From Chiua virens (lineage: Eukaryota; Basidiomycota; Agaricomycetes; Boletales; Boletaceae): DNA of 64,000 nucleotides. Location of the stretch: contig JAHNUO010000023.1 in the NCBI GenBank assembly GCA_019787685.1, positions 426,732 to 490,731 on the forward strand, in the 5' to 3' direction. Shown piece by piece: positions 1 through 64,000 of the stretch. Made by a program: the position numbers and the translations under genes. Position 1 is the first letter of the stretch, and each line of letters starts with the position of its first letter. The notes beneath the pieces are model-generated. The model worked only from the letters and a program-made list of their open reading frames with translations. It did no database searches and was not told the origin of the DNA.

Positions 1-353
1 AGACTTTGTATTGCATTTGTCAATCGCCCATAGGTATCATCAGAGGCAAGTTCGGTTTCGGGGTCAGAGAAGTCATCTCCGGAGTTGGGCTCATCAGAGG
101 GATGTCCCCTGGAGGAGCCCGGAATACTCGGAGATTGATTACGGGAAGACGGAGTTCGTGCACCCAGGAATACGGGTGCTCGAGAGGCGGAGGATGCGAT
201 AAGTCGAGTGGAGAAACCTCGGAAATCTTCGATGACTTCAGGAGTTCGTCGGTGACTGAGGAGGTTTCTGAGGGATTGGATGCGGGTAGTGTCAGATAGG
301 TTCAAGGTAGAGATACCAGTAGTACTGGTCTGAGGGCGGGTGTGAGAGGACAT
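1..353 (-). CDS. Partial gag-like N-terminus of LTR element E
   Basis: On the minus strand an ATG at 353 opens a frame of about 117 codons with no stop to the window edge. The product is rich in Ser, Arg, Pro and Thr, with a stretch GSSRGHPSDEPNSGDDF and then an acidic DPETELASDD segment. This is the low-complexity composition seen at the N-terminus of fungal Gypsy Gag proteins. No zinc knuckle is visible because the gene runs off the window. It lies just downstream (in its own direction) of a 560-bp LTR-like block, which is where gag should begin. The assignment as gag is inference from position and composition. The plus-strand frame over 6-299 is a shadow. Confidence 0.5.
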   Translation of the reverse strand, partial: MSSHTRPQTSTTGISTLNLSDTTRIQSLRNLLSHRRTPEVIEDFRGFSTRLIASSASRAPVFLGARTPSSRNQSPSIPGSSRGHPSDEPNSGDDFSDPETELASDDTYGRLTNAIQS

Positions 354-394
354 AGGTTGCAAGGTGACTGATGACAAGAAGTAGTCTGAATATA

Positions 395-953
395 CTGTTA
401 GAGACCGTGCGACTCGGAGGTAGCCAACTCCGGATCTCCGGAGTTGTAGCGTCGGACGGGACTTGGCTTCACCGTATGTGGTGCGCCCTTGTCACAGTCT
501 GTCCCTATATTTCGGACGTGCAGAGAACGGAGGTAGATATATGACTCAACACATAAAGTGGAGTCAAGCGGAGTAAAGACCGTCAAGGTCTTACGGAGTG
601 TTCGGAGTGAGTCGTACAATAAACTAATATTCAGACTAAGGGTACACAGTCGGGGTACTACAGTTTATATACTCGGAGTGGAATGGAGATTAGTAACGGA
701 GTTGGTAAGAACTGAGTAAGACGGAAGATCGGGAAACTACATAGCTGGAGGTAAGTCGGGTACTGAGAAAGCCGGAGCTGTGCTCATAAGCGAGACACAG
801 GTTATGTACTAAAATAAAAGAGGAGACATATGTATGTAACGGAGGTCCGGGGTCGCGGAGTTGCGTCCTGAGGGTGATCGACCTGGAGTTATCATCTAAG
901 AGAAACGGAGTTATATTCGGAGGAACGGAGAACGGAGCGGTATATGACAGATT
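395..953 (-). repeat. Putative 5' LTR of element E
   Basis: Homology between Gypsy copy 1 and copy 2 starts abruptly at about 954. The foreign sequence on the left ends TGACA on the plus strand, so an LTR read on the minus strand would begin TGTCATATACC. A candidate inner end is ...TCTAACA near 400, but no clear TGG primer binding site follows, so that end is uncertain. The block is crowded with CGGAG motifs, about 16 on the plus strand. The matching target duplication would lie outside the window. Confidence 0.45.
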
Positions 954-2884
954 CACCCATTGTCCTGGGCGGTTTTACTAATTTTCCTTCTGAACCAGAA
1001 GCCTCTTTTACTCGATACTGTTCACCCGACCCTGATCTATCTCCTCTAACAACTCTTCCTTCGTTACCGTCCTCGCATTCCTCTACCCCTTCTAAACCAT
1101 CTTCTAAATCCTCTTCCTCCGTTTCTTTATCTTCTCTACTTAACCCGTCCCCTACATCCCCTTCTCGAACCGTATCGTCACCTTCGCAACCGTCTTGTCC
1201 TACCCCACCTCTACAGAACCCGATGGCACAACAACCCTTCCAGATGCCTTTACGAGGCACACCCAATGCCCCTAAATTTGACGGAAAAATGCCGTCCGAG
1301 TTACCGCATTACCTGGAGGACATAGAATTCCTTGGCGACGCGGCTGGTCTTACCCCGATGAACAAGGTAAAAGCTGTGTTACGCTACGCGGCCCTAGATG
1401 AAGCCGAGGTCTGGCAAACCCTGCCGGAAACAACGGCCAACCCGATGGATTGGGACGCATTCGTGTCAGCGGTTAAAAAACTATACCCGGGATGTGAGGG
1501 TATGAACCGATATGGTTGCGCAGACCTCGAGTACTTGGCTCAGAAGTGTCACAGCGGGCAGATGCGTAACCAGGATGAGCTCGGGGAATATACTCGAGCA
1601 TTCCGTAAGGTCTCCTCCATATTAATTGCTAACCAAAAAATCTCAGACATCGACCGTAATGGCCTATACCTAAATGGGTTCCCACCTGAGCTACAGCGGG
1701 AGATCCGTGACCGGTTATGCATCATACTACTGGATCACCACCCTAACGACCCGTATTCCATGGATGATTCCACGAAGGCGGCCACTTTTCTCCTAACGGG
1801 TTCTACATTTCACCCGACATTCACCCCCACGCTCAGTCCCCCCCCGTTCACCTCTACATATCAACCGCCACGTCAACCAGCTCAAATACCTGCACCACCC
1901 GCATCAACGTATCGACCAACCGCACCTATTCCCTCATACTCGCCGGCCCCAACAGTGAAGGTAGAGACAAACCAAACCTCACGTACTTCGTCCGCTTGCA
2001 AGTTCTGCGGTGGACCCGGCCATTATATGCGTTCTTGCCCCATCTGCATCGAATACCTCAATACGGCGAAGGTGGTCAGAGGGTCTGATAACAAGCTCTA
2101 CATGCCGGACGGCTCTAACATCCCTCGAGCGCCGGGCGGACAATGTTTCAAGGACGGTGTCGACTACGCATGGGCTAATAGCCAACCGGTTCACCCCCCT
2201 GTCGCATCCACGTCATCCAGCAGTACTACCAGGGACTTACCCCCACATATCACGGCAGGCATTCTATCATCCGCGCATCCGGGAACACCAGCGGTCCTAG
2301 ACATCGAACTGGCCACCTTTGCACTCACGGAAACGGACGAGGAAAGCGAACCTCTATCCGTAGTAGCCGACCCAGATTTCCAGCCCTACATTGCACAGGC
2401 TTGGGCTACGTTCCAGGCAGATAAGGCGACCAAGGAAAAGGGTAAACGTGTCCGGTTTGACGGCGTATATATGCCACCTCGGAAACTAAACAGTCGGTCG
2501 GCCACGGTGTCTGAGGAGATCATCTCGCCAGAGTTACAGACCGCCAAAGAAGCTAACCACAAATCATCATCATCATCTACGCCATCACGCTCCCCACCGG
2601 CCTCATCACCCGCACCCGCATCCGCAATAGCCGGACTGTCCGGTTCTTCTTCTTTTAGTCGTGCCAATGACAATAGCAATCCTCCTTCCCGTGCAGCACA
2701 AACTAACCCTTCGTTTAACCCTACGACGCAATATAGGTACTTGTTTCCGCTCGAGGATGACTCAGCTCCACAACGAGTGTTGGACCGAGTCCTGGATACG
2801 AGCATACCCGTGCCCGTTAAAGATTTATTTGCGGTAGCACCAGAGTTCCGAAAGCAATTTTGGGACCTTACCACCACTAAATGA
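944..2884 (+). CDS. Gag polyprotein of Gypsy copy 1
   Basis: Structural protein that packages the element RNA. Residues 1-95 are Ser/Pro/Thr-rich. Residues about 105-290 form a retrotransposon gag (capsid-like) domain, running from PKFDGK through WQTLPET and LKYL-like helices to FPPELQREI. A linker rich in Pro and Thr follows. A CCHC zinc knuckle CKFCGGPGHYMRSC is at about residues 352-365 (C-x2-C-x4-H-x4-C). The tail is Ser/Pro-rich. The first nine bases of this frame belong to element E, so the true N-terminus is lost. The first internal ATG shared with copy 2 is at 1223 (MAQQPF). The final TGA at 2882 corresponds to CGA in copy 2, so gag and protease were originally one frame. Confidence 0.9.
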   Translation: MTDSPIVLGGFTNFPSEPEASFTRYCSPDPDLSPLTTLPSLPSSHSSTPSKPSSKSSSSVSLSSLLNPSPTSPSRTVSSPSQPSCPTPPLQNPMAQQPFQMPLRGTPNAPKFDGKMPSELPHYLEDIEFLGDAAGLTPMNKVKAVLRYAALDEAEVWQTLPETTANPMDWDAFVSAVKKLYPGCEGMNRYGCADLEYLAQKCHSGQMRNQDELGEYTRAFRKVSSILIANQKISDIDRNGLYLNGFPPELQREIRDRLCIILLDHHPNDPYSMDDSTKAATFLLTGSTFHPTFTPTLSPPPFTSTYQPPRQPAQIPAPPASTYRPTAPIPSYSPAPTVKVETNQTSRTSSACKFCGGPGHYMRSCPICIEYLNTAKVVRGSDNKLYMPDGSNIPRAPGGQCFKDGVDYAWANSQPVHPPVASTSSSSTTRDLPPHITAGILSSAHPGTPAVLDIELATFALTETDEESEPLSVVADPDFQPYIAQAWATFQADKATKEKGKRVRFDGVYMPPRKLNSRSATVSEEIISPELQTAKEANHKSSSSSTPSRSPPASSPAPASAIAGLSGSSSFSRANDNSNPPSRAAQTNPSFNPTTQYRYLFPLEDDSAPQRVLDRVLDTSIPVPVKDLFAVAPEFRKQFWDLTTTK

Positions 2885-3493
2885 GTAACGACTAACCTAT
2901 CCACTCAGGCTGTGCAGGTAAACGAGCTCGCGGGTCTCGACCCGTTTGCAATCGAACGCGAATACGGCGACCGGATAAACAGAAACGACGATGGACTCAT
3001 AGTGGCGCATCACAGTCTTCCCCTTCGGTCAATCGAGGCCAAGATAGGAGAATCCGGACGACCCATCCGATGCGTCTTGGACTCTGGGTCCGAGATTGTC
3101 ACGATGCCCAAACGTATCTGGGAGACACTCGGTATCCCAATTCGGTCGGATCACACGATGAATATGTCATCCGCCAACACAAGCGTTGACAAAACAGTGG
3201 GGGTACTGGAGAACCTATCCGTAGACTTTGGTACGGGCGAAGTGATGCTTCAGGTCCAGATTTTGGCCAGGGCAAACTTTGATCTATTGCTCGGACGACC
3301 GTTTCATTGTCTTATGAGTGCGACTACTGACGATTACCCGGATGGAGCACAGATGATTACGCTGTGCGACCCTAACACGGGGAAGCAATTCTCTTTGTCT
3401 ACTCGGGCGTGGACGGAAGGATGCCCCCGTTGCCGAGAAAAGAAACAGTGTAACAGCCATCAGACTGTCGTTGAAATGGACTTGGGTTTTTAG
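2885..3493 (+). CDS. Retropepsin-like protease domain of Gypsy copy 1
   Basis: Continues in the same frame as gag after a mutational TGA at 2882-2884. It carries the aspartic protease signature LDSGSEIVTMPK, with the catalytic Asp encoded near 3080, then an ILARANFDLLLGRPF segment matching the conserved ILG-type flap and core of retroviral-like proteases. A Cys/His patch CPRCREKKQC follows near the C-terminus. Its job is cleavage of the Gag-Pol precursor. It ends at a TAG (3491-3493) that is present in all three copies in the window, with pol resuming in the same frame 6 nt later. Whether it is made as a Gag-Pro fusion is inference from the intact frame in copy 2. Confidence 0.85.
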   Translation, partial: VTTNLSTQAVQVNELAGLDPFAIEREYGDRINRNDDGLIVAHHSLPLRSIEAKIGESGRPIRCVLDSGSEIVTMPKRIWETLGIPIRSDHTMNMSSANTSVDKTVGVLENLSVDFGTGEVMLQVQILARANFDLLLGRPFHCLMSATTDDYPDGAQMITLCDPNTGKQFSLSTRAWTEGCPRCREKKQCNSHQTVVEMDLGF

Positions 3494-3499
3494 CTATCG

Positions 3500-4986
3500 A
3501 TGATCCGTATACCAATCGGGGAGATTTCAATCTTCTATCCGCGTCGCATCCAGTTTCGTTTTTTTTAAAACCGTCATTCGTTTCATCTCTCTATTTCCCG
3601 ACTTCTTACACACAGCTTCCACCTCTTTCAATCGGACCAGTTCCGCCTTCGACCGATTACTCATTTTTGTCATCCACGCGTACAGACCCTAATCTGGACG
3701 TTCTTTCCGCTATCACTTCCGTTTATTCGTATGATACCATTTCGCACGCGCTGGTTTATAAACCGGTAGCACGTAAAGTTCAGTCGGTAGTTGTTCCTAC
3801 CGGGGAGGAGTTTCGTATCACGCGATCTCTGCCGGACGATCCTATCGCCGGACTGAAACCTTTACCTACTCATCCACCTGACTTTACCCCTGGACAATGT
3901 TTCACACAGGAACGCGCTGATGCTTTAGATCTTGACCCGGCTAACTGGCTATGGCCAGAAGAAGTCAAATTAATCCGATGGATCGTCCGCGAACACGAAA
4001 CGGCCTTTGCTTGGATACCGACCGAGCGGGGCCGTCTCCTCAAACAATATTTTCCCCCTGTCAAAATTCCTACCATACCTCATACGCCTTGGATACTGCG
4101 AAACATCCCAGTTCCCCCTGCAATGTGGGCTGACACGATCCAGATTATCAAGGACCGGATTGCGTCCGGTGTGTATGAACCCTCAACATCTGCCTATCGA
4201 TCGCGGTGGTTTTGCGTCCTAAAACAGGACGGTAAATCGCTACGACTCGTCCACGACTTGCAGCCGCTGAACGCAGTCACAATCCGTGACTCTTCTACCC
4301 CACCTCTTGTCGAACACTTCGCGGAATCTTTTGCCGGATATGCAGTATACGGGATGATGGACTTGTTTGCCGGATACGACCAACGTCCATTACACCCGGA
4401 TTCACGCGACCTCACCACTTTCAACAGTCCAATGGGTCCGCACCGGCTCACTACGGTACCCATGGGGTACACAAACGCAGTACAAATCTATCAGGCCGAC
4501 ATGTTGTTTATTTTGCAGGACGAGATACCTCGTTATACCTATCCATTCATAGATGATCTGCCGGTCAAAACAGTCTCGACCCGCTACCAAAATTTGGATG
4601 GCTCTTACGAAACCATTGCAGAAAATCCGGGTATTCGTCGCTTCATCTGGGAGCACCTCCTCGTAGTCCATCGCATCCTACAACGACTACAAAACGTCGG
4701 AGTAACGGTATCCGCTAAGAAATTCGTACTCGCAGCACCAGACGCGACCATAGTCGGACACAAGTGTATGGCTGATGGCCGTATCCCTCACGAGAAGAAG
4801 GTACAAAAAATCCGCGACTGGCCCGAGTGTCAGAACCTTACGCAAGTACGCGGATTCTTAGGTGTGTGCGGTGTTCTTCGAATTTTCATCAAAAATTTTG
4901 CTACGATTGCTCAACCATTGGTCAACTTGACCCGAAAGAGCGTCTCTTTCGAATGGGGAGAACCCCAGCAAATTGCTATGCTGCGT
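3500..4986 (+). pseudogene. Reverse transcriptase part of pol, copy 1 (broken)
   Basis: In copy 2 this frame starts at ATG (MIRIPIGEISIFYP). In copy 1 the ATG is at 3500, but a T run near 3560 has eight T instead of nine, so the first 20-odd codons are out of frame with the rest; the long frame reopens at 3667. RT motifs are clear: a VHDLQPLNAVTIRD segment, YGMMDLFAGYDQRPL, VPMGYTNAVQIYQ and the catalytic FIDD near 4550, then thumb and connection sequence to WGEPQQIAML. The frame is cut by LTR-A at 4987 with a 4-bp duplication gcgt. Product: RNA-dependent DNA polymerase. It is decayed only by these two lesions. Confidence 0.92.
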
Positions 4987-5601
4987 TGAAGGTAATATAT
5001 CCCGGCTGTTGTGCAATACTCAGGGGGATTGAAAGAAATAGAAAGAGGGTGAAGGAATGCGATTCCGTTCGACCCAGGGACAACACTGAGTTGGTGAACA
5101 ACGAATAATGGTTTTTGAGTAGTCCGAGATGAATCCGGGGCGAATCCGGATTAAAACGGATAGAAAAGCGGACACGGCAGTCCGATCCGGATCAAGAAAA
5201 TACGAGGAGGGCGAGGGAAAATGAACGTCGAGCGAAAACGATGTGAGACAGATGCACACGGGCAAAAGCTACTGTATTTTGTCAATACAGTGAATTTATA
5301 GTCCTCGGGAATACCCTCAGACTTGTCCTAAGTAAGGATAATAATAAAAAAAGAAGGTTTTTGTACGGTATAAAGTTCGAGAGGCACCCGAACGTCCCTG
5401 CAAGGGCTGCGTGACGTGGTCTAGCCAATGCTAAGTATGAATAAGAAGCATCGAAAATAAAATAAAAGAGTCCGAGGCAAAACGGGCGCGGATACAGCAA
5501 TCCGGATGAGTTCGCACATGCAGACAGATCAGGATCGGGATCGGGTGACGACAGGGTGCAGAAACGTGCTATGCGAGCACAGGGAATACCTATTCCCTAC
5601 A
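4987..5601 (-). repeat. Solo LTR, family LTR-A, inside pol
   Basis: Comparison with copy 2 shows exactly where pol homology breaks and resumes. The insert begins TGAAGG, ends CCTACA and is flanked by the direct repeat gcgt at 4983-4986 and 5602-5605. Read on the minus strand it starts TGTAGGGAATAGG, like LTR-C and LTR-D, which sets its orientation. It carries the shared inverted repeat at 5301-5322 beside a TATA box (TATAAAT, minus strand). No internal genes remain, so it is a solo LTR left by LTR-LTR recombination. A second, longer copy lies at 49286-50328. Confidence 0.9.
5301..5322 (-). promoter_or_regulatory. Inverted repeat next to TATA box in LTR-A
   Basis: On the minus strand GTCTGAGGG-TATT-CCCGAGGAC is followed at once by TATAAAT. 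The same arrangement recurs in LTR-C and LTR-D although the rest of the LTRs differ. It is a likely core promoter element, or a hairpin at the start of the transcript. Confidence 0.6.
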
Positions 5602-7648
5602 GCGTCTCAAGGATGCGATCTGTCACTCCCCTGCTCTTCGTCGCCTGGATTACGAATCCGGGAACGAGGTTATCCTTGCAGTGGATACGTCGTACATTGC
5701 GGTTGGCTATATCTTGTCGCAGGAAGGAGATGACGGCAAGAGGTACCCGAACCGCTTCGGTTCAATTAGTCTCACAGAGGTCGAGAGCCGCTACTCTCAG
5801 GCCAAACTGGAGCTGTACGGATTGTTCCGCGCTTTGCGAGCAGTCCGGATATTCGTGTTCGGTGTTGCAAATTTCACAGTGGAAGTCGACGCGAAATACG
5901 TTAAGGGTATGATCAATAACCCGGACCTCCAGCCCAACACGACCATTAATAGGTGGATCGCGGGCATTTTGTTATTCAATTTTCGCCTTGTTCACGTCCC
6001 TGCTACCCGACATACTGGCGCAGACGGACTCTCTCGTCGTCCACCATCCGAGAATGACCCTCCCGAAGAGGATGATTTCGAGGATTGGTTGGACCAAGCA
6101 TATTCCTTCTCTATGGCATTGTTAAACGACCGGTTGTCACCACCAGGTCGGTCTGCTCACATTAACAGACATTCCATCACACATTCCTTCCAATCTGTAT
6201 TCGTATTTGTTTCCCCTACGGCAGAACCGGCCGAACCAGAACCGGTTATCCCCCGCTCCCCCAAAGCTCTGGCAAAAGAAGCGCGCATTGATCAGATTCG
6301 CCTATTCCTCGACGACCAGGTCCGTCCTCCAGATTTGACAGATCGCAACTTCACCTCCTTCGTTAATTCCGCGACCCGGTTCTTCCTTCTAAACGGATCT
6401 CTCTATCGTCGAGAACCGCACGGCAGACACCAGTTAGTCGTGCCAAGAGAACGCCGTTACGGACTCAGTAAGGAGGCGCATGACGACCTTGGACACAAAG
6501 GCGTCTTCTCGGTTCGGACACGGTTACTGCTACGTTTCTGGTGGCCTCTGCTCATCGATGACGTCAAATGGTATACCCGTACCTGCCACGAGTGTCAAAT
6601 TCGACAGACGCAGAAGTTTCATATCCCTCCTACCGTACCAGTTATGGGCGGGCTATTTCACAAAGTCCACATCGACACGATGGTAATGCCTCGATCAGGC
6701 GGATACCGGTATATTGTACAGGCCCGATGCGCTCTTACTGCGTATCCTGAATGGCACATGTTGCGATCCGAGAATGCGTCCTCCATCGCATCTTTTATTT
6801 TCGAAGATATCCTATGCCGTTGGGGAGCCGTCTCTGAGCTCATTACGGACAACGGTCCGGCATTCGTACAGGCACTCGACAACTTGGCTACCCGATACGG
6901 TATCCACCATATCCGGATTTCCCCTTACAACTCTCAGGCGAACGGCATTGTCGAACGGCGTCATCTCGATGTCCGGGAGGCCATCGTCAAAAGTACCCTG
7001 GGAGGGGAAGTTCGCTGGCCGATGATCGCTCACTCCGTTTTCTGGGCCGAACGCGTCACTATACTCAAAGCAACCGGTCTTTCGCCGTACTTTATGGTAC
7101 ATGGTGTAGAGCCGCTTTTTCCGTTCGATTTATCAGAGGCAACATTTCTCGTTCCCGTTCCTAATGCTGACCCAGTTTCTAGTGAAAGCTTGATAGCTTG
7201 GAGAGCTCATCAGCTCCAAAAGCGTCAAACAGATATCGATTCTATCCGAGAACGCGTCTTGGCATCACGGTTTGCGTCCCTTAAAGATTTTGAGGCACGA
7301 TTCAAGAACCGGATACGGACGAAAGAGTTTAGTTCGGGTGCCCTCGTCTTGGTTCGAAATACGCGGATTGAGAAGGAGCTGAACCGGAAAACGAAGCCAC
7401 GCTACCTCGGTCCAATGGTGGTCCTTCGCAGGACTACTGGAGGATCGTATCTGCTAGCCAAGTTGGACGGCGCCATTTCGAAACTGAGGTATGCGGCGTT
7501 TCGCTTGCTACCTTACTTTCCATGGACGAAAATCACTATTCCGGTTACTGAACTGACCGGAATAGGCGACGAGGAATACGACCACTCTGATGCTGAGGAA
7601 GATGTCGAGTACGAAGATGAAGGCGAGGGCGATGTCTCGCAAGACTAG
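5602..7648 (+). CDS. RNase H and integrase part of pol, copy 1
   Basis: Pol resumes after the LTR-A insertion. RNase H: Asp in AVDTSYIAVGY, Glu in KLELYGL and Asp in VEVDAKYVKG, ending near the conserved HTGADGLSRR. Integrase: an HHCC zinc domain (KEAHDDLGHKG, then CHEC), and a DDE core with Asp in VHIDTMV, Asp in ITDNGPAF and Glu in GIVERRHLD. A GPY/F-like segment KPRYLGPMVVLRR follows, then an acidic tail rich in Glu and Asp ending GDVSQD. I see no chromodomain. The protein removes the RNA strand and inserts the cDNA. It ends at TAG 7646-7648 and converges with the antisense gene downstream. No further lesion is visible in this part. Confidence 0.92.
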
Positions 7649-8270
7649 CCTTCTGTCGTTACCCCCCCCTTATACCGCCCGATACGTATTTATTCTATCC
7701 TGGGTTTAGTCCAGTGCTCTCTATTTCACCCCGGGTTTCGTCCGGTGCACTTGATTTCGAAGAAAAATGATATCCGAGCCAATAATAAAGTCTTACGATA
7801 CCCCATAGAACTTCACTCACTCACATCCTCCGCTTTCTCGCTCAGTCAGACCGAAAAGATCTAAAAACCGTAGATAAAGAAAAAACCAGAAAAACAGAAA
7901 AACAGACGTCTATCCATTTCCCCTCCTGCCCCAACGAACTAATACCTAGATTTTCGTCTTCGAACGCGTGATGGGGCACACGCACATTTTGACCCGGTGA
8001 TAGTTTTACTGACCCGCTTTCGACCGATATAGACGATAAAGGCTACAAAAGTAGGCAAAGACGCGATAGATGACTGAAGAAAACAAGACGGGCGGAACCC
8101 CGCGCTCAGGTGTCATTCATTCAGATCTCTTTTCATTCGTATCGTTTTGTTACCCTTCTAATCCTTGTTTTCGTACTTAGGGATCTCACTCGGACATGGG
8201 CACGGACACGGACACGGATATGGATATCGACTATACGCTATCATACAAGTAGGGACGGGCTGGAAACGAC
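7649..8270. other. Spacer between pol and the antisense gene
   Basis: No protein frame is supported. The two genes converge here, so both transcript 3' ends should lie in this stretch. An AATAAA-type signal occurs near 7782 on the plus strand. A short satellite of GGACAC and GGATAT units is near 8190-8230. The same spacer is conserved in copy 2 (39591-40212). Confidence 0.6.
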
Positions 8271-9524
8271 TCAAGACATTCCAAACGCCAGCTTTACCCT
8301 ATCCAGTTCTCCCTGCTGCGAAGCGACGTACGATTCCATGGCCGAAGCACGGGCCTGAAGCTCCTTGAAGAAGGACCTGGTCGACAGGAACTTCGCCTCT
8401 AGAGAGAGAATAGCACGTCGGATATCGTCCGCCCCATCGTAAGGCTCAGACGGCGAGCCAGTCTTAGACTTCTTCTTGGGCGACTCTACTTCTTCCCCCC
8501 CATCTTGAAAAGGGAGTGGAGACACGGGCTTGGACTCATAGAAGAGCAGCTCGGGCGCATCCGGTGTCGGAGGAGACGCAGGTGAAGGATCGACCACGGC
8601 CTTGCGAGCCGGGATGGTAACCGTGATAACGGGTAACGCTACGAAAAGGATCAGCCGAGTTGATGCGATTCGAGGAGAGAGGTCCTACCTGCAGCCTTGG
8701 CCTTTGGATCCGCTAGTTTCCACTTCTCAACCGACAGCCCACTCTTAGCACCCCGACCACTTGACTTGTTGCACCGAGCCTTGGCTTTGAAGCAAGGATC
8801 ACAAGTGCGACCCGGAATCCCTGCGCACAACTTACTAGTCCGAGTGCACATCTCGCACGCTGGGTCGTGAACCATACGATCTGGAATTTTAAGCGGACCC
8901 TTGACTACCACCTCCTCCTCCTCGTCACACGGGCTCTCGTCCATAGCGGCCTTACGAGCGGACCGCTGAAAAGAACCGTTAACAGAGCGAAACATCTGAG
9001 GTAACAGCGGTCTCACCTTGCGCTTTCTGCCAGCCTCGACCTCGACGGTCTTGCCTGTCTCCGCGACCGAATCACCCAGAAGCGAAGCGGATCCGAACGA
9101 CCCACCCCCCGTTACCTTGCCTGAGGCGGTTCGTTGTCTCTGAGCGTCCACGCGTTGAGCTACTTCCCCCTGCCATCTACGAAAAAACGTGGTTGCTTCG
9201 CGCATCGTCTTCACCATCTCGTCACTGAGGCGGCAGGAAACGCCGTGCGATTTAGCCTGGCTAAGGGCGGTATTTAGATGCTCCTACAAGTCCGGTTAAT
9301 ACCCGACCAACCCTAAGAAACTCGCGAAGTACCAAAGCCCGTTGCCACTCCTGGCACCATCCCTCCTGTTCTTCTTGCAGCTCCTCCTTATCATCCGGCA
9401 CCGCCAGCGCCACAGCCGCAATCCGATCCTTTCCTTGTGCGAGGTCCTTCTCAACCTTGACAGTCGCCTCATCAACGGGAGAGTCTGCGAATGCAAGGAT
9501 GGAGTCGAGGGACGTAAGAGACAT
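8271..9524 (-). CDS. Antisense Zn2Cys6-like gene inside the Gypsy element
   Basis: I read three exons on the minus strand: 9524-9333, 9283-8689 and 8638-8271. They are joined across introns of 49 nt (GTACTT...TATTAAC...TAG) and 50 nt (GTAGGA...CTGAT...TAG). Together they give 385 codons including the stop. The start ATG at 9524 has a CACC context. The N-terminus is acidic and helical. Exon 2 holds CEMCTRTSKLC then CDPCFKAKARC, i.e. C-x2-C-x6-C-x7-C-x2-C-x6-C, which fits the spacing of Zn(II)2Cys6 DNA-binding clusters. Exon 3 has a basic SPKKKSKT motif and a coiled coil from about RAILSLEAKF onward. A nuclear DNA-binding role is inference. The gene sits antisense between integrase and 3' LTR in both long copies. 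Confidence 0.75.
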
Positions 9525-9641
9525 GGTGACGAGTAGCGAAGCGGGAGGGGAGTAAACTTGTCGAAAGAACGGACGGCCAACGCGAGGCTTTAATGCGCGG
9601 CCGATCCCAGTCACCGGTTCAAGGTCAGCGTTCGCGGGTGT

Positions 9642-9667
9642 CACGTGACTGACTGAGGACAGTCAGT
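9642..9667. promoter_or_regulatory. E-box and inverted repeat ahead of the 3' LTR
   Basis: CACGTG (9642-9647) is followed directly by the perfect inverted repeat ACTGACTG-AGGA-CAGTCAGT (9648-9667). It lies about 120 nt upstream of the antisense gene start and 19 nt before the 3' LTR. The same block is kept in copy 2 near 38196-38221. It may serve the antisense promoter. No polypurine tract is visible immediately before the LTR. Confidence 0.5.
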
Positions 9668-9685
9668 ATTCAAGTCCTTGTCGGG

Positions 9686-10569
9686 TGTAGGAGTCAATGA
9701 TCCCTTGAGGTGATAAACCCGTGTTCCCGCTTTGTTTACAGGATGCCCGGATTGCCCATATCGATTGTCCTACCTGTCCGTCGTGGTCCCGTGTCCATCC
9801 GAGTGGATCCAACCCATATTCATATGTTTTGTTCTTCGTTCCTACACGTTTTCGCGCAAGGTGACCGAATCGGGTTGCTCAATCGGGATCGCACGACGTA
9901 CACTAATCAACTCTCTTTTGTCCAATTTCTATTTTATTTCATACCTTCTTAGATTTTTTTTAGACGGTTCTGTGTTATCGACACATATCCGATTGGTTAT
10001 AAGGAACGGATAGTCGGGTCGTACGACGTTTTAAAGGTAGTCCATTGATTCACGGATCAAACCTTATCCCACCTTGACAGAACATTGTTTTCCTTTTCAC
10101 GGGTCGATCTCCATGAGAGTTGGCTCCGTATACGTACGCTTCCCTTATTTATTCGATACTTTATCCGCTGTAAAAGTCCCGGGGAATACCTGAGACTATA
10201 AAATTTGTGTTCATAAATAAAAATTTCATCTTTCGATCCCCGTTTTCTCTCGCGTTCTAAGTCGCCTCGCCCGTTTAACTATCTTTTCTATCCGCCCTTA
10301 CTCGTACTCGATCACCGTTGTGCTCGAGTCTCTGCCTTGTCGCCGAACTATCCGACTGTCCGCGTTTCGGCCGGTTTTGTCGACCTTTGTACAGTTTCAC
10401 CCGGGAACGCGTCCGGATTGCTTTCAAAGCTCCTGTCAACGCCTTGACACTTCGTCTCCAACCTCAGAACCCCTTGGGACGAGTCATACTCGCGCCCATC
10501 CCTTTTCTTTCTATCTGACAGTTCTACTAACCCTGTTCCTGTCACACCAGCCCGTTCTTTATTTCTTCA
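9686..10569 (+). repeat. 3' LTR of Gypsy copy 1 (LTR-D)
   Basis: Begins TGTAGGAGTCAATG and ends TTTCTTCA. The boundaries are fixed by alignment with the two LTRs of copy 2 (37292-38177 and 47230-48116), where homology stops at the same bases. It carries a TATA box TATAAAAT at 10197. The LTR is the promoter and terminator of the element. The next four bases are acgc, consistent with the NCGN target pattern of this group; the left duplicate cannot be checked. Confidence 0.9.
10176..10204 (+). promoter_or_regulatory. Inverted repeat plus TATA box in LTR-D
   Basis: GTCCCGGG-GAATA-CCTGAGAC (10176-10196) abuts TATAAAAT. It is equivalent to the elements in LTR-A and LTR-C and is the probable core promoter of the retrotransposon. 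Confidence 0.6.
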
Positions 10570-10831
10570 ACGCTAGCGGAGTGTTGGCAGCCCCATTTCA
10601 CTGAGGGGAGATTGACTGGCCTGGGAAGAGTCTACATTGTGGATTAGTGAAGCTTACTCAACAGAGAAGCAAATACATTACCACAGGTAGGTTATTGTTT
10701 GGCACAATACCTGATAGTAGCTCGAGTTCCTCGTCACTAAGGGCCTAAGGGTGATCTTCACATAAAAATAGCGGGCCAAATGTAGGCTTGGGTGAAAGGT
10801 GACAATCAGTTTCAGATGGACCTAGCATAGG
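10570..10831. other. Intergenic, no feature recognised
   Basis: Host-like, CpG-poor sequence between the 3' LTR and the next gene. It begins with the putative target copy acgc. No open frame or repeat of note. Confidence 0.5.
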
Positions 10832-12103
10832 CTAAGGCAAAAGATGAGGGATGGTTGAATAGTCAGGAGACCAGGAATGGCGCTGGGTGCCTGCCAATGC
10901 AGACTCAGAAATGAATGGTTGAGGAGAAGATGAACACCAGTGGTGGGACAACCCAGGCATAGAAGAGGCGGTGCAATTTTGAAAGGCTTGATATTCCATC
11001 CACTGAGAATGTGGAACAACGACATTGAGTGAGAAGGCTTTGTGCTTGAAGATCTGCCCTTTTGCATTCTTTTTAGAGTTATCGTGGAGGCACTTGTCAT
11101 AGAAATAAGGGACCGTTTGGGCAGCATACTTGGCAAGGTCCACCCATGAATCATCATGCACAATGAACTTGCCTGTTCGCCAAGGAAAGTTGGGGCAGAA
11201 ATGAAGGATGCATGGGATGATAATGTTGAGAGCTAGTTCCCTGAGCTTGGGTGCTGTCATGCATGCATCTATGTCCCTCATGCCTTCACATATATTCTAT
11301 GTAAGTTTCAGGTCAGATCATGTCAAATCATTGCCGAGGGCTTAATCAACTCACACCAATGGGAGTACCATGCAAGCGACCATGTTTGCCACTGTCAAAC
11401 AAAGCTAAAATGGAAAGCATGATTGTTTCAACCACAGGGCTGACATAGGTGACATGGGCCCTTTGGTTACGTTTGGCTGGGTATGCCAGGTGGTTGGCAT
11501 TGTACCCAATGGCATTCAGAGGAATGACAATATGTGGCATTTGTAACACTTGGTTGCCAGGAGCCTCCCAGGGGGCTGTGGGTACCCTAATGTTCTGTTG
11601 GCCAACCAATTGAGGAAGCAGTGAAGGAGGCATGGCCTTTTCATGATTCCTCAAAGGGTCGATGTGGTTAATGGCAACCACTCAAGGGGGGTCAACAGTG
11701 CCTGCATTACTCATTAGTCGTGATGCACAAGATCACACAACCAAGAGTGGCTAACCTTTAGCGTGTGTGGCACTGACTGAACAACGAATAGCATTAGCAT
11801 TTGGACCTGGAGGCAAAGAATCTATTGGACTTGAATCAACAATACTGCAAAAGGTTGAAGTAGAATCTTATTACCTTGAGACAATGTAATCACATCTGAC
11901 ATGGCCTTGTACCACTGGTAACAAGAGGTGCACACATAGTGGCCAGGCTTGCCATCCTTCCTTCCAACATATATGTAAGGGTTGTCCTTATGCACAACAG
12001 CCTGACAAGATGAGCTCTGGCAGGCACTGTCTCTGTCAGCAATGGGATCTCTAGTGAACACAGAGATGAGAATAGAATTAACCTGAATGGGCTGTGACAA
12101 CAA
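10832..12103 (-). CDS. Cys-rich zinc-binding family gene, spliced
   Basis: Minus-strand exons can be read through short GT-AG introns. The first exon contains CQSSSCQAVVHKD ... GHYVCTSCYQWY, a C-x4-C ... C-x2-C zinc-ribbon-like motif. A later exon (11681-11346) ends HGTPIG at a GTGAGT donor, and the next exon begins NICEGMRDIDACMTAPKLR and runs to 10832. It contains FPWRTGKFIVHDDSWVDL and VVVPHSQWMEYQ. I recognise this only as a repeated, uncharacterised Agaricomycete family; function unknown. Upstream, Ser/Pro-rich frames up to 12655 may be its N-terminus. Introns and frame look well kept compared with neighbouring relics, so it may be a decaying or still expressed gene. Confidence 0.5.
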
Positions 12104-13159
12104 TATAAATCAGATGTGAGACAGACTGGGAGAACTTTGTTAACTGAACTGCAAATGCCGAATAGGAAAAGCTTTTATACCTTGCAATGATAAAGAGAAT
12201 GTCTGCCACACATGACAACTGAGCAGCAATGAGGAGACTGTTTGCCTGAGTCATCCAACAACCAACACACAACAACAACACTGCAGGTGGGCAAACAAGA
12301 GAATAGGTGGAACAAATGTCTGGGCCAAAGAAGGGAGCACCAATGTCCAATGGCTGACCACTATACAGGAAGGAAAAAAAAATGAGTGGGCTGACAATAT
12401 AAAGCTTGGACCATACTGCTGGGCCAAGGCAACATATACCAACATGCACTTACCAGCTGGTATAGATGTGTTGGGGGATAACATAGGTGGGCCGAGGGAA
12501 TGAGCAGCCAATGATGATGTGAAGCATTGGATACAGATAGGCCGACTGTGGAGGACTGAGGGTTGACTGATCGGCCAAGGAGATGAAGACTGATACTGAA
12601 TGAACAGCTGGCAAAGAGGGTCAACATTGGGAAGTAGATCATACCGATGGGCCAAGTTTTGGAGGACTGTGTTGATGGATCGGCTGATGGAAGGAAGGCT
12701 AAGTCAGATTGAGCAGCTGCAAAAGATGTTAGGTGTTGGTCAGCCAGTGACAGGTATAACCAGAGAGTTGCAGTGGGCTGATTGTGCCTAGAGGTGATGA
12801 ACCGAGATGATTGGCACTGGCACCAGTGAATTTAGTGGAAGACATTGCTGAGATGGCCAGAAGAATGTCACAGAGGCTGGATATTTGTATCAGTGACATA
12901 TCATGGGGATGAGAACTGTAATTGTGCTCTTTGAGAAACAATGAACAAATATGCAATGTGCACCACTCACATTGTGACCACTCTACAACAATGGGAGATT
13001 GCCAATCAATATCACTAACCCACCAACACAGCACTTCAAATTTAATAGAATTTGAATTCACATAAACAAGAAGCAAAAATTAATTACATTGTGAACTACA
13101 CTCAGGAAGAAATGGAACAGAGAAATCATTATTTATCATAAATATGTAATGTCTGATGA
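12104..13159. other. Possible Ser/Pro-rich N-terminal exons, otherwise nothing firm
   Basis: On the minus strand a Ser/Pro-rich stretch (12655-12251) precedes the zinc-binding exon and may belong to it. From about 12660 to 13159 I see only short, unconvincing frames. Confidence 0.3.
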
Positions 13160-13747
13160 CTATTCTACTTCAATGCTTGCCTCACTCTCACTTGTGTCCA
13201 TCAGGATGACCCCATCACCTTCTCCACTGGCATTCTCAACTTCATTGAAGAGATGGTGAGGATCATTCACCATGACTGCAACCATCAGCAAGGGGTAGCC
13301 ATCAGCAATGGATGGTGGTGTAAGGTCCACTGGAGTGGCATGGCCAGCAATGTTGGATGTTGCCAGCAAGAGTGGTGGTGGTGATTGAGAGCAGGACCAA
13401 TGGCTAGACACTGCCATGTCACCTACATTGCTGGGAGCCAGAAGGGATGGCAGTTTGGGTGATGGTGATGTGCTTGGAACAGATGGTAGAGCAGCCAGGG
13501 GGGTGGGTGGGCATTTTGAGTCAGAATAGCATACATGGATGCAAGGGAGGGCAGGTGGCAAGGGTGAGGGTGGTGGCAGCGGCAAGTCCAACAGCAAGGT
13601 GGTGACCTGTTGGTGAAGGGCCTCCATTGACCGGCCTTGGCTGTTGACCATTCCACACAGATCAGTGATCTCCTGCAGAAGATCACAAATGAGGCCAGAG
13701 AGCTCATCAGCAAATCCAGGGTTACTGGACAGTGTCATAGTGTCCAT
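13160..13747 (-). CDS. Hypothetical protein, 195 aa
   Basis: An open frame from ATG 13747 to a stop at 13160. The N-terminus (ADELSGLICDLLQEITDLC, then QQVTTLLLDL) is predicted to form amphipathic helices and could be a coiled coil. The middle is Pro/Ser-rich (LPPPSPLPPALP and similar), and the C-terminus is acidic (SESEASIEVE). I do not recognise it. It lies upstream of and co-directional with the zinc-binding family gene and could be a separate small gene or a 5' exon of it. Confidence 0.4.
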   Translation of the reverse strand: MDTMTLSSNPGFADELSGLICDLLQEITDLCGMVNSQGRSMEALHQQVTTLLLDLPLPPPSPLPPALPCIHVCYSDSKCPPTPLAALPSVPSTSPSPKLPSLLAPSNVGDMAVSSHWSCSQSPPPLLLATSNIAGHATPVDLTPPSIADGYPLLMVAVMVNDPHHLFNEVENASGEGDGVILMDTSESEASIEVE

Positions 13748-14250
13748 AGTGAGGTCTGATGTAGACAGAGCTATAATAATGTTTCATAGTGGGTCATAGT
13801 ATGTCATAGTATGTCACAGTCTTGATGGACAACATACACTATGTACAGTGCATGTATAAACAATGTCTATTTCTGTCAGATAAACATGAGTAATTAGCAG
13901 GTATATAGCTGAGATGTAAAGCATCTAGCTATGTGGCACAGCCGCACTACCTCTGAAAATAGGGACACATGTAAAGTCTAATCAGATGACCTCAATACTC
14001 TTTATGTTATCCATGGTTTGGTGACATTCAGCTAGCACACTACTTAGATGACCTACAGGACTGTGTTCAGCCAGCTAATCAGACATTAAAATTATGCATG
14101 CAGGTTACCAAATAGAATACAATTAGATCACACTACTTCAAGTACATCATGTGTAGAATAGATCTTGTTCTGCATTGCCTATACCATGCTACCACACTGA
14201 TACCACCAGCCCAGCCTGCTCCCGTTCCAAAAAGCACCATAATAAATGAT
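13748..14250. other. No gene seen
   Basis: CpG-poor sequence with a short run of TCATAGT repeats near 13780-13820. No coding signal. Confidence 0.4.
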
Positions 14251-14252
14251 GC

Positions 14253-15110
14253 TTGCATACCCTCCTTCCTGTCTCATGTCAGATGAGGCATGGATGGCCC
14301 TGCCAGATGCCACAAAGGTGGCAATTATCGCAAGCCTTATACCGCCTGGGAGTACGTTCACAATCGATCCGGCACTCACCAGTCCTGCACAACCTCAATG
14401 CAATCCATATTGAGATGGTCCAACAAGCCCATACCCTTATGGGAACACTGGGATAAATTCTGGAAGACCAGGAAAGTGAGCACATGTCTAACCTCAATAT
14501 ATGCACTGTTTACTCACCACAAATATCCATGGATAGCTCAAACCCCCATACACATAGCGATAGAAGGATAACTGAGGGATGTATGAGAAGATGGACCATG
14601 GATCTGCACCAGTACAGATGATCTACTGACTGTGATCAAGGAATGAATCCGAGTTGTCAAGGCAGTAATTCATTCCATCGTCATTGCTGTTCAGCCTGTT
14701 TCCTGTCCACCTCCTCTGACCAGCTGTCTTCATCCACTCATTGTGAATGCCATCATACCTGTCAACAACAGAGTTCTCCTCCCAGTACTTTGCCTGGCCC
14801 TGCTACACTTAACGGCCTATATGACATAGTAAACAACATGTGTCAGGAACAGTCAACCAACCAAGAGGATATGAATGCACATCTGTCGACTCTTGAGCAG
14901 AATACTAACAGTTCAGGCACCATCTGTGGTCATGGAGTCTCACGTGGCCAAAGATCTCAGGTTCACCATCCCTGAGCACTACCACCCCCAACTCAAGCAA
15001 CTGGTGACAAACTCCAGATTGGCCAGTATGACGAAAATGCTGGGGATATTTCCTCATAGTCAAAGGGACTATCTGAAGCTGGAAAAGCAACTGGAAAAGA
15101 GCTTAAAGTG
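14253..15110 (+). pseudogene. Unrecognised coding remnants
   Basis: Several plus-strand frames look exon-like. Near 14290 one frame reads DEAWMALPDATKVAII. A Ser/Thr/Pro-rich part covers 14643-14975, and 14930-15110 reads VAKDLRFTIPEHYHPQL then LKLEKQLEKSLK before a GTGAGT donor at 15109. The composition suggests a decayed multi-exon gene. I cannot name it, and the exon joins are uncertain. Confidence 0.3.
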
Positions 15111-15916
15111 AGTAACTGTCTCTGAACAGTAATATGTGACTTACCATTCAATTTCAGCATTTCATTAATGTCAAATTTCGCTATCTGTGTTATGTTTCTG
15201 AGAGGGAGAGCTGGCCAGAGTTGATCAAATTTGTATCAATGACTTTACACAAAAGAGATACCTTACCCCCAAGTTTGAAACAAATGTGAATGATGGTCAT
15301 AACCACCTTTTATTCACGAAAATTGTGAATGAGGTACATCAGCAAACTTTGGTTTGTCTGTACAGGTCTGTGGATGGTCTGTGGATGGATGGCCTGTGGA
15401 TGGTCTGCTAATATTGGTACCATCCTGTATTGGCTCTGAGACAGTAAGTGTTAGTGACTTGGGGCCCCTTGTCCCAAGTGTTTGTGTTGGCTACAGATAA
15501 TGATTACCATACAGCACACTTTGATCAGACCTCATGAATGCAGCAAATACACTAGTCATTATTTGAACTGAGGGTACATGAAGCAATGGCATCAAAGAGA
15601 TCATGATATAACCCAGCATCACTGGCAATCAGTCCAAGATGAGTCCAAAATCCAGATCACTTTCATCAGAGTCCAAGCCATTAACAGTATAGTTGCCAAA
15701 CTTCTCTTGCTGGGTCCAATCTCAAAGCATGGTGTCAAAATATCTCACATGCTTAGGATGTGTTTTGACTTCTCAAATACCCTTGTTAGCATTGCATAGA
15801 GCACAACCACAAGTATCTTTGTTCAACATCAGAACCTTTAGTTCACCGTGATCTCGATAGGCACAAGTACCACCTTTATCTCAGTAACCATTAATAGTGG
15901 CTTAGACAAAAAGCAA
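15111..15916. other. No gene seen
   Basis: Contains a small GGATGGTCTGTGGAT-type repeat near 15360-15410 and a weak 73-aa plus-strand frame at 15578-15799 that I do not recognise. Confidence 0.35.
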
Positions 15917-16591
15917 TCATAAAAATTTATGTACTGCAGTGGCTACCAGTCCAATGGCAGAAGCAGGGACTACTGTTGAGAATTCCCTGAAACTCTTCAA
16001 AGACATACAACTTGATGGCTTGTAATACAATGCAAGGCATGCATGCTTGATAACATCATGTGAGAAGTTCTGAAGTTTTTCCTGTGCAATTATCGACAAA
16101 AGAAACACCCCAAATGATGCACTTACATCCTTATCTGGTACCCACAACCATTTACTGTCACACAGAAGTCACAAGGCAGCTTGTTTGATGTTTTCAATAC
16201 CCTGCTTTGCAGTTAACCTCAGACCTTCCAGGATCTGGAGTTCATTATAGTGCTGGCATACTGCAGCCATGACGACTCTCTTTAATTCACTCCAAAAGTT
16301 TCTATTTTCATTGTAAAGCTGCAATGCGGGATGAGAATGAGCTTGCATAAGCATTAGTTAATGGCTCACCAGACAAGCCATTGAATGTCTGTACTCTGGA
16401 TATTGATCTTTAAGGGCAAGATGCTTTTGGTTGTACTCAACATGGACTTCAGCCAGAATCTCAAGGCCAATGCCTTGAACCACAGCCACGAGAGTAATAA
16501 ATGGATTGCAAGTTACATAGTGAGCCCACACTAACAGCTTGCAACAATGAAGAAAAGCTTTTGTGGGAGGGGGATAGAAGCTGAGACACAT
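15917..16591 (-). pseudogene. DUF6532-type protein relic
   Basis: Reads from CLSFYPPPTKAFL, the usual LxFYPP opening of this Agaricomycete domain, through PEYRHSMACL. A 51-nt GTGAGC...CAG intron follows, then YNENRNFWSELKRVVM. After an in-frame stop near 16175 come CDSKWLWVPDKD, a 45-nt GTAAGT...CAG intron and FREFSTVVPASAIGLVATAV, the conserved C-terminal helix. Two introns of normal form and one or more internal stops mark it as a recently broken gene. The domain's function is unknown; it is heavily expanded in mushroom genomes. A second member is split by Gypsy copy 2 in this window. Confidence 0.6.
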
Positions 16592-16728
16592 CAGATCTTC
16601 CGATAAAACCAGTCAATTACCAACAAGAGTCTTGATGTCATTCTCCTCAGGTAAGGACAACCACCAAGAGTGAGAATCTACCATATCTGGCTGAATCCAC
16701 TGTAATTGTCCAGGGGAAGGTGGATGTA

Positions 16729-18313
16729 CAGTGGCTCAAACAACTGTCCCAATGTTTGCATGTTTTTCACTAAACGCAATAAAACGCGGTAACCACTAAA
16801 CCTTACCCAAGCCTGTGGGGATATGAAATATAGTAGCTACTCCTGGCTTTCTATTGGACCAAAGGTCAAAGGATTTGAATAAGATTTGATGACATGGCAA
16901 TCATTTCAAAATGATCACTCATTGGGACAGTTCTTTGACTTTAAGTTTGGATTACATATATCAGACCCTAACATGTTGGAAAGTACTCACATACATATGA
17001 TAATGGTTCTATTATGTTATATTTATGTAACTATCATCAGCTAGCACCATATAAACCCCACCGTTTCACAGTAACTTTCCTATTATCATGATGAAACCTA
17101 TCACCAGCTCTTAAGGGACAATAATGTCTCCTTCCCTTTCCTTAGGCTTTCTTCCAGGAAAATAACCTCTAAAACTGGTCTGGGCAAGTCTATAGTGTCT
17201 AGGGTCCTCCAGGAAATCCAACTAGACAACACTAAACATCTTGGTGGTCACCCTTCAAAGTTTTCATTTACCAGCAAAAGGGCTATTGTACAATAGATCA
17301 TTACTGGCAAGGCCAAAAATGCTGTTCAGCTCACTATACTTATCAATACCATTATTGATACTCCTCTCTACCCTCAGACAGTCAGAAATACCCTCAAGGA
17401 AGCCTATTTGAAAGCTGTGGTAGAGAACAAAAACCTCTTCTTTTCAAGAGTCACAAGAAAGGATGGTTGGCCTATGCTTTCCAATACTAGCATTGGACTG
17501 TGGAGGGTGGGAAAATGGTTGTATAGTTAAATGAGACTAAAGTCAATAAGATTAGGTCATACAAACAAGAGTATGTGTGGAAAAAGGTGGGAGAGTAGTT
17601 GATTGCTAGGGTACAGTCAAGCATAGAGGAGGCTATGGGCCTACATAGGATAGAATGGAGTGGGAGTTTAGAGTGAGATGTACAGAAGGATGGATGCTGA
17701 GCAGTATATGACAATTTCACAGCAGGGGTTGCTGGAAAACATTGAAGAATTTTAAATTTCAGAAGGTGATATCATTTTCAATAAGATAATGATCCCAAGC
17801 ATACCTCTAAAAGAGTTCAGACCTGGGTCAAAGATCAAGAGATTGGATCTTTAGATTGGCCTGCACAGTCTCTAGATCTCACTTCCTTTGAACATACCTG
17901 AAATTATCTCAAAAAATGACTTTCAGCTTATAAAAGTGCCTCTAAAGGAGTTTATCATTTATAGGAGAGGTTAGTAGAGGAGTGGGGGAATATTTGTGCA
18001 GAATAGCATCAGAAATGGATTAAAAGCATGCATAGAAGGCTTGAAGCTGTTACCAAGGCCAAAGGAGGTCATACCAAATAATAATACTTACATTTATATA
18101 AAGTCAAAAAACTGTCCCAATGAGTGATCATTTTGAAATGATTGCCATGTCATCAAATCTTATTCAAATCCTTTGACCCTTGGTCCAATAGAGAGCCAGG
18201 AGTAGGTACTATATTTCATATTCCAACAGGTTTGGGTAAGGTTTAGTGGTTACCGCGTTTTATTGCGTTTAGTGAAAAACATGCAAACATTGGGACAGTT
18301 GTTTGAGCCACTG
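16729..18313 (+). mobile_element. Decayed Tc1/mariner element
   Basis: Terminal inverted repeats of about 211 bp (16729-16939 and about 18103-18313) start CAGTGGCTCAAACAACTGTC and are flanked by TA on both sides. Between them the plus strand carries a degenerate Tc1 transposase: GKAKNAVQLT, LKEAYLKAVVENK, then remnants of the DNDPKHT and PAQSLDLT motifs (near 17770-17890), with many stops and frameshifts. It is non-autonomous. The TIRs are much better kept than the coding part. Confidence 0.88.
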
Positions 18314-18315
18314 TA

Positions 18316-19940
18316 GATGCTCTGCATTGTCTAAAAACTAGTGATCAAGCAGGGTGTCAGAACAAACCAAGAGGGTAAGAAAGTGGACAAATGAGCTGAC
18401 CGAATCTTCTAGATGGACTTTTTATTTGTATTTTTGCAGTATTTCACAAACAATGGGGTTCACTGTTATATCACTTTTGCAGCCCAAGATGAGTTTGGTG
18501 ATGTCTTGAACACTCACACTATCATGTTTGATTGGTCTGCAAGAGCTCTCGGCCTCATTTATGTGATAAGCTTGTAAGAAATTGTGCCAGTTACAAGGTT
18601 AAATGTAGAATTCAGTGGATGCCCTAGTTTGGATGATGCTAGTGGTGGAAGGCTGTACATATTACATCCTTTGTTTTGCTTCAAGTTGCTGCTCTTAACA
18701 TCCTGAAGGGGACAAAGCTGCATTTGAAGCAGGTAGTGTTTGTCTGTGAGAGGGAGGGCACCCTCTACCTCATCATCATCCAATGCATCTTGCAGCACCT
18801 CAAGAAGCACATTCCTGAATCCATTTGTTCCTTGGGATCCACATGCAACAATCTACGTGATTATCAGCACTGAGAAAATGCACTGATCAATGGTGTGTCA
18901 CCCACTCTTGAGGCCCACACACACTACATGACAGGATGTATCATGAGTTGGACGGGCATGCATGACATTCATAACAATTTGGAGATATCCTGTTTGATGC
19001 ACTTGTACTCATCCTCTGCCTGCATCCCATAGTGGTTCAGCCAACAGAGCAAGGACTGATCCTCTTCTTTTGACCAGACCTTGCCCAAGGTCATCAGATA
19101 GTTGAGCTTGAGTTCCTGCATGGGGTGCTTCACAGAACCAATCTTCTTGGCAAGGGGACACTCAAGGTTAGAACATTTGTTGTGCTTCCCCTCACCCTGG
19201 TGATATGAAGGTGTTCAGCAAGTTCTTTCTAGTGGTTCTTGAAGTAAGTGTCGTACTGTCTTACTATGGCCTTTGCATCCTTGTTCTGGATCTCAGAAGT
19301 GAGCAGGTCATCCATCCTGGACAATAAATATGTCAGAACAAATGCATATGAAATGCAATAAACTCAACTCACCAGCTGTAGTTTTCCAATGTGCAAATGG
19401 TTTGCTGGAAATCTCTCCGACTCCAGCCATGGAGGCCAACTTCCGTATATTGCTCCTTCAGTGCTAGTTCTCTTTGGTAAGAGACTCAGCTGTGAGGGAT
19501 ATGGTGTCAGCATGGCTTATAGACAGCAAAGCTTGGTAGGTATGGATATCACCTGTATCAATAAACTCTTGGGCTGCAGTGTGCTCTACCTTGAGCTTCA
19601 GTATGTCCTTTGCTCCATCAGTTTCTCTCGTAGTCCCAACAATGCCATTCAAGTGCTAAAAGTAGAATACATTCAACTCAAGCATCCTTTGACATGAGTA
19701 CAGACGCATAGTCTGGTGACCAGCCCATCTATGATGTTATGTGTGCCATGATCCTTTTTAAATGAGGCAGACCGTCAATAGATGGTCTGGTAAACTTCAT
19801 AGTAACACAAAGGGGATGCATGGTTTCTCATGACAATGTGACTTGTAGCCAATCAAATAACATGTATTTACCCCACAAAATCAAATATGAAATCATTTTG
19901 ATACTTTGTAATTGAGCAAGAAAAATAAATAATGAAACTC
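18316..19940. other. No gene recognised
   Basis: CpG-poor sequence with only short frames (for example 18676-18873 and 19389-19697, plus strand). It may contain exons of the helicase-like gene that follows, but I cannot support any. Confidence 0.35.
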
Positions 19941-19947
19941 ATTCAAT

Positions 19948-20406
19948 ATGATCAAGTCGACATGTCTCTGGCAGCCCTTTCTTTCTTGCAACACCATGGA
20001 CCAGGCATTGATGACGACATTTGTTGAGGGAATTTGGTACACTTCATTGGACACCCTCAATGAGCTATCTTTGACACTCAAGCTTGATAAAAGACTATCT
20101 TGTGAATTTCTTGTGTGTTTAAGTGATCAAGACCAACTCTGGGTACTCCAAGTGTGCTTGATCCTGTCCCTTATCACCAATGGCCATGTCATTCCCCACG
20201 ATTTTCAACTCAATGCTTCCCTGGCAACTTTGCATAAATGCAATAGTATTGTAATTGCCAGGACAGGGAGCGGGAAGACACTCTGCTTGTTGATACTAAT
20301 TCTCCTTTGTCCTCAGTCAATCTCCATTACAATCTCACCCCTTAAATGCCTCCAGACAAGCCAGGTAATATCTGATTCAGTTTCAAAGCTGATAATATCC
20401 AAATAG
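19948..20406 (+). pseudogene. RecQ/DEAD-like helicase fragment
   Basis: The frame contains HDFQLNASLATLHKCNSIVI, then a Walker A motif ARTGSGKT and ISPLKCLQTSQV (motif Ia region). This is the layout of the RecQ-like helicases that are amplified in basidiomycete genomes. The sequence ends shortly after motif Ia, a few bases before Gypsy copy 3 begins at about 20417, so motifs II-VI are missing. It is a truncated relic; the left part is uncertain because exons were not resolved. Confidence 0.55.
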
Positions 20407-20416
20407 GTATTGGAAT

Positions 20417-23400
20417 GGTCAAGTTGCCTCATCTGTTTAACCATCCTTTCAAACTACTCTTACTCATACTCGATCACCATTGTGCTCAGGTCCTTGCCTT
20501 TTCATTGAACTATCTGACTGTCCACTTTTTGGCCAGTTTTATCAATTTTCATATGGTTTCATCCGGCCTTCTAAACCATCTTATAAATCCTCTTCATCTG
20601 TTTCTTTATCTTCTTTACTTAATTCATTCCCTACATCCCCTTCTCAAACTGTATTGTCATCTTCACAACTGTCTTATCCTACCCCACCTCCACAGAACCT
20701 GATGGCACAACAACCCTTCCAAATGCCTTTATGAGGCACACCCAATGGACCTAAATTCAACAGAAAAACACCGTCTGAGTTACCACATTACCTTGAGAAT
20801 ACAGAATTCCTTGGTGATGTGGCTGGTCTTACCCTGATGAACAAGGTCAAAGCTGCATTACACTATGCAGTACTAGATAAAGCCAAGGTCTGGCAAACCC
20901 TGCTGGAAACAACAGCCAACCCAATAGATTGGGACACATTCATGTCAGCAGTTAAAAAACTATACCCTGGATATGAGGGTATGAACCAATACAGTCGCAC
21001 AGACCTCAAGTACCTGGCTGAGAAGTGTCACAGCAGGCAGATGCATAACCAGGATGAGTGCAGGGAATATACCTGAGCATTTCATAAGGTCTCTTCCATA
21101 CTAATTGCTAACCAAAAAATCTCAGACATTGACTGTAATGGCTTATACCTAAATAGGTTCCCACCTGAGCTACAGCAGGAGATCCATGACTGGTTACACA
21201 TCATACTACCGGATCACCACCCTAATGACCTGTATTCCATGGATGATTCCACGAAGGTGGCCACTTTCCTCCTAACAGGTTCTACATTCCGCCCAACATT
21301 CACCCCCATGGTCAGTCCTCCTCCATTCACCTCTACATATCAACTGCCACATTAACTGACTCAAATACCTGCACCACCTGCATCAACATATTGGCCGACT
21401 GCACCTATTCCTTCATACTCAGCGGCTCCTACAGTGAAGGTAGAGACCAACCAAACCTCACATACCTTGTTTGCTTGCAAATTCTGCAGTGGACCTGGCC
21501 ATTATATGCATTCTTGCCCCATCTGCATTGAATACCTCAACACAGTGAAGGTGGTCAGAGGGTCAGATAATAAGCTCTACATGCCAGATGACTCTAACAT
21601 CCCTCGAGTGCTGGGTGGACAATGTTTCAAGGATGGTGTCAACTATGCATGGGCCAACAACCAACCAGTTCACCCCCCTGTTGCATTCACATCATCTAGC
21701 AGTACTACCAGGGACTTACCCCCACATATCATTGCATAGGCTTGGGCTATATTCCAGGCAAATAAGGTGACCAAGGACAAGGATAAATGTGTTTGGTTTG
21801 ACAGTGTGTATATGTCACCTAGGAAACTGAACAACCTATTGGCCAGTGTCTGAGGAGATCATCTCGCCAGAGTTACAGACTGCCAAGGAAGCCAACCCCC
21901 AATCATCATCATCATCTACACCATCATGCTCTCCATCTGCCTCATCACCTGTACCCACATCCACAATAGCTGGACTGTCCGGTTCTTCCTCTTCTAGTTG
22001 TGCCAACAACAAAAGTACTCCTCCTTTCTGTGCAGCACAAACTAAGCCTTTGTTTAACCCTACGACGCAATATGGGTACTCGTTTCTGCTCAAGGACGAC
22101 TCAGCTCCATAACGAGTGTTGGACCAAGTCCTGGATATGAGTATACCCGTGCCTGTTAAAGATCTATTCACGGTCGCACCAGAGTTCCAGAAACAATTTC
22201 AGGACCTTACTACCACCAAATGAGTTATGACTAACCTATTCACTCATGCTGTGCAGGTAAACGAGCTTGCAGGTCTCAACCCGTTTGTGATCAAACACGA
22301 ATATGGTGACCAGATAAACAAAAATGATGACGGACTCATAGTGGCACATCACAGTCTTCCCCTTCGGTCAACTGAGGCCAAGATAGGAGAGTCCAGATGA
22401 CCCATCTGATGTGTTTGGACTCTGGGTCTGAGATTGTCACAATGCCCAAACATATCTGGGAAACACTCAGTATCCCAATTCAGTCAGATCACACGATGAA
22501 TATGTCATCTGCTAACACAAGTGTTGACAAAACAGTGGGGGTACTGGAGAACCTATCTGTAGACTTTGGTATGGGCAAAGTGATGCTCCAGGTTCAGATT
22601 CTGGCCAGGGCAAACTTTGACCTGTTGCTCAGATGACTGTTTCATTGCCTCATGAGTGCAACTACTGATGATTACCCGGATAGGGCACAGGTGATTATGC
22701 TGTGCGACCCTAACACAGGGAAGCAATTCTCTTTGTCTACTTGGGTGTGGATGGAAGGATGCCCCCGTTGTTGAGAAAAGAAACAGTGTAACAGCCATCA
22801 GACTGTCATCGAGATGGACTTGGGTTTTTAGCTATTGATGATCCATTTACCAATCAGGGAGATTTCAATCTTCTATCTGTGTCACATCTGGTTTTGTTTT
22901 TTTTAAACCCATCATTCATTTCATCTCTCTATTTCCTGGCTTCTTACACATGGCTTCCTCCTCTTTCAATTGGACCAATCCCGCCTTTGACTGATTACTC
23001 AATTTTATCATGTACACATACAGACCCTAATCCAGACATTCTTTCCACTATCACTTCCAGTTATTCATATGACATCACTTCCCATGTGCTGGTTTATAAA
23101 CTGGTCCCATGTAAAGTTTGGTAGGTAGTTGTTCCTACCAGCAAGGAATTTCATATCACATGATCTCTGCCAGACATTCCTATTGCCAGACTGAAACCTT
23201 TACCTACTCATCCACCCGACTTTACCCCTGGACAATGTTTCACACAGGAACATGCTGACACTTTAGATCTTGACCTGGCTGACTGGCTATGGCCAGAAGA
23301 AGTCAAATTAATCTGATGGATTGTCCATGAACACGAAATGGCCTTTGCTTGGATACCAACCGAGCAGGGCTGTCTCCTTGAACAATATTTCCCCTCTGTC

Positions 23401-23863
23401 AAAATCCCTACCATACCTCATACACCTTGGATACTGCAAAACATCCCAGTCCCCCCTGCAATGTGGGCTGACATGATTCAGATTATCAAGGATCAGATTG
23501 TGTCCAGCATGTATGAACCTTCAACATCCACCTACTGTTTGCGGTGGTTTTGTGTCCTAAAATAGGATGGTAAATCACTATGACTCATCCACGACTTGCA
23601 GCCACTGAATGCAGTCACAATCCATGACTCATCTTCCCCACCCCTTGTTGAACACTTTGCAGAATCTCTCACCAGATATGCAGTATATGGGATGATGGAC
23701 TTGTTTGCCAGATACAACCAACACACCCGGATTCACACAACCTCACCACTTTCAACAGTCCAATGGGTCCACACCAGCTCACTATGGTACCCATGGGGTA
23801 CACAAACACAGTACAAATCTATCAGGCCAACATGTCATTTGTTTTGCAGGACAAGATACATCA
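20417..23863 (+). mobile_element. Gypsy copy 3, truncated and CpG-decayed
   Basis: Homologous to copy 1 throughout. It starts with the last part of LTR-D (TTACTCATACTCGATCACC near 20460), jumps at about 20566 straight into gag (deleting the LTR end, leader and gag 5' end), has a further ~160-bp gag deletion near 21737, continues through the zinc knuckle (CKFCSGPGHYMHSC), the protease (CLDSGSEIVTMPK) and half of RT, and stops at about 23863 before the FIDD motif. Stops are frequent, and most differences from copy 1 are C-to-T or G-to-A at former CpG. No target duplication is visible. The oldest of the three copies. Confidence 0.9.
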
Positions 23864-24079
23864 GGAAATGAGTACTCTGCTTATTCACCCTTATTTGTGC
23901 TTTTTCTCACAAATAAAGCATAAAATGCGATAAATTACTGTAAGCAGAATAAGTTAATCCCAACTAAACCAATAATTCAGCTCACCAAGCATCAAGCAAG
24001 AGTAAGTACATATTTCACATTCAAGTACATTCAAGCACGACAAGTACTACAGCAATTAATTGAGGAATTACAGTAGATA
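23864..24079. other. Short unassigned spacer
   Basis: AT-rich sequence following the abrupt end of Gypsy copy 3. No frame or repeat assigned. Confidence 0.4.
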
Positions 24080-25215
24080 ATGGGTATTGGAGAGTGAATG
24101 ACACCATCTTGACATTTCCCATGGCCATTGTGAAGCAGGTGAGGGTGTTGGGGGTGAAATAACAACAGAGGTTGTGAGAAGAATGGCATGACAGGCATGC
24201 AAATGAGCAGCGGGTCACATTGGGGATGATGGGGAATGAGTGTCGGGAGTGGACGGTCATGTTTCATAGCTGTTGTATAGTAGGCAGGGCAGGTGGCACT
24301 GGAGGCAAAAGGACCGACGGGTTGTGAGGAGCACCTGGGAGAAACAAAAACACATGCATGTAAATAAGGGGGCAGGTTGTATTTGGGAGTGAATGACACC
24401 GAGGATGCTGGTGGTTAGTACAAGAGGGAATGGGCATCGGGAGTGAACATACCATCTTGATATTCTTCATAGCTATTGTATAGCAGGCAATTGGGGCAAA
24501 ATGATGATGGAGGGATATGTCATATTTGGGGATGATGCAAATGATGCTGGAAATATAGATGATAAGTACAATGGGGAGTGGGCATTGGAAGTGAACATAC
24601 CATATTGCCATGCTTCATAGCCATTGTATTGTAGGCAGAGCAGGTGACGTTGGGGTGAAAAAACCAATGGGTTGTGAGGAGCACCTGAAAGAGAATGGAA
24701 ATACGTGCATGCATCAGGTTGTATTGGGATGGTACGAGTGACACTGGGGATGCCAATGGTTAGTGCAGCAGGGAATCAACATTTGGAATGAACAGTACTG
24801 TCTTGGTATTCTTCATAGCTATTGTGTAGTAGGCAGTCAGGGCGAAATGACAATGGAGGTTGTGAGGAGCACTTAAAGAGGAGAGAAAAAACATGCACAT
24901 GTGAGGGATGGGTTGCATTGGAGGATGACAAACAATGCTGAGAATGAGAATTGTGAGTACAATGGGAGTGGACATCGGAATCAAACAGTACCATATTGAT
25001 GTGCCTCATAGCCATTGTATAGTAGGCAGGGATGGTGGGGTTGGGGGTGAGGGCCGCTGGGTTGGAACATCTGAACGAGAATGGAAAAATGTGTGTGCCT
25101 GTATGCGTGTAAATAAGGGGTGGGATTGTATCAGGGATAGTGTGAATGACACTGAAGACACTGATGATTAGAACAACATGGAATGGACATCGGGAGTGAA
25201 CGGTACTGTCAAGCC
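24080..25215. repeat. Diverged tandem array, unit about 150-200 bp
   Basis: The motif TTCATAGC(T/C)ATTGTATAGTAGGC recurs near 24259, 24465, 24614, 24811 and 25003, with a weaker copy near 24110. Between occurrences the order of sub-motifs is kept (GTTGTGAGGAGCACCTG, then GACA(C)TGGGGATG, then GGGAGTGAACA). Unit spacing varies from about 150 to 200 bp. The long minus-strand frames here are translations of the repeat, not genes. It borders the 3' side of the Plavaka-like relic and could be its subterminal repeat region. Confidence 0.7.
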
Positions 25216-25374
25216 AACTCCTCCATGCAACGAGCATAGAGTGAGAGTGAGACGCTGCTTATGATACAAGCAATCATGACCAGAAGGAGCATGAGATGGT
25301 CATCTGGGTCTGACTTGAGAAAGTTCATCGGTATGAAATGATTCTCATAACCACATACAGACCTGGACTTGTTG

Positions 25375-25775
25375 GAGTACGTATCACTGCAGATCACTCT
25401 CAAGGAGAGCATGAACACCAATATAAAGAGACTGTGACCTGATGATCTCCAAGCAGTTGGAAATTGAGCTTTGAGGTGCTGGAGAAGGATTAGTGTATGA
25501 TATGTCACCAATGGAGTACATATCACCACAGATCACTCTCAAGGAGAGCATGAACACCAATATAAAGAGACGGTGACCCAACGATCTCCGAGCAGGTCAG
25601 AAATCGAGCTTTGAGGCACTGGAGAAGGACCAGTGTACGATTTGTCACTGATGGAGCACATATCACTGCAAATCACTTTCAAGGAGAGTATGAACGCCAA
25701 TATAAAGAGATGGTGACCTGACGATCCCCAAGTAGTTGGAAATCAAGCCTTGAGGTGCTAGAGAAGGGGAATGGG
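25375..25775. repeat. Tandem repeat, 139-140 bp, about three units
   Basis: Units start near 25375, 25514 and 25654, each with GATCACTCTCAAGGAGAG, then AATATAAAGAGA and GAGCTTTGAGG. Identity between units is high, so the array is younger than the one beside it. Confidence 0.8.
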
Positions 25776-25815
25776 GGAAAGGCGACAAGGAGAGGTAGGA
25801 AGGTGTAGATCACCT

Positions 25816-28800
25816 AGCTCACGATCTCAAAGGCATGATGATCTGCATACTTGTTGATATAGAATACACAAAATGCATTATAAGAATTGTGGGGCTTGAT
25901 GTCATGGGAGATATGGTTCATCCCATACACAGGTATTAGATGGGCGGTGTGGTAGATGGAATCCAGGTGTATCACAGCATTGTAAGGCAAGTGGTTTGGA
26001 AGACATGCAGAACGGACCATCCACATCCCAGTATCTTCATCAGGAGAATCACCAATCTTGTTAAACCATCAAATGATGGCACAAGGGAAGTTCCGACCAT
26101 CTTGGCAAGTGAAGGCAAAAAATGCGACAACACGCACAATGTCGAATGCTTGCATGTCCATCACCTCAAGATCATCTGTGTTTGTGGTAACAAACATGCA
26201 ATCCCTTCAGCATCCTTCCTTCCTCTAGACTGGCATAGATCGGATAAACTCCTTTTGCATCCCTCTGATGCCACTCAAATCACTAGGTGCAAAAAATCAT
26301 GCACATGCTGAATTGTACACATTTATGCACCCATCATAATGTGGGCACTCAGAGAGAGAGGAATCTCTGCAGGATCACAGGCATTGTCAGGGTGGCACTG
26401 GGCAAAGAGAAAACGCTGTGTCAGGTCAACAAGGTTGAGGACACCTATTTCAACCCCCAATGCCGGTAAGGTGCGTGAGTGATGGCGTTCTAGAATACCG
26501 TCTGATAAAAAGTGATTAAAACAATATCTTTGAACAAACTTACATGGCGTGCGTGACAACTTCACACCTATCAAAAGACTTCCAACCACTTGATCTGGCA
26601 TGGGAGGTTCATTATCGCCAAAAATGCTTGCGGCTTCTCAAGGTTGATTCAAGTCTGTGTTGTCGTGTATGCTAACCTCCTCGGAGTCAGACTTGGCACC
26701 CATTGTTTGAACTACACAAGTAAGTCATATATAACTACTGTCAAGATGTTGGTTTGTTTGCAGTATTTGACTGAGGGCTTGAAACTTGCTCGAATGGCGC
26801 CATGGCTCTTTTACAGCCTTGATGTGTTTGCATTCTGTGATGGACAAGCACAGTCCATTCGGTGCACCAAATAGATGGATGAGTGAGGGATAGTGTTTCA
26901 TGGCATGCTGTCATGGTAGTGAGAATGTCATGACAATCGGATTGTCGCCAGACATGAAGATGCCTTGATATTGGTAAAATCGAGAAAGTGCATCCTCGAT
27001 GCCCTGAAGTGCCTTTGTAGATATGATGTGTCGACAAACCAGGTCATAGAATTCCAACAGCACATGCAGTGTTCGCACAATTTCTGCAGGTACAAAACCT
27101 TCAATTGCAGCAATATAAATCTAGCGGATGTTAGACAGAAGTGATCCAGGGAAAAGAATTATAGACATACCTTCATTAATGCTTTTGAGTCATCCCCAGT
27201 CCATTTTTTAAAGCATCAGCCTTGAGGAAACATCGCAACCCAGTGAATGGTGCAACCACCACAATGCTTGTGACAGAGAAGTTAGTGCAATAATCTACTT
27301 TGAATGGCCAATCCTACCGGCGATCAATCTCATCCATAATATGGTCAGCTTCTCTCTTTGTGTGTTTAGCTGAGATATGTGTGCAAATCCAATCAACCAA
27401 GTGATCCTTGAAGCAGCCCTTGATAAGCTAGTGAAGGATGTTGGGTGCAATCAATTAATGGATATCCACATGCGGAAAGTCATTTGTAAACAGCTGAAAT
27501 GGAAGAACATGAATGGTTATTCTGTCCGAAAATAATGAAAGAAATTTACCACAAGCTCCCCAACAACGCCAAAATCTGACCATATTTCATCTTTGTCACC
27601 ACCATCATAGAGCTCCTGGTTAAATTCATGACTGCGATCAAGGGCGTCTTCATCTAAATTGCCCTTTGGAGCATGACATCTAGGAATTCCATGAAAACAT
27701 AAATTATTGCAATGAATGTGTGACAAACCTTGTACACCAGCCCCGCACAATACACGCAAGGAAAACCTGTTCTTCATAATCTGCAATATAGGGGCCAAGG
27801 CTATAGATCGTGTGTCGGAAATGACCATCTCCATACTTGACAATTTTGGGGGTCATCATGGTGTCCTTGAGGGGGTGGAGAATAAAATACAAACTGTTAT
27901 GAAACAGTTGCCTATGAATAGATGAAAATCTGCATCAGCAGAGTGCTCATTCGTGGCTAGTGATAAACAATGAGTTGAACAGTAATACAGGATGGAACAA
28001 AGGGAAAAAAAGAAAAAAGACATACTTTTCGGGATCGCTAAGAAACCAATGAGCACAACTGCATCGCGATGACAGCAGGTAATACTCATTGTTACTGGTG
28101 GCAACCGAAACTGTTGTCTTATCACTACCCAGAATAATCAGGATGAATGTGCTGCCAATGGTGTTCTCATCTTCCATGACAATCATATCCTACATACAGT
28201 CTGTTAGTGAACTCAGAATGAGATGGAACACACATACCACTTGTTCCCATGCCCAGTCACCTGACATGAAGTCCTTGTACTGTCAATTTTGATCCTGTGT
28301 TAAATATTCCTCAAATGGACATAGATCCGTGTCGTTTGTGAAGCTTGGATTACCAAGGATTTTATGGACAACATGATGAGGTCATGGAACCACACATCAT
28401 ACTTCTTGCACTTCAAATCCAGAGCTTGATCAGCATTAGGGACCTCACCATGATAGTGTTACAATAGCTCTGGGTAGGAACTAGCATAGCCGCAAAAGCA
28501 CTAAGAATCAAGTGGCTGTGATTGTTACGATAGTTCCGGGTAGGACCTAGCGTAGCCGCAAAAGCGCTAAGTGTCAAGTGGCTGTGATAACTCAAACAAC
28601 CACCACTTGATACGTGGTGCGCTGTAAGAGTTTGAGGAGGTCTGCTGTTAGTGGATTGCTAATCAGTGGAATCGAGAATAGAACTCAGGCGTTGCTGAGA
28701 GCGTCCTGTTGGGAATCTATACCCGAAGGACCAAGGTGTCTTCCTCTTGTGATCGAGGTGGAACCTAGGCGTTGGCCGTAGGTGTCAAGGGTCAAGGGTC

Positions 28801-29905
28801 GCGGAGGTCACAAGGGGGGTTCCCGAGTGGAGGCAGGGATACTCAGCTAGATTGTGGAGATCAAGACTAGTGTACATGAGTATCGCTGCAAGGTATTTAT
28901 ACTACTAGAATTGTGCACGGACCAAGTAACTAAAAGAGGTAGGCCAGAAGAGCGGAAGAGCGAAGGGCCAAAAAGGAAGTGCACGATATCCAAAAGGGGT
29001 GGCCAAGAAGAGCTGAACGGAACAAAGGCCAAAAGGAGAATCGTACGATGCGAAGGCAACGGACGATGACGAAGATGAAATGACTAAGTACAATGCCATC
29101 GGATGATGACGTGAAAGAGGAGAGTAAGCATCGGGTAAGGCCGATGCATGGTTACGTAAAGGTGAAAGGGAGAAACGCGTACGGATGCACGTACGAAGAT
29201 ACCTAGGTATCGAGTGAAGTGAAGTAGTACAAGTGAAGGAAAGAAAGAAATCGTAACAGATAGTAGGCAGAAAAGCACTGCCATTTTACATCTCTGACGA
29301 CCGTGGCATCAATAACTTTGTGCAGATGGTGGTGATTTTGGAATGGGGGCGCCACACCATAGGGATACAATGAAGCTGCCTAGAGGTCGAGAAGAGTGTC
29401 AATCTTGTTGGCTGACATATGACACTTTGAGTAAAGGAATTCAGCCGTTTCAAAATGGAGCTGGCTTGTGTAAGGGGACCAGTCATCTTGGTCGTTGACT
29501 TGGGCAAGTGGTGGAGTGCCTGGAGGAAGGGGGTTGCCATACTCATTGCATGGTAGAGCTGAAGGAAATTAATACAGTCATCTACTGAGGGTAAAAAAAC
29601 CTACCTGTGAGCTTGGGATGATAATGGTGATAATATTCATCCTGTAGACCATAGAACTCTATGCTAGTGTCAGGTTCAAAGTTATCGGATGGCCCAGACG
29701 GATCATTGGCATCAAAGTGTTCTCTCTCCCAGCCATCTTCATCAATCTCGGTTGGCACATTTGAAAAAGCTGGAGAAGATGGCGGTGGGGGTGGTGAAGC
29801 AGGTGAACGAGGTGGTGACATGTCTTGTCAACCTGGCGGACTACATGGTGGAGTGGAAATGGGGTGAGCTAAATGCATATGTGCTGTACGTCCACCATGA
29901 GACCT
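25816..29905 (-). pseudogene. Plavaka-like (CACTA/EnSpm-related) transposase relic
   Basis: The N-terminal part at 29821-29582 (Pro-rich, then YYHHYHPKLTG) joins across a GT-AG intron to LPCNEYGNPLPPGTPP and SQLHFETAEFLYSK near 29560-29400. It is broken by a solo LTR at 28457-29258, then continues with KYDVWFHDL, DFMSGDWAWEQV, FILIILGSDKTTVSVAT, VLIGFLAIPK, GHFRHTIYSLGPYIADYEEQV, and ends NAVIHLDSI and FYINKYADHHAFEIVS at 25816. These motifs in this order are those of Plavaka transposases of Agaricomycetes. Frames shift several times and stops are frequent, so it is dead. Tandem arrays flank its 3' end. Confidence 0.75.
28457..29258. repeat. Solo LTR-B with duplicated head
   Basis: The whole 802-bp block is flanked by gatag (28452-28456 and 29259-29263). 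It starts TGTTAC and ends GTAACA. The first 66 bp (28457-28522) are repeated in diverged form at 28523-28588, so the LTR carries a head duplication. It interrupts the Plavaka-like pseudogene. Confidence 0.88.
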
Positions 29906-30048
29906 GAAAAAATGTCAGCACTAAGTGCAGGGGATGTGAGGAACTTGCAGATTGATTCAGTAAGGCATCCGAGAGTTGTGTCAAGTCTATTGAAAAGGTG
30001 GCGGTTGGTCTAAGCGGCTCCCAGAGTTAGGTAACAATTCTGGGACTA

Positions 30049-30805
30049 TGTTACGGTAGTCCCGGGTAGGGCCTAGCGTAGACGCAAAAGCGCTAAGTAC
30101 CAAGCGGCTGCGATAACTCAAACAACCACCACTTGATACGTGGCGCACTGTAGAGTTCAAGGAGGGTTACTGGTCAGCGGATTGCTACCAGTGAGACAAG
30201 TTAGAACTTAGGACATTGCCTAAGAGCGTCCTGTTGGGAATCTATACCCGAAGGACCAAGACTACCCCTTGTGATCGGGGTGGACCGAGGTGTTGGTCGT
30301 TGGTCGCAACGATGAGGGATGGCTTAGGTTAAGCCCGAAGAGGAGCAGTGATACTAGCTAGATTGCATAGATCAAGACTGAGGTACAGGAGTATCACTGC
30401 GCGGTATTTATACTATGAAAGTTGTGCACGGACCAATGGTCCAAAAGGGTGGCCAGGAAGAGCGGAACAGTCAAAGGGCCAAAAGGAGTCATACGGGATG
30501 GAAGCACCGGACGGACGAAAGCGTAGATAGTAAAACGCGGAAGCTGTCCAAATGACAGCAGAAGTGAAAACGATCCCTACCAGATCAGGAAGTGGAAGGA
30601 ATAAAGCGATGACAGAACAATGGGTTAGGCCAGAGTCACATAATCAGATCATTGGAAGGAGAAAGGAAAAAGCAGGGCAAAGGGTTGAGCCCTTGCTGAG
30701 TAATCCGAAGCAAGGGTAAGCCTTGCGGATTGAACGTAGGAGGTACCTGTAGTACCGAGCATAGTGAAAGTAGCAAAGAAAGTAAAGAAAAGATGAATTG
30801 TAACA
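30049..30805. repeat. Solo LTR-B, second copy
   Basis: Starts TGTTACGGTAG, ends TTGTAACA, and aligns along its length with the copies at 28523-29258 and 41977-42709. The flanks are gacta on the left and gattt on the right, so a clean duplication is not seen. On its right it abuts an LTR-C remnant, on its left unrelated sequence, which suggests rearrangement after insertion. Confidence 0.8.
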
Positions 30806-31403
30806 GATTTGGGTTTGTCTATGAGATGAAAAGCAGTCAATGAAAAAGTATCCAGATAGAGTTGAGGTGATAAGAGGATTGATTTAAGTGGATGAGATGC
30901 AAAGGAACAACAGGATGAGGCAAAAGGAAGGATATCCAGCCCACTCACACATGGGAGAGTAGACAGGTGATCTCCTGAATGCAGAAAGATAATATTTTAT
31001 GTTAGAAAACATGGTTTTATAGTCCTGGGCACATCCCAGGACTGTTCAAGGCAATCCAACCCTAGGTAAGTATACAGGATCAATGTAGGGTGAGTATTTA
31101 AGAAAAGGAGTGTCAAACTTTGTAGATAACGAAATGAAAGGAAGATATTATGACAGGAATGACCTTAATAAGGCCTAATCAAATAGAACAAGTTAAATCA
31201 GATGAGGTGGAATATGTACAATGAAACTGGATTGCATTGCATTGACTCGGATTGGACTCAGATTAGGTTCAGATGATCTGTAAATGCTAGAAATAAAATC
31301 GGATTGGCACAAAGTCAATGGCAGATGAGATGGGAGGTAATAGGATATGATGGAGAGTCAGGAAAAGGCATCCTGCAACCATGAGGAGTATCTAACTCCT
31401 ACA
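30806..31403 (-). repeat. LTR-C remnant
   Basis: Aligns with the minus-strand LTR-C copies downstream, from GGGTTTGTCTA to the outer end ACTCCTACA. It lacks the part of the LTR beyond the junction with LTR-B. The four bases after it are gcat, compatible with a decayed gcgt target. The shared inverted repeat and TATA box are near 31018-31046. Confidence 0.8.
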
Positions 31404-32451
31404 GCATATATATGGCCAACCTTAGTGACAAGAGTTGATGGCGCTTGTGCCAAAGAATACACAACCTTCCATGGCATGGGGTGCTTGGAAATTGGGGTTA
31501 TGCAAGTGCCAAGAGGGCACTTTCTCTTTCTTTGACATCATATTCTTTACCCTCTCCTAATTTGATGCCATCTTCCTCACTGGGACTTAATGATTACTGT
31601 CCTGATGGGCCCTCCACATCACTGGTTGATGCTGAATTGTCCACACAATATGACAACTGTGTTTTTGTTCAAAAGGTTGGCTCTGATGAGGCACCAGTTC
31701 TCTTACCTGTTTCACAACTTACCAATGAGCATAACATTGTTGTGCTGATGGGTACCGACAATCCGAGCCAGGACCCTTGTTGAACGATTGATCTATGCCC
31801 ACTGTATTGGACAGTAAGTATATATATCACTTTATCAAATTTGTTGAACTGACATGTATGTCAGGGAACATAGTCTGGGATAGCCACAGAGCTTGTAATG
31901 ACAGGTCATGGGCACCCTGTAATTCACAATGTGCTCCACAACCTTGAGTCCTTTTTCTATGTGCTCATTGGGATCTGTGTTTTCTACGATGGACCCTGCA
32001 CGCAAAAATCAGAGGAAAAACTTGTGGAATGTTATGATAAGCTTTTCAATACCTTTGAACTGAGCACTCTCAAAACAATGATGATTCAGTCTGACTTGAC
32101 ATGGCACCTGTGCATCATAGAGCACATACACCCATATTTCAAACCAGTGATCTCACCTCTCACAAAACTCCAATTGGAAACCATACTCCCCCTAGCCACC
32201 AACAAACACAGAGGATTTTATTGCAAGAGCTCATGCAGTCATGCCACATTCATCAAGCACATTATTGTTACTCTCTCAGAATTACAGTCGGAGGATTGGA
32301 CTAACATGTCACTCTCGGCAAGACATGACAACACCTCTCACAAGGGCTTATTGGATGTCACCACTACCAAGCAATTGGAGTTGGGACCCCCTCCAATTGT
32401 ATTGCTTCCTGCTCCTCCCACAGTGCCAAACAATCTCTTACCTGGATGCAC
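31404..32451 (+). pseudogene. FunK1-type protein kinase relic
   Basis: Exon 31445-31813 ends LYWT at a GTAAGT donor. A 51-nt intron (31814-31864) with a CTGAC branch site follows, and the next exon reads GT-stop-SGIATELVMTGHGHP then HNLESFFYVLIGICVF. The TGT...MAIE-like element followed by DLESFFYVL is the C-lobe signature of the fungal FunK1 kinases. The catalytic N-lobe is not recognisable. An in-frame TAG replaces a residue after GT. The frame runs into LTR-C at 32452 and resumes in phase at 33897, ending within about 65 nt. Dead gene. Confidence 0.7.
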
Positions 32452-33896
32452 TGTAGAAAACAAATCATAGGTGGTATGAAAAAAGGTGGGGCGATAAGTT
32501 CATCCCAAGGGGGGTTATATTTGAAGGAATGAAGGGTTTGGGTTTGTCTAAGAGTCCTAGAGGCTGCTAAACAATCCAGAATGAAAAGTGGTCAATGTAA
32601 AAGTATCTGGGTGGAGTTGAGGCGATGAGAGTATTGATTCGAGTAGATGAGACGCAGAGAAACGATAGGACAAGGTAAAAGAAAAAAACTATCCAGCTCA
32701 CTCACACATGGGAGAGTAAACAGGAGATCTCCTGAATGCAGAAAGATGATATTTTTTTGTGTTAGAAACATGGTTTTATAGTCCTGGGCATAACCCAGGA
32801 CTGTTAAAGGTAATCCAACCCTAAGTAAGTGTGCAGGATCAACATAGGGTGAGTATGCTAAGAAGGGGTGTCAAACCTTGTAGATGACAAAGAAAGAAAA
32901 GGTGTTAGGATAGTAATGACCTTAATAAGGCCAAATCAAATAGAACAAGTCAAATCGGATGAAGCAGAATATGTACGATGAAACTGGATTGGATTGCATT
33001 GACTTGGATTGGACTTGGATTGGACTTGGATTGGATTCAGATGGATTTGGATGATCTGTAAATGCTAGGAATGAAACCAGTGTAGAAAAGTAATAATGGG
33101 GGATAAGAAGAAAGGTGGGGCGATTAGGTTCATCCCAAGGGGGGTTATATTTTGAAGGAATGATGGATTCAGGTTTGTCTAAGAGTCCTAGAGGCTGCTG
33201 AACGATCCGGAATGAAAAGCGGTTGATGTAAAAGTATCCAGGTGGAGGCGAGGACATGAGAGTATTGTTTCGAGTAGATGAGACGCAGAGGAACGATAAG
33301 ACGAGGTAAAAGAAAAACTATCCAGCTCACTCACACACAGGAGAGTAAACAGGAGATCTCCTGAACAATCCCCAAAAGACAATATTTTTGTGTTAGAAAC
33401 ATGGTTTTATAGTCCTGGGCATAACCCAGGACTGTTAAAGGTAATCCGACCCTAAGTAAGTGTACAGGATCAACGTAGGGTGAGTATGCTAAGAAGGAGT
33501 GTCAAACCTTGTAGATGACAAAGAAAGAAAAGGTGTTAGGATAGTAATGACCTTAATAAGGCCAAATTGAGTAGAACAAGTCAAATCAGATGGAGTGGAA
33601 TACGTACGAAGGAACCGGATTGGATCGCGTTGACTTGGATTGGACTTGGATTGGACTCAGATGATCTGTAAACACTAGGAATGAAACCGGGCTGGCACGA
33701 AGTTGATGGCGGATGAGACAGGAGGTGATATGACATGATGAAGAGCGAGGAAAATGTATCCTACAACCGTAGGGAGTATCTAACTCCTACACCGGGCTGG
33801 CACAAAGTCGATGGTGGATGAGATGGGAGGTGATATGACATGATGAAGAGCGAGGAAAAGGTATCCTACAACCATAGGGAGTATCTAACTCCTACA
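32452..33896 (-). repeat. Outer LTR-C, solo, containing another LTR-C
   Basis: On the plus strand it begins TGTAGAAAAC and ends ACTCCTACA. The flanks are gcac (32448-32451) and gcgc (33897-33900), equal except for one G-to-A at a CpG. It interrupts the FunK1 relic and is itself split at 33081 by a second LTR-C. Confidence 0.88.
33081..33791 (-). repeat. Inner LTR-C, solo, nested
   Basis: A 711-bp LTR inserted in the same orientation into the outer LTR-C. The flanks are ccag (33077-33080) and ccgg (33792-33795), again differing by one CpG transition. Confidence 0.88.
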
Positions 33897-33962
33897 GCGC
33901 CACCATTCAGAGCGACTCTGGCATATACTGGCCAGCTGGCAAGAGTCTCAGATGACCCCGTG
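33897..33962 (+). pseudogene. FunK1 relic, last codons after the LTR insertion
   Basis: With the LTR and one gcgc copy removed, the frame of 31898-32451 continues through SDSGIYWPAGKSLR to a TGA near 33953. This is the tail of the kinase relic. Confidence 0.45.
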
Positions 33963-35052
33963 ACAGTGACTCCAATGATTTCCTGCCTTCTAGCCCTGTA
34001 AAATGCACCCGGTTGTTAGCAGTGCCAAGCCAGCCTTCTGGTTCCAATTCTTGCCACTCTCTGAAGTGCAAGGCCTGTAGCATAGGCATGTTGTGTGACT
34101 GGACTTCCATGAGGCAAGAGCAATTTGTCTTTGGACAACTGCAGTTCAGTCAGTGACATATATTGGCCTTGATCATTTACAACCTCCCTTCTCTCATTGT
34201 TCTGGTGCTGTTATCAGTCTTGATCGCTTAGAACCTCATTCCCCACCTTCATGCCATTCAAGTGTTTGTGCTTCTGCCTGATTATGTCTTTTTAAGTGCA
34301 TAGTGATGTTCTTACATCCAAAATTTGTATTTATAAATGACTACTAGTGTTATTAGTTTGTATTGCACTGGTTACACCGCCTTGCATGTTGTGTGCAACC
34401 TGAACTTATTGGAGAGTTGTCAAATATTCTGACAATACTGTTCCCATGAAATGACTTTGACCCAAGGAACCTTTTGATGATGACCTTTCTGGTGAGTTCA
34501 GCTAATAACCTCTCAGACTGCTGATAGAACTTTATGATGCAGAAATGACAGCTAAGACCACACAGTCTGAGGTCATACCACATTGTTTCTCATGGGATGG
34601 AAAAGGTACAAGAGGGTCCATTCCACAACTACAGTGCCTTGAATGTACTTAGTCTGCAAAACCCTCACGATAGTCTGTTTGAAGTCTCAATGCTGCAACC
34701 CAAGGGCTCAAAGTTAACGCAATGGCCCCCTCTTACAACCATGACATAGTGGACAATGAGAGCCAAGTCCTCCTGTGTGCAGAATCCCTTAATCTATCAT
34801 CTCAGGTTTAGCCAGCTTTCACCCTCTCATAGTCTGGTCAGTTTGGGTTCAAATTACCCTCTCAGGTGACCCAGCTGTCCAGAGGGAGTGGGACAAGACT
34901 TAATGTATTGCCTGGGCACACTATTCAATTGTAAGTGCATTGCTTTACTTCTCCTCCCTGAGTCACCTCATTGTGTGATAGGTCCTCTGCACTCTCATCA
35001 CACTCTTCTTATCCTTCCTCGTGTAATTCTTCTATTTCATCCTCAATCTCAT
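33963..35052. other. No gene recognised
   Basis: CpG-poor sequence with only short frames (for example 33907-34110 and 34353-34583, minus strand). Probably decayed intergenic or old repeat DNA. Confidence 0.4.
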
Positions 35053-35762
35053 TGTAGGAGTTAGATACTCCTTACAGTTGTAGGATACCATTTCCTCACT
35101 CTTCATCATGACCTATCACCTCCCATCTCATCCGCCATCGACTTTGTGCCAGCCCAAGTTCATTCCTAGTGTTTACAGATCATCCAAATCCATCCAAATC
35201 CAATCCGAGTCCAATCCGAGTCAATGCGATCCAATCCAGTTTCATCATATGTATTCTGCTTCATCTGATTTGACTTGTTCTATTCGATTTGGCCTTATTA
35301 AGGTCATTACTATCCTAACACCTTTGTTTCCTTTGTTATCTACAAGGTTTGACACTCCTTCTTAAATACTCACCCTACATCAATCCTGTACACTTAGGGT
35401 CGGATTACCTTTAACAGTCCTGGGTTGTGCCCAGGACTATAAAACCATGTTTCTAACATAAAATATCATCTTTTTGCGTTCAGGAGATCTCCTGTTTTAC
35501 TCTCCCGTGTGTGAGTGAGCTGGATAGCTTTCCTTTTACCTCGTCCTATCGTTCCTCTGCACTTCATCTACTCAAATCAATCCTCTCATTGTCTCAACTC
35601 CACCCGGATACTTTTTCTCTAGCCACTTTTCATTCCGCATCGTTCAGCAGCCTCTAGGACTCTTAGACAAACCCAATTCCTTCATTCCTTCAAATATAAC
35701 CCCCCTTGGGATGAACTTATTGCCCCACCTTTCTTCATATCATCTATTTTTTGTTTTCTACA
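35053..35762 (+). repeat. Solo LTR-C, plus orientation
   Basis: Complete: starts TGTAGGAGTTAGATACTCC, ends TTTTCTACA. The flanks are tcat (35049-35052) and tcgt (35763-35766). It contains the inverted repeat GTCCTGGG-TTGT-GCCCAGGAC at 35417-35437 abutting TATAAAA. It serves as the reference copy for LTR-C. Confidence 0.9.
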
Positions 35763-36153
35763 TCGTCATGGCCTGGCACCGAGTCTACTGCTCTGACCTC
35801 TCATGCTCCGTCTGAATGCAGGTTGAATTACAACTATGGAAATGTGTGCAATGATATCGATTCCCACCTCTCACAGCCTAGGCAATGGTCTTTGCAACTC
35901 CTGTTGCTTGCAGCTGCGGCAGGTCAATCCCCTCTCAATTCATCATTGTCTTGTATGTGCCAATCCCTGGGACTACTTTGAGGATTGTCAGTTGTTCCTG
36001 GTATTCGAGACCATTTGCCCAATACTGCAACATCTTGTTCACTGTCACCATACCCTCCTGGAATATGCCAGACTGAGTTGTTCCATAAGTTACCCTCTTT
36101 ATCATTGATGTGTGCCATCATAATGTCATCCCTGGCAATCAGACACCAGAGAT

Positions 36154-37291
36154 ATGGTGAATGTGGGTGGTGACCCTGGTAGTGTCACATCTCCCTGTTG
36201 TATTGCATTTCCTGCAATTGATGAAGTTTCATCAGATGAGGACAAACATCTTGCCAAGTTTGTACTTTGCAACAAATGTAAGTGTTTGCTTTTCTGCAAG
36301 TACTTTGCTCATCTTCTACTTTTAACCTTAGACATTTCTGATGATCCAACTGCAAGTGAGTGAAAGATCATACAAATATCAGACTCATCTAATTAAAACT
36401 TGTTCAGGGTTAGGGCACGACAGTATAACTCCTAGAATTGGGGCCCATCTGGGTAAGTGAGCCAGTGCTCAATATATCTTATTGACCCATCAGCAGCAGA
36501 TATTGGAAATGGTGATGGTGAGTACTGTCAGCACAACCCCCTGTTGTAACCCCCCAATACCACACAACTTACAGTCATCTGAGATGATCAAGTATTGGAG
36601 AATTTCCCCAGAGTTCCTCACTTACCTTCTGTGACCAGTTTGGATGAGATAGAGGTCCCTATCTCAGTAGACCTTTATTTACAAAGTAAGTAAACAGTTC
36701 CACACTATACCCTACTAATCACATCACAGGAGATGTGGAAGACATGGATGCTCAGTACTGCCACTGCAACAGCATACCACATCATCCCTATAATGTGCAA
36801 TATCTGAATGAAGAGGATGCTGGTGGCCAAAGTAAGTAAACAGTCATTCACTCTATCCTACTACAAATCTCACAGGGAAAGCAGATGATGTCATTGCTCA
36901 ATACTGTCAACGCAACTGCCCTCCCCATCTTTCCGACGACACCAAACTTATGGCCATCCAGAACCAGCAATCTACATTGAATGGAATAGCTGTCCCTGTC
37001 TCAACAGGCAATCATGCCATGCTGTCCATTCATTGACTCCCTCTGTCATGTTCAATGTCTATCATCAGGACCATGTCTAGCAATCACAGCAGGGATCCAT
37101 CTCAGCTAAACTTTTATCCACCTGCTGTTTGTGATGTCATCAAGCTAGCTAAGCAGTTCTCCCACTGTGATCTTGCATTGGTTAACTCTTTCACCCTGCG
37201 CCCTCACTTCAATACAAAAGCCAGCAAATACATCAATGAAGCTATAGCTGAGCATCGTAACTTAGGATTACTTGAACTGGAAGGTAAGCAT
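36154..37291 (+). pseudogene. DUF6532 gene, 5' part (split by Gypsy copy 2)
   Basis: Short exons with GTAAGT donors occur at about 36690 and 36830. The last exon reads DPSQLNFYPPAVCDVIKLAK and FNTKASKYINEAIAEHR, the FYPP opening and first helices of the DUF6532 domain. The frame runs through GLLELEG to the insertion of Gypsy copy 2 at 37292. With the 10.8-kb element removed, it continues without a shift into 48117. Two of the upstream exon-intron units look like a tandem duplication. The initiating exon is uncertain and stops near 37035 may be intronic or damage. Confidence 0.6.
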
Positions 37292-38177
37292 TGAAGAAAT
37301 AAAGAACGGGCTGGTGTGACAGGAACAGGGTTAGTAGAACTGTCAGATAGAAAGAAAAGGGATGGGCGCGAGTATGACTCGTCCCAAGGGGTTCTGAGGT
37401 TGGAGACGAAGTGTCAAGGCGTTGACAGGAGCTTTGAAAGCAATCCGGACGCGTTCCCAGGTGAAACCGTACGAAGGTTGACAAAACCGGCCGAAACGCG
37501 GACAGTCGGATAGTTCGGCGACAAGGCAGAGACTCGAGCACAACGGTGATTGAGTACGAGTAAGGGTGGATAGAAAAGATAGTTAAATGGGCGAGGTGAC
37601 TTAGAATGCGAGAGAAAACGGGGATCCAAAGATAAAGTTTTTATTTACGAACACAAATTTTATAGTCTCAGGTATTCCCCGGGACTTTTACAGCGGATAA
37701 AGTATCAAATAAATAAGGAAGGCGTACGTATACGGAGCCAACTCTCATGGAGATCGACCCATGAAAAGGAAAACAATGTTCTGTCAAGATGGGATAAGGT
37801 TTGATCCGTGAATCAATGGACTACCTTTAAAACGTCGTACGACCTGACTATCTGTTCCTTATAACCAATCGGATACGTGTCGATAACATGGAACCATCTA
37901 AAAAAATATCTAAGAAGGTACGAAATAAAATAGAACTTGGACAAAAAGAGAGTTGATTAGTGTACGTCGTGCGATCCCGATCGAGCAACCTGATTCGGTC
38001 ACCTCGCGCGAAAACGTGTAAGAACAAAGAACAAAACATACGAATATGGGTTGGATCCACTCGGATGGACACGGGACCACGACGGACAGGTAGGACAATC
38101 GATATGGGCAATCCGGGCATCCTGTAAACAAAGCGGGAACACGGGTTTATCACCTCAAGGGGTCATTGACTCCTACA
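37292..38177 (-). repeat. 3' LTR of Gypsy copy 2 (LTR-D)
   Basis: Plus strand runs TGAAGAAATAAAG to ACTCCTACA. Nearly identical to 47230-48116. The antisense gene starts 162 nt beyond its inner end. Confidence 0.93.
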
Positions 38178-38338
38178 CCCGACAAGGACTTGAATACTGA
38201 CTGTCCTCAGTCAGTCACGTGACACCCGCGAACGCTGACCTTGAACCGGTGACTTGGATCGGCCGCACATTAAAGCCTCGCGTTGGCCGTCCGTTCTTTC
38301 GACAAGTTTACTCTCCTCCCGCTTCGCTACTTGTCACC

Positions 38339-39590
38339 ATGTTTCTTACATCCCTCGACTCCATCCTTGCATTCGCAGACTCTCCCGTCAATGAGGCGAC
38401 TGTCAAGGTTGAGAAGGACCTCACACAAGGAAAGGATCGGATTGCGGCTGTGGCGCTGGCGGTGCCGGATGATAAGGAGGAGCTGCAAGAAGAACAGGAG
38501 GGATAGTGCCAGGAGTGGCAACGGGCTTTGGTACTTCGCGAATTTCTTAGGGTTGGTCGGGTATTAACCGGACTTGTAGGAGCATCTAAATACCGCCCTT
38601 AGCCAGGCTAAATCGCACGGCGTTTCCTGCCACCTCAGCGACGAGACGGTGAAGATGATGCACGAAGCAACCACATTTTTTCATAGATGGCAGGGGGAAG
38701 TAGCTCAACGCGCGGATGCTCAGAGACAACAAACCGCCTCAGGCAAGGCAACGGGGGGTGGGTCGTTTGGATCCGCTTCGCTTCTGGGTGATTCGGTCGC
38801 GAGGACAGGCAAGACCGTTGAGGTCGAGGCTGGCAGGAAGCACAAGGTGAGACTGCTGTTACCTCAGATGTTTCGCTCTGTTAACGGTTCTTTTCAGCGG
38901 TCTGCTCGTAAGGCCGCTATGGATGAGAGCCCGTGTGACAAGGAGGAGGAGGTGGTAGTCGAGGGTCCGCTTAAAATTCCAGATCGTATGGTTCACGACC
39001 CGGCGTGCGAGATGTGCGCTCGGACTAGTAAGTTGTGCGCGGGGATTCCAGGTCGCACTTGTGATCCTTGCTTCAAAGCCAAGGCCCGGTGCAACAAGTC
39101 AAGTGGTCGGGGTGCTAAGAGTGGGCCGTCGGTTGAGAAGTGGAAACTAGCGGATCTGAAGGCCAAGGCTGCAGGTAGGACCTCTCTCCTCGGATCACAT
39201 CAACTTGGCTGATCTTTTTCGTAGCGTTACCCGTTATCGGTTACCATCCCGGCTCGCAAGGCCATGGTCGATCCTTCACCCGTGTCTCCTCCGACACCGG
39301 ATGCGCCCGAGCCACTCTTCTACGAGTCCAAGCCTGTGTCTCCACTCCCTTTTCAAGATGGGGGGGAAGAAGTAGAGTCGCCCAAGAAGAAGTCTAAGAC
39401 TGGCTCGCCGTCTGAGCCTTACGATGGGGCGGACGATATCCAACGTGCTATGCTCTCTCTAGAGGCGAAGTTCCTGTCGACCAGGTCCTTCTTCAAGGAG
39501 CTTCAGGCCTGTGCTTCGGCCATGGAATCGTATGTCGCTTCGCAGCAGGGGGAACTGGATAGGGTAAAGCTGGTGTTTGGAATGTCTTGA
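38339..39590 (+). pseudogene. Antisense Zn2Cys6-like gene, copy 2
   Basis: Same three-exon layout as 8271-9524: exons 38339-38530, 38580-39174 and 39225-39590, with introns of 49 and 50 nt at the same places. The start ATG at 38339 is in the same TCACC context. The six Cys are all kept (CEMCARTSKLC, CDPCFKAKARC). Lesions: TGG-to-TAG in exon 1 (38504-38506) and loss of 2 nt near 39236 in exon 3 that shifts the frame before the coiled coil. It is antisense to pol. Conservation of splice sites and Cys positions in a second copy supports a real gene. Confidence 0.75.
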
Positions 39591-40212
39591 GTCGTTTCCA
39601 GCCCGTCCCTACTTGTATGATAGTGTATAGTCGATATCCGTATCCGTGTCCGTGTCTGTGCCCATGTCCGAGTGAGATCCCTAAGTACGAAAACAAGGAT
39701 TAGAAGGGTAACAAAACGATACGAATGAAAAGAGATCTGAATGAATGACACCTGAGCGCGGGGTTCCGCCTGTCTTGTTTTCTTCGGTCATCTATCGCGT
39801 CTTTGCCTGCTTTTGTAGCCTTTATCGTCTATATCGGTCGAAAGCAGATTGGTAAAACTACCACCGGGTCAAAACGTGCGTGTGCCCCATCACGCGTTCG
39901 AAGACGAAAATCTAGGTATTAGTTCATTGGGGCAGGAGGGGAAATGGATAGATGTCTGTTTTTCTGTTTTTCTGGTTTTTTCTTATCTACGGTTTTTAGA
40001 TCTTTTCGGTCTGACTGAGCGAGAAAGCGGAGGATGTGAGTGAGTGAAGTTCTATGGGGTCTCGTAAGACTTTATTATTGGCTCGGATATCATTTTTCTT
40101 TGAAATCAAGTACACCGGACGAAACCCGGGGTGAAATAGAGGGCACTGGACTAAACCCAGGATAGAATAAATACGTATCAGGCGGTATAAGGGGGGCGGT
40201 AACGACAGAAGG
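39591..40212. other. Spacer between antisense gene and pol, copy 2
   Basis: Counterpart of 7649-8270. It contains the GGACAC/GGATAT-type satellite near 39640-39670 and no supported gene. Confidence 0.6.
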
Positions 40213-41976
40213 CTAGTCTTGCGAGACATCGCCCTCGTCTTCATCTTTGCACTTGACATCTTCCTCAGCATCAGAGTGGTCATATTCCTCATCGCCTATT
40301 CCGGTCAGTTCAGTAACCGGAATAGTGATTTTCGTCCATGGAAAGTAAGGTAGCAAGCGAAACGCCGCATACCTCAGTTTCGAAATGGCGCTGTCCAACT
40401 CGGCTAGCAGATACAATCCTCCAGTAGTCCTGCAAAGGACCACCATTGGACTGAGGTAGCGTGGCTTCATTTTCCAGTTCAGCTCCTTCTCAATCCGCGT
40501 ATTTCGAACCAAGACTAGGTCACCCGAACTAAACTCTTTCGTCCGTATCCGGTTCTTGAATCGCGCCTCAAAATCTTTAAGGGACGCAAACCGTGATGCC
40601 AAGACGCGTTCTCGGATAGAATCGATATCTGTTTGACGCTTTTGGAGCTGAGGAGCTCTCCAAGCTATCAAGCTTTCGCTAGAAACTGGGTCAGCATTAG
40701 GAACGGGAACGAGAAATGTTGCCTCTGATAAATCGAACGGAAAAAGTGGCTTGACACCATGTACCATAAAGTACGGCAAAAGACCGGTTGTTTTGAGTAT
40801 AGTGACGCGGTCAGCCCAGAAAACGGAGTGAGCGATTGTCGGCCAGCGAACTTCCCCTCCCAGGGTACTTTTTACGATGGCCTCCCGGACATCAAGATGA
40901 CGCCGTTCGACAATGCTGTTCGCCTGAGAGTTGTAAGGGGAAATCCGGATATGGTGGATACCGTATTGGGTAGCCAAGTTGTCGAGTGCCTGTACGAATG
41001 CCGGACCGTTGTCCGTAATGAGCTCAGAGACGGCTCCCCAACGGCATAGGATATCTTCAAAAATAAAAGATGCGATGGAGGACGCATTCTTGGATCGCAA
41101 CATGCGCCATTCAGGATACACAGTAAGAGCGCATCGGGCCTGTACAATATACCGGTATCTGCCTGATCGAGGCATTACCATCGTGTCGATGTGGACTTTG
41201 TGAAATAGCCCGCCCATAACTGGTACAGTAGGAGGGATATGAAACTTCTGCGTCTGTCGAATTTGACACTCGTGGCAGGTACGGGTATACCATTTGACGT
41301 CATTGATGAGCAGAGGCCACCAGAAACGTAGCAGTAACCGTGTCCGAACCGAGAAGACGCCTTTGTGTCCAAGGTTGTCATGCGCCTCCTTAATGAGTCC
41401 GTAATGGCGTTCTCTTGGCACGACTAACTGGTGTCTGCCATGTGGTTCTCGACGATAGAGAGATCCGTTTAGAAGGAAGAACCGGGTCGCGGAATTAACG
41501 AAGGAGGTGAAGTTGCGATCTGTCATATCCGGAGGACGGACCCGGTCATCGAGGAATAGGCGAATCTGATCAATGCGCGCTTCTTTTGCCAGAGCTTTGG
41601 GGGAGCGGGGGATAACCGGTTCTGGTTCTGCCGGTTCTGCCGTAGGAGAAACAAATATGGATATGGATTGGAAGGAATGTGTGATGGAATGTCTGTTAAT
41701 GTGAGCAAACCGACCCGGTGGTGGCAACCAGTCGTTTAACAATGCCATAGAGAAGGAATATGCTTGGTCCAACCAATCCTCGAAATCATCCTCTTCAGGA
41801 GGGTCATTCTCAGATGGTGGACGACGAGAGAGTCCGTCTGTGCCAGTATGTTGGGTAGCAGGGACGTGAACGAGGCGAAAATTGAATAACAAAATGCCTG
41901 CGATCCACCTATTAATGGTCGCGTTGGGCTGGAGGTCCAGGTTATTGATCATACCTTTAACGTATTTTGCGTCGAC
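40213..41976 (-). pseudogene. RNase H C-terminus and integrase, copy 2
   Basis: Continues pol after the LTR-B insertion, from KYVKGMINN through the RNase H end. Integrase has KEAHDNLGHKG and CHEC, then Asp in VHIDTMV, Asp in ITDNGPAF and Glu in SIVERRHLD. The frame is open to the stop at 40213 and closely matches copy 1, including the acidic tail ending GDVSQD. On its own the DDE core looks complete. It is separated from the RT part by 733 bp of foreign LTR. Confidence 0.9.
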
Positions 41977-42709
41977 TGTTATGATAGTTCCAGGTAGGAC
42001 CTAGCGTAGCCGCAAAAGCGCCAAGTACCAAGTGGCTGCGATAACTCAAACAACCACCACTTGATACGTGGTGCGCTGAAGAGTTGAACGAGGGATTCTG
42101 GTCAGCTGATTGCTACCAGAGAGACGAGTGAAGACTCAGGCATTGCTGAGAATTGTCCGGTTGGGAATCTATACCCGAGGGACGGTCGAGGGTCAAGGGT
42201 TGACTACGATGAGTCCAAGTGGTGTGTCAAGGGACGATGAGAGAAGTCCCTGGTCAAGTGGTCACAGGCGCTGTGGCGAGTGGAGCAGAGATACTCAGCT
42301 AGTATTGCGGAGATCAAGACTAGAGTACAGGAGTATCGCTGCGGGGTATTTATACTACAAGAACTGCGCACGGACCAAGTAACTAAAAGGGGGTGGCCAG
42401 AAGAGCGGAAGGGGTAAAGGGCCAAAAGGAGTGTGCAGTAATCAAAAGGGGAAATCGTACGATGCGATGGCAGCGGACGATGACGAAGACGAAATGACAA
42501 ATGCGAAGCCATCGGATGATGACGAGAATGGAATGAGTAAGCGCGATGCCATCGGATGATGACGAGAAGAGAAAAACGTAAGCATCCGGGTAATGCCGGT
42601 GCGGAGTTACAAGAGTGAAAGAAAACAAGTACGGATGAACGTACAAAGATACCTAGGTATCAAGTGTAGGGAAGAAGTACAAGTGAAGTGAAAGAAAGAA
42701 ATTGTAACA
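41977..42709. repeat. Solo LTR-B inside pol of copy 2
   Basis: Starts TGTTATGATAG, ends TTGTAACA. Perfect 5-bp duplication tcgac at 41972-41976 and 42710-42714. It breaks the RNase H coding sequence after VEVD. Confidence 0.95.
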
Positions 42710-44481
42710 TCGACTTCCACTGTGAAATTGGCAACACCGAACACGAATATCCGGACTGCTCGCAAAGCGCAGAACAATCCGTACAGCTCCAATTTGGCCT
42801 GAGAGTAGCGGCTCTCGACCTCTGTGAGACTAATTGAACCGAAGCGGTTCGGGTACCTCTTGCCGTCATCTCCTTCCTGCAACAAGATATAGCCAACCGC
42901 GATGTATGACGTATCCACTGCAAGGATAACCTTGTTCCCGGATTCGTAATCCAGGCGACGAAGAGCAGGGGAGTGACAGATCGCATCCTTGAGATGCAGC
43001 ATAGCAATTTGTTGGGGTTCTCCCCATTCAAATGAGACGCTCTTTCGGGTCAAGTTGACCAACGGTCGAGCAATCGTAGCAAAATTTTTGATGAAAATTC
43101 GAAGAACACCGCACACACCTAAGAATCCACATACTTGCGTAAGGTTCTGACACTCGGGCCAGTCGCGGATTTTTTGTACCTTCTTCTCGTGAGGGATACG
43201 GCCATCAGCCGTACACTTGTGTCCGACTATGGTCGCGTCTGGTGCTGCGAGTACGAATTTCTTAGCGGATACCATTACTCCGACGTTTTGTAGTCATTGT
43301 AGGATGCGATGGACTACGAGGAGGTGCTCCCAGATGAAGCGATGAATACCCGGATTTTCTGCGATGGTTTTGTAAGAGCCATCCGAATTTTGGTAGCGGG
43401 TCGAGACTGTTTTGACTGGCAGATCATCTATGAATGGATAGGTATAACGAGGTATCTCGTCCTGCAAAATAAATGACATGTCAGCCTGATAGATTTGTAC
43501 CGCATTTGTGTACCCCATGGGTACCGTAGTGAGCCGGTGCAGACCCATTGGACTGTTGAAAGTGGTGAGGTCGTGTGAATCTGGGTGTAATGGACGTTGG
43601 TCATATCCGGCAAACAAGTCCATCATCCCGTATACTGCATATCCGGCAAAAGATTCCGCGAAGTGTTCGACGAGGGGTGGGGTAGAAGAGTTGCGGATTG
43701 TGACTGCGTTCAGCGGCTGCAAGTCGTGGACGAGTCGTAGCGATTTACCGTCCTGTTTTATGACGCAAAACCACCGCGATCGATAGGCAGATGTCGAGGG
43801 TTCATACACACCGGACGCAATCCGGTCCTTGATAATCTGGATCGTGTCAGCCCACATTGCAGGGGGAACTGGGATGTTTCACAGTATCCAAGGCGTATGA
43901 GGTATGGTAGGAATTTTGACAGGGGGAAAATATTGTTCGAGGAGACAGCCCTGCTTGGTCGGTATCCAAGCAAAGGCCGTTTCGTGTTCGCGGACGATCC
44001 ATCGGATTAATTTGACTTCTTCTGGCCATAGCCAGTTAGCCAGGTCAAGATCTAAAGCATCAGCGCGTTCCTGTGTGAAACGTTGTCCAGGGGTAAAGTC
44101 GGGTGGATGAGTAGGTAAAGGTTTCAGTCCGGCAATAGGATCGTCTGGCAGAGATCGTGTGATACGAAACTCCTCCCCGGTAGGAACAACTACCGACCGA
44201 ACTTTACGTGCTACCGGTTTATAAACCAGCGCGTGCGAAATGGTATCATACGAATAAATGGAAGTGATAGCAGAAAGAACGTCTGGATTAGGGTCTGTAC
44301 GCGTGGATGACAAAAATGAGTAATCGGTCGAAGGCGGGACTGGTCCGATCGAAAGAGGTGGAAGCTGTGTGTAAGAAGTCGGGAAATAGAGAGATGAAAC
44401 GAATGACGGTTTTAAAAAAAAACGAAACCAGATGCGACGCGGATAGAAGATTGAAATCTCCCCGATTGGTATACGGATCAT
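42710..44481 (-). pseudogene. RT and RNase H N-terminus, copy 2
   Basis: Starts at ATG 44481 (MIRIPIGEISIFYP), in the same frame as gag-pro and just after the conserved TAG. The T run has nine T, giving the intact early reading frame that copy 1 has lost. RT motifs match copy 1 (YGMMDLFAGYDQRPL, VPMGYTNAVQIYQ, FIDD). In-frame TGA codons near 43878 and 43293 stand where copy 1 has CGA. It ends in RNase H at VEVD, where LTR-B is inserted. Confidence 0.9.
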
Positions 44482-44487
44482 CGATAG

Positions 44488-47199
44488 CTAAAAACCCAAG
44501 TCCATTTCGACAACAGTCTGATGGCTGTTACACTGTTTCTTTTCTCGGCAATGGGGGCATCCTTCCGTCCACGCCCGAGTAGACAAAGAGAATTGCTTCC
44601 CCGTGTTAGGGTTGCGCAGCGTAATCATCTGTGCTCCATCCGGGTAATCATCAGTAGTTGCACTCATAAGACAATGAAACGGTCTTCTGAGCAATAGATC
44701 AAAGTTTGCCCTGGCCAGAATCTGGACCTGAAGCATCACTTCGCCCGTACCAAAGTCTACGGATAGGTTCTCCAGTACCCCCACTGTTTTGTCAACGCTT
44801 GTGTTGGCGGATGACATATTCATCGTGTGATCCGACCGAATTGGGATACCAAGTGTCTCCCAGATACGTTTGGGCATCGCGACAATCTCGGACCCAGAGT
44901 CCAAGACGCATCAGATGGGTCATCCGGATTCTCCTATCTTGGCCTCGATTGACCGAAGGGGAAGACTGTGATGCGCCACTATGAGTCCGTCGTCGTTTCT
45001 GTTTATCCGGTCGCCGTATTCGCGTTCGATTGCAAACGGGTCGAGACCCGCGAGCTCGTTTACCTGCACAGCCTGAGTGGATAGGTTAGTCATTACTCGT
45101 TTAGTGGTGGTAAGGTCCCAAAATTGCTTTCAGAACTCTGGTGCTACCGCAAATAAATCTTTAACAGGCACGGGTATGCTCGTATCCAGGACTCGGTCCA
45201 ACACTCGTTGTGGAGCTGAGTCATCCTCGAGCGGAAACAAGTACCTATATTGCGTCGTAGGATTAAACGAAGGGTTAGTTTGTGCTGCACGGGAAGGAGG
45301 ATTGCTATTGTCGTTGGCACAACTAAAAGAAGAAGAACCGGACGGTCCGGCTATTGCAGATGCGGGTGCGGGTGACGAGGCCGGTGGGGAGCGTGATGGC
45401 GTAGATGAAGATGATGATTTGGGGTTAGCTTCTTTGGCGGTCTGTAACTCTGGTGAGATGATCTCCTCAGACACCGTGGCCGACCGACTGTTTAGTTTCC
45501 GAGGTGGCATATATACGCTGTCAAACCGGACACGTTTACCCTTTTCCTTGGTTGCCTTATCTGCCTGGAACGTAGCCCAAGCCTGTGCAATGTAGGGCTG
45601 GAAATCCGGGTCGGCTACTACGGATAGAGGTTCGCTTTCCTCGTCCGTTTCTGTGAGTGCAAAGGCAGCCGGTTCGATGTCTAGGACCACTGGTGTTCCC
45701 GGATGCGTGGATGATAGAATGCCTGCCGTGATATGTGGGGGTAAGTCCCTGGTAGTACTGCTGGATGACGTGGATGCGACAGGGGGGTGAACCGGTTGGC
45801 TATTAGCCCATGCGTAGTTGACACCGTCCTTGAAACATTGTCCGCCCGGCGCTCGAGGGATGTTAGAGCCGTCCGGCATGTAGAGCTTGTTATCAGACCC
45901 TCTGACCACCTTCGCCGTATTGAGGTATTCGATGCAGATGGGGCAAGAACGCATATAATGGCCGGGTCCACCGCAGAACTTGCAAGCGGACAAAGTAGGT
46001 GAGGTTTGGTTTGTCTCTACCTTCACTGTAGGAGCCGGTGAGTATGAGGGAATAGGTGCGGTTGGTCGATACGTTGATGCGGGTGGTGCAGGTATTTGAG
46101 CTGGTTGACGTGGCGGTTGATATGTAGAGGTGAACGGGGGGGGACTGAGCGTGGGGGTGAATGTTGGGCAAAATGTAGAACCCATTAGGAGAAAAGTGGC
46201 CACCTTCGTGGAATCATCCATGGAATACGGGTCGTTAGGGTGGTGATCCGGTAGTATGATACGTAACCGGTCACGGATCTCCCGCTGTAGCTCAGGTGGG
46301 AACATGTTTAGGTATAGGCCATTACGGTCGATGTCTGAGATTTTTTGGTTAGCAATTCATACGGAAGAGACCTTACGGAATGCTCGAGTATATTCCCCGA
46401 GCTCATCCTGGTTACGCATCTGCCCGCCGTGACACTTCTGAGCCAAGTACTCGAGGTCTGCGCGACCATATCGGTTCGTACCCTCACATCCGGGGTATAG
46501 TTTTTTAACTGCTGACATGAATGCGTCCCAATCCATCGGGTTGGCCATTGTTTCCGGCAGGGTTTGCCAGACCTCAGCTTCATCTAGGGCCACGTAGCGT
46601 AACACAGCTTTTACCTTGTTCGTCGGGGTAAGACCAGCCGCGTCGCCAAGGAATTCTATGTCCTCCAGGTAACGTGGTAACTCGGACGGCGTTTTTCCGT
46701 CAAATTTAGGGGCATTGGGTGTGCCTCGTAAAGGCATCTGGAAGGGTTGTTGCGCCATCGGGTTCTGTGGAGGTGGGGTAGGACAAGACGGTTGCGAAGG
46801 TGACGATACGGTTCGAGAAGGGGATGTAGGGGACGGGTTAAGTAGAGAAGATAAAGAAACGGACGAAGAGGATTTAGAAGATGGTGTAGAAGGGGTAGAG
46901 GAATGCAAGGACGGTAACGAAGGAAGAGTCGTTAGAGGAGATAGATCAGGGTCGGGTGAACGGTGTCGAGTAAAAGAGGCTTCCGGTTCAGAAGGAAAAT
47001 TAGTAAAACCGCCCGGGACAACAGGTGAATTGGGTGAATGTAGTGTGAAGGAGTCAATGCGGTTATGCCGCACTCTATCCGGGGTAACCGAAGTAAAAAG
47101 CTCGGTATTGGCAGAGATATCCGGATTTCTAAGACTTGAGAGTAGCTCGTCTACCTCTAGTCGCTCTGGTGTAGGCCTGAGCGATCTCGTCCTGACAAC
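44488..47199 (-). pseudogene. Gag-protease, copy 2
   Basis: Open from 47199 except for a few TGA codons: near 46362 in the gag domain, 45130 at the gag end, and two just before the protease DSG near 44905-44925. Each has CGA or another sense codon in copy 1. Gag and protease are one frame here because the codon that is TGA in copy 1 is CGA. Zinc knuckle CKFCGGPGHYMRSC and LDSGSEIVAMPK are present. No in-frame ATG occurs before 46758 (MAQQPF), although the upstream sequence looks coding. That implies a lost start, a spliced leader or initiation at 46758. It ends at TAG 44490-44488. Confidence 0.88.
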
Positions 47200-47210
47200 C
47201 TAAAAGAACC

Positions 47211-47227
47211 CCTCGCGGTGGGCTCCA
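47211..47227 (-). promoter_or_regulatory. Primer binding site of Gypsy copy 2
   Basis: Two bases inside the 5' LTR the minus strand reads TGGAGCCCACCGCGAGG. This starts with TGG and so would pair with a tRNA 3' end ...GGTGGGCTCCA. The unusual discriminator T would suit tRNA-Cys, but that is a guess. The same primer site follows LTR-C at 59356. Confidence 0.75.
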
Positions 47228-47229
47228 GT

Positions 47230-48116
47230 TGAAGAAATAAAGAACGGGCTGGTGTGACAGGAACAGGGTTAGTAGAACTGTCAGATAGAAAGAAAAGGGA
47301 TGGGCGCGAGTATGACTCGTCCCAAGGGGTTCTGAGGTTGGAGACGAAGTGTCAAGGCGTTGACAGGAGCTTTGAAAGCAATCCGGACGCGTTCCCAGGT
47401 GAAACCGTACGAAGGTTGACAAAACCGGCCGAAACGCGGACAGTCAGATAGTTCGGCGACAAGGCAGAGACTCGAGCACAACGGTGATCGAGTACGAGTA
47501 AGGGCGGATAGAAAAGATAGTTAAATGGGCGAGGCAACTTAGAACGTGAGAGAAAACGGGGATCCAAAGATAAAGTTTTTATTTACGAACACAAATTTTA
47601 TAGTCTCAGGTATTCCCCGGGACTTTTACAGCGGATAAAGTATCAAATAAATAAGGAAGGCGTACGTATACGGAGCCGACTCTCATGGAGATCGACCCGT
47701 GAAAAGGAAAACAATGTTCTGTCAAGATGGGATAAGGTTTGATCCGTGAATCAATGGACTACCTTTAAAATGTCGTACGACCTGACTATCCGTTCCTTAT
47801 AACCAATCGGATACATGTCGATAACATGGAACCGTCTAAAAAAAATATCTAAGAAGGTACGAAATAAAATAGAACTTGGACAAAAAGAGAGTTGATTAGT
47901 GTACGTCGTGCGATCCCGATCAAGCAACCCGATTCGGTCACCTCGCGTGAAAACATGTAAGAACGAAGAACAAAACATATGAATATGGGTTGGATCCACT
48001 CGGATGGACATGGGACCACGACGGACAGGTAGGACAATCGATATGGGCAATCTGGGTGTCCTGTAAACAAAGCGGGAACACGGGTTTATCACCTCAAGGG
48101 GTCATTGACTCCCACA
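47230..48116 (-). repeat. 5' LTR of Gypsy copy 2 (LTR-D)
   Basis: 887 bp, starting TGTGGGAGTCAATG on the minus strand. It drives transcription leftward. The inverted repeat plus TATA box lie near 47601-47630. It differs from the 3' LTR by a small number of mostly C/T or G/A changes. Confidence 0.93.
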
Positions 48117-48784
48117 GCGTGATTGACCACAGTTGTACAAGACTAACTGTGGAACTTATCAGAATGGTGGCCACAACATACCGCTGGTATTACCAAACTT
48201 GTAAGTGCTCACATCTTTATATCTTTATACATTATGACATGTCATTAGCAATGGGAAGACATCAGCAACTGGTGCTCATCTCTCAAAAAGAAGGCACACA
48301 TTGTTATTCATGAATGCTATCACTGGGACCCCCAAAATCAATGTGCAGCAAATGCTGATATTGCCAAAGTGCTTTTGGACCAAGGAGCATTTTTGAAGCA
48401 TGGGGTGGATGAGGATGTGAGTAGTCAACATTCAGTAATTAAAGGCTAACAATATTTATAGGGTCATACAAACAACCTCACACACCTTGCACTCTCTGGC
48501 CTTATCATCAATTTCTTTTACACTGGCCCCAGCTCTATGGGGAGCCTCTTTCCTGAAGTCTTCAGTGCTGAGGTTCCGTGTGCTGCTGTTGCATTTGCTG
48601 CCACAGCTGTACTAATCCATTTCTACACTACTGCTTGTACTGACATACCCTGCAGATCAAACTTGTGCTGGACAAGGTTGCCATTGAGGGCAAGGAAGTT
48701 ATGTTTAAGTGTGATATCTATGCTGATGGTTAGGTTGATATTCTTGGTTTAATGGGCAAGTGTGACATGAATGCAATGCATTGA
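48117..48784 (+). pseudogene. DUF6532 gene, 3' part
   Basis: Continues the frame of 36154-37291 with VIDHSCTRLTVELIRMV. A GTGAGT...TATAG intron near 48420-48461 follows, then NNLTHLALSGLIINFFYTG and SLFPEVFSAEVPCAAVAFAA, the conserved FFYTG and FPE-to-AATA core of the DUF6532 domain. Frame is lost after about 48630, and scattered stops follow. Split by Gypsy copy 2. Function unknown. Confidence 0.6.
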
Positions 48785-49285
48785 GCAAAGACAAAAGCAC
48801 TTTGTATGCAGTGGGTAAAGATTTTCAATGCCTTTAGTGATTGATATAACTGACATTCATGTCAGAAATGGTGGTGTGACAGCCACAATGACTGGTTTTG
48901 ATGTGGATCTTGATTAGATGTGATAATTAGGTTGAATGGCTGTGCCAGATTTATTCCTTATTAGGATTTCCCCTATTGTGAATTCAATATATGTCATGAA
49001 CTTTTATGATCTGTGTGACACTGTCCAATGTCCTAGTATGATATACTTTTAATTTCTAAGAGAGCTGTCTAGGTATACCACCAGACTGGTTAAGACTGGG
49101 CAAACCTGGGTACAAGCTGGACAGAGCTTGCCAGTTAGGTACCTTATTGGAGGTCACTGGACAGGGGAAGGCTGATTTGTTGATGTGGTTTAATGCAGTG
49201 ATCTTTAATGTTGAGCCTGACAAAGTCTAGCCACACTCTGGACTTGCAGGTGGGTTGTGTGTTTCCCAACATCACATGATGACAG
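48785..49285. other. No gene seen
   Basis: CpG-poor sequence, no convincing frame. It ends with acag, the left target copy of LTR-A. Confidence 0.4.
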
Positions 49286-50328
49286 TGAAGATAATAAATC
49301 CCAGCTGTAGTGTGGTACTCAGGGGGATTGAAATAGAAAAGAGGGTGAAGAAATGTGATTCCATTCAACCCAGGGACAACACTGAGTTGGTGAATGATGA
49401 GAAATGGTTTTTAAGTAGTCCGAGATGAATCCAGGGTGAATCCAGATTAAAATGGATGAAAAAGCAGACATGGCAGTCCAAATCCAGATCGAGAAAATAC
49501 AAGGTGAAACAACCTAGAATGAAGATTGAACTAGTAGTTGGATGAAGTGATGAGAGGGTGTTCAATCAAAGAGGCGAAAACTCCAAGAGAACTTTGTTAG
49601 AGTCCTCTGGCTTCAATTCATGGGATTTATATACTACATGGATGTTGGAGTTCTAATCTGAGTATGAACTACATAGATAAGACAGAGAGACATGATTGGA
49701 TGATAAGATGTGAATGTTATAAGTCATAGATAAGGTGTATAGCCTTGCACAGGTATCTGGTGGGTGTAAGTCATGATGAGTCGGAAATGAAAGATAAGAG
49801 AATGGGTTATGTTTGAGGCGATGATAATGTGGCAGCCAATAGGATATGATCCTGTGGATAGCCTTGACATCAGGCATAATGTAGAAGAAATTGAAGAGGT
49901 AATCTGTGTGAGGGAGGAAAGTTGAAATCGTAACACAAGGAGAGTGAGAGAAAACAAATGTTGACCAAAAACAATGTGAGACAGATGCACACGGGCAAAA
50001 GCTACTGTATTTTGTCAATACAGTGAGTTTTATAGTCCTCAGGAATACCCTCAGACCATCCTAAGTATGATTAAACTAAAAATCTCAGAACCAGAATCAC
50101 TAATCCTGCAAGGGTTGTGAGTACTAAGTATGGATAAAGTGAAATATAACAAAAGAAAATAAGGCAGAATAAAAGAAATGTGAAAACATAGATCTGAGTG
50201 AGCATGAGCATGTGGATGGGTGATACATATTAATGAGTCCAGACAAGCAGACAGATCAGGATCAGGATCAGGTGACAATGTGGTGCAGAAATGTACTATG
50301 CAAGCACAGGAAATACCTATTTCCTACA
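49286..50328 (-). repeat. LTR-A, second copy, with an internal insert
   Basis: The ends match the copy at 4987-5601 (TGAAGATAATAAATCCC ... TTTCCTACA). An extra block of about 440 bp at roughly 49505-49945 is absent from the first copy and contains a TATATACTACATGG stretch. The flanks are acag and atgg, both one CpG transition away from acgg. The inverted repeat and TATA box are near 50030-50056. Confidence 0.8.
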
Positions 50329-50432
50329 ATGGACTTATTACACCCCTGATAGGCCATTGCATAGGAGAACTTAGACTTGTATTTTGTCTGGTACCAGCTC
50401 ATGGGCAAACACCTTGGTAGAGCAGAAACTTC

Positions 50433-50717
50433 TTGGTATATGTGCATTGTTTCAACATTATTTCCCAGTATGGCCAGCAGTTTGACCCAACAACCACCAT
50501 GCATGTATTACAAAGTGTAAAGAGGACAAATGGCGAGTATCTTGGTGATGTCATTCCGCTAAGTCAGCTTCAGTCTCCTGCACAACTTGTCCTGTGCTTT
50601 AATAAATCCATGAATAAACATTTTTCTTCCAGAAACAGTCATGCAATTGCTGATGAATTCTGGCTCAACAAGTACTGGGACAAAGAAACATTCTACATGC
50701 TATCTGTACCTGAGTAG
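50433..50717 (+). pseudogene. Transposase C-terminal fragment (Plavaka-like class)
   Basis: The frame reads MHVLQSVKRTNGEYLGDVI, then PLSQLQSPAQLV and EFWLNKYWDKETFYML. The C-terminal LNKYxDKExFY block resembles the FYVNKY end of Plavaka and related basidiomycete transposases, in which a GDIIPL segment precedes it by a similar distance. Nothing upstream is recognisable. Fragment only; family call tentative. Confidence 0.35.
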
Positions 50718-51079
50718 GTACCCGGTTGGTACATTTGATTCACAATGGACATATTATTGGGCAACTACTGCAACTTGTTTACCTCTTCCTCTCTCAAACA
50801 AACTATGTATATGTCTAGATTTCTATATTCAAAGTAAAGTATTCAATACTCAGTGCTGTGGCATGCTATGAGTTCACAGCTTTCAAAGTCATTCATGTCT
50901 CTTTTATACACCACACTTGCATCCTTACTGTCCCTATCACCCACCTATTGTCTTTGATCTGAATTGCAGTCAATGACAATGCAAGGGAACAAGGCTTTTC
51001 CAGGCTTTATTGACACAACCACTTCTTGGCCCACCATCACCCCTCCTGCAAGACCACGAAATGTGCTGCAGGAATTAAC

Positions 51080-51505
51080 AAAGTTTGACATTCCTTTTCT
51101 TAAATACTCACCCTATATCGATCCTGTATACTTACCTAGGGTCAGATTGCCTTTAACAGTCCTGGGTTGTGCCCAGGACTATAATACCATGTTTTCTAAT
51201 ATTAAATATCATCTTTCTGTGTTCAGGAGATCACCTACCTACTCTCCTGTGTGTGAGTGGGCTGGATATCCTTCCTTTTGCCTTGTCCTATCATTTCTTC
51301 ATATCTCACCTCCTTAAATCAATCTCCTCATTGTCTCAACATCACCTGGATACTTTTTCATTGACCACTTTTCATTCTGGATTGTTTAGTAGCCTCTAGG
51401 ACTCATAGAAAAACCCAAATCCTTCAATCCCTTTGAGTATAACCCCCCTTTGGACAAACCTATCATCCCACCTTTCTTCTCACCACCTACTATTTGTTTT
51501 CTACA
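51080..51505 (+). repeat. LTR-C, 5'-truncated
   Basis: Aligns with the 3' 60 percent of LTR-C, from TTTGACATTCC to TTTTCTACA, including the inverted repeat and TATA box near 51158-51185. The next four bases are gcac, again consistent with a decayed gcgc target. Confidence 0.82.
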
Positions 51506-51841
51506 GCACTATGCACCCTCCTTGTACCCCATTTTCCTGTCACCACCTCACTATCTCAATCTTCATGGAATCACACACATGTTGTTCTTGTGCTATTCCC
51601 AAACTGGATTGTTGTTCTGTCAGAGTTCAGTAGGTTTTAGAGACCATTGCCTGGCTCCTGTCATCCCTTGAGAGGGATTTGACATCAGAATGACCGAAAT
51701 TTTGTCCTTAGTGAGCTTCTGAAGTTGCTGGAAGTAAGAGATTCATGCTTCAGTTTTCTGTCTTGAACCAATCTGTACTTGCGTGGATGCTGCACCACAG
51801 CATGTTTTTTGTGCTCTATTCAGTTCAAGATGTTGTATGTA
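51506..51841. other. No gene recognised
   Basis: Short frames only; host-like CpG-poor DNA up to the TA target of the Tc1 half-copy. Confidence 0.4.
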
Positions 51842-52780
51842 TAGTGACTCCCAAAACCGTTACAATGTTTAACCCCAATGCAGTGCATGAAGCACACTGC
51901 AAACACCCGTGGGAATATCACTTAGCATTGGTGAGACAAATGATAGTACACATTCCTGGCCGCCTATAGGTACCTGGATCATGTGATTTGACCAAGTGGC
52001 TGAGGAGATATGGCCAATTTAAAACAGGAACTACATTGCAACAGTTTGGTCACTTTTGTTAATAGATAGGGTATTTGGTATATATCAATACTTGGTGTAT
52101 CCTCCTTTGGCTTTAAGCACTGCCTCAATCCCCCTAGGCATCCTTTCAATCAATTTCTGACACATCTTAGCTGGTATCTTGTCCCATTCCTCCTGAGACC
52201 TTTTCCATAACTCCTCTATCCCCTTAGGAGGGTTTTCATACTCTGCAAGCTTCCTTTTGAGGTAAAGCCAGATATGTTCTATGGGGTTAAGATCTAGAGA
52301 CTGTGCAGGCCATACCATAGTCCTGAAATCCTGTTTTTCTAGCCACTCCTTGACCCTTCTGCAAGTATGCTTTGGGTCATTGTCCTGTTGAAAGATGGTA
52401 TCAGGAGAATTAAGACCATAAAACTCTAGGGAAGCCTGGAGCTCATTCTTCAAAATTTGAAGGTAAAGGTCACTATCTATCCTACCATCAATCTTAGTGG
52501 CATACCCAATGCCATCCCAAGTCATACAGCCCCATAACATTAGAGAACCCCCTCCAAACTTGAGAGTTCCTTCAACCAACCTATCAATAAGGCCCTCTCC
52601 TGCCTTTTTCCATGCCCATTTGTGACCATCTGACCCAAGGCAATTGATCTTAGTCTCATCAGACCATATCACCTGTTTCCAGTCCTCCAGAGTTCAATAT
52701 TTATGAGCATGGGCAAAGTCCAACCGAGCCTTGCGATGCTTGGAGGGCAGGGGCACTCATTGTATCCTTCTTTTACCATG
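51842..52780 (-). mobile_element. Tc1/mariner half-copy, left arm
   Basis: The outer end is TAGTGACTCCC after TA (an expected CAGTG with C-to-T). The TIR covers about 51842-52058. The transposase C-terminal two thirds is at 52672-52085 (IWSDETKI, QQDNDPKHT, NPIEHIW). Upstream codons extend to about 52780, but a TGA stands just before TLEDWK. The N-terminal HTH region and the other TIR are missing. The first 883 bp are repeated in inverted orientation at 57771-58655. Confidence 0.88.
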
Positions 52781-52919
52781 GACCTTCATCTTTGGTGGTT
52801 CCATTTCCCAATGTCTTCACCACCAAAGTCCTAGAAGTAGTCATCTGTTTAGTGGCAATAGTGATATTCAGGTCACATTTATATTGGGTCTATCTACTAA
52901 TGTGTTTGTTCACAGCTGT

Positions 52920-53137
52920 GAGCTGCTATCAACAAATATGTGGCAATCAGCACCCACAAGGACCACAAGTTCAAATACTCTATGCAATTTGCTATCAATA
53001 ACAATCCAAGGCATGCTGCAAAAACAAAGGCACTGAGAGTCAAGTGGGCAGAGTCTGCCAAGTATGTTCTACAATTTGCCAATGAACCTGGCAATATCAT
53101 TACATTCAAGGATGATTTCATGCCAATTCTCAACTAA
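52920..53137 (+). pseudogene. Unrecognised exon-like fragment
   Basis: After a candidate acceptor (TTTGTTCACAG) the frame reads AAINKYVAISTHKDHKFKY, then KALRVKWAESAKYVLQF to a TAA at 53137. The composition looks coding, but I cannot assign a family. It lies between the left Tc1 arm and the intact Tc1 element. Confidence 0.3.
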
Positions 53138-53319
53138 TCTGCCACCTGCTTTGGTTATAGTGTAGCCACACAACATTTGTTCCTGATTTATTCTTGTTTC
53201 ATGGTTCCTGAGGGTTCCTGCCCTATTTTGATTACTTTCTCAGCTGTAAAATAAACATCCTGTTGCCAATGTTACTATTTTGGTTGTTTTCTGACATGTC
53301 CATGTAATTGTATCAAGTA

Positions 53320-54912
53320 CAGTGAGCAACAAAACTGATGCAATGTTTGTAGCATTTTGATTGAAGCATGAATATTGAGAGCCCTGTTGATGCTAGACCC
53401 CCTAACCTAGGTACCATTGGAAAGCCCTGATCAAGGGCTTTCCAATGGTATATGGGTTTATTATGTAATTCTTACTATATCGGGAAATATTTCGAAATTG
53501 GTATGAGGTACTCATTGCATCAGTTTTGTTGCTGGTATAAGGGTATCACAGATTAGTATGAAGTGTATCCTCCTTTGGCCTTGATGACCTCCTGAACTCT
53601 TCTAGGCATGCTCTCAATCAATCTCTGACACTCCTCCACCCCAATCTTATACCATTCCACTTTAATCCTCTCCCAAAGTTCCAATATCCCCTTAGCTGGC
53701 TCAGGATACTCTGCAAGTCTTCTTTTGAGAAGAAACCATAGGTGTTCTATGGGATTAAGGTCTGGAGACTGAGCAGGCCATACCATGACCTCAAATTCAT
53801 GGTCATCAAGCCACTCCCTAGCCTTCCTACTGGTGTGCTTGGGGTCATTATCCTGCTGGAAGATAATGTCTTCTGGGGAAAATCCATAATCCACCAGAGT
53901 TTGTTGGAGTTCATCCTCCAAGATCTGCACATAGAGATCAGCATCCATCTTACCATCAATCTTGCAAGCCATTCCAACACCTTCCCAGGTCATACAGCCC
54001 CATAGCATCACTGATCCTCCCCCAAACTTAACTGTTCCCTCCACAATCCTGTCACTAAGACCCTCTCCTGCCCTTTTCCATGCCCATTTCCTGCCATCTG
54101 ACCCAATGCGATTGATTTTGGTCTCATCTGACCATATAACTCGCTTCCAGTCCTCAACAGTCCAATGCTGATGGCTTAGAGCAAAGTCCATCCTTGCTCT
54201 CCTATGACGCTGGGCAAGAAAAGGGCGTTTTTGCTTCACTACAGCCTTCATACCAGCTTTTTTCAAGTGGCGGTGGATGGTCTGGGGGGAGATAGAATGG
54301 TTCTTCACTTCTTGAAGTGTTTTGGTCACCTGAACTGCATTCTCAGCCTTCCCAGATCCAATAAGACGAATAGCATGACGTATATCGGTAGGAGAAATGA
54401 TGGAAGGACAACCACCAGAGGCTTTGGGTAGGTTGGGAAGATGTTTGGACCTGAGTCTACTAATAGTAGATTGATTGAGACCAGTAGATTGAGCAATTTG
54501 ATGGGTTGATTGTCCCAATTCCAAGAGAGAGATGATATGATGAGTTTGGTCAACTGAGAGAGATTTCATGATGATGGTTGTGGACAAAGTGATAGTGTGT
54601 GTGTTTGTTTGTATCATGTTGAACTTATTGCATGTCACATGATCCATTGCTTATGTAATAACCACTTGCAATATGCATTTTGAATACTTTAGAGTGTCAG
54701 CAACAAAACTGATGCAATGAGTACCTCACATCAATTTCGAAATATTTCCAGATATAGTAAGAATTACATAATAAACCCATATACCATTGGAAAGCCCTGA
54801 TCAAGGGCTTTCCAATGGTACCTATGTTAGGGGGTCTAGCATCAACAGGGCTCTCAATATTCATGCTTCAATCAAAATGCTACAAACATTGCATCAGTTT
54901 TGTTGCTCACTG
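53320..54912 (-). mobile_element. Tc1/mariner element, apparently complete
   Basis: 1,593 bp flanked by TA (53318-53319 and 54913-54914). TIRs of 215 bp (53320-53534 and 54698-54912) start CAGTGAGCAACAAAACTGATG. Each holds a perfect 16-bp hairpin (ACCATTGGAAAGCCCT and its complement, loop GATCA). The transposase frame between them is open. The best candidate in the window for an element able to move. Confidence 0.93.
53553..54569 (-). CDS. Tc1-type DD34E transposase
   Basis: 338 aa from ATG 54569 (MKSLSVDQTHHIISLL), chosen because the Tc1 N-terminal helix-turn-helix starts there; the frame is open to 54647 upstream. Residues 1-50 are an HTH (LGQSTHQIAQSTGLNQSTIS), followed by a second HTH region with KTLQEV and TIHRHLKKAGM. 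The catalytic triad is Asp in IWSDETKI, Asp in IFQQDNDPKHT and Glu in NPIEHLW, with exactly 34 residues between the last two. The C-terminus is VIKAKGGYTSY. It cuts and rejoins DNA at TA. The full length matches the family, no stop or shift is visible, and the TIRs are intact. Confidence 0.93.
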   Translation of the reverse strand: MKSLSVDQTHHIISLLELGQSTHQIAQSTGLNQSTISRLRSKHLPNLPKASGGCPSIISPTDIRHAIRLIGSGKAENAVQVTKTLQEVKNHSISPQTIHRHLKKAGMKAVVKQKRPFLAQRHRRARMDFALSHQHWTVEDWKRVIWSDETKINRIGSDGRKWAWKRAGEGLSDRIVEGTVKFGGGSVMLWGCMTWEGVGMACKIDGKMDADLYVQILEDELQQTLVDYGFSPEDIIFQQDNDPKHTSRKAREWLDDHEFEVMVWPAQSPDLNPIEHLWFLLKRRLAEYPEPAKGILELWERIKVEWYKIGVEECQRLIESMPRRVQEVIKAKGGYTSY

Positions 54913-54914
54913 TA

Positions 54915-55090
54915 TATAAGAGCCTTAGTCTGCAACTCTGTTGAGACAACTAATTTGTGACTGACTATATTTTCAACTTATTCTTCACAGACCTATAGGT
55001 CTTGGAATATCTGGAATACTAGGCAGCTCTCTTTGGAGTCTGTGTTACTATATCCATTTATATAGCTCTACACAGATTATTGTTTGTTTG
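54915..55090. other. Unassigned spacer, possibly an LTR end
   Basis: Sequence TATAAGAGCCTTAGTC onward is reminiscent of a transcript start region of an LTR, and the gag-like relic follows within 700 bp. Nothing firm. Confidence 0.25.
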
Positions 55091-55621
55091 CTAATGTAAT
55101 AGAGGTATACATCCATTGATGCATGTGTCATTGATACGAGCAGTCAGCGATTTGAGTATCACAATGTTGCTGGGTTCAAAATCTGCTAACTGAAAGCCAT
55201 CTAGCACTGGGTAAACCATGGTTGATACAAATGGTATGATAGCAGTGGGTGAAGGTAGGGTGGGATTGAGTTTGAGATTCTGTATTAAACCTGTGAGTTC
55301 AAAACCAGGATTGATGGTGTGGATCCATACATGAGGAAACTCCCAAATAATTGGGATTGGTGGTGAGAGGGATGTTAATAATGCCTGTGGATCCACGTCT
55401 TCAACATCCTCATGCAAAATTGCGGGATCCTCTGTGAAGTAGTCCTCAAGCACAATATTGCAGTCCAAAGCTTGCTCAATCATGTCAACCTCCTCAGTTT
55501 CCTCAGCTCCAAAGTCACATGGCCATATGTCTTCCTCTTCAGGAATGTGTAATGGTGCTTCTTTCGACACCATTGAACTCTCCCTGGATGGAAGTAATTG
55601 GTTGGAATGACACAAAGCCAT
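55091..55621 (-). CDS. Hypothetical protein, 176 aa
   Basis: A single open frame, acidic in the first half (EEEDIWPCDFGAEETEEVDM, EDVEDVD), with hydrophobic and Pro-rich segments later (PPIPIIWEF). No family recognised, no membrane segment obvious. It may be part of the LTR-like relic in which it lies (antisense to the gag-like sequence) or chance. Confidence 0.3.
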   Translation of the reverse strand: MALCHSNQLLPSRESSMVSKEAPLHIPEEEDIWPCDFGAEETEEVDMIEQALDCNIVLEDYFTEDPAILHEDVEDVDPQALLTSLSPPIPIIWEFPHVWIHTINPGFELTGLIQNLKLNPTLPSPTAIIPFVSTMVYPVLDGFQLADFEPSNIVILKSLTARINDTCINGCIPLLH

Positions 55622-57030
55622 AATTCAAGCTGTAGAGGAACATGGACTGCGAGAATACCTCAACAGATGCATCTTGACCTCAAATAGACAGCTCACCACA
55701 ATGGTGAAATTCATTTTAGTTTCAGGAATCCCAGATTCTATTCTTGGAGGTATGCTATACTTCCAGACAGCACACGACATCTATAACTACCTAATAAATT
55801 AATTTGGAAGTCCAACAATACTCTATGATGAAGCACACACAGCCACAGAAGCTGTGAATGAGTGTGACAAGTCAAAAATGGAGTTAGAAACTCCCAAAAG
55901 GGAGAATGGTGAAACCAAGAGAGCCAAGAGCATCACAAGCCCAGATGCAGACTTGGACATCAATGGGGAAGTTGATGAGATGTGTACAGGTATAGAGGAT
56001 GAGGTGGAGACCCCCAGAGCATCACAAACGACATCAATTGGGGGAGAGAGCCCAAGCATGATGACAGATGGACAATCAATGATAGCCAACAATGGAGACA
56101 ACAAGAGTCAACCAGGGAATCTTGGGAAGCCTCCAGAAGAACTGGAGATGAGGGACAGAGTCCAGGCAAGATGCCACATAAGCAATTGAAGTTAACTGAC
56201 AAAGAAATTGATCAATATAACAGAATGGTTGATGAAGACTCACCCAAATGTCTCCCAGACCATTCTCCACAGTCCGCATGGCTATCTGGATGAACCCAAC
56301 CTGACCCGGATGAATCCAAGAGCTCCATGCTCAAGAAGGGGAGATGGATGTGTATGAGCACCAAAGCTCTAGACACTATGCCAGGTGATACAGTACCTGA
56401 CGAACATCATCAGCATATGCTGAACAACTCACCTGAACCACCAAAACCACCCAACAACATCACACAACAAGAGCATAAACCCCCAAGTGTCCAGCTCAAG
56501 GGGGAGCAAAATGGACCTGCAAGCTGAGACATTGAGGGTTTTGGCAACGAGACAGTTGCATTGACAGCACCTGATAACCAGGATGCTAAGAAGCGACTAA
56601 AGAAGCTATGGAATGCATCAGAATGGAAGTGCAAATGTGCAGAGCAGAGCAGGAGAGAGAACTCACCTGAGAGAGCTCCAAGTGACAATGCATGCACCAT
56701 AGGTGACACACTTGCACCAGATGGTCCTAGAGACCTCCTAGATGCCCCTAGCGGTGAAATGAAGCAACCCGGACACAACCCAAAAGTGCCACATGGAGTT
56801 AGAGAGATGGGAGAAGGAGGAGCCAAGGAGACCGGTCCAGACAAAACAAACAATCTGGACAATGAAATGGCTACATCAGTCAAGTTGTCATTGGGGCAAG
56901 AAGATCAAGTTGGTTGATGAAGAAGGCAATTGGGACTGCCGAAACATTGTAAAAGGTGATGTATGTGATGGAGATGGATGCTGGATGGACAACGTAGCAA
57001 GTGACAAATGCTGCAAGTTGAAATGACTCA
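55622..57030 (+). pseudogene. UBN2/Copia-type gag-like relic
   Basis: The first part reads VEEHGLREYLNRC, VSGIPDSILGG and FQTAHDIYNYL, the pattern of Ty1/Copia-type UBN2 gag domains (a hydrophobic segment, then TA..IW.YL). After a stop the frame continues 55854-56189 and 56327-56527 as hydrophilic sequence rich in Glu, Pro and Ser, then 56561-56917 with KKLWNASEWKCKCAEQ. I recall long proteins of this sort in Agaricomycete repeats. Several stops interrupt it. No protease, integrase or RT follows, so only the gag part survives. Confidence 0.45.
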
Positions 57031-57519
57031 AAACGGCAACACTAGCTGAAAGAGAATCATCAAGAACAGTACAAATGAAGAAAACCTGGTGTACCTAGGC
57101 TATTCACACTATCTACATATCACCCTAGACATCCTACCAACCTCCTGAACCCACCACAATGATGAGGCAAACTCAAATGCAATCTAGAAAGGTTAGCAGA
57201 GCAAAAGTGAGTAAAGAGACACACCAAATCAAATGATTGCATTGAATGCATGACATGGAAGGTCCAGATGCTGGGGGAGCATCCCACACTGACACAAGTG
57301 AGCAGAATGACTCTAGAGTTGAGAGTGGATGCATGCACACATAGATAGCAAGAGTGCAATTAGGCAAGCTGTGATTTCCATATATGGACATTGACTGAGT
57401 GCAGCCTCATTGAGACCAATGACACAACAGCAACAACACTCATTCAAAGTGAAGATTATTTTCATTGGAACAAGGTTTTTTATTTCATTTTTTACCTATT
57501 CCTTTGATCTTCCTCCATA

Positions 57520-57770
57520 CTCCTTGAGGGGGAGTGTTGTAAATCTGAGATTTGAGTCAATTCATATGGACTTGATTTGGTAGATTACATAAGCTGACCT
57601 TATATCAGTCATTAGCTACTGTAGTTTCTGTAGTGACTACACTATAGTTTTCTACAGGCATTGGTGTTATTGCCATGTCCTCAAGGTGGTGGTAATGGTG
57701 CAGGTGAGGCATCATCATCATCACCCTTGGCAGCAGTTTTTTGAGATTCCCACAACCATCAGGGGTTTTT
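57520..57770 (+). repeat. Polypurine tract and LTR start of a Copia-like element
   Basis: CTTGAGGGGGAGTG then TGTTGTAAATC near 57522-57547 matches the usual Copia 3' junction, a purine tract directly followed by an LTR start TGTTG. The LTR would be cut at 57771 by the Tc1 arm. A matching 5' LTR was not found. Confidence 0.4.
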
Positions 57771-58655
57771 TGGTTGGACTTTGCCCATGCTCATAAATAT
57801 TGAACTCTGGAGGACTGGAAACAGGTGATATGGTCTGATGAGACTAAGATCAATTGCCTTGGGTCAGATGGTCACAAATGGGCATGGAAAAAGGCAGGAG
57901 AGGGCCTTATTGATAGGTTGGTTGAAGGAACTCTCAAGTTTGGAGGGGGTTCTCTAATGTTATGGGGCTGTATGACTTGGGATGGCATTGGGTATGCCAC
58001 TAAGATTGATGGTAGGATAGATAGTGACCTTTACCTTCAAATTTTGAAGAATGAGCTCCAGGCTTCCCTAGAGTTTTATGGTCTTAATTCTCCTGATACC
58101 ATCTTTCAACAGGACAATGACCCAAAGCATACTTGCAGAAGGGTCAAGGAGTGGCTAGAAAAACAGGATTTCAGGACTATGGTATGGCCTGCACAGTCTC
58201 TAGATCTTAACCCCATAGAACATATCTGGCTTTACCTCAAAAGGAAGCTTGCAGAGTATGAAAACCCTCCTAAGGGGATAGAGGAGTTATGGAAAAGGTC
58301 TCAGGAGGAATGGGACAAGATACCAGCTGAGATGTGTCAGAAATTGATTGAAAGGATGCCTAGGGGGATTGAGGCAGTGCTTAAAGCCAAAGGAGGATAC
58401 ACCAAGTATTGATATATACCAAATACCCTATCTATTAACAAAAGTGACCAAACTGTTGCAATGTAGTTCCTGTTTTAAATTGGCCATATCTCCTCAGCCA
58501 CTTGGTCAAATCACATGATCCAGGTACCTATAGGCGGCCAGGAATGTGTACTATCATTTGTCTCACCAATGCTAAGTGATATTCCCACGGGTGTTTGCAG
58601 TGTGCTTCATGCACTGCATTGGGGTTAAACATTGTAACGGTTTTGGGAGTCACTG
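57771..58655 (+). mobile_element. Tc1/mariner half-copy, right arm
   Basis: Near-identical inverted copy of 51842-52724. The transposase frame 57825-58412 differs from the left arm by one residue seen (AEMCQ versus AKMCQ) and shares its stop before TLEDWK. The TIR ends GTCACTG at 58655 followed by TA. That TA is the one inside GAGTTAGATACTCC of LTR-C, so the outer end of this arm sits in an LTR-C. Confidence 0.9.
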
Positions 58656-59353
58656 TAGATACTCCTTACAGTTGCAGGATACCTTTTCCTCACTCTCCAT
58701 CATGTCCTATTACCTCCTATCTCATCCGCCATCGACTTCATGCCAGTCTGGTTTCATTCCCAGTGTTTACAGATCATCTGAATCCAATCCGAGTCCAATC
58801 TGAGTCAATACGATCCAATCCAGTTTCATTGTACATATTCCGCTTCATCTGATTTAACTTGTTCTATTCAATTTGGCCTTATTAAGGTTGTTACTATCAT
58901 AACATCTTCCTTTCCTTTTGTTATCTACAATGTTTGACACTCCTTTTCTTAAATACTTACCCTACATTGATCCTGTATACTTACCTAGGGTTGGATTGCC
59001 TTTAACAGTCCTGGGTTGTGCCCAGGACTATAACACCATGTTTTCTAACATAAAATATTATCTTTCTGTGTTCAGGAGATCTCCTGTCTACTCTCCCGTG
59101 TGTGAGTGGGCTGGATAGCCTTCCTTTTACCTTGTCCTATCATTCCTTTGCATCTCATCTACTCAAATCAATCCTCTCATTGCCTCGATTCCACCTGGAT
59201 ACCTTTTCATCAACCACTTTTCATTCTGGATCATTCAGCAGCCTCTAGGACTCCTAGACAAACCCAAATCCTTCATTTCTTTGAGTATAACCCCCCTTGG
59301 GACGAACCTATCGCCCCACCTTTCTTCTCACCACCCTTTATTAGTTTTCTACA
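58656..59353 (+). repeat. LTR-C as the 5' LTR of an element
   Basis: Aligns with LTR-C from TAGATACTCC to TTTTCTACA. Its first nine bases are separated by the Tc1 arm. The inverted repeat and TATA box are near 59008-59036. Unlike the solo copies it is followed by a primer binding site, so it was the 5' LTR of a longer element. Confidence 0.85.
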
Positions 59354-59355
59354 AC

Positions 59356-59372
59356 TGGAGCCCACTGCAAGG
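59356..59372 (+). promoter_or_regulatory. Primer binding site after LTR-C
   Basis: TGGAGCCCACTGCAAGG, two bases after the LTR. Identical to the LTR-D primer site except at two former CpG positions. Confidence 0.75.
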
Positions 59373-59634
59373 GGTGGTTTCAGAAGGTTTGGATTCAGAC
59401 ATCTTCGCTCTCCCATTGCTTTTCCTTCACTTGCCACACACATTGCCTACATCCATCCCTAATCCATGCCTTATCCGGTTTCACAAACCCTATTTTTTTC
59501 AGACCCAGTTACGATACCTTCTGACTTTTAGTCATCATTTACCCTGCTCCCACCCCTGTTCTGTTACTAACCCTTCCTCTGTGTCTCATGATCCATCCGC
59601 CCTTAGCTATGAAGGTCATGAGTGCATCAGACAA
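59373..59634 (+). other. Leader and start of gag of the LTR-C element, truncated
   Basis: Sequence after the primer site has the Ser/Pro/His-rich coding flavour of the Gypsy gag N-terminus, but homology to copies 1 and 2 is weak. It stops where Helitron sequence begins. Confidence 0.35.
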
Positions 59635-60839
59635 TCAACTGACACCATTTTCGTTCATCATGACTGCTGCTAGCATAACCTGGATGCTGTATCGAGGCAC
59701 CCTAGATGCACCAACCTTCAGCAGAAAAAGATCACCATCAGTGATGCCAATTTGAAGAAGCTGTTGTGCCCATTGATCAGATTCAGGATCATGGCCAAGA
59801 CGCATATTTTGAAGGAGATAGTGGACAGTCATGTTGGCCCAGAGGTTGGAGTATGTAAGAGTGGCAGGGACAATCTGTTCCCTTGAACCATGCTGAATGA
59901 CAGGAAGAATTTGTCTAAAGTCCCCACTGAAGAGGACAGTGATACCTCCAAATGGCTGGTTTCTATTGAGAAGATCCTGAAGAGTACGATCCACAGACTC
60001 AACCACATGATGATGCTGAGCACCCACTTCATCCCAGATGATAAGAGATGTCTGCTCAAGAAGCTGGTGATTGAGATCATCCTTCTTGATGTTGCAAGTG
60101 CTCTGTTCATGGCAAGGAATGGGAATCTTGAAGTGTGAATGGGCAGTACGACCACCAGGGAGCAGAAGAGAAGCCAAGCCAGTGGATGCAACACAAAGGA
60201 CAATCTGACCTCTTGCACGAACAGCAGAAGCAATGAGCTTGGCCAGATAGGTCTTGCCACAACCACCACCACTATAAATGAACATCATGGATCCAGTGGA
60301 GTTGATGACACTGTTCATGACTGCATCATAGAGAGCTCTCTGTTGGGGATTCAAGGTAGGGAGACCTCTGTCCACAAAGGCTTGCTGTTCCTGTCTGTCA
60401 TATGCTCTCTGCTCATTGATGAGTTGGTTACCCTGGAATTCCTCCCAAATGTGCTGTGGTCTAGGCATGGATGGATAGTCTTCCAAGCGTTTTCCATGTC
60501 TCCCGAGATCTTTGGCTATTAGATGCAAGCCATAATCAAAGACCTGGTCTTGGGTAGGATCAAGAATATTGAGAGTATGAATGAGGTGGTGTTGTAAATC
60601 ATGACAGAGGTTTTGCTTGGATGCCTCCCATAAGTGATCTGGGTCTACTGGAGAACAATGGACCAAGATGATGACAAAGAGACGACGAAGTTGATATCCC
60701 ATGCTGAAATGAGCAGCTTCCTGAAGACACAACAACCATTCTCTGTCATCTTGCAAGAAACCATGTGCACAACAGGCCTCTTTGAAAGAGTCATGGAGTT
60801 GGCCATTGACAGTATGAAGATCTTCAAAGGAAGTAGCAC
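59635..60839 (-). pseudogene. Helitron PIF1-like helicase domain
   Basis: Follows the Rep exon across a 54-nt intron (60840-60893, GTCAGT...CATAG), which restores VVKGATSFEDLHTVNG. Walker A is IYSGGGCGKTYL, Walker B is LIIWDEVGAQHHHVVE, then FSGDFRQILPVI (motif III). The last part reads HDPESDQWAQQLLQIG and then departs from the family, lacking motifs V and VI. This 5'-3' helicase unwinds DNA during rolling-circle transposition. Truncated, so non-functional here. Confidence 0.88.
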
Positions 60840-60893
60840 CTATGAGAAAAAGTGATGAATATCAAACCATCTCTATACAATCAATGAACTGAC

Positions 60894-61935
60894 CTTTGAC
60901 CACAGTGAGCAAAAGACGCAAATAGAAAGCCTCTCCAGCAGTGGCAGGAATGGAATACATTCTTCCAATGGCCTTGTATCTCTGACGAACCTTCCAAACA
61001 GCATGGCCTTGATGCCAGACAAACCTCTTGGGAAAGTCTTGATAGAGGTAGTCATGTGCACCAGCAGCAATGAGATCAGGATTCTGGTTTGCCTTGACCC
61101 ACCCAAGAAGTTGAGTGTCCTTTGCATTGTTGACAACATCCTGCAAAGCAGCACCGGCCTGAAAGACAACATTCTGATTACCTGGGAGATGGACAGAAAG
61201 ACGATAGATGGCTGGCCATTCCATGTGCATGGGGAACTCAAAGATATTGTGACAGGCCTGAGTGGAGGAGATGTATCTGGCATCAAGATAAGAACAAATC
61301 TCATCATGGCCTTCTGTCTGAATAGTAGCACGGTCTGGACCCTTGTAGATGTACTTGTGGATATATTTGACAGCCTTGATAGAGCCACAGACTTCCAGAT
61401 TGATGTGACAGTCAAACTCAACCACCAACTCCCTTGGATGAGGGACCACATGTCTGTTGTCAAAGGTGTCCTCTCTCTTTTGAATGGTCCTGCCATTTTC
61501 AGGGCGAGCATAGTCAGGATAGCCATCCTCTTTTATGACAGTGACAGGAGTGAATGGCTTGGGAAAGCGCTTTTTGCAGACATTGTTCTCAATACACCTC
61601 TGAGGAGAGCAAGGACCATGAAGCATGACTCTGGAGATGGCAGCATGAAGTTGGGGATGAAGCTGAGGATCTGGAATCTGGGCAGAGATGATGGCATCCA
61701 CCTGTTCTACAACACGAATCTTGTCTGGCTCCTCCAAGAAGATCAAGAGATGCATGTGAGGCAGACCACGTTTTTGATACTCGATGGTGTAGACAAAGCC
61801 TGCCACTGTACCAAAGTAGCCACCACGAATTTTCTTAAGCAAGGCTTGCTGTTTGGCATGAAAGACCCTTGTGACCAGATCAGGCCTATCCACAGCACTT
61901 TGACCTGTTGTAATAATCAGACGATGATCAGACAT
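60894..61935 (-). CDS. Helitron Rep (HUH, Y2) domain
   Basis: Contains GQSAVDRPDLVTRVF, then the metal-binding HUH motif GLPHMHLLIFLEE, a Cys/His patch PCSPQRCIENNVCKKRF, and the two-tyrosine motif KYIHKYIYKGPDRA, all in the order usual for Helitron Rep. The nuclease nicks DNA and joins covalently to its end through Tyr. The junction with the upstream exon (ending GSWPEIT at 61968) has a stop and no clean intron, so there is damage or an unrecognised splice at 61936-61970. Confidence 0.88.
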
Positions 61936-61967
61936 GATAAGGATAAAAACAAACCTGGAAGCAAATT

Positions 61968-62669
61968 TTAAGTGATCTCTGGCCAGGATCCATTGGCAGT
62001 CATGGTGAGAAAGAGGTCAGGCTTTCTGTATTCACGACAGATGGCCAAAGAGTCTTGAAGGAGCTGTTGCATATATCGAGGACCACCCTTGTGAGTGGAG
62101 GGCAGAAGGACACGACCGACTTGAGCCATGTCCTGGACACCATCCTGAGCCAAACGGTCTTGCAAACCCTGATAGAGATCGGCCCTGAGTCTTGTCTGAT
62201 TGTTGGCAGCCCAAGTGAGGTTACACTGATCAATGGAAGCCCAACCATCACAGATCAACTGTTGAAAGAGTCTGCTACCCTTGAAGAGATTGGGTGGTTC
62301 TATTTCTGGTGGACGAACATGAAGTCTGTAGGCATACCATAGCAACTGGGTGACCTTCTTGGAGCGATGAGCACGACCATGACGAACATCTTGGAGTGAA
62401 ATGTTCAAATGCCAGCCTTCCTCACCATGTGGAAAGAAGAGAACATAGTGGAGTGGAAGATATGATGGATGGAGATTGCTGATGTGATGCAGGCCACCAC
62501 CTTGAAGACGAAGGACGATATCACGATCCACCCTTGTGTTCTGTTCGCCATCACCAGGGACAATGGCAGCTATCTCATCCACAGTTGGCAGATTGTATCT
62601 TCTACCATCATTGTTCTGCTGCAGATGAAGTCTCATGTGTACATTGGTGTGCTCCTCTGGAGGCTTTGC
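61968..62669 (-). CDS. Helitron helicase-like N-terminal domain
   Basis: Exon starting AKPPEEHTNVHMRLHL after a 60-nt intron (62670-62729). Motifs include YLPLHYVLFFPHGEEGWH, VTQLLWYAYRLHVRP, LFQQLICDGWASIDQ and RKPDLFLTMTANGSWPEIT, which make up the conserved Helitron-like domain before Rep. The frame is open throughout. Confidence 0.88.
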   Translation of the reverse strand, partial: AKPPEEHTNVHMRLHLQQNNDGRRYNLPTVDEIAAIVPGDGEQNTRVDRDIVLRLQGGGLHHISNLHPSYLPLHYVLFFPHGEEGWHLNISLQDVRHGRAHRSKKVTQLLWYAYRLHVRPPEIEPPNLFKGSRLFQQLICDGWASIDQCNLTWAANNQTRLRADLYQGLQDRLAQDGVQDMAQVGRVLLPSTHKGGPRYMQQLLQDSLAICREYRKPDLFLTMTANGSWPEIT

Positions 62670-62729
62670 CTACATAGATGCAATGATCAGTTTATGTGAC
62701 TGAAAAAAGAATGATAAAGTTAAACTAAC

Positions 62730-64000
62730 CCTCATAATTTCATAGGCCTGCTTGTAAAGTGGAGCATAAGGATGAACATCCCTCAGAGCAGTATGCAAGT
62801 CTAATAAGATTGCAGGATTCAATTGGGGATTGCCCTGGACACGCCTGTCAGTTGCCTCCTGTGGATCATAGATGTAGAGCTGAGCAAATGAGGGCTGAAG
62901 ACCTTCTGGTGGGATAAGGGCACCCATGAGGTGATGGAGTGTACCATGAATACGAAAGGATGAGGGACCAGAACCTTGGATGGCTTGGTTGTCAACATCC
63001 ACACCCACAGAAGTAAAAGCCAAAGTGTTGTTATATTGGCGTATCTTCCTCTTGAACTCTCTATTATCCTGAGGGTCATCAAAGAGCTGCTGAAGGACAT
63101 GTGGCCATTGTTGAACAGGGGGAAGATTGACCTGGCCTTGAAGACAGCAGATGCCAAAGCGAGGATTGTGAATGCCAGAGTTTGTAAGCTTTTCTGAGAT
63201 GAAGTGAAGAGCATGGCAATTTGGACATTGAACGTTCATAGGACCCAAAGAGTGGATCTGAACAGGCTCAGCATATGGTCTCCCACCAGGAGGGATAGGA
63301 TGGAGTGGTTGAGGATCAATAGAATCATGAGAGCTGCTAGAGCCAGAGTCATCAGAATCAGGATTGGGTGGTTGTGGGACATCTTCAGAGGACTCAGAAC
63401 CAGAATCAGATGGATCAGAATTATCAGGAATGGGTGGTGGTGGTGGTGATGGTGGTAGTGGTAGTGGTAGTGGTTGACTTGGTAATAAATGCCTGGATCC
63501 AGATGATATGGATGAAGGGCCAGGACTACTTGGAGGTGAAATAGGAGGGCCTGGAGCTGAATTAGATCTATACAATCAAAGATCAGAAACATGTTGATCA
63601 ACATAGTCAATTAAGACATGCCTTTGTCTTTGCTGGTCCTGCTCATATTGTTCTGCAGACCTTTGACTATGTTCACTCAAAGCTTCAGAGAGAAGCCTTT
63701 GTGACAATTGTCTAACTTGGTCCAAATGTATCTCCTCCTGAGTTTGTCTTTGGTGGATCTCCTGATGTAAATCCTGCTGTTGTACCTCTGAACGGTGGTG
63801 ACGCTCTAGTTCTTCACGTTGTTGCAATTGAATTCATAGTGCCTGAAGATGATGCTGATGTTCTTGCTCCTGCCATTGCTGTTGTGCTCTGAGAGCATGC
63901 AAATGCTCTTGCTCCTGCTCCTGACGTTCTTGCTGTGCTCTCAAAGCATGCAAATGCAACTGTTCTTGCTCTTGCCATTGATGTTGTGCTCTCAAAGCTT
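62730..64000 (-). pseudogene. Helitron N-terminal region, Gln-rich and CxxC part
   Basis: From the window edge to 63839 the frame encodes 17-residue repeats (HALRAQQxWQEQEQEHL), then after a TGA more Gln/Arg/His-rich coiled coil (LHQEIHQRQTQEE). Another TGA at 63576-63578 is followed in the same frame by a Pro/Ser-rich, acidic linker (SSEDVPQPPNPDSDDSG) and the conserved zinc domain VQCPNCHALHF then NPRFGICCLQGQV, then YNNTLAFTSVGV, FRIHGTLHHLMGAL and IYDPQEA. It ends EIMR at the GTTAGT donor. The two TGA codons look like single substitutions; otherwise the frame is kept. Confidence 0.82.
63840..64000 (-). repeat. 51-bp coding tandem repeat
   Basis: At least three units of 51 bp (AGAGCACAACA...GAGCAAGAACA on the minus strand) encode 17-residue Gln/Glu/His-rich units. 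The array runs past the window edge. Likely a long coiled coil at the Helitron protein N-terminus. Confidence 0.7.

Follow-up and report, generated by a model that had tools for sequence, protein, structure and literature searches.

What role does a gene play that lies inside a retrotransposon, is interrupted by introns, and is encoded on the strand opposite to the reading frames of the element? This question is raised by a locus of the fungus Chiua virens, contained in the stretch of 64,000 nucleotides that we analysed (hereafter, the window), where a Gypsy element of a family that we designate F1 bears such a gene at 9524..8271 of the minus strand. A previous sequence-only reading of the window had located the gene between the integrase and the 3' LTR, on the opposite strand, and copy 1 of the element confirms this place; that reading had extended the gene to 9685, of which 8271..9524 is the gene proper and 9525-9685 is upstream sequence reaching the LTR edge. 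The coordinates of the features discussed are compiled in Table 1.

Table 1. Position of the features of F1 copies 1 and 2 in the window, with their strand and the observations associated with each.
Feature	Position	Strand	Remarks
gag-like (DUF4100, zinc knuckle), protease and RT frames of copy 1	878..4989	+	homology to copy 2 starts at 951
RNase H and integrase frame of copy 1	5549..7648	+	PF17919, PF17921, PF17917, PF00665
Exon 4, including stop	8271..8638	-	stop ends at 8271
C-terminal helix	8286..8435	-	predicted; ~50 residues, coiled-coil-like
PKKKSK basic motif	8463..8480	-	corresponding basic run is KKK/KKQ in F2, RKKQ in L071
Intron 3	8639..8688	-	50 nt; F2 intron at matching place, phase 1
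Exon 3	8689..8965	-	contains the Cys cluster
Six-Cys cluster, C-x2-C-x6-C-x7-C-x2-C-x6-C	8771..8857	-	residues 190-218
Intron 2 (very likely)	8966..9016	-	51 nt, in frame; absent from the sequence-only reading
Exon 2	9017..9283	-	residues 65-153
Intron 1	9284..9332	-	49 nt, GT..AG; branch-like TTAAC 16 nt from its end; F2 intron at matching codon, phase 0
Exon 1	9333..9524	-	ATG at 9524; residues 1-64; exon end and phase same in F2
Inverted-repeat block adjoining the 3' LTR	9640..9685	+	within 2 mismatches in 25/26 F1 copies; common to F2
3' LTR of copy 1	9686..10569	+	TGTAGGAG...TTTCTTCA
Copy 2, complete element	37292..48116	-	LTRs 97.2% identical
Antisense gene of copy 2	~38341..39590	+	stop and frameshift

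F1 displays the Gypsy order, with LTRs, primer-binding site, protease, RT, RNase H and then integrase; the RT of copy 1 reaches 28.5 bits, slightly below the cut-off of 29.6. We interpret the flanks of copy 2, GCAT and GCGT, as a target duplication of 4 bp in which one base has changed. The similarity of copy 1 to copy 2 begins only at 951, and a primer-binding site in the right orientation is found ~3.56 kb to the left of the window, so an insertion at about 950 in copy 1 is likely. The antisense gene had been attributed to both long copies, and it does sit at the corresponding place in copy 2, but it is broken there by a stop at codon 56 and the loss of 2 nt in the last exon.

The window holds other repeated sequences. 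A third piece of the F1 gag-pol part, diverged (86-90%), lies at 20567-23862. Two inverted repeats of 891 nt, 100% complementary and 5 kb apart (51835-52725 and 57772-58662), each hold a 202-aa DDE_3 transposase frame (52085-52693 being the one scanned), and a Tc1/mariner-type frame lies between them at 53553-54650. A 408-aa minus-strand frame at 59635-60861 matches the PIF1-like helicase family PF05970 (E 4.9e-68) and is presumably of the kind found in Helitrons, while diverged repeats of 100-570 nt, both direct and inverted, form a cluster shared among 30826-35762, 51078-51462 and 58656-59281.

The structure first proposed for the gene in copy 1 comprised three exons and a product of 384 aa. 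We reproduced its two introns of 49 and 50 nt (9332-9284 and 8688-8639) and its open frame, but a model of four exons, with introns of 49, 51 and 50 nt and a product of 367 aa, is better. The stretch 9016-8966 is very likely an additional intron, because at the same codon a second element family, F2, described below, has 56 nt bounded by GT..AG, which put the frame out of register and contain a stop in the three copies that were read through (3/3). The 51-nt intron of copy 1 is in frame, so its retention leaves the frame open. Each of the six F1 and F2 introns has one branch-like motif, 16-27 nt from the intron end. The proposal that introns survive in such an element since they are antisense to its genomic RNA is sound logic.

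The gene is repeated in the host genome. A DNA search of its 48,285,464 bases (136 contigs) gave at least 43 matches, at least 26 of them near full length and 80-100% identical, both counts being lower bounds. Among these 26 copies, an integrase match lies on the opposite strand in 24, at 464-1348 nt past the 3' end of the gene, and the LTR edge is at the expected upstream place, with at most 2 mismatches, in 25. The ATG start is kept in all of them and the GT..AG borders in 76 of 78 introns, and the spliced frame is open in 10. Most of the divergence between copies is C-to-T decay at CpG, which affects 17-23% of CpG cells (C-to-T or its mirror) versus at most 4.6% elsewhere.

A protein search with exons 2-3 returned the F1 copies together with weak matches of 35-47% identity over the Cys cluster. 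Four of the six weak-match loci read (L069 and L072-L074, read in part, each with gag-like and antisense ORFs) belong to the second family, F2, which has the same antisense gene. One F2 copy, L075, was read from end to end. It measures 5,722 bp and has two identical LTRs of 707 nt, a 4-bp target duplication (ACGG), the same primer-binding site as F1, and a single sense ORF encoding 658 aa, the N-part of which shows 48% identity to F1 gag over 203 aa. A profile scan of the complete element detected no Pfam pol domain. As judged from this copy, F2 thus consists of LTRs, a gag relative and the antisense gene, without pol. The gene of L075 is intact and encodes 372 aa, and the identity of the LTRs indicates that this copy moved recently, gene included. 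Intact genes were found in two (L074 and L075) of the six F2 copies read (L069, L072-L075 and L077); L077, which was considered as a deeper subfamily, proved to be a decayed F2 copy. Of 75 tblastn rows in the host genome, 33 span at least 95 of the 97 residues of F2 exon 3, with identities of 68-100%. The name TR-GAG is given to non-autonomous LTR elements in which gag is retained; F2 resembles them in its LTRs, primer-binding site, gag-related ORF and lack of pol (one complete copy, L075), and differs from them by the extra spliced antisense gene.

The F1 and F2 products match with an E of 4e-34 and 27% identity (BLAST), and share 29.9% of residues over 351 aligned codons, against a shuffled baseline of 7.2%. 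Third bases of same-box four-fold codons are identical in 17 of 53 cases in the gene and in 15 of 49 in the N-part of gag, so synonymous sites are near random, or saturated, while the protein has been held, which indicates purifying selection on the product, as in gag. The positions and phases (0, 0, 1) of the three introns agree 3/3, in a comparison in which exon 1 of L072 did not align. The gene is both real and old.

Selection had also been proposed as a check among copies, by dN/dS, and within F1 the signal appears weaker and mixed compared with that between families. Variants present in at least two copies outside CpG give an omega of 0.42 (28 N, 24 S; p 0.0019 versus the expected share), while all variants including CpG give 0.86 (p 0.13) and singletons 0.87 (p 0.27); a Fisher test of shared against singleton counts gives p 0.12. 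On small counts, the wrong-frame controls for shared variants outside CpG gave values between 0.69 and 4.32; misalignment of copies spoilt the pol control. Diversity in F1 is 0.066, 0.077 and 0.106 at the three codon positions, 0.094-0.098 in the flanks and 0.091-0.130 in the introns. The view that 3' non-coding sequence holds this frame by chance has nothing in its favour beyond the weak all-site omega within F1; it is refuted by the shared introns of F1 and F2 and by the homology of their products along the whole length, and we consider it next to impossible. An explanation in which the antisense RNA matters, through double-stranded RNA and silencing, and the protein does not, is very improbable: such a role of antisense transcripts is discussed for plant elements in a passage of PMC7264820, but double-stranded RNA requires neither conservation at the protein level nor conserved introns.

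With respect to the kind of protein encoded, the six Cys with the spacing previously described are present in the product of copy 1, as is the PKKKSK motif, which we take to be nuclear-signal-like. The product also agrees with the wider spacing C-x2-C-x6-C-x5,12-C-x2-C-x6,8-C. All six Cys are invariant among F1, F2 and a single-copy relative, L071, with a G-x-P-x-R between them, and the pattern appeared in 0 of 200,000 shuffles of the 367-aa F1 product and in 0 of 200,000 of the F2 product. The spacing and the invariant Cys with G-x-P-x-R argue for a zinc cluster. A coiled coil had been proposed after the basic motif, and a single-sequence prediction does place a coiled-coil-like helix there (exon 4 residues 68-117, block pLDDT 86-93), preceded by a loose basic linker; for exon 3 and its Cys cluster the model predicts two short helices at low confidence (mean pLDDT 45.1).

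The Cys spacing, the basic motif and the helix after the cluster are thus as in Zn2Cys6 factors (PF00172), the layout that the sequence-only reading had seen in the product, but the profile does not sustain membership of that family. F1 gives no match to PF00172 at E up to 10, F2 reaches 9.0 bits versus a cut-off of 21, and L071 gives no match, while the same model scores above its cut-off at 27 places elsewhere in this genome. The first half of the PROSITE-type Zn2Cys6 residue pattern, in the form in which we recall it, is also unmatched by the product, and no Pfam family exceeds its cut-off for the F1 or the F2 product. The product therefore probably resembles a small nuclear protein with a zinc cluster, a basic stretch and a coil, outside the Zn2Cys6 family.

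In a PDB profile search, ribosomal protein L9 was rejected as a relative, its weak matches running through the helix only. Searches of a protein collection, each of which scored only the ~8,000 candidates sharing most words, found no relatives of the product at E up to 0.001 (single sequence) or 0.1 (alignment). This absence is a weak one, because acidic and lysine-rich words may crowd the list and gene callers easily miss intron-bearing genes. A pol search of the same collection found 1437 relatives, so Agaricomycete sequences are present there (the sources include Leucocoprinus, Candolleomyces, Hypsizygus, Pleurotus, Rhodofomes and Sparassis). In the viral contigs and prokaryote genome contigs scanned, no relative of the product or of pol was confirmed.

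L071 (C4:1688138-1688662) is related to the cluster and helix part, lacks intron 3 and shows 26-27% identity over ~180 residues (E about 5e-10). By inspection, no gag or pol frame was noticed in the surrounding 5 kb, and it lies outside any recognised element; it could be a donor, an offspring or a remnant of the gene. A more distant protein, L070, has two such clusters (41% over 54 residues) and may belong to a family of cluster-related host proteins. The frame with the tandem pair of six-Cys clusters occupies 1201-1731 of L070 and has no Pfam match. The existence of L071 outside an element, together with the read-through capture known for retroelements (as mentioned in part of PMC7264820), would suit a host gene carried as a passenger and useless to the element. 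This explanation is largely refuted by a protein conserved across two families at near-random synonymous sites, and it also has to face the fact that F2 kept the gene after the loss of pol; we regard it as highly improbable. The gene probably serves the elements themselves.

At least 105 integrase rows were found in the genome, and at least 12 of these, 50-54% identical to F1, define a sister family. Among these 12 loci, no gene match was found within 5 kb when the match lists were compared by eye. In the sister copy that was read, L076, the stop of pol ends at 152 and is followed at 201 by an LTR-like TGTAAGG, probably the LTR start; between the two lies an inverted repeat resembling that of F1, and no Cys-cluster frame occurs in the 4 kb read. 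As to whether the gene always sits antisense in this Gypsy clade, this holds for most near-full F1 copies and for F2, but not for the sister copy. On the simplest reading, the gene was acquired, between pol and the block beside the LTR, prior to the split of F1 and F2; a loss in the sister family would be the less simple alternative.

The inverted-repeat block at the LTR side has a variant in the sister family, which is without the gene, and we read it as a putative cis element of the retrotransposon; it was dropped as a candidate antisense promoter, since the gene-less family has it too. In the genome, 68 sites match the 16-nt complement of the primer-binding site of F1 and F2 (33 forward, 35 reverse; reversed control 0). 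Some of them lie ~5-6 kb from sister-family integrases, so a common tRNA primer for F1, F2 and the sister family is possible. Apart from their ends and 68 bp of promoter sequence at 70.6%, the F1 and F2 LTRs have little in common. Both F2 LTRs contain an 11-bp tandem array, CGGATTGGACT, in 4.5 copies (L075 1259-1305 and 6274-6320), and an inverted repeat precedes TATAAAA in the F2 LTR and, in part, in F1. The array and this inverted repeat as protein targets are ideas only, chosen after inspection of the sequence.

A regulatory role of the product is plausible. Our best reading, held at middling confidence, is that the gene encodes a nuclear regulator of its own element family that binds the DNA of its own LTR and sets transcription. 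In this mechanism, the accessory gene would have a promoter of its own on the antisense strand adjoining the 3' LTR, and its transcript would be spliced by the host and translated to a nuclear protein composed of an acidic, helical N-terminal part, a six-Cys cluster binding zinc, a nuclear signal of basic residues and a C-terminal helix through which it pairs; this protein would bind the LTR DNA of its family and set element transcription up or down. The gene would have been gained (or lost in the sister) as intron-bearing DNA, and retained when F2 lost pol.

An LTR-specific regulator is favoured because F2 borrows pol yet keeps the gene, with a product only 30% identical to that of F1 and LTRs that are little alike: a general helper could be borrowed like pol, while a regulator of one LTR could not, which we infer to point to regulation. 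More tentatively, a DNA-binding regulator tuned to each family's own LTR might be the part that an element cannot borrow; it is likewise only a possible course of events that F2, under such tuning, dropped pol and kept gag and the regulator, which then drifted to 30% identity along with the LTR.

The same retention of just gag and this gene, and a basic motif and Cys cluster that suit general nucleic-acid binding, could instead reflect a protein acting after transcription, in nuclear entry, target-site choice, or RNA packaging or chaperoning with Gag. This is rather unlikely: F2 must borrow pol, so that a general helper would be borrowable too, and the sister family, without the gene in the copy read, has the same class of primer-binding-site sequence. 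Less likely still is a self-limiting repressor, in which the antisense protein or transcript would lower sense transcription and thereby control copy number. The antisense place adjoining the 3' LTR fits it, and Ty1-type copy control, an analogy for a self-limiting element, and HBZ of HTLV offer parallels; selfish copies would easily lose a pure repressor, yet the frame is intact in L075, the F2 copy whose identical LTRs mark it as recent.

HBZ of HTLV-1 is a spliced gene whose product is of the bZIP type. It is described in part of PMC11963269 as an antisense gene near the 3' LTR that encodes a nuclear protein and regulator. The likeness to the F1 product would be one of working only, with no homology claimed; the F1 product has a six-Cys cluster in place of a bZIP.

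Antisense accessory genes of plant retrotransposons have been noted, with function unknown, and regulation has been suggested by likening them to retroviral antisense genes such as HBZ (passages of PMC7264820 and PMC11963269). According to the same passages, the plant genes have the same place and antisense orientation as that of F1 and are kept in most copies, their proteins are suspected of a nuclear or DNA-binding role, and some non-autonomous members carry them, as F2 does (PMC11963269, PMC7264820). The gene described here differs in its fungal host, its six-Cys cluster and its three conserved introns, the word 'intron' being absent from the main text of both papers (PMC11963269, PMC7264820). 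Plant Retand proteins carry TRP28 (PF04195), for which profile scans gave no match in the F1 and F2 products.

It had been supposed that no fungal case was known. However, an antisense gene, brtn, is in print for the Boty-like elements of Botrytis cinerea, on the title of Zhao et al. 2011 as cited in PMC8365987, where the Boty-like element is named BcGypsy1; by that title, it is likewise an extra antisense gene of a fungal LTR element. Antisense genes of retroelements are thus already known, from plants and from one fungal case, brtn, and what is new is the spliced fungal form with a Cys cluster, of which a limited literature search found no other example in a fungus.

These results present two fungal families, one autonomous and the other reduced to gag and this gene, with selection at the protein level on an antisense gene, and a gene-less sister family that provides a natural comparison, so that the purpose of antisense genes becomes a testable question in a small genome. 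If the reading of an LTR-tuned regulator is true, it would be an independently arisen fungal counterpart of the antisense regulators of complex retroviruses, and its introns would have been kept as splicing sees the antisense strand only.
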